From NCBI GenBank assembly GCA_947034885.2, contig OX344749.2, positions 10,121,501 through 10,185,500 of the forward strand: DNA of 64,000 nucleotides, written 5' to 3'. Positions 1-64,000 of the stretch are shown one piece after another. A model generated the notes under the pieces. It searched no databases, had not been told where the DNA came from, and saw only the letters and a program-made list of their open reading frames with translations. The translations under genes were made by a program, and so were the position numbers. The DNA is from Thuidium tamariscinum (lineage: Eukaryota > Streptophyta > Bryopsida > Hypnales > Thuidiaceae). Numbering within the stretch: the stretch's first letter is position 1; every line of letters starts with the position of its first letter.

Positions 1-3000
1 CTGCTGCCGTTGCCTTTCCTTCTTGCTATTCTTCCTCAAGTTCGAATTCCCGGTCGTCTTTGCAGCTTCCACTTTCACTTTCTCGCCAAAATTTCCTGCA
101 CCGCCTGTGCCAGGAGGAGTCACAACTCTCGGACTGACACCACTGGCATTGGAAGAACCCGTTACCTGCTTAGGAGGAATGACAGTCACACTCGGCCGAT
201 TCATCACAGGGGCGGAAGACCCCGGCGAGGTTAGGCTGCCTACTACGCCAGCATGGGAAGGACCAACACTGGCACTGGTAGAACCTACTCCTGCCGACGC
301 ATGCCCATTCGCACCATTCAGTGGCCCTTCGCTACTGGCTTCACTGGCGGCGACCGGGGCGGAACCCGATGCTTCCACGTCACCAAACGTAAATGCTGTC
401 AACGAATTCGGCGATGGAAGCACAGAGCTCGGGGTCAGCGGCGCGGGAGGGGAAACGGGAGGCACGCTCAAGCTGGGCGGCCTCCCGTTCGAGATGATCG
501 GAGGGTTCAGCCCCAGCGGAGGTGGATTGGCTCTAGGGTTGGCAATCACAGGTGGAGCAGGAATACCCGAAACTGGAACCGGAACAGAAGGCGTCCCCAC
601 CGCCACCCCAGCCACGGGAGGCGCGCTCAACATCTCCACAGGGCCGGGGCCTGGAGTCCCAGACCCGAGCGGAGCCACAGACCCCAGTGGAGGGGAAACT
701 TTCGGAACAGGTGGCACTGGGCCGCTTCCCGGGTGACCAAAAGTCACACCTGGCCCGGGATGGGGGGGAGTGAAGTTGTTGAACCTCACAGAAGGAGAGC
801 TAGAAATAGGCGCGCCGGAAAAGCCCGCCTTCGTAAGCCCGGGCTGCTGGTACACGGGCGCAGGCTGAAAATAATAAGGACCCAGGTGAGGTGGGGGACT
901 GTATCCCACGGGGGCTCGCGCTTGAATCAGACCATTGCTAGAAACCCTACCTGCACTCCCCAGACCAGATGGAGCCACAATCTCTACACTCTCCTTCTTT
1001 ACTGAATCCAGTTTCAGTTCCTCGTGAGTGTGTGGATCCACGATTTTTATGGCCCTGCTCTTTGGCTTTTGTGTCATAAACTGAGTGGTGGGAGGAGGAG
1101 CCCCATAGGGTACGGACATACCCCCGGGGATCTGGCCACCCATATTGGGTCCTAGCTGATGCGCCATCGGAGGCATAGCTTGCGCAGACAATGGATTAGC
1201 CAACTGGCTACCAATGGGAGTACCTAGCATTTGTGGATTGTGATGGGGCCCCCCCATCATAGGTGGCGGCGGCGGATACTTCATGACTTGGGTAAGCCTT
1301 TCCGGCACCATCCCCTGCTGCTGCGGCATCGCCTGCTGCTGTTGTTGCAGCTGCTGCTGCTGCTGTTGATGTTGGTGTTGGTGTGCCAGGGCGTGCTGTT
1401 GTTGCTGTTGCTGTTGCTGTTGTTGCATTTGGGCAATCTGTGAAGGAGAGGTCGCACCACACTGTTAAAACGTCGACGCAATCAAGACCCTACCCGTGAC
1501 GAAAACTACCGGACCGCATACACACACCATCCAGCTGTCCATGCATTCTCGGCTCGGCCTAGAAGATTCTAAAGACTTTGTTTCCGACCGAGGAAATCAC
1601 TTGCTCCATCGACAAATCGACGAGGAAGAGAAAAGGCCAACCCCTCTCCGCACTTCCATCGACTTCGACCTAAAACCCCGACTCCGACCCCGTCTGCGAA
1701 CCAGACAGACCGGTGCTTCCGCTCGACAAGCAAGGGGCTCTATTCAACTACGTGAAACATTCAAGAGGGCCTCTGGCAATACCTGCAGCATGTGTGGGCC
1801 TGACATGTGCAGGTTGCTGGGTTGGGGATGCTGCGAATACTGGGAAGCCTGCCCTAATTGCTGGGGAGGATGAGCTTGAGCCGTGGTTCCCACCGGTGCT
1901 GGCCCTTGAGAACCCACACCCGCTTGCAAATGTTGCACCATCGCTGCTGCAGGCTGTTGGTCACTAGCACCAACCACATTTCTTACACCAACCTGTCACC
2001 GTCATGGCAAGCAACACAAGTTAGCACCCAACATGGTCCCCAAACTCGTATTCTCCAATTCGACACAACAAACGTAAGAAGAAAAGAACATCGTGTCATT
2101 ATCGCCCCCCACACAATGACCACCCTTGCCCCAAAGCCACCGGCGAATCCCGTCCGTGAGAACGACACAGTCAAGCAGACATTCAGGCTCGGTCGAGCAC
2201 TGTTCAAAATAGAATACCCCCGTCCCCGCACCCCCATCTCACACACATACACACACAACGCATTCATCCGACACGAGCACACATTCAGGCTGGCAGCAAC
2301 GTGCAAGAACCCACTCAGGAGGCCAAACCGACCCAGGCACAAGCGCCCGAACTACCTGCGCAATCTGCTGCGGCCCGGATGCCAACACCGGCGTTCTTGG
2401 CAACGGTCGTTCAAAACGTGCCTGAGCTCACAACAAGCCAAAGATCAATACCCACTCGTTTCAAAATCCATCACGGAACTCCTGCCAGCAACGCACAATC
2501 TTCTACAATACTAAAAACGAACAGGAAGTGTCACCACTCACCTGTTCGCGCTTTTGCTCGTCCAGATTCGGTGGAGCGGAATTCGTACGTAATGGATACT
2601 ACGCACACAAACAAAAACACAAGTGCATATTCTCAACACCCATGCACGCAATGATGTCGAAACGACATCGATGACACCAAATCTTCTACTGTAGCTAATA
2701 CCGACTTCCTACCAGAAGCTGGGTACACACTTGAACCACAAGTAAATCACAGCAACGTCCGAGCAAGGCTAGGTGCAATAGATCAGCCATTTCCATCAAT
2801 GACAAACATCCCTCCCCTAGTTGACGCAAAACCTGACATTGACAAGGGCCAGCAAGTGACAGAAACGGGGGTAGATTAGAACGCTTTGCATACTGGAGTT
2901 GCCGACGCTTTCCCACTCGTCGAAACGCCACCAAAGCTGGGCTCAAAACTCCCGAACTGGAAAGCGAAAGCATTCTGCGACGATTGCGATACTGGAGGGG

Positions 3001-5169
3001 CTGCAGCTGCACAACAAAAACAACAGCACGCCCCCCTGAAATGGTCAAAATCGCTGTGGCGCGGAAGCAGACGATCCCTCCGCACAGAAACACGCCGGGG
3101 AACAAGCAAGTTCTCCTTTGCGACATCAGTTGTAAGCGATCGTGCTCGAAACAAAGAGATCACTCCATGCAACACGCCTTCATGTCGCATCGACCCCAAC
3201 GCCCAAGCGAAAGGGAAAACCCACACGCATCGCGGAATCAAACACACCAAAAAGATGACAACGGCGACTTACAGGAGGGCGTGTCAGCTTCCGACCCAGC
3301 GGCCAGGCTTGTCGGAGGAGCAGGCGGCTTACTAGTCGGAGGTTGCTTGGAAACGCCCGGAGCTCCAGAACCTGCGTTTCCAGACGTTCTACCCGGCATT
3401 GTGACCTTCAAGTCTGGATTCAGCTGGGGACCCCCCATCTGCGAGTGTTGCTTTGGGTCTGCAGATCCCGCACCTTGGCGCAGCACTGCTGCCGCGATCC
3501 AAAACAACGTCAGCTGCTGTATGGCATCAGAACTTCTCATTCCAAACCCAATGCCCTCCGTACGAATCGACACAGACGTCGAGACTCAAAGATCGCGCGG
3601 AGCCAACGCGCCGGAACGCGCCGGGCTCAACGGACCGTAGGTTCTGCCATGAGAACCCACACACGCATCCGCAACACATGCATGCATAAAGCAAGAGGTC
3701 GCTCACCTTGCTGCTGCGGTAAGACCAGCTGCTGCTGCACTTTGTTGTTGACACCGAGCTCCGGAGGCCCTGCGCCTCTTCCAGAGGCAGAAGGTCCATT
3801 TGCACGCTTTCCACTGCCACATACCAAAACATGACACGTGAGGACACATTCCAAGTGGACCACCGCACAGGTCCAAACACGGGTCCAAGGGGCAGGAGAC
3901 AGGGCGACCACGGACTCCAAAACATACAGCAGTCCGATCAGGGAAACGCCCCAACAGTGCTCCACGGAAATCTCCCTTTCCGTTGGTGGACACTACTCCC
4001 TCACAGATCACCTGCCCGGGACGAACGGGCATACGATTTTAAATCACACAGAGGCACCGGTGGCATGCAAGACCCTACGAGAAACAAACCTCCCTGCATC
4101 GCCTAACGAGTAACTGATCCAAAGATAGTTTCGCCCTAGAGCACTGGAAACCAACTAGAATTTCTCGGCACCGCCACCACCTCGGCAGTTTCCAGAGTCT
4201 CCACGACCGGCCAAAAAGCCCACCACCACCGGGAGTCACGAGAAGCGACGAACCAGGGGAGAAACGCCCCAGTGCAATGCCAACCCTAAGTTCTTCCAAG
4301 CAAAAGTCTAGGACGCCGATAGGTCTGCTCCAGCGTACACTTCTCGGGTATACGACAGTGCAGTTTAATTTCCAAGCGATGGAGGCATGCTCCACGGCTT
4401 CCGGCTACCCTACCCACGATTCTCGACGCGCAAAATGTCCGATCGCCCCACACCCAGGTCAGCGGATTCCTTCTGCCATCGCAGGACGCAGGGAGTGGGT
4501 CAAAGCTGCCCCGTTTCCCCCGGCAGGCATACCCTAAATCGACGCTCGCACGCAATCCAGCGACCGCCCCGTGTTTACGTTTCCCTCGTACCAGCGCGGA
4601 AGGGAGGTTCCACCCGAATGCTCGCCCCCGGGAACCTTTGAAAACCTGGGATTGTCGGTGAGCAGCACGGAGAGAGGGCGACTCCCAGACTACAGCGCAA
4701 GACGCGCAAGCTCCCGACGTGACCACGCCGCGGACTCCGGAGGAGGAACCCTAATCACCAGAAGGAACGACGATTCTACCGCAAACCAAAGGCGACTACG
4801 CCTCGAGGCCACCACTCGATTCAACCCAAAAGAAACCCGATCGCAAGGCCCCGCGATCAGTCCAACGAACGCGCGCGCGCGGGCAAGAGGAACCACGGGC
4901 CACGCCAATCAATCAAGTCTGTGCAGGAAAGCTTACCCGCGGTTGGTGGAAGCGGCCACGGCAGTGGGGCGAGCGGCGGATGCAACAGAGGGAGACGGCT
5001 GCGGCGGAACCGCACCAGCGGGCGCGCTGTTGAAGGGGCTGGGCCCTCCGCCCTTCACAGGAATCGATTGTCCGCCACCGGCTCGCGAATGTCCAGCGCC
5101 ACCGCCCGCTCTCCCAGCCTTTTTCAGCTGTGACTCGCTCCGGTCTCCCTTGCCTTGGTAATGGGACAT
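1..5169 (-). CDS. eIF4G: Second, inverted copy of the eIF4G 5' half (cut by window edge)
   Basis: This is the mirror copy of the eIF4G gene in the left palindrome arm. Exons 1-7 lie at 4937-5169, 3707-3813, 3273-3488, 2894-3006, 2542-2598, 2356-2421 and 1783-1992, and exon 8 starts at 1437 and leaves the window at base 1. All splice sites and the translated frames match the right copy, with no disabling change seen. The two copies stand head to head, with about 29 kb between their start codons. Whether the left copy continues to MIF4G, MA3 and W2, or ends as a truncated gene, depends on sequence beyond the window. If real, it is a very young duplicate. Confidence 0.8.
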
Positions 5170-5869
5170 ATATGAGTGCTTTCGTCCCTCCCTTGCGCTT
5201 CTTTGAAAGGATCTACCGATCTGCCTACTGCCGCCTACGTCGTCCTCTATCACCGACCAATCTTACACCAATTCTCTCGCACACATTTCAAACGAACCAG
5301 GCCCTACAGCTCCGCGGCCCGCGATTCCGACCAAACCCTCGACTCCGCACTGGGGGAGTGTTGTCTCCGCCTCTGTCAAAATTGAGCGAACAACTACCAA
5401 AAAAGAAGCGGTGCAGTGGTCCTTCCACCCGGGCGCGCTCCGAATGCTACCAATAGCGAAAAGCGAGTCGTGGGCTGAGAGAGAAAATAAGAACGCCGAG
5501 GTTCTCCGGTCCACCGCACCAAACCCTAACGATCACGTCTTCGCAACGTTCCAGGATGGAGGGCAGAGGAGAAAGGGAAGATAGAGAGGAGGGAGAAGAG
5601 AAGAGGAGGGAGAAACAAACGCCGAGAATTCACAAGGCGTGCGTCGGCATTCGGCGATGGCGGAGATGGTGTCAATGTTGATGTGAAACAAACTCTGCAG
5701 CAAAGGCAAGTAACTCGAAAGTCTGCCTGCGAGAGCAACCAATAGAACGGTCCTTCCCTTCCCCGCCCCCTAGGGTTCCACCCCGACCGACCACCGGACG
5801 GGGCGGGCCCTGGTTGGATTGTTGCGATTAGAACGGAGCGGCACGCCACGAAACGCGTTCTCATCATAT
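5170..5869 (-). promoter_or_regulatory. eIF4G promoter and 5' leader (left copy)
   Basis: Mirror of 33779-34478. The telo-box reads AAACCCTAA at 5521-5529 on the plus strand. The left gene copy therefore keeps its own full proximal promoter. Confidence 0.6.
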
Positions 5870-7425
5870 GCATGGGCGCTCAAAGAGCGAAAAGGACGAG
5901 TTGAAGGCCTCTAAGTTAACTTTCTTTGAAAGCGACTTAACTTGTGTGGAATTGATGAGACATAGAACAAAACATAGTAAAGGCTTAATATTAATTCATT
6001 GGGTAGGATCCCTATTTCCACAACAAGTAGGGTCAACCTTAAAAGTTGTCACTTTTCAAAGGTTTCACGCTAGTCCAATGTATCCTATTGTTGGGTATTT
6101 TCCATCTTCTAGAATATTTTTCATTTTCTAAAATTTTTAGAGGTGACCCCCAAGATTTGAAGTGCAAGACTCCTTTTAAGTAGTGAAATGGAGATACAAA
6201 ATCTATGATAAGCAATATGTAATGGTTTAGTATTCTTTTGTTGGATAGTGCATGACAAACAAAGTCAACCTTAGTAATTGTCACTATCAATGTTTTTATG
6301 TTGACACAATGTAACTTACAACCTTGGGCTTACTGCTAGGTATCTTTATCCGTTAAAGCTTTAAATGTAGACCTTAAGAAATAAAGTTTGAAATTCCTTC
6401 TAAAAGAACCTATAATTTGTTCTACTTATATTGTTGGAGATTTTGATGTAGATATGTCCAAGTAATGAGATTTTTTGATCTACTTCTCAACCTATCATCT
6501 TAGTATATACAACATGACATTGTTTTATTAACCCTTAACTACTCAATCAACCATATATGGTCGAGTTGAAATTCCAAGCCCATTTCTTTACGGGTAGTTA
6601 AATTCCTTTGATCGTTTTTTGAAAAATTCGAGCAATTTTAAGGATTATCTATTGAAAACTTTCATTTTTCACTAAAAAAAATTACATATTTGATTATTGA
6701 GAGGTCTTCAAAGGCATACATGTACCATAAGTGAAGTGTAAAGCTTGCCAATTTTACTTCATTTCCTAGCTTTATGCAATTTCACTTGATTTGAGATCTA
6801 AAGAATTGTACATATCCATTTGTTTTGAGAATGGTTCCAATGGAAAGAGGAAAGTGTTTTCATGATATTCACCAATGAAAATCTAAACATACAACTATTG
6901 ATTTGGATTTATTTGCAATTTCTACTTATAAAAAATAATTGCATTTCAACAATTGCAAGGTGGATTGTATAATGAATGTAATAGCTTTTCATGTGAAATT
7001 AAGTTTTTTAGAAGTGCATTTTAGTGTGCTAACACTCTTTGTAGTTGTTCATGTCAGCTCCAATCCCCAATTTATATGCAAATTTGAGAAACATTGTGGG
7101 AAAAAGGCAGCATACTAAATATAGAAAATGTACTCTTTTTTTTTTATAATCTCACAACTCCTATGCAATTTTGTGCTCAAAATTTAAATACTTACTAATA
7201 CTAAACAAGCTCTTTAAACATCTATCCGGTTAGATTTTGGAAAAAAATCAATTTGCTTCACTAGGAATGACTATAAGCCCATGCACTTTTTACATGGTCA
7301 AAACACAATTTACTTGAAGAAAGAGGTCCATGGAAGATGGCAATCCTAGCATGTATGTTTGTGAGTGAAGGGTGTAGAATATAGCTATTACATAATCGAA
7401 ATTCATTCTAAGGCACAATAGACAA
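5870..7425. other. AT-rich intergenic stretch, no gene seen (left arm)
   Basis: Low-GC sequence between the eIF4G promoter and the 7.4-10.1 kb element. Only short frames without recognisable domains occur. Mirror at 32223-33778. Confidence 0.6.
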
Positions 7426-10088
7426 CTACCTCTTCTACCTCTAGGCCTCCATGTCAAAATGGCACATGGAAAATGTCAAAATGGCCACGGGGGGACACTT
7501 TTTGCGTTTTAGCAACCCACGTGTGGCGGAATATAGGGTGGATTTATTTCATTTTGGGTATATTTATAAGTATTTATAAAAAAATTACATGTAAAGTAGC
7601 GGACATGAAAAGTGGCAAGTTCTTTATAAGTAATATAGGTAGCCAAAAAATATGATCTATTAATTTTTAGGTACATGTAATTTAGGGGTAAGGGAATTCA
7701 ATCCAAAGAATTTTATTTAATAGGGTGAATTTGTACTATGTCAAAGTTCTAATAGTACAATACTCGTACGTCAAAGTTACAATACAATAAACAAACAAAG
7801 GTGCAATTTCAAGGTTTAGATACTTAGGGTTTTTTAAAGGTAGCCGTTGTGCATTTTGAGTTTTGGGAGGTGTGAGTGCATGCAATGTATCACAACAATT
7901 TTTTATTAGAATGAAGTTTGGTGGACCTAGAAGTATTAAGGTTGGGGTGATGTTAGATTTTTGGGCAAATTTTGCGAGGTTTAGAGGTGAATTTTGCAGG
8001 GTTTCTAGGCGAAGCCAAAATCAAGAACCTACGGCTTCATTTTGGTTTCAGTACACTTTGTGTGTGCTTTGTTCTTTCCATTTTGCAGCTTTAGGTTTAG
8101 CGTTTTTCTGAACTCCTTACATGCTTAGGATTGGATTGTGATAGGGTTCTAAAGTCCTTACATGCTTCTGAACCCTAAAGGCAAGAATTTTGTGTGGCAA
8201 ATGGTAGATTGGATGTCTTTTTTTCTTATTCTAAAAGTGTATTAGAAATGCAAAGGGGGTTGCTATTATAGTTTTTTCATTTGCTGGCAAGCATTTCTTC
8301 TTGTCCACATTTTGACATTGAGGTACATTTTCAATACTTTGCACGTTTTGTACTTTCATTGACTTCAGCTTTGTGTTTTTGAACACATTCTTTATATGGC
8401 TTCAAATTTAAAGTATGGCTTTCAATTCTAATGTTTTGTATTTGATTCATTCATGCTAATTGGTGTTTAGAAATTGAATCCTTTTTTCTATGAACTTTTT
8501 CCTTGTCACTCTTACTTTCTCATTAGTTTTTTATTTATTTATTTTACTTACAAAAATATAGGCTAAAAAAATTACATTGACCTACATATTATAAGTAATG
8601 ATATAGATGATTTATAAGAAACTTTTCTGCATTAGGTAATGATAGGGGCCCTCTTAATGTTGCCTAGGAGGTAAATAGGCCTTTAAAAAATACCCCTCCA
8701 CCACACGTGAGGCCCCCAAATGTAGTGAGAATGTCCCCCTTGTGAAAATGGCATATAGAATTTGTTAAAATGGCATACAAAATCCCGCCATTTTAACAAA
8801 ATTGACCATATTTGTAAATTGATTAAATTAGTGTAGGCTCAAATATTATTGTATTATCCTAATTTCTACAAAATTTTAATTTTAATTTTGTGATAACACT
8901 AGTTTTTTAAGTGACCAATTTTCAAGCGACGTTTATTTTTAACCCTCACTAACAAGACAAATGAGTTTATTCTATATTTGTCATGAATTTTGGCTATTTA
9001 TTCTTAAAAATGATATTAATTGCTATTACTTTGAGATTAAACACTATCATCAAGAATGATGCAATGTACATCTATGGTAAAAAAACATTGTTCTTGTAAT
9101 CATATTTTTCATTTTGTAATAGTAATTTGTCATCTTTGGAGTATAGTTATTTCCTAACATGCTTGCAAAAATTTGCTTACTTGTCTTTAATTTGAGTAGA
9201 TAGTGAAAAACAATTAGTTTCAAATGTTTTTTTATTCAATTATTCCAAACCCCTATTGGACTTGGTTAATACCTCCCAACCTTTCATTGGGCCTAGTTAA
9301 TCCCCCCACCCATCCATTCTTGTACTTTCTAAAATCTTTCTAGTGAATAACCAATATGAATTCCAAACTAATTTCAGATATCAATGAATAAAAGCCAAAA
9401 AACGAACTAATTACAGTATCACAACATCTAGTGAAAACCAAAAATCAATGAATAAAAGCCATTTTAAATTTTCTCCCCATTCCTCATAAAATGTGCTGAG
9501 CAAACGCCCCAAGATTTTAGTGAGTAGGGTCACTTGTAGAGATGAAGACTTTTTGTATGAAATAGTAGACTCTGATGATCACTATTGGATCTAAAGTGCT
9601 TGTCTAAGGTTCTCATTTGAGAGCTATAAAGACTAGTTGTGGATGGCACTTCATTAGAAGTATGTACTTTGCATGGATGAGTCTTTATTCAAACTTCATT
9701 CAAAATCGGAAAAAAAATCAAATGGCAAGGGAAAAAGTGTCTCTAGAGGTGATTGAAGTTCTCCTTATGAGCATACTTAACCGGATGAAGGCTAACAGTG
9801 GTAGGGCACTGTAAGTTTGAACCTGTGTTTTTTTTACATTCTCAAGTTTTTGGAAATAATTTTTTTTAATATCTTCATTGACATCTAATTGTTTTAACAT
9901 AAAAAATAACATCCTCAAATGAACATCATAAAAAACATAAAAGCACCTAAATGTCAATGTTGATATCCAAAAAAATCCAGACCATTACCATTTTCACATA
10001 TTCCATGTGCCACTTTGACAAATTTCAAGTGTCATTTTGACATATTTTGTGTACCATTTTGACATAGAGGCTTAGTAGTAGAGGAAGA
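7426..10088. mobile_element. Non-autonomous DNA element with long imperfect terminal inverted repeats (left arm)
   Basis: The left end (7426-7483) reads CTACCTCTTCTACCTC then CATGTCAAAATGGCACATGG. The right end (about 10028-10088) is its imperfect reverse complement, giving termini of about 60 bp. Words such as AAAATGGCAT recur inside (about 8740-8800). No transposase is recognisable; short frames within are not convincing. The size (~2.66 kb) and terminus length would fit a Mutator-like non-autonomous element. I could not identify a target-site duplication, so the family is open. Confidence 0.5.
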
Positions 10089-10912
10089 AAATGTGCCATT
10101 TTAACGGAATGTCATATTTTTACACCCTAAACTTACCACCTTTGGATTGTAGTGGTTTACATAGACGCCCTAAACCCTTAATCAGGAAGTAGTTCATTCA
10201 TCCTTTATATACACACTTGTACCAATACATTTTAGGTAGCCCAAATAATATAATTGACTATTGGAAGAGTAATATGGGATTATTACACCTATACTGGTTT
10301 GAAAGTTTAGTGCCTTAATAAATTATAAAAATTGTTCTAACTTTGCACACAACTTTGGAAGTTTACATGCCTTCTCTAAACAATTTAGGGCTATGCAATA
10401 TAACATTCCATGACAATCCACGGTTATAGGGGACACGGGCATAGGTTACAAAACTTACTATAATAATAAATTTTTATAGAATTTTTGAGAATTTTTGAAA
10501 TGAACTTAAAAAAAACTAAACTTGTTGGGGCTCACCGCTCACAAGCTTTACGCTTGCAGCTCACAAGCTCACCGCTCCACGCTCGAACGCTAGTGTCATT
10601 GGTTGTGTAGTTTGCTTGTACAACATTCAACAATTGAAGAATTTTTCACATGACTACTAGAAGCGCAACTCGAATAGGATGCTAGGATGACACTTACAAA
10701 GAGATCGGTAAGCCACTTCACTCCTGCCAAATCAACTACATGTTGCACCTGAGGCAATCTTTAGTGCTTGGGATTTTAGTAGCTTACGTTGTCTATATTT
10801 TAATAGGTCGGGTTTGAAAATAAAAACAATAGGTTATGCAAGTCATACTCATGCATTATTCTAGCTTTTCTTTATATGCGATTACAAGACCTGTCTTTGC
10901 TAGAGTTTCTCT

Positions 10913-11035
10913 CATTATAAAATATTTGTGTTTTAGGTGACAAATTTTAGGTCACAATCAATGTTACAATCCATGTTTGAATGTCAACATTAACATCCAC
11001 AATAACATCAAGGTGCTATGACGGACATTAAGTGA
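10913..11035. mobile_element. CACTA-type MITE fragment, copy C (left arm)
   Basis: Starts CATTATAAAATATTTGTG and follows the family through the first half and the hairpin turn (ACATCAAGGTGCTATGACGG), then loses similarity. It is a decayed or deleted third copy, close to copy A. Confidence 0.65.
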
Positions 11036-11128
11036 TAAACTATTGGTGACTATCATTTATGATATAATAAATCCATAAAAAAATGATCACAAATGTTCAG
11101 GCTACAATGTTATGGCTTCTCTTGATTT

Positions 11129-11324
11129 CACTATAAGAAACCTATGTTTTAGATGACGAATTTTAGGCGACATCCAATGATGCAACCCGTGTTTTTATGT
11201 CCGAACTAACGTCCGCCATAACATTTTGATGTTATGGCGGACGTTAGTTTGGACATAAAAACACGGTTTGCATCATTGGATGTCACCTAAAATTCGTTAT
11301 CTAAAACACAAATTTCTTATAATG
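11129..11324. mobile_element. CACTA-type hairpin MITE, copy A (left arm)
   Basis: This 196-bp element is nearly a perfect hairpin from CACTATAAGAAA to TTTCTTATAATG. The two halves meet at GTCCGCCATAACATTTTGAT and its complement. It is flanked by TTT on both sides, a 3-bp duplication typical of CACTA-type insertions. Confidence 0.85.
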
Positions 11325-11496
11325 TTTTAAGTGCACATGTATCTATTGCCAGACTTCAACCCTTCCAACACCAAAGGTCAGAGAGTGCACGTTGGATATA
11401 ACAAAGAATGTTGTGCAAAATAATGTCTTCTACAAACATTGAAATCCAATTGTGTATCAACGATCAGTGAAGCAATCTGATAGGAGTTGCATTTGA

Positions 11497-11634
11497 TAGC
11501 AGTCGAGCAATCGAGTTGGATTGGCCTCATAGTGTGTATGGTTGGAGTGGGTCAAAGCTGTCCATTCCTTCAGAAGACATGCTCAAGCCCCGTTCCCCCA
11601 GCAGGCATATCGAGCAATCGAGTCTCGACTGCTA
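11497..11634. repeat. Foldback segment with intron-related core (left arm)
   Basis: The ends TAGCAGTCGAGCAATCGAG and TCGAGTCTCGACTGCTA pair imperfectly. The interior contains GGAGTGGGTCAAAGCTG and CCCCGTTCCCCCAGCAGGCA, both also found side by side in eIF4G intron 1 (about 4493-4531 in this arm). Mirror at 28014-28151. Confidence 0.6.
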
Positions 11635-11998
11635 TTTGTTTGTGCTTCAAGAATTCTTGTGATTGATGAGTATTGTTCTCCCAAGTGAGTGAGTGTGGGA
11701 TTAGAATGGCCTCTACAAAGAATTCATGGTTTCAATCATTTTATTGGTTTATAAGGACATTCAACATCTAAAATGCCTAGTGTTATTTGCCTCTTCCATC
11801 CTCCACTTGCTCCCGATGACATTTCGGACCTCACCAAATTACCAGCTTTGCATCTTGTCACGCCTCCTATCTTGACCAATACAATGAAGATTGAGAGTCT
11901 TCAGAAAGAAGTGCGAATGCTTATGAAGGATGTTCAAGGTTTGCAAAAAATGTCTTTAAGGTGGTGTATTTGTGACCTTGTGATGTGCGTTGGTGAAA

Positions 11999-12194
11999 CA
12001 CTATAAGAAATTCGTGTTTTAGATGACAAATTTTAGATGACATCTAATGTAACAACTTATGTTTTTATGTCAACACTGATGTCCGCCATAACATCAAGAT
12101 ATTGTAATGGACATCATTGGTAACATAAAAACACAAGTTACTACAGTGGATGTCCCCTAAAGTTTGTCACCTAAAATGTAAGTTCTATATAGTG
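11999..12194. mobile_element. CACTA-type hairpin MITE, copy B (left arm)
   Basis: A second 196-bp member, from CACTATAAGAAA to TATATAGTG, flanked by AAA on both sides. It is the same family as 11129-11324 but its arms have diverged more, so it is the older insertion. Confidence 0.82.
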
Positions 12195-12307
12195 AAATTT
12201 CCAAATGGAGCATCAAAAGAAAGAAGTGGAAAATGGAGACAAAAATGAGTTCTATGATGGTAGTTTGGGAGTGCAGGCTCCGGTTGTAGTACATTTCTAC
12301 AACACAA

Positions 12308-12455
12308 GGCTTGAATAGTAGCCAAGCCCCTGTTCTTTACTTTGTAGTCCTAATTTGGTCTTTTAAGGCTCAAAACAGTAGCCAAGCCACCGTTCCTTAC
12401 TTTGGAATCCTAATTTGATCTTTTAATTAAGGCTTGAAACAATAGCCAAGCCATG
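12308..12455. repeat. Short tandem repeat next to the CACTA 5' end (left arm)
   Basis: About 2.4 units of ~60 bp, each with AGTAGCCAAGCC-like text and CTTACTTTGGAATCCTAATT. The last partial unit abuts the transposon terminus at 12456. The mirror is at 27193-27340. Confidence 0.75.
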
Positions 12456-13661
12456 ACTACAAGAAAATGAGTGTTTTATGATTGCGAAATATGACTGCAG
12501 TGAGTCACAAAATTCAAGAATGTGACTCAAGCAAAAATCACTGTAGATGAGCAGAATGTGACTGAGATGAGTCATGGTCGAGTCATTCACTTTCAATCAT
12601 ATGACTGGTGAGTCATATTTGCAGTCATATGGATTTGAGAGTATAATAAACCATTTTTAGACGTATTTTGCCAACATGGCATATATGTTGACTTTCCTTG
12701 GAGGTTTGACATTTTCATTAGCTGCCCGGGCAAAATAAAAGAATCTTGCATGGAATGTGACTCGGCTTAGTTATATTTTTGATGACGTGGATTGTGACTG
12801 CAGTGAATCATAATTTGAGTGATATGCAATATGACTACAACAAGTCATATTCTTAGTGACATGAAATATAACTATAGTGAGTCATTTTTTGAGTGATATG
12901 ATATATGACTGCAGGAAGTCATATTCTAAGTCATTTTTTTTAATGATATGGAATATGACTGTAGTGAGTAATATTTTCAATCATATTTTAAGTGATTTGG
13001 AATATGATTGCAATGAGTCATATTTTGAGTCATATTTTAAGTGATATGGAATATGACTGTAATGAGTCATATTTTGAATGATGAAATATGATTGCGGCAA
13101 GTCATATTTTGAGTAATATCAGATATGACTACAATGAGTCATATTTTGGTTTATATAGAATATGACTATAATGAGTCACTCTGTTGTTCAAGTTAGTTTT
13201 AGAAGAACAACAACACAAATACAACAATATAATAATTAAAACTTTAAAAAACAAAACGAAAAAGAAAAAACAAAACTTAGAAAGCAACAACTTAACAACA
13301 ACATAACAATTAGATCTTCAAAAAACAAAAAACAAAACAAAAAACAAAAGTTAGGAAGTAACAACTCACCACCACCACCACCAAACCTTCAAAAAACACA
13401 AGGAGGAAGAAACAAGAGTTAGGAAGCAACAACTCACTGCCACCACCAAACCTTCAAAAACACAAGAAAGAGGAAGAAACAAGAGTTAGAAAGCAACAAC
13501 TCACCACCACCACCAAAGAACTACTACTAAAACCTCAAAAAACAAAAGAAGGAAGAAGAAACAAGAGTTAGAAAGCAACAACTCACCAACAACAAAAACT
13601 CACCAACAACAACAACAACAATATAATGAGGAAGAAACAAGAGTTGAAAGCAACAACTCAC

Positions 13662-16600
13662 TGTGAGTGCTCCTAACTCCACCCTTCAGCTAAGAGTTCT
13701 TCACATGGGCTCTGTGTCTAATTGAGTTTTCTTTCTTATTGGGTATTAAAAGAAAGCCTTCTAAGCAATGAACTCTTTTAGTCACGTTTTAAAGTGTCCT
13801 TTAATCTAAGTTGGGGTTGTAATTTTATCTATTCTATTCTAAAAGTCAACCAAGCAATCCTACTCTACTCTATTCTAGCAATTGATATTTCCTAAATCTA
13901 ATTCCAAGCATTTGGCAAAAAAAAGCTTAACAGTAAAATAATGAGAATGAAAATCAAATGTGAGCGGTTTACCTCTTCTACGTAAATCTCCATGGTCCCG
14001 TCGTCAAACATCATCATGTGTAAATATTCCCCTACGACCTCGCCATCGAAATCATCCCGGCTCTCCATCTAATCCATAATAATTCTCACTTTGTTGGTCA
14101 ATAAATTCTGTCCTGAATAAAAGGTTATGTAGCATTAATTTAATTGCGTAATTCTTTTAATTCCTAATTTCCCGGTAATTAAGAAATACTACAATTAAAT
14201 TAGTCTCCCTAGTTTGTTAGTATTTTATCCTAAAGGAATTAACGGAAATCTAATAGTTAACTAGTTGTTATTTTAGTTTTTAATTGATATTATAAAATCC
14301 CAACAAGTTCCAATTGAATTAATTTGGATGGAAATTTCCTTCAAATCTTTTCAAATCCAATTAAATTTTGAAATTATTTTAATCTTAAAGAAATTGGTTG
14401 TCAATTTGTTTGTTTCCTTTTTGACTTATTAGAATATTTTAATCAAAAATTATCATCAAATCTTTTCAAATCCAATTAATTTTAAATTTGCGTTAGTTTG
14501 TAAAGAAATTAGTTGTCAATTTGTTTGTTTCCTTTTTGGCTTATTAGGCCTAATAAAACAAAACCATAAAATCCAAACCTTCTAAGAACCTAATTAATGA
14601 CTAACTACCAAAGAATGTAGGACATACCCCGAGAATCAAAGCCAATTCAATAGTAATATTCCAAAACAATTAGTTTTTTAATTGTCAAAGGTCAACCTTA
14701 TAGAATATAGCACCTTATTCAATAGTGAGATTCTTTTGGAAATTAGTTTTTTAATGTCAAATTCCCTCACGTGGTCGTCTTCCCGTAATCCTTCTCCCCT
14801 TAATTCCTTTTGTATGTTTCACTCTTGCAATTAGTTTGTTCCAAAGTTTGATGAGAGTTTTGGCTATGGAGGTTAGGAGAGTGGAAGTTTTGTGTGGAAA
14901 ACCTCAAGTTGAAAATGTTGGATTTTTGATGTAAAATCAATTGGAAGTAGGATGGTCAATTTCCTTTCCTTTGATTTTTTATTAAAACCCAACTTTTGCA
15001 ATGACCAAGAATTTCAGATTCAACTTTGGTGAGAAATGCACTTACTTGTGTGTATGTGTTTGAGTTGTTAGTGTGTTTTTTGGCCTCTCCCCCCTGGCCT
15101 GGCCTCCCCGCTCCTTGGCCTGGCCGCTCCGCTCCCTAGCTAGTTGCTCCGCCCCGCTCCCTGGCTGCTCTGCCCGCCCCCCAACCGGGGCCTACCACGT
15201 GGCGTGGCGCCACTAGCCGGTGGGGAGGGGGTCAGTCCGCCCGATGGGTCAATCTCCCGATGGGTTCAGTCCGCCCGAATGGGTTCAGTCTCCCGCCTGG
15301 CTGAAGGTAAAACCAGCCCTTTAGGGTTTTTTTTTTTTGGTATTTTCTCCGGAAAATGGATTCTAACTAGTCTAATTTTCAGCTAATGGGTCACCCATAG
15401 TGCACAACCATTGATGTAAGCAATTAAGAATTAACTTATGACTTTCGAATGATTACGAGCTTTTGAAGAAAAGTGAGGCAAGATGAGATAATGGAATGAT
15501 TAAAGGGAGGAGCGCCCGAGGCTATTTAACTCCCTTAATTTGTCCTTGAAGCGCCCCTAAATGACTAAGGCTTATCCACGTAATTTTGGGTTGTGCTTGC
15601 CTTAAGTCTTTTAATGGCTTAGTTTAATCCAAATTTTGGAAGTAGGTTCAAAGCTTCGCCGTGAGGCTAAATCCAGTAGTTATTTCGAGAATTTTGTTCG
15701 CAAAAGGAGGTACACATGACAGTGTTTAACCGGACTTTCACGTTGAATTCTCAAAATTTCTTAGTATTTCAAGATTTTGCAACCAAAGGAGGTGCACATG
15801 ACAGTGCTTAAACCGAACTTTGGCGCTTGATACATGAAATTTCCAAGGAAGAGTGATCCACAATATTGCACCTTAGCTATTATGCCAAGAAGGATGAGAG
15901 AATTGGTTGAAGGGGCCCTAGGCCTTCAAGAATTCCAAAAGAAAAATTACAACAAAACTTGGCCAAAAATCTTTTGGTCCAAGTGGTGCTCCGACCACGT
16001 CGGTAGCACGTGAGAAGAACAAAGTGTCGGTGTGAGAAGAATGAGGGTACTAGCAACTTCGAGGGGGGCCCTTATATAGTCGTGGCCGGGCCCCTCTCGG
16101 TAATTGCCAGTGAAAACACTTTGTTACTTCCTACCCTACACTACCCTAATGTAATTCCAAAATATTAGTTGCTTAATGGTGGAAATTTCTAAAAACATCC
16201 CCATTTGGCAAAAGAAATCTTGGCCAAATCAAATCCAAGATCTTAACCCAAAATATTTTGGAATTAACCCTAATTTACATAGATATTTTGCGAATTAACC
16301 CAAAGTCATTTTGAAAATTATCTTTCTTTAGCCCAAAGATGGCTTTTTACACAAGAAAGAGATCTTAACCAAATCCAATCTTTGATTTTCCAAGAGATAT
16401 TTCCAAAATCACTTCTAATTAATCGCAATTAACGATTAAAAAGTCAAACTAAGAGCTGACCCTCTCTATCTTTTAGGGAACAACTCGAAACGGAAATCCG
16501 TCTGCGCCATTGTCTTTAGAAGACCCCAATTAGCCTAAAGGACCCCTTACCCCTCACTCCTAGGCCATTTGCGCGTCCAAATTGGAATTACGGTAACTTC

Positions 16601-17642
16601 AATTAAAAGTCAAAAATCTAACTTTTAGGATTTGCGCATTTTGATGAATCTTGTCAGGCCAGGGTTGTTAGGAATGTCCGTGAGAGTAAGGAATGACTCC
16701 TTATTTGCGACAATCGGACATCATTCGCTCCTGATACGCCGGTCAACCCGCCGCCAACTTGTAACTTCTAGTGAAATTCGATGTCGATGCCGGTTTTGGT
16801 AGTTGGGAATGTCGGAATGTGTTCAAACTTGACGGGGCGTTTATTAAGCACACAAAAACCTATCCTAATTTTTAGTGAGATTTTACCGCATCATACGTAA
16901 TTTCTATGATTTTACGAACATTTCTATGTGCGGTTGACTTCCCACGGAGTCAACGTGGAATTTCGGAAAAATCCGAAATAAATTGGGTAACATCTAGGGC
17001 ACTCCTAGACTCTTGGGGTAAGTCCCATGCAACCTTACTCCTTTCTAATTTTAGTAATTTGGAATTACTTTGCCCAATTGGACAATCTAATTCCCGATGC
17101 CCGGGAATCTTGGACAATTGTTTGATTTTTGTTCGCTCCTGGCATGCTCCTACCCTTGAAACACCTCTCTGTAGTCTTCAATCTCCAATCCTCCATCTTT
17201 TGCCTCGTGAAGTTTGAAATCCCCAAACCCGTTGTAGTGGTTTTACTTTTAAATTCAATTTGTTCTAAAATTGAACTTAATCCCTGGTAACTCTTTTAGG
17301 CTCGTAGTAGACTCTTTTAGCTTAGTCAGTATGTCATGTGCATCCTTAAAAGGTTGACTTTGCACAGACAATTGCTAGGACTGACTAACTCTCTATTCCT
17401 TATTTCTCTCGGAATTACTAAATCTTCAGATAATCTTGTTTCGAAGACTTAGAATGATTCAAATTTCTAGTATTAGGAATTTTCCATCTTCTAAGTTGGT
17501 TTTCTACCATTTTGGCATAGACTGACACCAAAACTCCCTCAACACTCTTCTTATGTCTTTTTCTTGAATATTTTGGCTAATTTTCGCTATTTAATCGCGA
17601 AAAATGGACCCAGAGTCCTGAGTGCCATCTCGAAGGCTCATA
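13662..17642 (-). mobile_element. Solo-LTR-like fossil inserted in the CACTA element (left arm)
   Basis: A 3981-bp block splits the CAA-rich CACTA sequence and is flanked by the 5-bp direct repeat CTCAC (13657-13661 and 17643-17647). Such a duplication fits LTR-retroelement integration. No coding domains and no second matching end were seen, so a solo LTR is the simplest reading; the superfamily is unknown. It has internal duplications at about 14380-14600 and 15670-15830 and a GC-rich patch at 15090-15240. A TATA motif on the minus strand at 16071-16078 suggests the LTR promoter and its orientation. It is younger than the CACTA element and older than the palindrome. Confidence 0.55.
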
Positions 17643-18327
17643 CTCACCACCAACAACAACAACAATACAAGAAGGAAGAAGAAACAAGAGTTGAAAGCAA
17701 CAACTCACCAACAACAACAAACAATTACTACTAAAACTTCACAAAACAAAAGAAGGAAGAAGAAACAAGAGTTAGAAAGCAACAACTCACCATCATCACC
17801 AACAACAACAACAACAACAAACAACAAACAACTACTACTAAAACTTCAAAAAACAAAAGAAAAAACAAGAAACAAGAGGTAGAAAACTAAGAAGATGAAG
17901 CACATGAAGTGGCGGCTAGGGTTTCAAAGCCCTAAAAAAGTGACGGCTAGAATTTTTAAACCCTAAAAATGATGACTGAACCTAGTGATACAATTGCATT
18001 TGTGACTACCTATAGTAATGTAATTTAATATATGACTGAATTTAGTAATACAATTGTATATATGACTATATATTGTAATGTGATGTCATATGTGACTAAA
18101 ATTAGTAATATAATTACATATATGACTACTTAGAGTAATGTAATTTAATATATGATTGAATCTTATTATACAATTGCCTATACAACTACATGTAATTATA
18201 TTATTGCAAAAAAGATTGAATGTAATGATTAGCACTGAAATATGACTCCATGTAGTGTGTTGTTTTGCATGTTTTTGATGAACTCACATACTTCATGGTT
18301 GTATAATATAAAAAACATGAAGATGAT

Positions 18328-19169
18328 ATGTCAGTTTGTAAATATGAACGTCGACCTTATAGGCGTAAAAAACAAAAAAAACAGATACAATATTTAATGA
18401 AATTGTATGATGAGGAGTTCCACATTTGGTTTTCAAAAACAATGTTCTGTACTATGAAAGACGGGATTGAAGAAATGGAAGAGGATGTGGGAATTTTGAT
18501 GTTATCTCCATCACATCAAGCCAAGTCGTATCGTTCTATGTATGCATTTAAAAATCACATTTGTATTCAAAATTGTGAGAAACAATTGACAAGAATGGAT
18601 TCAAGAGTAGCTGAAACTTTTTGACAATTGTGTCGAGCAAATGTAAAGGATAGGAACATGAAGGCTTTAGAATTAGAATTCGTGGGGGTGTGGAAGAGAT
18701 CTTATTTGTAAATTACGCAAACTTTGAGGTAATAGTGCTATATTCAGTATATTGCAATTGGGTGGTTGCAAATAAAAAGGAGGATGGGGCTACCATAAAG
18801 CGTGATGAGTATGGATTCACTAGTGTGAATTTTCAAAAATTGATCCCTTACTCGACACAGTCATTTGCTTTTCCTCTACACATTGAACACGTATTCTTTA
18901 TACTAGACAAGGGCAAGAATGGATGGAAAGTTGTACTTCAAAAGGAACCAAGAGGTGTTCAATTATTCTCTGCACATTAAGCAACACTTGAAGTGCAATG
19001 CATATCCTTGGGAAAGACAACAAATTTTCATGGATTGGGAGCCACAGACTTGTACAAAGATCTTCTTCTAAAGATACCCTTGTATGAAGCAGTGGAAGTA
19101 GAAGCCGATGTGGTTGCAACTACATTACAACGTCTCAAGCAAGATGACATAATTGTGAATGACTTATAG
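18328..19169 (+). pseudogene. CACTA transposase tail with DUF4216-like domain (left arm)
   Basis: Two overlapping frames make a broken coding region. The first (from 18328) contains WFSKTMFCTMKDGIEE and LSPSHQAKSYRSMYAFKNH, resembling the conserved block before DUF4216. The second contains NYANFEVIVLYSVYCNWV, KRDEYGFTSVNFQKL and EHVFFILDKGKNGWKVV, which match the DUF4216 pattern of plant CACTA TNP2 proteins. The same frame continues past a TAA at 18978 to a natural-looking acidic tail ending at 19169. There is also a TGA at 18622 and a frame change near 18683. It cannot make a working transposase. Confidence 0.8.
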
Positions 19170-19258
19170 TACAACGAAGCTGATTCAGAATGAGTTTCTC
19201 TATATGACAAAGAACAATACATCCAAAATGGTCTTCAATAATTCATATAGAGGATTCT

Positions 19259-20389
19259 TGGCATGCTCATCTTGGACAATTGTTTGATTTTTGTTCGCTC
19301 CTGCTAGTCACATTTTTGTTTTATACTTTATGGCCGTATAGTATATATACATTGAGAATGGCAAAACACTTCATAGGGAACTTTTGGGAACGTGTTTCGG
19401 AAATGCCCAGTCATATTTGCCAGTTATATTTTTCTCCAGTCATATTTTGTAGTCATATTTGTACAATTATTACAATTTTTTGGAGGGGGGTAGCCCAAGT
19501 GCAATTTGGGCCCCAAAAGTACCCAGTTGTATTCTTTCCTCAGTCACATTATGTAGTCATATTTTTTAAATAGTCATATTTTGGAGTCATATTTATACAA
19601 CTATTACAATTATTTTTTGGGGGGTAGCCCAAGTGCAATTTGGGCCCCAAAAGTACTTAGTCGTATTTTTTTCTCAGTGACATTGTGCAGTCATATTTTC
19701 AATCACCCTTTCTTGATAGTAAAGAATTTTCAGTTTCTGGGCCACACATGGAAGACATGCTCAAATGTAGGTAAACCTTTTGTATTTTAGCCATAAGGAT
19801 CATTTCTTTTGATGTAGATATGACTTCATTTCTTGCATGCACTGAATTTTTTTTAAGCTTCATCTATTGTAAAATATGTGCGAAACAATTAGGCTAGGGT
19901 GGCCACATATTTGTATTCAAATTCCTTAAATTACATATTTCAATGTACTAATGAGGCAAGGTTGTTCCTAAAGGAAGAAGGCATTGCACATAAAACTTTG
20001 CAAGTGGACTTTTTTCTTGCCTACTCCATTGGAAGGGGTGGTGGACATTGGAAAGCTTTTGAATACTTTGAATGTCTCTTAACCCTTGAAATATGGTTTC
20101 GTTCCTCACAACAGTTTTATTTTGAAGTTCATTAACATATACATTTGCTGAAGACACATACAAAACAAAAAGTGCTTCACATATGAAGGCAATAATTTAA
20201 AATAAAAATTAAGATGGTTCTCTAATTTGCTTCGAGAACAATTGAAGCTAAAAGGATGTGACATCATCTCTTCTTTATATGTAGAAAGACTGTACAAGAA
20301 GTATAGTATATTGCAATGGCGCCATTCATCCAAGACAAACATACTTACATTCTTTCCTTTTGCGTTATACACGAAAAACATTGTTGCAT
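19259..20389. other. Spacer at the palindrome centre
   Basis: The 1131 bp between the arms. Bases 19259-19303 are filler copied from inside the arm: 19259-19268 equals 17140-17149 and 19269-19303 equals 17107-17141, same orientation. From about 19304 to 20389 the sequence, read on the minus strand, is the 3' continuation of the right-arm CACTA element. It includes the short frame at 20106-20489 and subterminal repeats with many GTCATATTTT-type words. No true element end was found, so the element is cut at the joint. Confidence 0.85.
19452..19696. repeat. Two-copy ~132-bp tandem repeat in CACTA subterminal DNA
   Basis: Units at about 19452-19566 and 19584-19696 share the string AGCCCAAGTGCAATTTGGGC, an imperfect palindrome, and flanking AGTCATATTT words. 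This is the repeat-dense subterminal region expected near an En/Spm-type transposon end. It occurs only once in the window because it lies in the spacer. Confidence 0.75.
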
Positions 20390-20489
20390 AGAATCCTCTA
20401 TATGAATTATTGAAGACCATTTTGGATGTATTGTTCTTTGTCATATAGAGAAACTCATTCTGAATCAGCTTCGTTGTACTATAAGTCAT
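20106..20489 (-). CDS. Short open frame of unknown function downstream of the CACTA tail
   Basis: A 127-residue frame starts just after the end of the transposase remnant and crosses the arm limit at 20390. It includes FFVYNAKGKNVSMFVLDEW and a cysteine/leucine-rich end. I do not recognise a domain. It may be a remnant of a second CACTA protein or chance. Its left-arm counterpart is cut at 19258. Confidence 0.25.
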   Translation of the reverse strand: MTYSTTKLIQNEFLYMTKNNTSKMVFNNSYRGFYATMFFVYNAKGKNVSMFVLDEWRHCNILYFLYSLSTYKEEMMSHPFSFNCSRSKLENHLNFYFKLLPSYVKHFLFCMCLQQMYMLMNFKIKLL

Positions 20490-21320
20490 TCACAATTATG
20501 TCATCTTGCTTGAGACGTTGTAATGTAGTTGCAACCACATCGGCTTCTACTTCCACTGCTTCATACAAGGGTATCTTTAGAAGAAGATCTTTGTACAAGT
20601 CTGTGGCTCCCAATCCATGAAAATTTGTTGTCTTTCCCAAGGATATGCATTGCACTTCAAGTGTTGCTTAATGTGCAGAGAATAATTGAACACCTCTTGG
20701 TTCCTTTTGAAGTACAACTTTCCATCCATTCTTGCCCTTGTCTAGTATAAAGAATACGTGTTCAATGTGTAGAGGAAAAGCAAATGACTGTGTCGAGTAA
20801 GGGATCAATTTTTGAAAATTCACACTAGTGAATCCATACTCATCACGCTTTATGGTAGCCCCATCCTCCTTTTTATTTGCAACCACCCAATTGCAATATA
20901 CTGAATATAGCACTATTACCTCAAAGTTTGCGTAATTTACAAATAAGATCTCTTCCACACCCCCACGAATTCTAATTCTAAAGCCTTCATGTTCCTATCC
21001 TTTACATTTGCTCGACACAATTGTCAAAAAGTTTCAGCTACTCTTGAATCCATTCTTGTCAATTGTTTCTCACAATTTTGAATACAAATGTGATTTTTAA
21101 ATGCATACATAGAACGATACGACTTGGCTTGATGTGATGGAGATAACATCAAAATTCCCACATCCTCTTCCATTTCTTCAATCCCGTCTTTCATAGTACA
21201 GAACATTGTTTTTGAAAACCAAATGTGGAACTCCTCATCATACAATTTCATTAAATATTGTATCTGTTTTTTTTGTTTTTTACGCCTATAAGGTCGACGT
21301 TCATATTTACAAACTGACAT
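20479..21320 (-). pseudogene. CACTA transposase tail with DUF4216-like domain (right arm)
   Basis: Mirror copy of 18328-19169, with the same translated residues and the same disabling stops and frame change. It is followed on the minus strand by the short frame that runs into the spacer. Confidence 0.8.
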
Positions 21321-22005
21321 ATCATCTTCATGTTTTTTATATTATACAACCATGAAGTATGTGAGTTCATCAAAAACATGCAAAACAACACACTACATGG
21401 AGTCATATTTCAGTGCTAATCATTACATTCAATCTTTTTTGCAATAATATAATTACATGTAGTTGTATAGGCAATTGTATAATAAGATTCAATCATATAT
21501 TAAATTACATTACTCTAAGTAGTCATATATGTAATTATATTACTAATTTTAGTCACATATGACATCACATTACAATATATAGTCATATATACAATTGTAT
21601 TACTAAATTCAGTCATATATTAAATTACATTACTATAGGTAGTCACAAATGCAATTGTATCACTAGGTTCAGTCATCATTTTTAGGGTTTAAAAATTCTA
21701 GCCGTCACTTTTTTAGGGCTTTGAAACCCTAGCCGCCACTTCATGTGCTTCATCTTCTTAGTTTTCTACCTCTTGTTTCTTGTTTTTTCTTTTGTTTTTT
21801 GAAGTTTTAGTAGTAGTTGTTTGTTGTTTGTTGTTGTTGTTGTTGTTGGTGATGATGGTGAGTTGTTGCTTTCTAACTCTTGTTTCTTCTTCCTTCTTTT
21901 GTTTTGTGAAGTTTTAGTAGTAATTGTTTGTTGTTGTTGGTGAGTTGTTGCTTTCAACTCTTGTTTCTTCTTCCTTCTTGTATTGTTGTTGTTGTTGGTG
22001 GTGAG

Positions 22006-25000
22006 TATGAGCCTTCGAGATGGCACTCAGGACTCTGGGTCCATTTTTCGCGATTAAATAGCGAAAATTAGCCAAAATATTCAAGAAAAAGACATAAGAA
22101 GAGTGTTGAGGGAGTTTTGGTGTCAGTCTATGCCAAAATGGTAGAAAACCAACTTAGAAGATGGAAAATTCCTAATACTAGAAATTTGAATCATTCTAAG
22201 TCTTCGAAACAAGATTATCTGAAGATTTAGTAATTCCGAGAGAAATAAGGAATAGAGAGTTAGTCAGTCCTAGCAATTGTCTGTGCAAAGTCAACCTTTT
22301 AAGGATGCACATGACATACTGACTAAGCTAAAAGAGTCTACTACGAGCCTAAAAGAGTTACCAGGGATTAAGTTCAATTTTAGAACAAATTGAATTTAAA
22401 AGTAAAACCACTACAACGGGTTTGGGGATTTCAAACTTCACGAGGCAAAAGATGGAGGATTGGAGATTGAAGACTACAGAGAGGTGTTTCAAGGGTAGGA
22501 GCATGCCAGGAGCGAACAAAAATCAAACAATTGTCCAAGATTCCCGGGCATCGGGAATTAGATTGTCCAATTGGGCAAAGTAATTCCAAATTACTAAAAT
22601 TAGAAAGGAGTAAGGTTGCATGGGACTTACCCCAAGAGTCTAGGAGTGCCCTAGATGTTACCCAATTTATTTCGGATTTTTCCGAAATTCCACGTTGACT
22701 CCGTGGGAAGTCAACCGCACATAGAAATGTTCGTAAAATCATAGAAATTACGTATGATGCGGTAAAATCTCACTAAAAATTAGGATAGGTTTTTGTGTGC
22801 TTAATAAACGCCCCGTCAAGTTTGAACACATTCCGACATTCCCAACTACCAAAACCGGCATCGACATCGAATTTCACTAGAAGTTACAAGTTGGCGGCGG
22901 GTTGACCGGCGTATCAGGAGCGAATGATGTCCGATTGTCGCAAATAAGGAGTCATTCCTTACTCTCACGGACATTCCTAACAACCCTGGCCTGACAAGAT
23001 TCATCAAAATGCGCAAATCCTAAAAGTTAGATTTTTGACTTTTAATTGAAGTTACCGTAATTCCAATTTGGACGCGCAAATGGCCTAGGAGTGAGGGGTA
23101 AGGGGTCCTTTAGGCTAATTGGGGTCTTCTAAAGACAATGGCGCAGACGGATTTCCGTTTCGAGTTGTTCCCTAAAAGATAGAGAGGGTCAGCTCTTAGT
23201 TTGACTTTTTAATCGTTAATTGCGATTAATTAGAAGTGATTTTGGAAATATCTCTTGGAAAATCAAAGATTGGATTTGGTTAAGATCTCTTTCTTGTGTA
23301 AAAAGCCATCTTTGGGCTAAAGAAAGATAATTTTCAAAATGACTTTGGGTTAATTCGCAAAATATCTATGTAAATTAGGGTTAATTCCAAAATATTTTGG
23401 GTTAAGATCTTGGATTTGATTTGGCCAAGATTTCTTTTGCCAAATGGGGATGTTTTTAGAAATTTCCACCATTAAGCAACTAATATTTTGGAATTACATT
23501 AGGGTAGTGTAGGGTAGGAAGTAACAAAGTGTTTTCACTGGCAATTACCGAGAGGGGCCCGGCCACGACTATATAAGGGCCCCCCTCGAAGTTGCTAGTA
23601 CCCTCATTCTTCTCACACCGACACTTTGTTCTTCTCACGTGCTACCGACGTGGTCGGAGCACCACTTGGACCAAAAGATTTTTGGCCAAGTTTTGTTGTA
23701 ATTTTTCTTTTGGAATTCTTGAAGGCCTAGGGCCCCTTCAACCAATTCTCTCATCCTTCTTGGCATAATAGCTAAGGTGCAATATTGTGGATCACTCTTC
23801 CTTGGAAATTTCATGTATCAAGCGCCAAAGTTCGGTTTAAGCACTGTCATGTGCACCTCCTTTGGTTGCAAAATCTTGAAATACTAAGAAATTTTGAGAA
23901 TTCAACGTGAAAGTCCGGTTAAACACTGTCATGTGTACCTCCTTTTGCGAACAAAATTCTCGAAATAACTACTGGATTTAGCCTCACGGCGAAGCTTTGA
24001 ACCTACTTCCAAAATTTGGATTAAACTAAGCCATTAAAAGACTTAAGGCAAGCACAACCCAAAATTACGTGGATAAGCCTTAGTCATTTAGGGGCGCTTC
24101 AAGGACAAATTAAGGGAGTTAAATAGCCTCGGGCGCTCCTCCCTTTAATCATTCCATTATCTCATCTTGCCTCACTTTTCTTCAAAAGCTCGTAATCATT
24201 CGAAAGTCATAAGTTAATTCTTAATTGCTTACATCAATGGTTGTGCACTATGGGTGACCCATTAGCTGAAAATTAGACTAGTTAGAATCCATTTTCCGGA
24301 GAAAATACCAAAAAAAAAAAACCCTAAAGGGCTGGTTTTACCTTCAGCCAGGCGGGAGACTGAACCCATTCGGGCGGACTGAACCCATCGGGAGATTGAC
24401 CCATCGGGCGGACTGACCCCCTCCCCACCGGCTAGTGGCGCCACGCCACGTGGTAGGCCCCGGTTGGGGGGCGGGCAGAGCAGCCAGGGAGCGGGGCGGA
24501 GCAACTAGCTAGGGAGCGGAGCGGCCAGGCCAAGGAGCGGGGAGGCCAGGCCAGGGGGGAGAGGCCAAAAAACACACTAACAACTCAAACACATACACAC
24601 AAGTAAGTGCATTTCTCACCAAAGTTGAATCTGAAATTCTTGGTCATTGCAAAAGTTGGGTTTTAATAAAAAATCAAAGGAAAGGAAATTGACCATCCTA
24701 CTTCCAATTGATTTTACATCAAAAATCCAACATTTTCAACTTGAGGTTTTCCACACAAAACTTCCACTCTCCTAACCTCCATAGCCAAAACTCTCATCAA
24801 ACTTTGGAACAAACTAATTGCAAGAGTGAAACATACAAAAGGAATTAAGGGGAGAAGGATTACGGGAAGACGACCACGTGAGGGAATTTGACATTAAAAA
24901 ACTAATTTCCAAAAGAATCTCACTATTGAATAAGGTGCTATATTCTATAAGGTTGACCTTTGACAATTAAAAAACTAATTGTTTTGGAATATTACTATTG

Positions 25001-25986
25001 AATTGGCTTTGATTCTCGGGGTATGTCCTACATTCTTTGGTAGTTAGTCATTAATTAGGTTCTTAGAAGGTTTGGATTTTATGGTTTTGTTTTATTAGGC
25101 CTAATAAGCCAAAAAGGAAACAAACAAATTGACAACTAATTTCTTTACAAACTAACGCAAATTTAAAATTAATTGGATTTGAAAAGATTTGATGATAATT
25201 TTTGATTAAAATATTCTAATAAGTCAAAAAGGAAACAAACAAATTGACAACCAATTTCTTTAAGATTAAAATAATTTCAAAATTTAATTGGATTTGAAAA
25301 GATTTGAAGGAAATTTCCATCCAAATTAATTCAATTGGAACTCGTTGGGATTTTATAATATCAATTAAAAACTAAAATAACAACTAGTTAACTATTAGAT
25401 TTCCGTTAATTCCTTTAGGATAAAATACTAACAAACTAGGGAGACTAATTTAATTGTAGTATTTCTTAATTACCGGGAAATTAGGAATTAAAAGAATTAC
25501 GCAATTAAATTAATGCTACATAACCTTTTATTCAGGACAGAATTTATTGACCAACAAAGTGAGAATTATTATGGATTAGATGGAGAGCCGGGATGATTTC
25601 GATGGCGAGGTCGTAGGGGAATATTTACACATGATGATGTTTGACGACGGGACCATGGAGATTTACGTAGAAGAGGTAAACCGCTCACATTTGATTTTCA
25701 TTCTCATTATTTTACTGTTAAGCTTTTTTTTGCCAAATGCTTGGAATTAGATTTAGGAAATATCAATTGCTAGAATAGAGTAGAGTAGGATTGCTTGGTT
25801 GACTTTTAGAATAGAATAGATAAAATTACAACCCCAACTTAGATTAAAGGACACTTTAAAACGTGACTAAAAGAGTTCATTGCTTAGAAGGCTTTCTTTT
25901 AATACCCAATAAGAAAGAAAACTCAATTAGACACAGAGCCCATGTGAAGAACTCTTAGCTGAAGGGTGGAGTTAGGAGCACTCACA
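22006..25986 (+). mobile_element. Solo-LTR-like fossil inserted in the CACTA element (right arm)
   Basis: Mirror copy of 13662-17642, flanked by GTGAG at 22001-22005 and 25987-25991. The TATATAAG motif at 23570-23577 is followed by a pyrimidine-rich stretch. The only arm-to-arm base difference I noticed (25343 versus 14305) lies inside this block. Confidence 0.55.
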
Positions 25987-27192
25987 GTGAGTTGTTGCTT
26001 TCAACTCTTGTTTCTTCCTCATTATATTGTTGTTGTTGTTGTTGGTGAGTTTTTGTTGTTGGTGAGTTGTTGCTTTCTAACTCTTGTTTCTTCTTCCTTC
26101 TTTTGTTTTTTGAGGTTTTAGTAGTAGTTCTTTGGTGGTGGTGGTGAGTTGTTGCTTTCTAACTCTTGTTTCTTCCTCTTTCTTGTGTTTTTGAAGGTTT
26201 GGTGGTGGCAGTGAGTTGTTGCTTCCTAACTCTTGTTTCTTCCTCCTTGTGTTTTTTGAAGGTTTGGTGGTGGTGGTGGTGAGTTGTTACTTCCTAACTT
26301 TTGTTTTTTGTTTTGTTTTTTGTTTTTTGAAGATCTAATTGTTATGTTGTTGTTAAGTTGTTGCTTTCTAAGTTTTGTTTTTTCTTTTTCGTTTTGTTTT
26401 TTAAAGTTTTAATTATTATATTGTTGTATTTGTGTTGTTGTTCTTCTAAAACTAACTTGAACAACAGAGTGACTCATTATAGTCATATTCTATATAAACC
26501 AAAATATGACTCATTGTAGTCATATCTGATATTACTCAAAATATGACTTGCCGCAATCATATTTCATCATTCAAAATATGACTCATTACAGTCATATTCC
26601 ATATCACTTAAAATATGACTCAAAATATGACTCATTGCAATCATATTCCAAATCACTTAAAATATGATTGAAAATATTACTCACTACAGTCATATTCCAT
26701 ATCATTAAAAAAAATGACTTAGAATATGACTTCCTGCAGTCATATATCATATCACTCAAAAAATGACTCACTATAGTTATATTTCATGTCACTAAGAATA
26801 TGACTTGTTGTAGTCATATTGCATATCACTCAAATTATGATTCACTGCAGTCACAATCCACGTCATCAAAAATATAACTAAGCCGAGTCACATTCCATGC
26901 AAGATTCTTTTATTTTGCCCGGGCAGCTAATGAAAATGTCAAACCTCCAAGGAAAGTCAACATATATGCCATGTTGGCAAAATACGTCTAAAAATGGTTT
27001 ATTATACTCTCAAATCCATATGACTGCAAATATGACTCACCAGTCATATGATTGAAAGTGAATGACTCGACCATGACTCATCTCAGTCACATTCTGCTCA
27101 TCTACAGTGATTTTTGCTTGAGTCACATTCTTGAATTTTGTGACTCACTGCAGTCATATTTCGCAATCATAAAACACTCATTTTCTTGTAGT

Positions 27193-27340
27193 CATGGCTT
27201 GGCTATTGTTTCAAGCCTTAATTAAAAGATCAAATTAGGATTCCAAAGTAAGGAACGGTGGCTTGGCTACTGTTTTGAGCCTTAAAAGACCAAATTAGGA
27301 CTACAAAGTAAAGAACAGGGGCTTGGCTACTATTCAAGCC
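27193..27340. repeat. Short tandem repeat next to the CACTA 5' end (right arm)
   Basis: Mirror of 12308-12455. Confidence 0.75.
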
Positions 27341-27453
27341 TTGTGTTGTAGAAATGTACTACAACCGGAGCCTGCACTCCCAAACTACCATCATAGAACT
27401 CATTTTTGTCTCCATTTTCCACTTCTTTCTTTTGATGCTCCATTTGGAAATTT

Positions 27454-27649
27454 CACTATATAGAACTTACATTTTAGGTGACAAACTTTAGGGGACATCC
27501 ACTGTAGTAACTTGTGTTTTTATGTTACCAATGATGTCCATTACAATATCTTGATGTTATGGCGGACATCAGTGTTGACATAAAAACATAAGTTGTTACA
27601 TTAGATGTCATCTAAAATTTGTCATCTAAAACACGAATTTCTTATAGTG
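27454..27649. mobile_element. CACTA-type hairpin MITE, copy B (right arm)
   Basis: Mirror of 11999-12194, with 3-bp TTT flanks. Confidence 0.82.
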
Positions 27650-28013
27650 TTTCACCAACGCACATCACAAGGTCACAAATACACCACCTTAAAGACATTT
27701 TTTGCAAACCTTGAACATCCTTCATAAGCATTCGCACTTCTTTCTGAAGACTCTCAATCTTCATTGTATTGGTCAAGATAGGAGGCGTGACAAGATGCAA
27801 AGCTGGTAATTTGGTGAGGTCCGAAATGTCATCGGGAGCAAGTGGAGGATGGAAGAGGCAAATAACACTAGGCATTTTAGATGTTGAATGTCCTTATAAA
27901 CCAATAAAATGATTGAAACCATGAATTCTTTGTAGAGGCCATTCTAATCCCACACTCACTCACTTGGGAGAACAATACTCATCAATCACAAGAATTCTTG
28001 AAGCACAAACAAA

Positions 28014-28151
28014 TAGCAGTCGAGACTCGATTGCTCGATATGCCTGCTGGGGGAACGGGGCTTGAGCATGTCTTCTGAAGGAATGGACAGCTTTGACCCA
28101 CTCCAACCATACACACTATGAGGCCAATCCAACTCGATTGCTCGACTGCTA
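28014..28151. repeat. Foldback segment with intron-related core (right arm)
   Basis: Mirror of 11497-11634. Its plus strand has the same orientation as the matching eIF4G intron 1 block at 35118-35156. Confidence 0.6.
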
Positions 28152-28323
28152 TCAAATGCAACTCCTATCAGATTGCTTCACTGATCGTTGATACACAATT
28201 GGATTTCAATGTTTGTAGAAGACATTATTTTGCACAACATTCTTTGTTATATCCAACGTGCACTCTCTGACCTTTGGTGTTGGAAGGGTTGAAGTCTGGC
28301 AATAGATACATGTGCACTTAAAA

Positions 28324-28519
28324 CATTATAAGAAATTTGTGTTTTAGATAACGAATTTTAGGTGACATCCAATGATGCAAACCGTGTTTTTATGTCCAAA
28401 CTAACGTCCGCCATAACATCAAAATGTTATGGCGGACGTTAGTTCGGACATAAAAACACGGGTTGCATCATTGGATGTCGCCTAAAATTCGTCATCTAAA
28501 ACATAGGTTTCTTATAGTG
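28324..28519. mobile_element. CACTA-type hairpin MITE, copy A (right arm)
   Basis: Mirror of 11129-11324, again with 3-bp AAA flanks. Confidence 0.85.
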
Positions 28520-28612
28520 AAATCAAGAGAAGCCATAACATTGTAGCCTGAACATTTGTGATCATTTTTTTATGGATTTATTATATCATAAATGATAGTC
28601 ACCAATAGTTTA

Positions 28613-28735
28613 TCACTTAATGTCCGTCATAGCACCTTGATGTTATTGTGGATGTTAATGTTGACATTCAAACATGGATTGTAACATTGATTGTGACCTA
28701 AAATTTGTCACCTAAAACACAAATATTTTATAATG
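28613..28735. mobile_element. CACTA-type MITE fragment, copy C (right arm)
   Basis: Mirror of 10913-11035. Confidence 0.65.
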
Positions 28736-29559
28736 AGAGAAACTCTAGCAAAGACAGGTCTTGTAATCGCATATAAAGAAAAGCTAGAATAATGCATGAG
28801 TATGACTTGCATAACCTATTGTTTTTATTTTCAAACCCGACCTATTAAAATATAGACAACGTAAGCTACTAAAATCCCAAGCACTAAAGATTGCCTCAGG
28901 TGCAACATGTAGTTGATTTGGCAGGAGTGAAGTGGCTTACCGATCTCTTTGTAAGTGTCATCCTAGCATCCTATTCGAGTTGCGCTTCTAGTAGTCATGT
29001 GAAAAATTCTTCAATTGTTGAATGTTGTACAAGCAAACTACACAACCAATGACACTAGCGTTCGAGCGTGGAGCGGTGAGCTTGTGAGCTGCAAGCGTAA
29101 AGCTTGTGAGCGGTGAGCCCCAACAAGTTTAGTTTTTTTTAAGTTCATTTCAAAAATTCTCAAAAATTCTATAAAAATTTATTATTATAGTAAGTTTTGT
29201 AACCTATGCCCGTGTCCCCTATAACCGTGGATTGTCATGGAATGTTATATTGCATAGCCCTAAATTGTTTAGAGAAGGCATGTAAACTTCCAAAGTTGTG
29301 TGCAAAGTTAGAACAATTTTTATAATTTATTAAGGCACTAAACTTTCAAACCAGTATAGGTGTAATAATCCCATATTACTCTTCCAATAGTCAATTATAT
29401 TATTTGGGCTACCTAAAATGTATTGGTACAAGTGTGTATATAAAGGATGAATGAACTACTTCCTGATTAAGGGTTTAGGGCGTCTATGTAAACCACTACA
29501 ATCCAAAGGTGGTAAGTTTAGGGTGTAAAAATATGACATTCCGTTAAAATGGCACATTT

Positions 29560-32222
29560 TCTTCCTCTACTACTAAGCCTCTATGTCAAAATGGTACACA
29601 AAATATGTCAAAATGACACTTGAAATTTGTCAAAGTGGCACATGGAATATGTGAAAATGGTAATGGTCTGGATTTTTTTGGATATCAACATTGACATTTA
29701 GGTGCTTTTATGTTTTTTATGATGTTCATTTGAGGATGTTATTTTTTATGTTAAAACAATTAGATGTCAATGAAGATATTAAAAAAAATTATTTCCAAAA
29801 ACTTGAGAATGTAAAAAAAACACAGGTTCAAACTTACAGTGCCCTACCACTGTTAGCCTTCATCCGGTTAAGTATGCTCATAAGGAGAACTTCAATCACC
29901 TCTAGAGACACTTTTTCCCTTGCCATTTGATTTTTTTTCCGATTTTGAATGAAGTTTGAATAAAGACTCATCCATGCAAAGTACATACTTCTAATGAAGT
30001 GCCATCCACAACTAGTCTTTATAGCTCTCAAATGAGAACCTTAGACAAGCACTTTAGATCCAATAGTGATCATCAGAGTCTACTATTTCATACAAAAAGT
30101 CTTCATCTCTACAAGTGACCCTACTCACTAAAATCTTGGGGCGTTTGCTCAGCACATTTTATGAGGAATGGGGAGAAAATTTAAAATGGCTTTTATTCAT
30201 TGATTTTTGGTTTTCACTAGATGTTGTGATACTGTAATTAGTTCGTTTTTTGGCTTTTATTCATTGATATCTGAAATTAGTTTGGAATTCATATTGGTTA
30301 TTCACTAGAAAGATTTTAGAAAGTACAAGAATGGATGGGTGGGGGGATTAACTAGGCCCAATGAAAGGTTGGGAGGTATTAACCAAGTCCAATAGGGGTT
30401 TGGAATAATTGAATAAAAAAACATTTGAAACTAATTGTTTTTCACTATCTACTCAAATTAAAGACAAGTAAGCAAATTTTTGCAAGCATGTTAGGAAATA
30501 ACTATACTCCAAAGATGACAAATTACTATTACAAAATGAAAAATATGATTACAAGAACAATGTTTTTTTACCATAGATGTACATTGCATCATTCTTGATG
30601 ATAGTGTTTAATCTCAAAGTAATAGCAATTAATATCATTTTTAAGAATAAATAGCCAAAATTCATGACAAATATAGAATAAACTCATTTGTCTTGTTAGT
30701 GAGGGTTAAAAATAAACGTCGCTTGAAAATTGGTCACTTAAAAAACTAGTGTTATCACAAAATTAAAATTAAAATTTTGTAGAAATTAGGATAATACAAT
30801 AATATTTGAGCCTACACTAATTTAATCAATTTACAAATATGGTCAATTTTGTTAAAATGGCGGGATTTTGTATGCCATTTTAACAAATTCTATATGCCAT
30901 TTTCACAAGGGGGACATTCTCACTACATTTGGGGGCCTCACGTGTGGTGGAGGGGTATTTTTTAAAGGCCTATTTACCTCCTAGGCAACATTAAGAGGGC
31001 CCCTATCATTACCTAATGCAGAAAAGTTTCTTATAAATCATCTATATCATTACTTATAATATGTAGGTCAATGTAATTTTTTTAGCCTATATTTTTGTAA
31101 GTAAAATAAATAAATAAAAAACTAATGAGAAAGTAAGAGTGACAAGGAAAAAGTTCATAGAAAAAAGGATTCAATTTCTAAACACCAATTAGCATGAATG
31201 AATCAAATACAAAACATTAGAATTGAAAGCCATACTTTAAATTTGAAGCCATATAAAGAATGTGTTCAAAAACACAAAGCTGAAGTCAATGAAAGTACAA
31301 AACGTGCAAAGTATTGAAAATGTACCTCAATGTCAAAATGTGGACAAGAAGAAATGCTTGCCAGCAAATGAAAAAACTATAATAGCAACCCCCTTTGCAT
31401 TTCTAATACACTTTTAGAATAAGAAAAAAAGACATCCAATCTACCATTTGCCACACAAAATTCTTGCCTTTAGGGTTCAGAAGCATGTAAGGACTTTAGA
31501 ACCCTATCACAATCCAATCCTAAGCATGTAAGGAGTTCAGAAAAACGCTAAACCTAAAGCTGCAAAATGGAAAGAACAAAGCACACACAAAGTGTACTGA
31601 AACCAAAATGAAGCCGTAGGTTCTTGATTTTGGCTTCGCCTAGAAACCCTGCAAAATTCACCTCTAAACCTCGCAAAATTTGCCCAAAAATCTAACATCA
31701 CCCCAACCTTAATACTTCTAGGTCCACCAAACTTCATTCTAATAAAAAATTGTTGTGATACATTGCATGCACTCACACCTCCCAAAACTCAAAATGCACA
31801 ACGGCTACCTTTAAAAAACCCTAAGTATCTAAACCTTGAAATTGCACCTTTGTTTGTTTATTGTATTGTAACTTTGACGTACGAGTATTGTACTATTAGA
31901 ACTTTGACATAGTACAAATTCACCCTATTAAATAAAATTCTTTGGATTGAATTCCCTTACCCCTAAATTACATGTACCTAAAAATTAATAGATCATATTT
32001 TTTGGCTACCTATATTACTTATAAAGAACTTGCCACTTTTCATGTCCGCTACTTTACATGTAATTTTTTTATAAATACTTATAAATATACCCAAAATGAA
32101 ATAAATCCACCCTATATTCCGCCACACGTGGGTTGCTAAAACGCAAAAAGTGTCCCCCCGTGGCCATTTTGACATTTTCCATGTGCCATTTTGACATGGA
32201 GGCCTAGAGGTAGAAGAGGTAG
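29560..32222. mobile_element. Non-autonomous DNA element with long imperfect terminal inverted repeats (right arm)
   Basis: Mirror copy of 7426-10088 in the right arm, with the same termini and no coding domain that I recognise. Confidence 0.5.
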
Positions 32223-33778
32223 TTGTCTATTGTGCCTTAGAATGAATTTCGATTATGTAATAGCTATATTCTACACCCTTCACTCACAAACATACATGCT
32301 AGGATTGCCATCTTCCATGGACCTCTTTCTTCAAGTAAATTGTGTTTTGACCATGTAAAAAGTGCATGGGCTTATAGTCATTCCTAGTGAAGCAAATTGA
32401 TTTTTTTCCAAAATCTAACCGGATAGATGTTTAAAGAGCTTGTTTAGTATTAGTAAGTATTTAAATTTTGAGCACAAAATTGCATAGGAGTTGTGAGATT
32501 ATAAAAAAAAAAGAGTACATTTTCTATATTTAGTATGCTGCCTTTTTCCCACAATGTTTCTCAAATTTGCATATAAATTGGGGATTGGAGCTGACATGAA
32601 CAACTACAAAGAGTGTTAGCACACTAAAATGCACTTCTAAAAAACTTAATTTCACATGAAAAGCTATTACATTCATTATACAATCCACCTTGCAATTGTT
32701 GAAATGCAATTATTTTTTATAAGTAGAAATTGCAAATAAATCCAAATCAATAGTTGTATGTTTAGATTTTCATTGGTGAATATCATGAAAACACTTTCCT
32801 CTTTCCATTGGAACCATTCTCAAAACAAATGGATATGTACAATTCTTTAGATCTCAAATCAAGTGAAATTGCATAAAGCTAGGAAATGAAGTAAAATTGG
32901 CAAGCTTTACACTTCACTTATGGTACATGTATGCCTTTGAAGACCTCTCAATAATCAAATATGTAATTTTTTTTAGTGAAAAATGAAAGTTTTCAATAGA
33001 TAATCCTTAAAATTGCTCGAATTTTTCAAAAAACGATCAAAGGAATTTAACTACCCGTAAAGAAATGGGCTTGGAATTTCAACTCGACCATATATGGTTG
33101 ATTGAGTAGTTAAGGGTTAATAAAACAATGTCATGTTGTATATACTAAGATGATAGGTTGAGAAGTAGATCAAAAAATCTCATTACTTGGACATATCTAC
33201 ATCAAAATCTCCAACAATATAAGTAGAACAAATTATAGGTTCTTTTAGAAGGAATTTCAAACTTTATTTCTTAAGGTCTACATTTAAAGCTTTAACGGAT
33301 AAAGATACCTAGCAGTAAGCCCAAGGTTGTAAGTTACATTGTGTCAACATAAAAACATTGATAGTGACAATTACTAAGGTTGACTTTGTTTGTCATGCAC
33401 TATCCAACAAAAGAATACTAAACCATTACATATTGCTTATCATAGATTTTGTATCTCCATTTCACTACTTAAAAGGAGTCTTGCACTTCAAATCTTGGGG
33501 GTCACCTCTAAAAATTTTAGAAAATGAAAAATATTCTAGAAGATGGAAAATACCCAACAATAGGATACATTGGACTAGCGTGAAACCTTTGAAAAGTGAC
33601 AACTTTTAAGGTTGACCCTACTTGTTGTGGAAATAGGGATCCTACCCAATGAATTAATATTAAGCCTTTACTATGTTTTGTTCTATGTCTCATCAATTCC
33701 ACACAAGTTAAGTCGCTTTCAAAGAAAGTTAACTTAGAGGCCTTCAACTCGTCCTTTTCGCTCTTTGAGCGCCCATGC
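32223..33778. other. AT-rich intergenic stretch, no gene seen (right arm)
   Basis: Mirror of 5870-7425, lying directly upstream of the right eIF4G promoter. Confidence 0.6.
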
Positions 33779-34478
33779 ATATGATGAGAACGCGTTTCGT
33801 GGCGTGCCGCTCCGTTCTAATCGCAACAATCCAACCAGGGCCCGCCCCGTCCGGTGGTCGGTCGGGGTGGAACCCTAGGGGGCGGGGAAGGGAAGGACCG
33901 TTCTATTGGTTGCTCTCGCAGGCAGACTTTCGAGTTACTTGCCTTTGCTGCAGAGTTTGTTTCACATCAACATTGACACCATCTCCGCCATCGCCGAATG
34001 CCGACGCACGCCTTGTGAATTCTCGGCGTTTGTTTCTCCCTCCTCTTCTCTTCTCCCTCCTCTCTATCTTCCCTTTCTCCTCTGCCCTCCATCCTGGAAC
34101 GTTGCGAAGACGTGATCGTTAGGGTTTGGTGCGGTGGACCGGAGAACCTCGGCGTTCTTATTTTCTCTCTCAGCCCACGACTCGCTTTTCGCTATTGGTA
34201 GCATTCGGAGCGCGCCCGGGTGGAAGGACCACTGCACCGCTTCTTTTTTGGTAGTTGTTCGCTCAATTTTGACAGAGGCGGAGACAACACTCCCCCAGTG
34301 CGGAGTCGAGGGTTTGGTCGGAATCGCGGGCCGCGGAGCTGTAGGGCCTGGTTCGTTTGAAATGTGTGCGAGAGAATTGGTGTAAGATTGGTCGGTGATA
34401 GAGGACGACGTAGGCGGCAGTAGGCAGATCGGTAGATCCTTTCAAAGAAGCGCAAGGGAGGGACGAAAGCACTCATAT
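33779..34478 (+). promoter_or_regulatory. eIF4G promoter and 5' leader (right copy)
   Basis: A sharp change from AT-rich to GC-rich sequence at about 33779 marks the gene's upstream region. A telo-box (TTAGGGTTT, 34119-34127) is present, a motif common in promoters of plant translation-machinery genes. It follows a CT-rich stretch at about 34039-34090 of the type found near plant transcription starts. An in-frame TAA at 34383 precedes the start codon. The exact start of transcription cannot be read from sequence. Confidence 0.6.
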
Positions 34479-37400
34479 ATGTCCCATTACCAAGGCAAGG
34501 GAGACCGGAGCGAGTCACAGCTGAAAAAGGCTGGGAGAGCGGGCGGTGGCGCTGGACATTCGCGAGCCGGTGGCGGACAATCGATTCCTGTGAAGGGCGG
34601 AGGGCCCAGCCCCTTCAACAGCGCGCCCGCTGGTGCGGTTCCGCCGCAGCCGTCTCCCTCTGTTGCATCCGCCGCTCGCCCCACTGCCGTGGCCGCTTCC
34701 ACCAACCGCGGGTAAGCTTTCCTGCACAGACTTGATTGATTGGCGTGGCCCGTGGTTCCTCTTGCCCGCGCGCGCGCGTTCGTTGGACTGATCGCGGGGC
34801 CTTGCGATCGGGTTTCTTTTGGGTTGAATCGAGTGGTGGCCTCGAGGCGTAGTCGCCTTTGGTTTGCGGTAGAATCGTCGTTCCTTCTGGTGATTAGGGT
34901 TCCTCCTCCGGAGTCCGCGGCGTGGTCACGTCGGGAGCTTGCGCGTCTTGCGCTGTAGTCTGGGAGTCGCCCTCTCTCCGTGCTGCTCACCGACAATCCC
35001 AGGTTTTCAAAGGTTCCCGGGGGCGAGCATTCGGGTGGAACCTCCCTTCCGCGCTGGTACGAGGGAAACGTAAACACGGGGCGGTCGCTGGATTGCGTGC
35101 GAGCGTCGATTTAGGGTATGCCTGCCGGGGGAAACGGGGCAGCTTTGACCCACTCCCTGCGTCCTGCGATGGCAGAAGGAATCCGCTGACCTGGGTGTGG
35201 GGCGATCGGACATTTTGCGCGTCGAGAATCGTGGGTAGGGTAGCCGGAAGCCGTGGAGCATGCCTCCATCGCTTGGAAATTAAACTGCACTGTCGTATAC
35301 CCGAGAAGTGTACGCTGGAGCAGACCTATCGGCGTCCTAGACTTTTGCTTGGAAGAACTTAGGGTTGGCATTGCACTGGGGCGTTTCTCCCCTGGTTCGT
35401 CGCTTCTCGTGACTCCCGGTGGTGGTGGGCTTTTTGGCCGGTCGTGGAGACTCTGGAAACTGCCGAGGTGGTGGCGGTGCCGAGAAATTCTAGTTGGTTT
35501 CCAGTGCTCTAGGGCGAAACTATCTTTGGATCAGTTACTCGTTAGGCGATGCAGGGAGGTTTGTTTCTCGTAGGGTCTTGCATGCCACCGGTGCCTCTGT
35601 GTGATTTAAAATCGTATGCCCGTTCGTCCCGGGCAGGTGATCTGTGAGGGAGTAGTGTCCACCAACGGAAAGGGAGATTTCCGTGGAGCACTGTTGGGGC
35701 GTTTCCCTGATCGGACTGCTGTATGTTTTGGAGTCCGTGGTCGCCCTGTCTCCTGCCCCTTGGACCCGTGTTTGGACCTGTGCGGTGGTCCACTTGGAAT
35801 GTGTCCTCACGTGTCATGTTTTGGTATGTGGCAGTGGAAAGCGTGCAAATGGACCTTCTGCCTCTGGAAGAGGCGCAGGGCCTCCGGAGCTCGGTGTCAA
35901 CAACAAAGTGCAGCAGCAGCTGGTCTTACCGCAGCAGCAAGGTGAGCGACCTCTTGCTTTATGCATGCATGTGTTGCGGATGCGTGTGTGGGTTCTCATG
36001 GCAGAACCTACGGTCCGTTGAGCCCGGCGCGTTCCGGCGCGTTGGCTCCGCGCGATCTTTGAGTCTCGACGTCTGTGTCGATTCGTACGGAGGGCATTGG
36101 GTTTGGAATGAGAAGTTCTGATGCCATACAGCAGCTGACGTTGTTTTGGATCGCGGCAGCAGTGCTGCGCCAAGGTGCGGGATCTGCAGACCCAAAGCAA
36201 CACTCGCAGATGGGGGGTCCCCAGCTGAATCCAGACTTGAAGGTCACAATGCCGGGTAGAACGTCTGGAAACGCAGGTTCTGGAGCTCCGGGCGTTTCCA
36301 AGCAACCTCCGACTAGTAAGCCGCCTGCTCCTCCGACAAGCCTGGCCGCTGGGTCGGAAGCTGACACGCCCTCCTGTAAGTCGCCGTTGTCATCTTTTTG
36401 GTGTGTTTGATTCCGCGATGCGTGTGGGTTTTCCCTTTCGCTTGGGCGTTGGGGTCGATGCGACATGAAGGCGTGTTGCATGGAGTGATCTCTTTGTTTC
36501 GAGCACGATCGCTTACAACTGATGTCGCAAAGGAGAACTTGCTTGTTCCCCGGCGTGTTTCTGTGCGGAGGGATCGTCTGCTTCCGCGCCACAGCGATTT
36601 TGACCATTTCAGGGGGGCGTGCTGTTGTTTTTGTTGTGCAGCTGCAGCCCCTCCAGTATCGCAATCGTCGCAGAATGCTTTCGCTTTCCAGTTCGGGAGT
36701 TTTGAGCCCAGCTTTGGTGGCGTTTCGACGAGTGGGAAAGCGTCGGCAACTCCAGTATGCAAAGCGTTCTAATCTACCCCCGTTTCTGTCACTTGCTGGC
36801 CCTTGTCAATGTCAGGTTTTGCGTCAACTAGGGGAGGGATGTTTGTCATTGATGGAAATGGCTGATCTATTGCACCTAGCCTTGCTCGGACGTTGCTGTG
36901 ATTTACTTGTGGTTCAAGTGTGTACCCAGCTTCTGGTAGGAAGTCGGTATTAGCTACAGTAGAAGATTTGGTGTCATCGATGTCGTTTCGACATCATTGC
37001 GTGCATGGGTGTTGAGAATATGCACTTGTGTTTTTGTTTGTGTGCGTAGTATCCATTACGTACGAATTCCGCTCCACCGAATCTGGACGAGCAAAAGCGC
37101 GAACAGGTGAGTGGTGACACTTCCTGTTCGTTTTTAGTATTGTAGAAGATTGTGCGTTGCTGGCAGGAGTTCCGTGATGGATTTTGAAACGAGTGGGTAT
37201 TGATCTTTGGCTTGTTGTGAGCTCAGGCACGTTTTGAACGACCGTTGCCAAGAACGCCGGTGTTGGCATCCGGGCCGCAGCAGATTGCGCAGGTAGTTCG
37301 GGCGCTTGTGCCTGGGTCGGTTTGGCCTCCTGAGTGGGTTCTTGCACGTTGCTGCCAGCCTGAATGTGTGCTCGTGTCGGATGAATGCGTTGTGTGTGTA

Positions 37401-40400
37401 TGTGTGTGAGATGGGGGTGCGGGGACGGGGGTATTCTATTTTGAACAGTGCTCGACCGAGCCTGAATGTCTGCTTGACTGTGTCGTTCTCACGGACGGGA
37501 TTCGCCGGTGGCTTTGGGGCAAGGGTGGTCATTGTGTGGGGGGCGATAATGACACGATGTTCTTTTCTTCTTACGTTTGTTGTGTCGAATTGGAGAATAC
37601 GAGTTTGGGGACCATGTTGGGTGCTAACTTGTGTTGCTTGCCATGACGGTGACAGGTTGGTGTAAGAAATGTGGTTGGTGCTAGTGACCAACAGCCTGCA
37701 GCAGCGATGGTGCAACATTTGCAAGCGGGTGTGGGTTCTCAAGGGCCAGCACCGGTGGGAACCACGGCTCAAGCTCATCCTCCCCAGCAATTAGGGCAGG
37801 CTTCCCAGTATTCGCAGCATCCCCAACCCAGCAACCTGCACATGTCAGGCCCACACATGCTGCAGGTATTGCCAGAGGCCCTCTTGAATGTTTCACGTAG
37901 TTGAATAGAGCCCCTTGCTTGTCGAGCGGAAGCACCGGTCTGTCTGGTTCGCAGACGGGGTCGGAGTCGGGGTTTTAGGTCGAAGTCGATGGAAGTGCGG
38001 AGAGGGGTTGGCCTTTTCTCTTCCTCGTCGATTTGTCGATGGAGCAAGTGATTTCCTCGGTCGGAAACAAAGTCTTTAGAATCTTCTAGGCCGAGCCGAG
38101 AATGCATGGACAGCTGGATGGTGTGTGTATGCGGTCCGGTAGTTTTCGTCACGGGTAGGGTCTTGATTGCGTCGACGTTTTAACAGTGTGGTGCGACCTC
38201 TCCTTCACAGATTGCCCAAATGCAACAACAGCAACAGCAACAGCAACAACAGCACGCCCTGGCACACCAACACCAACATCAACAGCAGCAGCAGCAGCTG
38301 CAACAACAGCAGCAGGCGATGCCGCAGCAGCAGGGGATGGTGCCGGAAAGGCTTACCCAAGTCATGAAGTATCCGCCGCCGCCACCTATGATGGGGGGGC
38401 CCCATCACAATCCACAAATGCTAGGTACTCCCATTGGTAGCCAGTTGGCTAATCCATTGTCTGCGCAAGCTATGCCTCCGATGGCGCATCAGCTAGGACC
38501 CAATATGGGTGGCCAGATCCCCGGGGGTATGTCCGTACCCTATGGGGCTCCTCCTCCCACCACTCAGTTTATGACACAAAAGCCAAAGAGCAGGGCCATA
38601 AAAATCGTGGATCCACACACTCACGAGGAACTGAAACTGGATTCAGTAAAGAAGGAGAGTGTAGAGATTGTGGCTCCATCTGGTCTGGGGAGTGCAGGTA
38701 GGGTTTCTAGCAATGGTCTGATTCAAGCGCGAGCCCCCGTGGGATACAGTCCCCCACCTCACCTGGGTCCTTATTATTTTCAGCCTGCGCCCGTGTACCA
38801 GCAGCCCGGGCTTACGAAGGCGGGCTTTTCCGGCGCGCCTATTTCTAGCTCTCCTTCTGTGAGGTTCAACAACTTCACTCCCCCCCATCCCGGGCCAGGT
38901 GTGACTTTTGGTCACCCGGGAAGCGGCCCAGTGCCACCTGTTCCGAAAGTTTCCCCTCCACTGGGGTCTGTGGCTCCGCTCGGGTCTGGGACTCCAGGCC
39001 CCGGCCCTGTGGAGATGTTGAGCGCGCCTCCCGTGGCTGGGGTGGCGGTGGGGACGCCTTCTGTTCCGGTTCCAGTTTCGGGTATTCCTGCTCCACCTGT
39101 GATTGCCAACCCTAGAGCCAATCCACCTCCGCTGGGGCTGAACCCTCCGATCATCTCGAACGGGAGGCCGCCCAGCTTGAGCGTGCCTCCCGTTTCCCCT
39201 CCCGCGCCGCTGACCCCGAGCTCTGTGCTTCCATCGCCGAATTCGTTGACAGCATTTACGTTTGGTGACGTGGAAGCATCGGGTTCCGCCCCGGTCGCCG
39301 CCAGTGAAGCCAGTAGCGAAGGGCCACTGAATGGTGCGAATGGGCATGCGTCGGCAGGAGTAGGTTCTACCAGTGCCAGTGTTGGTCCTTCCCATGCTGG
39401 CGTAGTAGGCAGCCTAACCTCGCCGGGGTCTTCCGCCCCTGTGATGAATCGGCCGAGTGTGACTGTCATTCCTCCTAAGCAGGTAACGGGTTCTTCCAAT
39501 GCCAGTGGTGTCAGTCCGAGAGTTGTGACTCCTCCTGGCACAGGCGGTGCAGGAAATTTTGGCGAGAAAGTGAAAGTGGAAGCTGCAAAGACGACCGGGA
39601 ATTCGAACTTGAGGAAGAATAGCAAGAAGGAAAGGCAACGGCAGCAGCAGCAGCAGCAACAACAACAAGCCCATCCAGCAAGCTATCAAGGCTTTGAAAG
39701 TGAGAAGAATGCAGACCAGGTGGTTGCCGCGGGTGGGCCGAACCTGACGGAGAAGACTCACTTGGCAGGTTCAGGTGTTCCCGGCAGCCACAAACCAGGC
39801 TTGCAAAGGACTCAATCTGGAGCGCATGGCAGCGGTACTGTGTATGCGCCCGTGAGGAAGGCGGAAGAGTCGAAGCCAAGCAGTACGAAGGCTGGTAGCA
39901 AACTGTCTCATCCAGGTATGCATGGTTTCCGTGAGGGCAGAGGCGTGATTGCAGGTCGAGTGCCTGTGGATGTTTGGGACTTCGGTCACGTGGAGTCTGG
40001 TTCCCCTTTCCCCTTTGACGCGCACTCTAGCGGGTCGGTGCAGGGGCTTGGCGACGCCGTAGAATGATTTTTTGTTTGTTGAGGTCCTCACACCTCGTCG
40101 TCCTTTCTCAGATACGAGCTCGGAGAACGCGTCGTCCGAAGCGACTGGAGGGATTGGTGCAGCCAAAGAGGAAAGCGAGTTCGGTGCCGTGCAGAGCCTC
40201 CCAGGCCGCGGGAAGGAAGGAAGGTCTTTGGAGTCGGACAGCTCTTTGAAAACAGATACTTCCGTGGTGATTTCAGACGGGTCCTCTGGATCGACTGGTC
40301 ATTCTTCCTTGCTTGCGAAGGACGAACCCACAGAGCCCGCGGCAGAAGAGCGGAGGACTTCGGAAGAGGTCGTTGCGGAAGACGCAAGCCTTTCTGTAAA

Positions 40401-43400
40401 GTCGACCTCAGACAGCTCGAGCCTTGGACATGAGACCGAGGACGTCGAGGTGGAGCGTGACACCGTTCCATCGGATCCAAAACCTTCGAAGGCCTTGCCG
40501 GTTCACGACAGGGAAGTCTCGAGGGAGCCCGATTCTACGGCGTCTGAGATTGTTGAGAAGAATGCCGAGGTTGTTGAGCCGGTCAGTCTCCGAGCATCGG
40601 AGTCTGGGGATGACGCAGCAGCCGACAAAACCGTGGAAGGCGTAGCTTTTCCTGTTTCGGGCGTAGAGGGAGAGCCATCCATGGTCGAAGACACCCACGC
40701 AGTGACAGAGTCGCTGGAGTCGTTGACTTCGTTACCGGAGGGGCACACGGCAGGTGGTCTCAGTAAGGAATCTGTAGGGATCGAAGCAGCTGCAGCGGAG
40801 GAGTTCAGTATCTCGTCCGCCGATGTGCAAGCAGTGGAGGTGACTGACGCGTCGGAGGAACCGATTATCCGGAGCGATCATCCCCCTGGATTGATTCTTG
40901 GGAGTCCTTCGCATCCGGACTTGGACGCGTCTGCGTCCGAGGACAAGCGGGTGTTTCCGCCCGAGGAGTCTGCGGCTGTTCCGTCTGTCTCGAGCGAGGA
41001 GGTTCCGAAGGCTGTGGAGTTTGTTTCGGCGGAGAATGGTTCGCAGTCCGACTCTTCGACGGGTGGAGCACCGGACCAGGAGGGTCCCAGCGTTGTCGAT
41101 TTGTCGGGCCCGGTGGAGAGCGCAGTGGTTTCGATTGAAAAGGAGGAGGTGAAAGTGAGACCGTTGGAACAGGCGGAATCCACTGCCAGCAATTCTTATA
41201 AATCTGAGGCGAACGCCACGTCCGTGGTCTCTGAATCGGAATCCGACGTGGAGCTTCCTTCGTTGTTGAGCAGCACTTCTGGCATTTCGACTACGGAAGT
41301 GAGCGAGGCTGTGCAGATCTTGGAGAGCGAAACGGATGCAGTGGAAGCTCGAATCGTCGGGAACCCGAATTCTGGTCAGGAGGGTGTGAAAGTGGTTAGC
41401 AACAAGAAGAAGAAGAAAAAGGAGTTTCTTGCGCGAGCCGATGCCGCGGGTAACACGGCCGATCTGTACAACGCATACAAGGTTCCCGAAGAGAAGAAGT
41501 CCGTGGAGGTGAAGCGAACGGAGGTCTCTGGGACGGGTTCTTCGGGCAGCGATGCGAGGGACCCCGTTGCGATACTGGACAAGTCTTTGCCGAAGGAGGT
41601 GGATGACTGGGAAGATGCTGCTGAGCTGCCAACGCCAAGTATATCGGTCGTTCATCCCGTGGATGGTGGTGATCGAAAATACACCCGTGATTTTCTAATC
41701 ACCTTCAGGGACCAGAATAGGGAGTTTCCTGTGAGCTTCGAAATCCGGCACGATATCGCGGAACTGCTCTTGGACCGAGACCGATTGGGGGTGGAAGGCC
41801 TGACGAGCCCTGCCCGGAATCTGGACCGGCAGGCCAGTGGCGGGGGGCAACGAGGAGACCGGAGAGGAGGCGGCATGCAGCCGGGAGCCGAGGAGGATCG
41901 TTGGATCAGACAACCGGGTCTGGTTCCTTCCCCTGGAAGGAATCAGCCTGGGGATGCGCGCATGGACATGTCCATGCAAGGTGGTTTCCGTCCCATGCAA
42001 CCGGGTTTGATCACCCAAGTTCCGCAGCAATGGCCTGGCCAGATGAACCAAGGTGGATTTCCAGGTTTGATTCCACGGGGTCCCGGGAATGCGCCGCTGC
42101 CCCATTTCATGACGCCGGGTCCTCCTGGTCGCAGCCCGAACGGTGTGGATGGGGACCGGTGGCTCAGACAACCCATGGCCGGCGGAAAGGGTCCCGGTCT
42201 GATTCCGTCCCCGCGAACTCCTCTCCCTGCCATTCACAGGGCGGAGAATAGGTACGAGGTGGGTAAGGTGTCCGACGAGGAGCAAGCGAAGCAGAGGCTG
42301 GTGAAGGGGATCTTGAACAAGCTGACGCCGCAGAATTTCGACAAACTGTTCGTTCAGGTTCAGGAAGCGAACATCGACTCCGCCACGACGCTGACGGGCG
42401 TGATATCGCAGATCTTTGACAAAGCGCTGATGGAACCGACCTTTTGTGAGATGTATGCGCAATTCTGCGTGAAGCTTGCCGCTGACTTACCGGAGTTCAC
42501 GGAGAACGACGAGAAGATCACTTTCAAGCGCGTTTTGTTGAACAAGTGCCAGGAGGAATTTGAGCGGGGGGAAAGGGAACAAGAGGAAGCGGAGAAGGAT
42601 GAAGAAGAGCACGTGGAAGTGAAGATGACAGCGGAAGAGCGGGAGGATAAACGTCTGAAGGCGCGGAGGAGGATGTTAGGAAACATCCGTTTCATCGGTG
42701 AGCTGTACAAGAAGGCCATGCTGACGGAGAGGATCATGCACGAATGCATCAAGAAGTTGCTGGGTGAATACCAGAATCCCGACGAGGAAGATGTGGAGGC
42801 TCTGTGCAAGTTGATGAGCACCATCGGGCTGATCATCGATCATCCGAAAGCTAAAGTGCACATCGACGCCTACTTCCGGCGGATGGAATCCCTGTCGAAC
42901 AACATGAAGCTTTCGTCCCGTCTGCGATTTATGTTGAAGGATTGTATCGAGCTTCGTAGAAACGACTGGCAGGAGAGAAGGAAGGTGGACGGTCCGAAGA
43001 AGATCGACGAGGTGCACCGAGATGCCGTCCAAGAACGGCAGCAAGCTGCGCGTGGGGCGGATCGCTTGGGACGCGGCCCCAGTATGGGGGGAGGGTCGTC
43101 TCGGGGAAGGATGGGAGCCGGTCCCGAGTTTGGCATGCGAGGTCCTCCATCTCCCATGTATTCTCCCGGTCCGATGGGAGCCGGTAAGCGTCCGATGCCT
43201 CTGGGATCGTTTCCTCCGATGATCTTGACGCATGTTGCAATGGATACCTTTTCGCCGATCGTTCTCTTGCCTTCTTGCATTTGGTCAAATAGGAAGGTTC
43301 GGAACTGGACGTGGTTTGCGATGTTGCGTAGTCGGTTTGAATGCGTTGGCGAGATCTTCGGATTGCGGTTGTCGTTTCCGTGCATCCCGATCTGTTGCAA

Positions 43401-46400
43401 GCCTGTGATTGGAATTCGATGTAGACGTTCTAGGAACGGTCCTACCTGGGGGCTCGTGTCATCCACGTTTTGGAGACCTGCACGTGGCCTTTCTTTGTCG
43501 TCCGTGCCGTGTGGAGTGAAGCAAACCTTAGCAAAGCAAAGTGGAGTGACGTTGTGCGAATGTTTGTCGTGCAGGACCACCAATGAATAGTATGCGAAGG
43601 GCGCCTTCTCCACAAGCGGGGATGCGCGGTGGGGGTAGTTTCGTCCAGGACGTGAGGATGGAGGATCGATCGCTTCCGATGGACGTTCGACCGGTGCCAA
43701 TGCCGCTGTCTCAAAGAGGTGGTGACGAAGGCAGCATCACTCTAGGCCCCCAAGGCGGATTGGGTCGGGTGGGTGTACGACAGCAACCGTTCAGTAGCGG
43801 GCGGAGTGCGCCGTCGGATGCGGCGCCCACCGAGATGCGTCGGTTGAGTTCGGGCCCTGTCTTGAGTTTCGGTCAAGAGAGATCGCATTTCGGGGGCGAA
43901 CTTCCGATGCGACCGTCTAGCGCAGAGAGGCCTCGATCGGCGGAGAGGCCGCTCCTGGACAGACCGATGGGAGCCGACCGGGTGAGCCCGGGTGTGCGAG
44001 ACTCGCGAAGCACGCCGGAACAGCAGAGAGTGGCCGATCGGTCCACCGCATCGACCGCGGCTCCCAGCACTTATCAGGCGCAGCGAAACGAGTCGACGCC
44101 ACCTTTGGTGTCCCCTCGTCCATCCACCGCCCCGCCCCTTTTGAGCGGAGACGAGCTTAGGAAGAAGTGGGAATCGACTATAAACGAATACTACAGGTGA
44201 GGTGTTTTTTGGCGAGAGTGTGTGTGGACTAGCCACTTGGTTTACGAATATGCAGGGGTTTGGGAGACGAAACCATATTGGGGTCGGCGATAACGAGGGA
44301 GCTGTTCGAGGTATCGTCTTTGGTAGATGCAGTCTTTGTCTGTGGCGTGATTATGTTTGTGCAGACCCGGACGCACAGCTGTGTAGTGCTTCCTCTGGCA
44401 CTCACCAGGATAGCGAAGTCAGTCGGATGATTTTCAATATTGCATGTAGTTGGTGAAATATTCGGCTGGATCGTGGGTATTGAAAAGGCGTGTTGAACTG
44501 GGGCCATGCAGTGTGGCGGACTTGAAGGAAGCGACACTGTGCGTGGAGGAGCTGGGTGCTTCCAACCACCACTCTGATATGGTGTGCGCGTGGGTATCGG
44601 AGTCTCTTGAGGCGAAAGACAGGGAAAGAGACCTGCTTGTAAAGTTACTTGTACATCTGCACGGAAGCGAGCCTCCTCTTTTGTCTCACAATCAGCTGGA
44701 GAAGGGGTACGATTTTTTCTCGGGTCGCTTGGGGATAGCCCTCTCGCTTTGTTTTCCGTGGATGCGGATTCGTTTTGTATGCTTGATGAAGCTGATTTGA
44801 GACTCGTGGTCTGAATTTGCCGTTGCCGTTTCCGTTTCCTGTTTTGGGGCGCAGGATGGAGCGTTTGCTGTCAAGATTCGTAGACACAGTAGTGGACGTC
44901 CCCAAGGCTCCCGAATTTTTGGGGTTCCTGTTAGGTAGATTAGTTTCGGTTGGGGTATTTACTTTATTGGGTGTAGGCAACTTATTAGAAACGGCTGGTG
45001 AAAGTCCCGGAGAAGTTCGGGAGGAGGGGCTCGCGTTGCGCATTGTAGGCTCCGTGCTGGACACGTACCGGAAGGAGAAGGGCGAAGAGCAGCTGTTGGG
45101 CGCTTACAAGAGTTCCGGTCTGGACGTGGAGAACTTTGTGTCTCCTTCGGAGAAGAACCGGAGTGCGAAGCTTGAGGCGTTTCTGACGACGAAGAACTTG
45201 CAGAAGCTGCTTCCGGTGGGATAAATGCTGCCCCTGTTTGTCGCAAACACCTGGTTTGTCTTTACTTTGGGACAGCGAGGGGTGGTAGAGTAGGGCCATG
45301 TTTTGTTTGATGAGGGCCGCGGTGTAAGTGAACTAGTGATCTAGTTGATTCCGTCTCGGAGATGATGGAGCTGATGTTTTTACTCCTTGTTTTTTACCAG
45401 ATGTTACCTGTAGAGACTCACGTTAGAGACTCGCTTGACAGGAAAGAGCCCATACTGGATCTTGTGAAGTGGATCGAGGTAATTGGACTGGACCCACCCT
45501 CTTTCGTTTGGTGTCGGAGTTGCCGAGTCGTGCAGAGTGTCGTAGACGATTATTTGGGGAGTAGTTATTGGTCGTTTGGTCTGTATTTTTGGATTTTCAG
45601 CAGTTGCATACTGTGGGCGCCTTGCAAGAGCCAGATGTGAGTCATGTAGTCAGGTGACAGTGGAGCGGCGTGTCTGCTCATTCCTTTTGTATTGTTTTGT
45701 TTTCCTGTCAGAAAAATGTCCCTAGCGACTCGTGGGACCCTTCTTTCTTACGAATGATCATGACGCAAGTTTTGAGACATGCGGTGGCGGAGCCCCGCTC
45801 AGTTGATTTTACGGTACGTGGGCGAGTTTCTGTTTCGTCGGCGGGGTTTGTCTTGTGCCTGTGTTTTGTGTTGCAAGCTGCAGGGGAGTATTAGAGATGC
45901 ACGCGGGTTGAGAGTGAGTGACTGAGGGTTTCTACTTTGGCACGTGAATGCCAAGATATACTTTCTTTGTTTGCTTCTATGTTTGTGGCGTCTGTCAGCG
46001 GTCGGTCGTACTTTGCGGGCTGTAAAGCTGCGTGTGCGTTTGGTCTCGGGAGTTTAGTGGATGGAGCGAAGGGGTGCTGGAGTACGGATCTGCAGGATGA
46101 TCTAGCCAATACTGTTGTGCACACTTGGATTGGCGCTGCATGGTGATCGATCTGATTGTGTTGTTGGCTGCTTGTCCCGCAGCAACCTAGTGTGAAGGTG
46201 GACACGAAGACGTATGCTCCCCTGTTGAAGAAGTGCGCTTCTGGGCAGGGTAAAGCATCTTCGGCCAATCAGCTGCAATGTGAGATTCCTCTGCCTTTTG
46301 GCATCCTCGGGTTTAGTATTTTCGGGGGGTGATTTGAATGAGCGGGGTTGTCCAGCGTCACGGTCTGCACCCGGGATCGGGTCGTAGGAGGGCCGAACCA

Positions 46401-47613
46401 GTTCTTTGCAGCAGTCGGAGTGGACCCCGTTCGTTTGAATGGCTTTGTCCTGGGTAGCCTCTGCTGGACCCATGGCAGCCGTGACCGCATGTGCTGACCG
46501 CCCCAGCGGGGGTGGTGTGGCATTTGGCGTCACCCGTGCGTGCGGGTGCAGGTTCTGACGAGGATATTGTGTGCGTGCAGATATCATTGCAGTCCAATTA
46601 TTTGCCAACGAGCATGGCCATCCGCAAGGTCTGATGCACAAGTTATTTGAAAACTTTTACAGGGAAGAGGTACATGAGCTCCTACTCGCCACCGTTGCAT
46701 GGTCTCGTCGTTGTTAGTGGAGATTGTGTTTATCATTGCTTCAGGGGGCTCATGGCCGACACGTGTTAGTTTCTGTTTTTGTTTTCTGTGAGTCTTTGCA
46801 TGGAGGTGGAGTTCGGTGATTTCTGTGCTCTCATCTGTTTATGAATGAGATTTTTCGACCAAATTAGGTTTTGGGCGTAGGGGTCTAGAAGTTTTGAGAT
46901 GCAAGTCTCATGATTTTGAGCTGGTGTCTGGAGTGTCTGGAGTCTTTGGTCCGACCGGATGTCTTAGAGATCGCTTATCTGGCTGTGTCCGCGTGTGCAT
47001 AAGTTTTTTACTACGAGTGTGTTCCCCTCTTATGATTTCAGCCTCTGCCTGGATAGTGGTTTCCGGTTCGTTGTTCGTTTTTACTCTCGTGACCCAATGC
47101 TCCTATTTATATTCGTCTTTTCCAGACTTTGATGTATGAATGGATTGCGTGGTGTGTTTGGTCAGGTAATCTCCGAGAGGGCGTACTTCACTTGGCAGGA
47201 TGACGTTAACGATTCCACACCAGGAAGAGACAAGGTGAATTCGCACTGTCCTTGAGTTTTGAGGGCTTGAGAGACGTATGAGTGAGTTTGGTCCTAACCA
47301 TTAAGGCGTTTCCTTGGTTATTCCTGGGTACATCCACCGTTTGTGTGCAAGCTGTGATCCGTCATGGTGGAGGTCCTGAGGTGGTAAGAACATATGCAAG
47401 CCACAGCGCGGGCATTACTAGTTGTTGTTGCTACTGGAGTGCGGGGGATGGGACGGGGGTTTCTGTGGGCTTGCCGTTTCTGCAATGGGATGATGCGGGT
47501 GCTGAGAAGCTTGGGTTTGGTGTTTGTGGATTGAGCAGGCCATCAGGGAGGTGAGCAATTGGTTGACGTGGTTGGCCGAGGCTCCGGAAGAAGTAGAGGA
47601 TGAAGAAGATTGA
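34479..47613 (+). CDS. eIF4G: Eukaryotic translation initiation factor 4G, plant type, with C-terminal W2 domain (18 exons)
   Basis: Scaffold of the cap-binding eIF4F complex in the cytosol, bridging eIF4E, eIF4A and eIF3. Exons read from GT-AG sites: 34479-34711, 35835-35941, 36160-36375, 36642-36754, 37050-37106, 37227-37292, 37656-37865, 38211-39915, 40112-43183, 43575-44196, 44512-44706, 44855-45215, 45401-45478, 45712-45813, 46183-46279, 46581-46669, 47166-47234, 47539-47613. They sum to 7467 nt (2488 aa) with all phases matching. The ATG at 34479 is the first in frame after a TAA at 34383 and starts MSHYQGKGDRSE, like plant eIF4G. The segment RTNSAPPNLDEQKREQ is also plant-like. A polyQ tract follows 38220. 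The motif YTRDFLI (about residue 1426) fits the eIF4E-binding YxxxxL-hydrophobic pattern. MIF4G spans roughly 1625-1855, MA3 2115-2319 and W2 2320-2488. Angiosperm eIF4G is shorter and, as far as I know, ends after MA3. Exons 1-8 lie in the palindrome arm. Confidence 0.93.
38220..38342 (+). repeat. Polyglutamine-coding repeat in eIF4G exon 8
   Basis: CAG/CAA runs code for long glutamine stretches mixed with His and Ala. The tract is also present in the left copy (about 1306-1428, minus strand). Similar Q-rich stretches are common in plant eIF4G N-terminal regions. Confidence 0.85.
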
Positions 47614-49050
47614 TTCATGTAACATCGATAGAGGTGGTGTCGACTCTTTCACTCTTCGCCTTTTAGAGGAGAGTGTCCTGGAAATGGGCAAGCGGATTTG
47701 TGTACAGCAATGGAAGAGACTGAATGTCATAGGTTACAACTTATCCAATTTTTCATTGATTACCTCTATAAAATTTGTGGGCGCGTAGTCCCCTTGAGCC
47801 GATGTGTCTGCGAACCGGGGATGTTGGTACGCTATATATGTCTGTCGTGGGCAATCACGTGTGTTGGTGGTGCATGTGTGTGCATGGATCTTCGGTTGGG
47901 GTAAAAATCGGGTTGAATGCGACTCTTCGGAGAAGCTATCTCAGAACGTAGAGGTACGTCGATGGTCCAATTCGGGATGCGTTCATGATTTGCCGACCGC
48001 AGCAATGTCTTCCCTTGCGAGCAGCGCGGTCGTAGCCCACTGGTATAGGAATGTGAATGGCAAATCAAGTGCGTACGCGGCATGATATCAAGACATCGTT
48101 ATGCAGACGAGACTCGGGAGGGTTCCCTCTGAGCCCACCGTCTGTCGCTCTCTTTCGTCCGCCAGCACGGTCGTCACGTGTATGCGGCACTGATTTCTAC
48201 TCGATGCATTCAGAGCATTTTGGAATACATTCTTGCATTCTTTCGAATGGTGAACACTAGCGCGGACGGTTCCTGTCTGTTCGTTCCGTATTACGGGCCA
48301 CTGCTCGGTGTACTTCGATCGTTGCCGAAAGAATTCGAGGCGTGCAACCCTTGTGAATTATCCGTCGGTGGTTGTATGGACGCGTTCCGTGCACCGGCGC
48401 CTCCTCGAAGGCCTCCGAGTGAGGGAAGCATGCACCCTCATCCGTACCCGAAGGACTTTGGAGGGGATGCACCTAGACTTTGCGTGACGGTGAGGTAACT
48501 ACACCTAAAATTGTGCGAATGAGCAATTCTGCATAGTTTCCATTATTATTTTGGGAACTCTCTTTGGGTACGTGTTGGTAGTCGAAACTAGTTTCCAGGT
48601 TCCTTTGGAATTGGTTTTTTGGACACTGTATGAGTTAACTAGGAATCTTTGAAGTGCTGGAAAGAGGCGTTCCTAAAATCGATCATGAACAATGACAGTA
48701 CATTTTAGGCAAGAGTCTGGAGTGTTTTCTAGAAAATGTGATTTTAGGTGTGGTTACCTTCTCAGTTATTGTGGAAGAAGTACCCTGTTCACAATATTTG
48801 TCTAAAAAAAATTAGCATGTCAGTTTTTTGTAATGTTATGTCCTATTTAGTTTTCTTCTTTGGGCTGATTTCCCCTCTGTCTCAGCATTGTGTTTGGGGT
48901 TTGTGGTACATTTTGTCTTGGTGATTGATTTCGTTTTCCATGTGTACCTGGGAGCCTTTAGAGTCGTTGCAGAGCAGGGAGTCTATACTTCATGTAATTG
49001 CATGCTTTTCGAAGTGTTTCCCAAATGATGGGTCTACTTCTCAAGCTTAA
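47614..49050. other. eIF4G 3' region and downstream intergenic DNA
   Basis: The first part should be the eIF4G 3' UTR; a plausible AT-rich polyadenylation area is at about 47740-47775 (TATAAAATTT). A GC-richer stretch to about 48495 contains short open frames without recognisable domains. After that the sequence turns AT-rich and I see nothing further up to the element at 49054. Confidence 0.5.
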
Positions 49051-49053
49051 CCC

Positions 49054-50019
49054 TTAACCCCTCACCACCCAAGGTCCAACCATGCTTAAAAACTGCCTGC
49101 CTTTGCAAGTCTGAAAAGTCAAAATTAGAGTAAGGTATGAAGATCTCAACCGTACAATTTTATAGTGTGCATCTTTTAAATGGTTTGGAACAAATTTGGG
49201 GTCATTTGACCGTATAGATTGAAAGATTATAATGTTTTAGTGTTCAAAAAAGGTGCTGAACTTTTCTTAAAAACACATTTGGAAGTGAAATTGGATTTCT
49301 AAACCAACTCAAATGAAAAAACATTAAACTACAAAGTGATTCAAAATCATAATATAAACACTGAGGTGGAAAAAAATTCATAAAAATCACTCATTATGTT
49401 TGAAAAATGGATTTGAAATGTCAAAAAACAGTGAAAAAAGATAAAAATCACGATTGTGGCTGAAGCTCCTTCTACCAAAATGCTTCTCAGTCACTCAAAA
49501 CGTCTTCGATGGATCTGAAATTTTAGCCACACAGAATAGATTAGTAAGTGAAACTTTTCCAACAAATATTATTGAAAAGAAATCATGTATGAAGAAGTTA
49601 TGAGCCACCAAAGTTGACTGAAATGCAAAAATGTCTAGATTTTGAACTTCGAATTGCTCCCAAACATTCAAAACAACTTGGATAGGCATGAAAATTTTAG
49701 CACAATAACTAGACCTTGAGGGGAACAAATAACAACAAATTTCATCAAAAGAAAAGATTTTATGAAAAAGATACAATCCCCCAAAGTTGCAGCAGTCACA
49801 ATGCAGTGTGCTGCATCCAAATGAACCTATGAACTTTGAATGGCTCTCAAAAACTCAATATGTCTTATATTGATTTGAAATTTATTCTATAAGAACTAGA
49901 TTAGAATGCGCAACTTTTCCAACAAGTTTCAATGAATTTGGACATTGGATGCAAAAGTTACAACACTTTGAGTCTGACTCCATGGACACTTTTGGTCCTC
50001 TTGGGCGGTGAGGGGTTAA
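49054..50019. mobile_element. TIR element bounded by TTAA, with internal ~180-bp tandem repeats
   Basis: Left end TTAACCCCTCACCACCCAA (49054-49072) and right end TTGGGCGGTGAGGGGTTAA (50001-50019) are inverted repeats with one mismatch. Both are bounded by TTAA, which could be a target duplication. Inside are three degenerate units of roughly 180 bp (about 49475-49640, 49655-49800, 49830-49980), sharing GATTTGAAATTTTAG-like, CAACTTTTCCAACAA-like and AAAAGTTATGAGCC-like words. No transposase is present. TTAA duplication suggests piggyBac-like mobility, but the class is not established. Confidence 0.55.
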
Positions 50020-50186
50020 AGGACAGACTGACTGGAAATCATCTATTTTCAAATCTTGGGGTCACTGGTTTAGAATGCACTCATTTTTAGTCGAAGCAAC
50101 TGTAGATTTTTTCCCTTCGCACACGAAGTTGGGAGGATGTATAGTTGCCCTCTATCCGACACAAGAGAATTGCTTGTCACATTCAT

Positions 50187-50310
50187 TAGACACTAAACAT
50201 CTACGGCATTTAAGAAACATGCAATCCTTACAACAAAACAAAACATGGATGACAACATATCTACAGCATTTAAGACACAAGCAATCCTTACAATAAAAGG
50301 TGGATGACAA
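50187..50310. repeat. Two-copy tandem repeat
   Basis: The phrase ACATCTACGGCATTTAAGAA, followed by GCAATCCTTACAA and a GGATGACAA word, recurs about 67 bp later with small changes. Confidence 0.7.
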
Positions 50311-51902
50311 TCAGCGCTTTTTGTGTGGGCACTGTAGGGCTAGATTGCACCATGTCAGAATAATTGTCTTTTTTTGCCAAATAAAAGTAATGTTTCTTTG
50401 TCAAATTTTTTTGAAAATATAGATGAAGTTGCCAAGTTTGGATGAAGAAGTGTATGAATATGATGGAAAAGTGTATTTAGGTCCAAAAGATAGATGAATG
50501 TAGAAATACAATGCTTCACCAAATTTGAACTAATCGCCATCTAGGCCCTTTCTCAAAAAGTAAATAAAAAGGGTTGATGACAACATTGACAACCTTGAGG
50601 CCTTGTTGATTTAGGCAAACAACAATATTAATTTATTGATTAGTGAGACCCCACAACCCCATTGCAGCCAAAGCCTATTTAAGTAGTTATTTTTACGGAT
50701 ATAGTTGTAGATAGGATTTTAAGACTACAATCTATGCCGTAGTCCTTGGAAAGTTCAAATGCTTGAAAAAGAGTGGGTACCAAATTTATTTATTTTTTAA
50801 ATGTAGTCTACTATCAATACGTATAGCTTGTATACTAAGCCTCAAGATTTTGTTTTTGTTTTTGTTTGTACACCAGAAAATGTACTTTTATATTGGGGTT
50901 GATTCTAGAAATTTCTTCACAGCAGCTACAATTGTTATGTTCTTGTATGGGATGATGATCACCTTAGTATAATAACAAGCTTATTTACAATTTTGACGTG
51001 CAATTTGTCAATGTATACAAGCTAATGAATAAATACATCATGTAATTTTGCAATTCCAATCATGTACATGGCCTATTGAAGAAGCTTAACTTTTCGATTG
51101 TGGTCCAACTCTCTATGGCAAGTAGAGTCATTGTTGTCGACCGTTTGTATTATTGTCTAGTTTATAGTTTTTTATTGTGATATGGAGGGAACCGTACAAA
51201 TTATCAAGAAAATCAAGGCATTCCTTAGTAATTTCAAATGATTTGGCTTGAAATGATTGCTATGTTTAGCTATAGAATTGGGGAGTAGGGTTCATTGACT
51301 TTGAGGAGGCCCTTAATGTTCTTATGAGAATGTGAATAATGTGATACATAGCTTCAATTACTTCAAACCTTCAAGTTTTTTTAGGATTCCATCTACTTCA
51401 AATCCATCTTGAAAGTAAAGAAAATTGGTTCGCAAAAAGTGGATGGTTTCTTACACTCAAGTTTGTATAGCACCCAAAGGTAGTAGATTATGGAATAGGA
51501 TTTTTTAAGCTTGGCAAAAACTTTATTAGTCCTAAGATTTTTTGCAACCCGCCATTTAATGGAGATGAAGTGCTCATGCTCCATCTATAGTGGACCATGC
51601 AAGTTATATTCCAAACTTTTGTATTTTTAAGATAGAAAACTACAACACTCGTGACTAATGGTCTACAACAAATTGGAGATATTTGAGCCATTGGCACCAA
51701 GTCATTTCGGAGATGGGAAATCATGTAAAAGAACATTGGAGTGTTGGTTGAGAACGGCAATTTTTCCAAAGAAATAATGAGCTTTGTACCCTTTGACTAG
51801 AGGCATATACTTTCAATTGCAAAGCATTATTAGGGAATATTTAGGGGCTTTACAAGACCACAAGTTTTCTTGAGTCTGTAGATTGTACTGCAGGGACTTT
51901 GT
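50311..51902. other. AT-rich intergenic stretch, no gene identified
   Basis: Only short frames occur, including two overlapping minus-strand frames at 51393-51769 that I could not assign to a family. No splice-linked exons or RNA genes were seen. Confidence 0.45.
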
Positions 51903-51968
51903 GAGGCAGTGACTGCCTCTTTTGAGCTCATTGTCATTGTGACAAACTGTGTCACAATGAGCTCAAAA
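51903..51968. repeat. Two adjacent hairpins
   Basis: GAGGCAGTGACTGCCTC (51903-51919) is a near-perfect palindrome. It abuts a second, longer inverted repeat at 51920-51968, with TTTTGAGCTCATTGT paired to ACAATGAGCTCAAAA. A related but non-palindromic word, CAGTGACTGTCTCTTTTC, recurs at about 52467. Confidence 0.75.
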
Positions 51969-52214
51969 ACTATAAAAATTTAAAAATTTAGCACCTCCCC
52001 CTCAGCCCCTCTCAATTTGATTTAATGATTTAAACATTAAATTTTAAATATTAAACTTTTTAAGCCCCCTCCCCTCCCAATTTGATATAAATATTATATT
52101 TAAAATTTTAAAGTTTTTTTAACTTGTAAATCCCCCTTCTCCCCACCCCTTCTTATAATTCTCAAAGGGTGGGCTTGGAGACAAAGGATATGGGATAAAT
52201 GATACAGTATACAA

Positions 52215-52360
52215 TATTTTTGTATCCATATATCCGTATTCGTATTCCTACCATATCCATATTCAGTACTAGTACTAATATTTTGTATCCGTATCCAATA
52301 CCCGTATCTAATATCCATATTCAGTATCCGTATCTGTATGCGGTATCTATATCAGTATCT
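52215..52360. repeat. Degenerate hexanucleotide microsatellite
   Basis: About 145 bp of varied ATCCGT/ATCCAT/GTATCT units, clearly a decayed six-base tandem repeat. Confidence 0.85.
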
Positions 52361-55300
52361 CACGATTGTTGATTTTTCTTAGAGGGGGGTTGGGATTTTT
52401 TTTTATTCAAATCCAACAACTGCTGATTTTTCTGATGAGGGGGGGTTGGAAAATTAATCAAATAACAGTGACTGTCTCTTTTCATCACATTGTACCAACG
52501 TGCACAATCAGTAGCTGGGTTTAATTAAGATACTACCACATCACAAAATAATTAATTTTTTAAATATTTATTTTGTATCTATTTTGAAGGAAAAAATGTT
52601 GAATCAATTTTAGGTTTCTTAATACTGTTTGAAATTTCTGAGAATAATATTTTCTTAATTTTTGAAATATTCAAATATTTTGCCTTTATGGACTAATTTA
52701 TTGTTTTAAGACAACAGAGGGTATATGGAAGGGATCACCATTGAAATAGCCTTTCTTTGCCTTGAAAACTCCTTTAATGGTGAGGTAAGCTAAATGAGTT
52801 TTTAGAGTTCTTCTTTGATCTAGATGATTCCTTTCCGTCATTAATTCTATACAAATCTCAACAATTCTAAGGGGTGATTGCAAGAAAGACTTGGACTATT
52901 TGTTGCATTTTCAAGAGGACTTAGGATTTTTTTTTGAAGTACTTTATAATTAGAAAACTAATGTTTTTTAGATTTGAAAAATATGATTAATGTATACACC
53001 TCTAAGACGAAGGTTTTCACTAAAGGAAATGGATGGAAATTTTTTCTAAGTAGGAGAACTTGGAAAGTGCCAAATCTCAAGAAAATAGGTACTTTGATTT
53101 AGAAATTAGTTTAAAATAGTATAAATAAGTAAATACAAAAATAAATACTAGACATTTGTAACAACTTTATGGTAATGGTCAATCACCAACAAACCCATGA
53201 AAATAATATTTCATATGTTTCAAAATGCAAGCAAAAAGAATCTCACTTTGTAGACTTCTACACCACATAGAATTAACTTTTTTTTTAAATTCCTTTGATG
53301 AAAAGTTGTATTTCTATAGTAGAAAGCACTCTACAAAATTTGACAATGTAACTTTTCAAAAAAGGTACTCAATAGTACTAGAAACCTCCAAATTGGAAAG
53401 TGTGAAATACGTCTTAGGCCTATTTTTGGATAGTAAATAACTTTTGAAAATTACTTAAAAATTTAGGGAAGTTGTATGATAGTCATCAGTACCTTTTCTA
53501 AAAATCTTAGGTCATTTGGAGTGAAAATACAAAAGTTATGGCCAAGAAATAGATCAGTACATATTGTGTGACGCAAAATAGGACAAGTATTTCTTAGAAT
53601 TGCCCTAACCACAATTGTTAGGCATAGCCCAAGTCCTCTCACTAGAACCCTTAGAGTTGTGTGCTAGGAGTGGGGTGGGTTGGGATGCTAGTTGTTTTTT
53701 ATTCAACATAAAATGATTCCATAGACCCTTTCAAAGACTTATGGGAGCTAGAGAGAAGGAAGGGGTTTACTATCATGCAAAGGGTTCTACTTCTCCTATC
53801 TCTATTCTACCATGTTTAGCGTGACTCCTTAATTTTTGTAGGCCAAACCTTTGAATATTTTTTCAAGTGTTTTGAGAACTAAACTATATATACAACCACT
53901 ACACGAAATAAATCCCTTGCTAGGGACTTGGATTTGACACCCAACTACAACTTTTCCCATCCTTAGGACTTCAAAGCTTTGTCATCCAATATAACTTACT
54001 AATACCACTTTCTAAACACAAGAAGGTTAGTGTAGATGGACAAATCTAAGGATAATCATGACTTGAGATACCATAGTTAGTACAAACCTTTGGGTTAGTA
54101 AACACTTAAGACTCACAAACTAGAGGCTTTTCAAAGCGGCACTGCCATATCATATTGGAAGTTAGTCTAGAACTACTACAAAAGACAACAAAACTCTACT
54201 TATATAACTCTCCACAGGAGTCTCTACTTAAAGTACTTCAACAAGGTTATTAATCAAGGCTAGATCAACAAGGTTTGTTAATAAAACATGACTCAATTCT
54301 CCAAATGACTCAACTAAATTGTTACTTACATGAACAAATTTCAAATATCTCACCCATGAAGTTAAAACTACAAACATCAAGTAACATATACACAAGAAGG
54401 GCTCTCAACCTCAATGGTGTGAAAAATTCAATGAATGGACAACAAAGGCCCTAAAAGTACCATTAAAGGTTTCTTGGACTAAAATGCTAAGAATTCTCAT
54501 GTTTATTGGACTCAATGGTCCTACAAATAAAAGTGCAAATAAAAAAATAGAGGGTCTGAAGGGAAAATGAATGCCCTTTAATACTCACACCAAGAACTCC
54601 ACCCTTTGTTCTCTACCTAAATTTTCTAGGTATTTTATAGAATTATAGTGAACTGATAGCCCAACATATTGCTAGTTGAAAGAAATACATTCAATCCACA
54701 AATATTCCAATTTTAAGTTGTAAGCTAAAATCTTCAATTTTTTACATTGTACATGGCACCCCAATCTTATGCATTGACCCCTAAAGTTTTTAAATCTAGA
54801 AGTCTCTACAACAAACTCTTGAGATTTAGAATAAGCTAGGATGACTCCAATTCTTGTCATCATTTTCTAAAACAATTTTTTTGAAGATAAAAAATCACAT
54901 TAGCATTTTAGAAATATAATTCTCATTTCAATAATTGCCTAGGAGAAAAAGTTATGCCACTCTAAGTTGAAAATGTAGTTTGAGGGGTAGCACTAAAAAA
55001 ATCATAGTAACTTGAAATTTTTTTTAAAAAAAAATCTTTAAAATTATATATTTGTCTACGTGTGAAGCTTTTTAAAATTCTATTTAGACTATTCTACATT
55101 GAAAAAATTATGGAAAATCTCTTTTGTTTATGGAATTATATTATCTTCTAAAAAAATAACTTTTACAACTTATTTTTGAAAAATTATTAGAGTAGGCTAA
55201 GTTTGCTTGCTAGTACAATCTCACTATTAGAAATTTAGGATCATTGAATGTCTTTTAATTACATTTTAGAGCTATTAACAATTTAGTTTTTTGTCCAATA

Positions 55301-55549
55301 TTGAAACTAATTCAACTTAATAATTTTTAATGAGTGAAATTCAATTTATTTTTCTTGAATTTTTTTGTAGACTTTCAACTTGATTTTTCAACATAAAAAA
55401 CTAGAAATTCAAATTTAATTTTGCAAAAAAATTTGTTTAGAAAAAATTGAAATTTGATGAAATTTATTCCTAGAAATCTTCTTTTGGCTTCCAAGTTTCT
55501 TCACAAAGATTCAAAAGTACTCCTAATGACATACCTAAGAAAATTAATA
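52361..55549. other. AT-rich intergenic stretch, no gene identified
   Basis: Repeat-like AT-rich DNA with only short frames. Words resembling the ~180-bp unit of the 49-50 kb element (AAAAGTTATGGCCAAGAAAT) appear near 53535, so related repeat material may be scattered here. Confidence 0.45.
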
Positions 55550-56350
55550 AAGATTCTTGGCACCTTGGTATGATTTTTAGAATCCAACACACCTTTCTAT
55601 GGCACTAAGAGACTTTAACAAACAATCAAAAGTCTCTTAAATGACACCCACAAATAATAAAGGGAGAATCCTTTAGCTCCTAGAAATGACTTTCAAGATT
55701 TGAGGATTCTTTAATTTCACCAAGAGTCTATTAAATGATGTTGGTACCAATGGACTCTACTTTATTTTAGAATCACTTATGCTAAAAAATAGTTGTTTAG
55801 ATATGAGGTTTGAATGAAGCTTTCTTTGGTACCAAGAGTTTATTTAATGACAATCCTAACATAGTAGGAAAAAAAAATTCAAGACGAGTCCTTTAGTACT
55901 AAAAAAATGGCTCCCCTAATTTGAAGAGTCTTATATAGAACCAAGACTCTTATATAAAATCAAAAGTCTACCTAGTGACATATAAAAAAATATAAAGGAG
56001 AGCCCTTAGGCACAAAAGAGGGCTCATTGGATCCAATGATGAGCCTTCTTTGGGTGCAAAGGAAGGCTTCCTCGAATCAAAGAAGCCTTTTTTAGAAGAA
56101 CCTTTATGCACCAAGGAAGGGCTGCTCAAACTAGGAGAGACTTATTGACAAAGTCCTTTGGCACCAAGAAAGGCTCCACGTATTCTAGGAGCCTTCCTTG
56201 GAGAGCCATTTGGCATCAAGAAAGGGCTCTTGGAATTCAGAGAGCCATCCTTTAGAGAGCCCTTTGGTAGCTAAGAAAGGTTCTTGATATTGAAGATTGA
56301 GGAGCTTTGTTTAGGAGAATAATTTGGCACCAAAGAAGGGCTCCTTGGCC
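55550..56350. repeat. Degenerate minisatellite
   Basis: Loose tandem units of roughly 60-100 bp built around CCTTTGGCACCAAGAAAGG and its variants, often with inverted halves (GAGCC and GGCTC). Order is clearest at 55990-56350. The units are too diverged to count exactly. Confidence 0.7.
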
Positions 56351-56500
56351 ATTTTTACATCAAAACCATTTTTACATGAAAAAACATTTTTATATTAAAA
56401 AACCATTTTTATATTAAAAGACCATTTATCTGTTAAAAACCATTTTCATATAAAAAACTATTTTCAAATAAAAAATGATTTGTAAACAAAAAATGATTCT
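56351..56500. repeat. Short AT-rich tandem repeat
   Basis: Repeats of about 20 bp similar to AAAAACCATTTTTATATTA, directly following the minisatellite. Confidence 0.8.
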
Positions 56501-58120
56501 TTTTAATTTCTAAAAGTAAAGGATGTGATTACCTTTAAAGTTAGACATATTCATTAGACTTGTATTTTTAAAGTTATAGTGGACAACAAGATAGGAAATA
56601 GGACTAATGTTTCTTATTCGGTTTCTTAAAATGACCCCAAGAGCTTTTTTTGTATTCTTGAATTCAAAACTTGTATTATTTTGGTATTTGTTTTGTTTTT
56701 GAATTATATTGGCAATCCTTTTGTTAGCCTTTGTTTACTTTTTTTTCCTTCTTTCGTACATGTCATTGCAATATGGCTTCTAATTTATTGCACTTTCATA
56801 ACAATAGAAAGATGAGAAAAAAATTACATGTAAGTTGTATACGGTACCTTCAAATTTAAACACACACACACCCTCTCTCTAATAATTACTAGTATAGTGA
56901 AAATAATCACAATTATTTAATATTGTTTTAAAATATATTAGATTTTATAATCCATTCTACAAGGTAAATATCCCCACAATATAGGACATTATTGCATGTG
57001 TCTGCAAAATCTAAAAGGGAGTGTTGTCCCTTTAAGAAATCTACACTTGTATATACACTTGTAATCATATTTATATTTATATCCCTTCATATTATATATA
57101 GAGAGAGATACACATACCATATTTGTACTTGTACTAATATACATGTGTTTTTTCACAACTCTTGTTTTTTACTAACAATGGTTGTTGTTTTCATTGAATA
57201 AGGTTGGAAACTTAGAATGTCAACAATTTGTATGTACACAATTAAAACATGAAAATGTATGAGAGTTTAGACTTGGTTTGGGGACACCAAGAGATCATAC
57301 TATTAAAATTCATAATTTATTCATATTGTATGCACATAATGCATATTAAGAATGTTAGAATTTCTTTTTGTTACAAATAAGATCTAGTCAAATAATTTAT
57401 ATTCAATAATAATAATGCTTTGTAATAATCACCAACAATTATAGGTTTGCATACATTATTGTGTATCATGATACCATGACACTAGCTTGAGAATACCAAA
57501 AGGTGGCATGTCATGCGTACTAGTCATTTTTGTAATTATATTGCGAATTTGTGACCCCTTATTATGACCCACTTTGCTCTTGCCATAGTAGTTATTTATA
57601 CTATGGAACTAATATATCTGGGAGACCTAGATTATAATGTGCAAATTTTTTCACATTCTACTATCTTCTCAAAGATACTAGCCAACCCTATTCTATAAAA
57701 TCACCACCCATCTTTGCTTAAAAAACAAAAGAAAAGGTACATAAATTTAAATACAAAGACAAACATGATGTATATGGATACAAATACAAATACAAATAAA
57801 ATACAAGTGTGAATATGAGTGCACATTTGTATCTCTTTATTGTATGTCGAAATAAAGATTCCATAATTTCAAATATTGGAACTTTGGAAGTCAAGATATT
57901 TAAAAAATTCAAGATATGAAACAACATGTGTAATTGTGCATAAATATGAATAAAAAAGAATTTCACACTATAATGGCTTAAAAATGAACAAAATTATTAC
58001 ACAATTATGAAATGGTATTTACTACATATCTACATATTAATACAAAGTGTTACACTTGCAAACAAATTGTAGAATGATCTTAACCTATATGTATAAATAG
58101 TTGTTTTAAAAGTACTATAC
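56501..58120. other. AT-rich intergenic DNA downstream of the P450 gene
   Basis: Low-GC sequence with short microsatellite patches (CA and CT runs near 56865-56880). It should include the P450 3' UTR next to 58120. No other gene was recognised. Confidence 0.5.
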
Positions 58121-60941
58121 TTAATGAACAAATAAGCGAGCCTTTGGAATTGCAGTCAAAGGGCGTGCTAAAACATGTGCAATTCCTTCAGCTTCTGACA
58201 TATCTAAATCCCTGGGGTGCAAACCATTAGGAAGAGACCAATCAAAAGATTGCAAAAAAGTTGCAACCATAATATGAACCAATGTTGAAGCTAGCATGAT
58301 GCCTGGACATTGTCTCCGCCCTGTTCCAAATGGTAGATATTCAAAATTTCTACCTTCAAACATCACATTAGCGTGGGGCATTCCTTCCAAAAATCTTTCA
58401 GGCTTGAAAGTGATAGGATCCTCCCACACCCTTGGATCTTGAGCAATTGCTGCAACATTTACAAAAACTAATGTTTTGCTTGGTATGTCGTACCCCAAAA
58501 CCTTGCAAGGTTTGTCATTCAAATGAGGAAGTAACATTGGGGCTATTGGATGAAGACGTAAACTTTCTTTGACAACAACTTGTAAATACTTGAGGTTGGG
58601 AATATCCACATCTTCTACTCTTCGAGACTTGCCTACAATAGTGTCAAGCTCTACTTGTACTTTCTTCATCACAGTGGGATTGCGAAGGCATTCCGAAATT
58701 GTCCATTCTATTGTATCTGTAGTTGTATTCATACCTCCTATAAATGCATCCTGTTAATCAAAACAAAAAGAAAAATCAATGGTGCATTATTTGAACCTAT
58801 TCACAAGATGAACTTAATGACTTAAAATCAACAACATAGTTTTAAGAAAAACTTGGACAAGAAAATAGAAACTTTAATGTGCAAATTTCATCATATTATT
58901 TTCTTACAAATAGATCATCAACTTCAACATGAAATACCTTCAAGTGGTCCTGTGTGTGACTATTTGCTACTTTCTAACTTCAAAATTTAAACGTTGAAGT
59001 GTTTGAGTTTAAAAAAATGGAATGTATAAGATCTTAGAGTAACTTCTACTAAATGAAATGGAAAAGTTCTCTTACCCATAGTGTACTATTGATGTTGTCA
59101 TCGGTGATGTCAAACTGCAATGTTTCATCCTCCATCTCCTCTAAAAGGACATCTACCATATCTTTGACAAAATTGGAACCACTTTTCCGTTGCACAACAT
59201 GCTCTGATATGATTGGGGACATGAAAGCATCCATTTTCTCTCTCAACTCTTGCATTTGCCTTTCAATCCCAAAGACATCCATCCACTTGAATGGGGAGAT
59301 GAAGTCTCCTGGATTTATAATTTGACTATACTTCACATTGTCTATTAAAATCTTTCTAAAACTTGTCACTTGCTCAAGTTCTTGTTCATTGTGTTTCTTT
59401 CCAAAAGCCACTTCTGAGAAACGTCTTTTGAGAATCACGCGCGACATGATGTTAATTATGGCCACTTCAATATAGCTCCTTACGGGCACCACTGTGATAC
59501 CATCATGAGGAATCTCATGCATGACACGAGCAATTTCTTCTGTCCGGACATCCCTTGCTAGTTGAAGTTGTTTGTTGGTGCTAAGTTGAATGTGTAGTAT
59601 CTTCTTCAAATGTAGCCTTATTGGTGAGTTTGATGCCATGACTATATCTAATATCAAACATGGTAACAATTGCTTAGAAAAAAGAGTTTCAAACTACAAG
59701 AACTAAAGTGAAAAGGACTAAAATAAATCAATTGGCTTTCAATTCAATTTAAAAATGAAGGACTTCCAAAGGCCTAGAGCTCTAGAAATTGTAAGAATAC
59801 TTTAGATTCAAGATGTCCATTTGATATATAAATGGCATTGAAATGTACACCCACTGTTAGCACCATCCAAAATTGGAACACCTTCATTTGGATTAAAAAG
59901 TGTAACAAAAAACTAAATATTGAGTACTCAAGATGTACACTTAAAAACATGAAAGTCTATGAGAGCCTACTCTTGGTTTCTTGGTGGACCTAGAGACATT
60001 ATCTTGGAAATTCATGACATTCACACATTGTCCATTGATAATGCACACTAAAGTGTCTTAGTAATCTTTTTTAGTTGCCAATGAGATCTAAAAAAAATAT
60101 TTCATGTTTAGAAATACTAACTACATTCAATTGTCATTAGTATTGATCATACTAGGTGTGTATACTTTAGTTTTCGCAACTCTACCATTCCACAACTAAC
60201 CATTTTGAGCACTGTAGATACTCAAGCTTCTATCTCTTCCATATCTAAAGAGAGAATGCAAGAATCAAAAACACCATCTCCACAACCTCAACCAAACTCA
60301 ATTTGTACATGTAAAAATCACTCATTGAGTAAGGAGAGATATATAGTTTAATTTCCAAAACTTTGGATTGATGTAGCATTATATATATACATATAATGTG
60401 TGTGTATATTTAAAAAATTTCTTCTTCTTCTTTAAGCTTACTCATTGAAGTTATATCTATGCACATGAAAATGGAGCCTTGTTGCATAAAATGAGATCCC
60501 TCAGACCCTCACCCCTACCATGGCTTGTATGTTATTTCTCATAACGAAGTTATACTTTCACGTTACATTCATCATCTTCAGAGGAAGAGGAGGCAACTCA
60601 GTACCTCCAGGAAGAACCACATTTGAAAAAGAAGTTTCGATCCGGTTTGCGAAATTGGAGCCTTGAGTCTTGAGAATCTCCTCTGCTGCGGCAGGGGAGG
60701 TCGCCACCACAGCTAGCCTTGGCCCCAACCATATGGACATCAGAGGCCCATAAGTCTCGGCCAGTTTGGCAAAATTCCGCTGAGGAAATTTGCCCAACAA
60801 GTGCAGGGAGCCGATGACGGGGAGACCCCGAGGGCCTGGAGGCAAATTCTTGTATTTCCTGCTAGTGAGCAACTTGGCAAGCAGAAGAATGCCAAGCACC
60901 ACTGCACTCACAACCTGCACAGACAACAGCACCACATTCAC
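58121..60941 (-). CDS. Cytochrome P450 monooxygenase, A-type (CYP71 clan), three exons
   Basis: Haem-thiolate monooxygenase, probably anchored in the ER membrane and fed electrons by P450 reductase; substrate unknown. Exons on the minus strand: 60605-60941, 59076-59647 and 58121-58750. Phases match and give 512 aa, normal for a plant P450. Features in order: N-terminal hydrophobic anchor (VVLGILLLAKLL), proline hinge (LPPGPRGLPVIGSLH), I-helix IGGMNTTTDT, KESLR (ExxR), FKPERF, and haem-binding FGTGRRQCPG with its cysteine ligand. The second intron sits just before the I-helix in phase 0, as in A-type P450s; the first (phase 1) is extra. Two oddities are seen: the I-helix acid is Asn, and the C-helix WxxxR region reads SPIRLHLKKI, without W or R at those places. 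No stops or frame breaks occur. Confidence 0.92.
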
Positions 60942-61560
60942 TCACACGGTTGCACACAGAAAACGAAGTCATTTTGAACAAACATTTGGAGAAGTCCTTC
61001 GACCACTGATACCCACACAGCACATTCGAATGGTTGCGCGTAGAGTGCAGCTCGATCTATCTAGCTAGTTTGAGCGCATTTTTGAGATTCATTCCCGGAT
61101 TCATTCAACATCTGCTTGTGCAATCTGTGGAGCAGCTAGAGTAACTTCTGAGTTGAGCAAACATTTTGTCTGAAACTAATTACACGGACATCGACAGTCA
61201 CATCCATTTGCAAGGTTGCACACTAACACTAAATCATGGGTTGCGCACAGCGGGAAGTTTCTTAATTTGAGGAAACGTTCTGAGACTCATTCAACTGCTA
61301 TCCGGCCAAGCATTCCTATGGTTGCGCAGAGTGTAGATCTATCTAGTTTGAGCATATTTTTGAGATCCATGTAACCGATTTCAGAGAAGAGAAGCGTCAA
61401 TTACACTCCAAGCTCCCGAAGGCACCATCGTGATTGTCACCGTGGCCGCGAAGATTGTCGGGGTTGCACAATTAATTGGGATAACGATGCTTCAGCGAGC
61501 AAGTTGGATGTCCCGGACTGAGTACAAACTCAGAATGTCCCGCAGTCACAGTACAGAGCA
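60942..61560 (-). promoter_or_regulatory. P450 upstream region with an internal duplication
   Basis: Sequence upstream of the P450 start contains two related blocks, about 60985-61092 and 61300-61372. Both carry ATGGTTGCGC, GATCTATCTAG, AGTTTGAGC and TTTTTGAGAT words in the same order. It may hold the promoter, but no definite TATA box or start could be fixed. Confidence 0.5.
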
Positions 61561-61951
61561 ACTTCAGTCTAAACTACGTACGTAGCTCCAAGGTGTCCAC
61601 GATGTTGCTCGAAGAATGTGGGAGACACTGAGACAATCTACGAGTAATGGCGCTGCACTGACTCCAATAGCAACATATAACATCGCAAGGGTGCACGAAT
61701 TCCCGAGAAATGCTGACACTTCACGTGAAAAACATGTCAGAGTCCACAAAGGGATCTTTTTTTCTTTTTCTTTTTCTTTTTCTCCTTCTCTTCTCTTTTT
61801 CTTTTTTTTAGTAACAAAGGACAGGTTGTGATTTTGTGAAATTTGCAAAGGAGCAATCCCCTGGCCTGTACGTACCGGAGTATCAGACGTGTAACGTCTC
61901 AGCGGCTCAAACGTCCTTTAGAAGAACACTTGGATTATTCAGAACGACGTA
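61561..61951. other. Non-coding stretch with pyrimidine tract and dispersed-repeat copy 1
   Basis: A T/C-rich run (61757-61811) is followed by AAAGGACAGGTTGTGATTTT, AGCAATCCCCTG and CGGAGTAT words. The same series recurs at 62640-62765. No gene seen. Confidence 0.6.
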
Positions 61952-62157
61952 TACGGCAGAGGCACCCAATGGCGCACCTGCACCCAATGCCGTCCATTTC
62001 TAAGTCAGTCATTCATTGTAAAACAGAAATGTAGTGGGACTGTTTTAGGTCAAAAAAAAAGCCATGTACTGCTACCTACATTTATAGCCAGAAATGATTG
62101 TGTGTTGTAGAAACAGACGGCATTGGGTACAGGTGCGCCATTGGATGCCTCTCCCTT
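61952..62157. mobile_element. Foldback (MITE-like) element
   Basis: The left arm at 61952-62001 (AGAGGCACCCAATGGCGCAC, then CACCCAATGCCGTC) is the imperfect reverse complement of 62111-62157 (GACGGCATTGGGT, then GTGCGCCATTGGATGCCTCT). About 110 bp lie between, with weaker pairing (ACATTTATAGCCAGAAATG and its partner). No coding content. Confidence 0.75.
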
Positions 62158-64000
62158 AATAGAGGGACCCATTCTCGACGCGTGCCCCATCAACAATAAA
62201 TAGGGTACCCTATTCCAAACAAGATTGGAATGAATTTTTGTTTTCACCTTGGAATGTGGTGAAAAAGTATTCTTGAATGATGGAAATTGGATAACTCTAG
62301 ATGTTGGTTATAGGTCAAGCCCAATTTTTGCCTTTCAAAATTCATAGTAATTTCAATTCAAGAGATAAAATTACCAAATTTTTTATAATCTTCATCATTT
62401 TTGTCAATGCACCTCTGAATATATTTGCTTTGCCTTGCACTTGCCTAGACCATATCTAGATGTGCTTATTTTATCAGTTATAGATCCCTCTAGATATCAT
62501 AATTTGGCGGGGTCTGGGTGGATATCCTGCCATGACATGATACAAGGGAGAATTTCGGACCAAGGCATGATATTTGCTAGCTTCCCTAGTGCTTAACGCA
62601 CTGGGAGGGCCCCTCCCTCAGGCTTCCCAAGTTTCTCCTTCTCTTTTTTTTTTTTTTTTCTTTTTTTAATAAACAAAACCGCCAAAGGACAGGTTGTGAT
62701 TTTGTGAAACTTCTTAAGGACAGGTTGTAGCAATCCCCTGCATTGTTTGTACTGGAGTATTGTACATGTAATGTAACATGTTCAAGTTCAAAAATGGCCC
62801 ACTTTCTTAACTGTATAGTATTTGTGTAGGTTTCTTTTTCGTAGTCTTAAGCAATGTACAAACAATGTACATTTTAGGAGGTGGGCAATTCTCGGGGCAA
62901 TTTTAGAACCCAATGCTATTTCAACTTCAAATTTTCATAATTAATTACACAAAGCTCTAAAAAATATGAAACAACTTGTATTAAATGTCAATTCCATTTG
63001 TCTTTCACGAAAAATTTATTGAAAAATAATTTGGTAAAATTCGGTTCTAGACCTTAGATGGTTCATTTATGAACATGTTACCTTATACAAGTTTGAGAAA
63101 ATATAATTGAGGAAAATTTAGAACATATCCAAAACTTTAACAATTGTAGAACTATTTTTGAAAAATCTGAAATACTTCATTGTTGCCAATTATGAAAACC
63201 CTTTGAAAATTGTTGAGAAAATTTAGGAAAAATAATGCATTTATACATGAATAGAAAAAAATTATTCCAAGATTGGATGTGTCTGAACTGTAGGAAGAGC
63301 AAAGTATAGAAATCCAAGAAAAGAAAAAGCAAGTTGCCAAGTTGTCCTAATTTTAAAATTAAAATAATTTGGTAGCAAGGTGTTGAATGTGAATTGCACA
63401 TCAATGCAATAGCCCAAAAGAAAATGGTGTCAATCTGCTATACATGATGTAATCCTTAATTCCTAAAAATTTCTTGAATCATCAAATTTTAGTGTCAAGA
63501 ATACTATGTACATATATAGTTGAATTTAGTCTTATAAAGTTTCTATTTATGATATTTTGTATTTTTGAAAATTTCTTTTTGAAGTCTTATTATAGCATCA
63601 AATATCTGATTTTAAACATAAATGATTGTGATTATTCTTTTTAAGATTTTGTGCAAGGGTGTCCATTGCAAATATTTGATTTCTAGTATCAAGAGCTCTC
63701 AAAAACAAGCCTCACATATACTAAAACTTGGAGAAAAAATTGATTTAAAAATTGATTAAAAAAATTCTAGAGTAAATTTTGGAAAGTTGTAATTGATTGG
63801 GATTATATATGTTTTGCTGTTTAACCTCATATTTATTTGGTGACAAATTTTTTTTTTGACACATGATAAGAAGATTAATAGATTTTAAATCACGTTCATA
63901 GTTTTAACACCCTCTTGATCAAACATTATAAATAATTGTTCAATCAATAGATAATATTGTTGTATTTTTTTTTCCCATGTGATTTCTAATATGTCTAGTT
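62158..64000. other. Intergenic DNA to the window end, with dispersed-repeat copy 2
   Basis: At 62640-62775 a T-rich tract plus AAAGGACAGGTTGTGATTTT and AGCAATCCCCTG repeat the block at 61760-61890 in the same orientation. The rest is AT-rich, with no recognisable gene. Confidence 0.5.

Follow-up and report, generated by a model that had tools for sequence, protein, structure and literature searches.

The published view is that plant eIF4G carries two HEAT domains, the third being tied to animals and to the Mnk kinase. In the relevant passages of PMC3352336 and PMC3850090, plant eIF4G has no W2 domain and ends at MA3, which agrees with what the preliminary description of the present locus had said of flowering plants. 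Passages of PMC3359775 report that the Mnk-binding domain is missing from plant eIF4G, and that plants have neither an Mnk orthologue nor an equivalent of Ser-209 of eIF4E. According to passages of PMC4402527, the AA-boxes are where Mnk binds animal eIF4G and DAP5, those in the W2 of DAP5 bind eIF2-beta, and DAP5 is devoid of an eIF4E-binding N-terminus. An ancestor of the order MIF4G-MA3-W2 has been argued from eIF4G and from CBP80, for which this same order is reported (passages of PMC9467303; Marintchev and Wagner 2005 is cited there and in PMC12224906). None of the literature matches listed, as titles and beginnings of abstracts and with subscription journals mostly outside coverage, reported a W2 on plant eIF4G; the passages of PMC5790229 cover PABP gene numbers, with no mention of HEAT.

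The window analysed here is a stretch of 64,000 nucleotides from the moss Thuidium tamariscinum. A gene on its + strand, at 36108-47613, is predicted to comprise 16 exons which, spliced in silico, give an unbroken frame of 7179 nt encoding an eIF4G of 2392 residues. All 15 introns are of the GT-AG type. The features are as follows.

36108-36375, 36642-36754, 37050-37106, 37227-37292 and 37656-37865, + strand: 5′ exons of eIF4G (open spliced frame, GT-AG introns)
Within exon 37050-37106, + strand: 4G-PN1-like motif YPLRTNSAPPNLDEQKREQ (PN1 consensus PARTSAPPNxDEQKRxQ, from passages of PMC3352336)
38211-39915, + strand: exon 6, with the 4G-PN2-like motif IKIVDPHTHEELKLD (PN2 consensus VKITxPxTHEELxLD, same source)
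40112-43183, + strand: exon 7, with a putative eIF4E-binding site (RKYTRDFLITF), MIF4G/HEAT-1 and the H1-CT motif RRKVDGPKKIDEVHRDA (Pfam, motifs)
43575-44196, 44512-44706 and 44855-45215, + strand: linker and MA3/HEAT-2 exons (Pfam MA3)
45216-45400, + strand: MA3-W2 intron, phase 0 (donor CCG/GTGGGA, acceptor TTTTTTACCAG/A)
45401-45478, + strand: W2 exon 1 (MLPVETHVRDSLDRKEPILDLVKWIE; open spliced frame)
45712-45813, + strand: W2 exon 2 (KNVPSDSWDPSFLRMIMTQVLRHAVAEPRSVDFT; open spliced frame)
46183-46279, + strand: W2 exon 3 (open spliced frame)
46581-46669, + strand: W2 exon 4, with the start of what we take to be aromatic/acidic box 1 (LFENFYREE; named by its motif and after PMC4402527; Pfam W2 stretch)
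47166-47234, + strand: W2 exon 5 (ISERAYFTWQDD...; open frame, Pfam W2)
47539-47613, + strand: W2 exon 6, with aromatic/acidic box 2 (WLTWLAEAPEEVEDEED) and the TGA stop at 47611-47613 (open frame, Pfam W2)

Two acceptors upstream of W2 have poor splice scores, 37656 (−4.96) and 44512 (−2.66). A separate exon at 44256-44310 was dropped from the model, as joining 44196 directly to 44512 gives a continuous MA3 reading, INEYYSVADLKEATLCVEEL; the acceptor needed for this reading is itself one of the poorly scored ones.

The body of the protein is plant-type as judged from its motifs, both plant eIF4G motifs and the plant H1-CT being present, as had been proposed. Compared by eye with the consensus, 4G-PN1 shows one substitution and one extra residue, and 4G-PN2 two substitutions. 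The H1-CT motif matches the shared core RRx5KxIxExHxxA exactly, and departs from the plant form RRVEGPKKI(D/E)EVHRDA by one extra residue and an E to D change. In the putative eIF4E site RKYTRDFLITFRDQNREFPVSF, the spacing of the plant sequence KKYSRDFLLx8LPxxF is kept, with four substitutions: R for K, T for S, I for L and FP for LP.

The preliminary description had placed a W2 domain after MA3 on this gene, and had suggested a search with the W2/eIF5_C profile. Over residues 210-287 of a 289-aa C-terminal model, the Pfam W2 profile (PF02020) reached 53.7 bits against a cut-off of 30 (E 2.2e-14; profile positions 2-79 of 79). When the protein from MIF4G to the end was used, W2 scored 51.7 bits, C-terminal of MA3 (58.2 bits, E 9.9e-16, cut-off 23.2) and in one open frame with it, which bears the claim out; MIF4G passed its cut-off with 174.8 bits, or 176 bits in a separate run. 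The six in-phase exons proposed for W2 were present at the positions first given, joined by GT-AG introns into one frame open to the TGA, and all five peptides quoted for the domain were found in the translation. An NCBIfam search with the W2 returned no family. Shifting the junctions by up to 8 bases around each exon boundary left 6 combinations open to the final stop; in two of these every donor is a GT, and one Q is all that distinguishes them. With a codon-usage score trained on the ten upstream exons of the gene, the W2 exons in frame obtained +0.07 per codon. Their other forward frames gave −0.45 and −0.43, the reverse strand ranged from −0.19 to −0.33, and the introns of the gene fell between −0.28 and −0.34. 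GC3 was 0.57 in the W2 exons versus 0.60 in the upstream exons. The domain is acidic, with a net charge of −10 over 169 aa, and −12 from AA-box 1 onward.

At the junction between MA3 and W2, the donor at 45216 scored 4.76, fourth from the bottom of the 15 donors, and within the intron position 45324 has a GT with a higher score (5.30); the acceptor at 45401 scored 7.75, the best AG across 45230-45470. Retention of this intron would bring a TAA in frame at 45222-45224, and the protein would stop two residues on. From the sequence, we infer that the 45216-45400 intron is spliced within the eIF4G gene, and we are highly confident that the W2 domain belongs to this gene.

Which family the W2 is closest to was examined by comparison with other W2 proteins. 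A search of the PDB matched 14 sequences, with no 5MP/BZW chain among them, and ranked human DAP5 best (59.7 bits, E 3.5e-15), followed by eIF4G1 (32.0 bits, E 1.1e-6), eIF2B-epsilon (at most 21.9 bits, E 0.0014) and eIF5 (at most 18.9 bits, E 0.012), the short eIF4G1 entry 1ug3 (20.1 bits) falling below some eIF2B-epsilon entries. The score against DAP5 exceeds that of human DAP5 against human eIF4G1 (37.2 bits). Local alignment with the human DAP5 W2 gave a Z of 29 (39 of 133 residues identical, 29%; none of 500 shuffles as good), and with human eIF4G1 a Z of 19.2 (41 of 128, 32%). The plant W2 also aligned to eIF2B-epsilon, with a Z of 12.7, and the human eIF4G1 W2 is nearly as close to eIF5 (14.3) and eIF2B-epsilon (12.7) as it is to the plant domain. 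In a tree of 6 trimmed sequences (plant, DAP5, eIF4G1, eIF2B-epsilon and two eIF5, no 5MP), the split between plant, DAP5 and eIF4G1 on one side and eIF2B-epsilon and both eIF5 on the other received 92% ultrafast bootstrap, and the plant-DAP5 pair 79%. The comparison supports a plant W2 nearer to eIF4G/DAP5 than to eIF5 or eIF2B-epsilon, among proteins that did not include 5MP/BZW; on these sequences the family assignment is not clean throughout. An eIF5 or BZW relative had been named as the case that would overturn the first reading: the PDB search, the alignments and the tree, in a set of proteins without 5MP/BZW, disfavour eIF5 as a source of the W2, and eIF2B-epsilon likewise. A 5MP HEAT profile matched the end of MA3, immediately ahead of the W2, below its cut-off (17.5 bits versus 26.5, E 0.0034; 15.9 bits in the MIF4G-to-end protein). 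Searches for relatives gave 57 pattern matches for the 289-aa C-terminus in a collection of genome contigs, and 28 for the 169-aa W2 in viral contigs, none confirmed in either; as these collections are described as prokaryotes and viruses, this is uninformative about plants.

Compared to plant eIF4G of the Arabidopsis/wheat type, the Thuidium protein shares the 4G-PN1-like, 4G-PN2-like and H1-CT motifs, MIF4G and MA3, and its putative eIF4E site matches in part; it extends into W2 where the published form ends at MA3. With metazoan eIF4G1 it has in common the order MIF4G-MA3-W2 and a W2 identity slightly above that of DAP5, and it differs by its plant N-terminal motifs and by the reported absence from plants of the Mnk partner. 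DAP5 (eIF4G2, NAT1) gives the best-scoring W2 match, and WLTWL lies near the end of both; unlike DAP5, the Thuidium protein appears to have an eIF4E-binding N-terminus. CBP80, a nuclear cap-binding subunit, resembles it in its reported domain order.

The evidence leans towards a three-HEAT plant eIF4G, in which an old W2 was kept in Thuidium and lost toward flowering plants, and which would be a candidate for docking on eIF2-beta. The locus would then be a streptophyte gene for the large plant eIF4G, with the full order MIF4G-MA3-W2, and its W2 would be the old third HEAT domain of eIF4G; the position after MA3 is the proposed ancestral place. Ancestral retention in itself appears likely to us, and the domain, instead of having always been missing from plants, may have disappeared within their lineage. 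A simple possible route for the loss is retention of the MA3-W2 intron, the resulting stop two codons on being close to the end of flowering-plant eIF4G. If true, the plant lineage had a scaffold with three HEAT domains and lost the third later, and W2 could have begun in a role other than recruiting a kinase. The aromatic/acidic boxes would offer an acidic docking surface to the lysine-rich tail of eIF2-beta or to a different 43S factor, so that eIF4F would touch the 43S complex at a second point. Since Mnk is reported absent from plants, the likeliest partner would be eIF2-beta, bound by the W2 of DAP5; by this analogy docking is plausible, if uncertain, and the reported failure of human eIF4G-type W2 to bind eIF2-beta (passages of PMC4402527) is a point against retention combined with docking. 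More tentatively, eIF4G of early streptophytes or non-flowering land plants might join, in one protein, cap-side binding and the eIF2 contact of DAP5 through an ancestral W2. Flowering plants would have lost this W2 later, perhaps when the protein was cut short at the MA3-W2 intron, whose early stop can still be seen in Thuidium.

A partner of W2, either a kinase or an initiation factor, had been suggested from the start. The AA-boxes that bind Mnk in animal eIF4G and DAP5 would speak for recruitment of an eIF4E-phosphorylating kinase, but the reported lack in plants of both Mnk and the Ser-209 equivalent disfavours Mnk and makes this very improbable, and eIF2-beta or another initiation factor is the likelier half of the suggestion. 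A separate gene for W2 alone, starting at the ATG at 45401, is extremely improbable: W2 exon 1 does open with this in-frame ATG, but a good acceptor directly precedes it, the preceding donor is in phase, only 176 bp lie between the TAA at 45224 and the ATG, and the W2 is nearest to eIF4G/DAP5.

The plant ancestor could also have lost W2, a later fusion from 5MP/BZW, eIF5, eIF2B-epsilon or a transferred animal-type gene having restored it. The absence of the domain from published plant eIF4G (in the passages cited above), its complete confinement to a separate set of exons that follows a phase-0 intron, like a shuffled module, and the sub-cut-off 5MP HEAT match, 5MP too having an MA3-like domain before W2, fit such a gain. 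It is nevertheless quite unlikely, given that among the PDB sequences the domain comes closest to DAP5 and eIF4G1, that it stands in the proposed ancestral place, and that the five introns within W2 (233-496 bp, 46-60% GC) resemble the other ten of the gene (120-391 bp, 45-57% GC). Alternatively, many transcripts may keep the MA3-W2 intron and finish within it, the protein closing with NLQKLLPVG, and W2 would be added only by regulated splicing. The in-frame TAA two codons into the intron and a 45216 donor on the weak side go in this direction, and the top-scoring acceptor at 45401 goes against it. No AATAAA, ATTAAA or AATATA is found in the intron, but none is found either in the 487 bases past the W2 stop, and TGTAA occurs once in each. 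A transcript with a stop upstream of five introns is a likely decay target, and simple retention would leave precisely five downstream; we find this two-isoform situation unlikely.

Rfam gave no match and ARAGORN no tRNA. Ten intergenic or flanking ORFs, out of 129 of at least 55 aa, were searched with Pfam, and two matches were obtained, a P450 piece and DUF4216.

Splice-site testing placed W2, the third HEAT domain after MIF4G and MA3, in the following gene model:

36108 (ATG) to 47613 (TGA), + strand: eIF4G gene, 16 exons
45216-45400, + strand: intron between MA3 and W2 (MA3-W2 intron), 185 bp, phase 0

The spliced frame is 7179 nt long and encodes 2392 residues with a single stop; all 15 introns (120-496 bp) have GT-AG ends. 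The six W2 exons of the preliminary description (45401-47613) proved to be the last six of the 16, with the frame open to the TGA at 47613. Enumeration of junctions up to 8 bases from each boundary left 6 combinations that keep the final part of the gene open, of which 2 use GT-only donors and are distinguished by one Q, so the W2 model is not a choice among many. The upstream exons were selected by eye, using frames and splice sites; in this upstream part, the acceptors at 37656 and 44512 scored below 0 with weight matrices made from the gene's other introns. GC content is 51-58% over the eIF4G region (34001-48000), introns included, versus 29-43% in the flanks 6001-34000 and 48001-64000 (2-kb steps).

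The W2 domain is real. With a codon-usage model trained on the ten upstream exons, the W2 exons scored +0.07 per codon in frame, whereas their two remaining forward frames gave −0.45 and −0.43, and introns −0.28 to −0.34; GC3 is 0.57, compared to 0.60 upstream. In local alignment with the W2 of human DAP5 (eIF4G2), 0 of 500 shuffles equalled the real score. The W2 profile search proposed in the preliminary description was positive: the 873-residue stretch from MIF4G to the end matched Pfam MIF4G (174.8 bits), MA3 (58.2) and W2 (51.7), and a 289-residue C-terminal model matched W2 at 53.7 bits, over profile positions 2-79 of 79.

By its motifs, the eIF4G body is of plant type. Patrick and Browning (2012; PMC3352336, available text) give 4G-PN1 as PARTSAPPNxDEQKRxQ, 4G-PN2 as VKITxPxTHEELxLD and H1-CT as RRVEGPKKI(D/E)EVHRDA, with a shared core RRx5KxIxExHxxA; the window versions, YPLRTNSAPPNLDEQKREQ, IKIVDPHTHEELKLD and RRKVDGPKKIDEVHRDA respectively, are near these, not identical. 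According to the same text, Chlamydomonas and Volvox have a PN1-like motif and no PN2, Ostreococcus and Micromonas have a PN2-like motif and no PN1, and land plants have both. Their co-occurrence therefore indicates a streptophyte, although not strictly, since the two motifs may already have been present together in the ancestor of green plants (PMC3352336). A non-flowering plant is suggested by W2 itself, given that flowering plants are published as lacking it, so this does not count as separate evidence.

Among eIF4G1, DAP5, eIF2B-epsilon and eIF5, W2 is nearest in sequence to eIF4G/DAP5. A PDB search matched 14 distinct sequences (E up to 1), headed by DAP5 (59.7 and 57.1 bits) and eIF4G1 (32.0 and 31.8), then eIF2B-epsilon (21.9 or lower) and eIF5 (18.9 or lower); 1ug3, a shorter eIF4G1 construct, scored 20.1, beneath some eIF2B-epsilon entries. 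As human DAP5 scores 37.2 bits against human eIF4G1, the window W2 lies well inside the eIF4G/DAP5 range. Shuffled local alignments gave Z of 29.2 (DAP5), 19.2 (eIF4G1), 12.7 (eIF2B-epsilon) and 4.9 and 8.4 (two eIF5); identity was slightly higher with eIF4G1 (41/128) than with DAP5 (39/133). The distance between these families is itself not large: for human eIF4G1, Z is 14.3 against human eIF5 and 12.7 against eIF2B-epsilon. An unrooted tree of six sequences (window W2, four of the 14 and 2iu1), with references cut to printed stretches, some lacking ends, separated plant, DAP5 and eIF4G1 from eIF2B-epsilon and two eIF5 (92% ultrafast bootstrap) and grouped plant with DAP5 (79%). The likeness to animal eIF4G noted in the preliminary description thus held: within the comparison of eIF4G1, DAP5, eIF2B-epsilon and eIF5, PDB scores, Z and tree agree that W2 is nearer eIF4G/DAP5 than eIF5. 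In the C-terminal model, a 5MP (BZW) HEAT profile matched the MA3 end at 17.5 bits, beneath the 26.5 cut-off.

The weak point of the W2-bearing eIF4G is the MA3-W2 join, where splicing is predicted. If the intron is kept, the protein ends in LLPVG at TAA 45222-45224, just past MA3, which coincides with the end reported for plant eIF4G in the published text available. With the same weight matrices, the donor (4.76) ranks fourth from the bottom among the 15, and within the intron the GT at 45324 scores 5.30; the acceptor (7.75) is the top-scoring AG within 45230-45470. The first W2 exon starts with ATG, which formally allows the W2 exons to be an independent gene, but the well-scoring acceptor ahead of this ATG and the donor before it, which is in phase, speak against that. 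W2 is very probably the end of the plant eIF4G gene, via the predicted splice.

W2 carries both aromatic/acidic boxes (AA-boxes), LFENFYREEVISERAYFTWQDD and WLTWLAEAPEEVEDEED, recognised by eye. Its net charge is −10 (−12 from first box to end), and trimmed human stretches, of unequal extent, have −5 (DAP5) and −7 (eIF4G1). In the available texts, animal eIF4G and DAP5 bind Mnk via the two boxes, and DAP5, not eIF4G, binds eIF2-beta via them (PMC4402527, PMC9977666); the eIF2-beta tail, with three lysine boxes, is bound by the C-terminal W2 of eIF5, eIF2B-epsilon and 5MP (PMC12224906, available text). The preliminary description had proposed a kinase or an eIF as partner. The kinase half is weak, plants being reported to lack Mnk and the eIF4E serine that it phosphorylates (PMC3359775, available text), and for this reason we infer eIF2-beta as the likeliest docking partner of W2.

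In published accounts, plant eIF4G is without W2 (PMC3352336, PMC3850090). An ancestral MIF4G-MA3-W2 protein has been argued from eIF4G and CBP80 (PMC9467303, available text). A W2-bearing plant eIF4G fits this ancestor, with loss then occurring within the plant lineage. A literature search over titles and abstract starts found no report of W2 on plant eIF4G among the matches listed; genome databases may already hold such proteins, unremarked.

A near-perfect inverted repeat (1-19258 / 20390-39647; 19,258 bp, 1 mismatch, no gaps, 1131 bp spacer) does not include the W2 exons. Since it extends to base 1, a partial second copy of the eIF4G 5′ half lies at the left window edge, on the − strand, head-to-head with the first. 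Two origins would explain the repeat: a palindromic duplication of very recent date, or an artefact of fold-back assembly. Other matches were:

18654-18977: DUF4216, Pfam 30.6 bits (exactly the cut-off), close to the palindrome centre
58124-58753, − strand: plant-type cytochrome P450, last piece, Pfam 199.6 bits
59052-59693, − strand: plant-type cytochrome P450, middle piece, Pfam 20.2 bits (beneath the 22.8 cut-off)
60561-60941, − strand: plant-type cytochrome P450, piece, Pfam 51.4 bits

DUF4216 is a domain known from plant CACTA-type transposons, and the last P450 piece has ferruginol synthase as top PDB match (8.3e-49). The P450 and DUF4216 matches are consistent with land-plant DNA.
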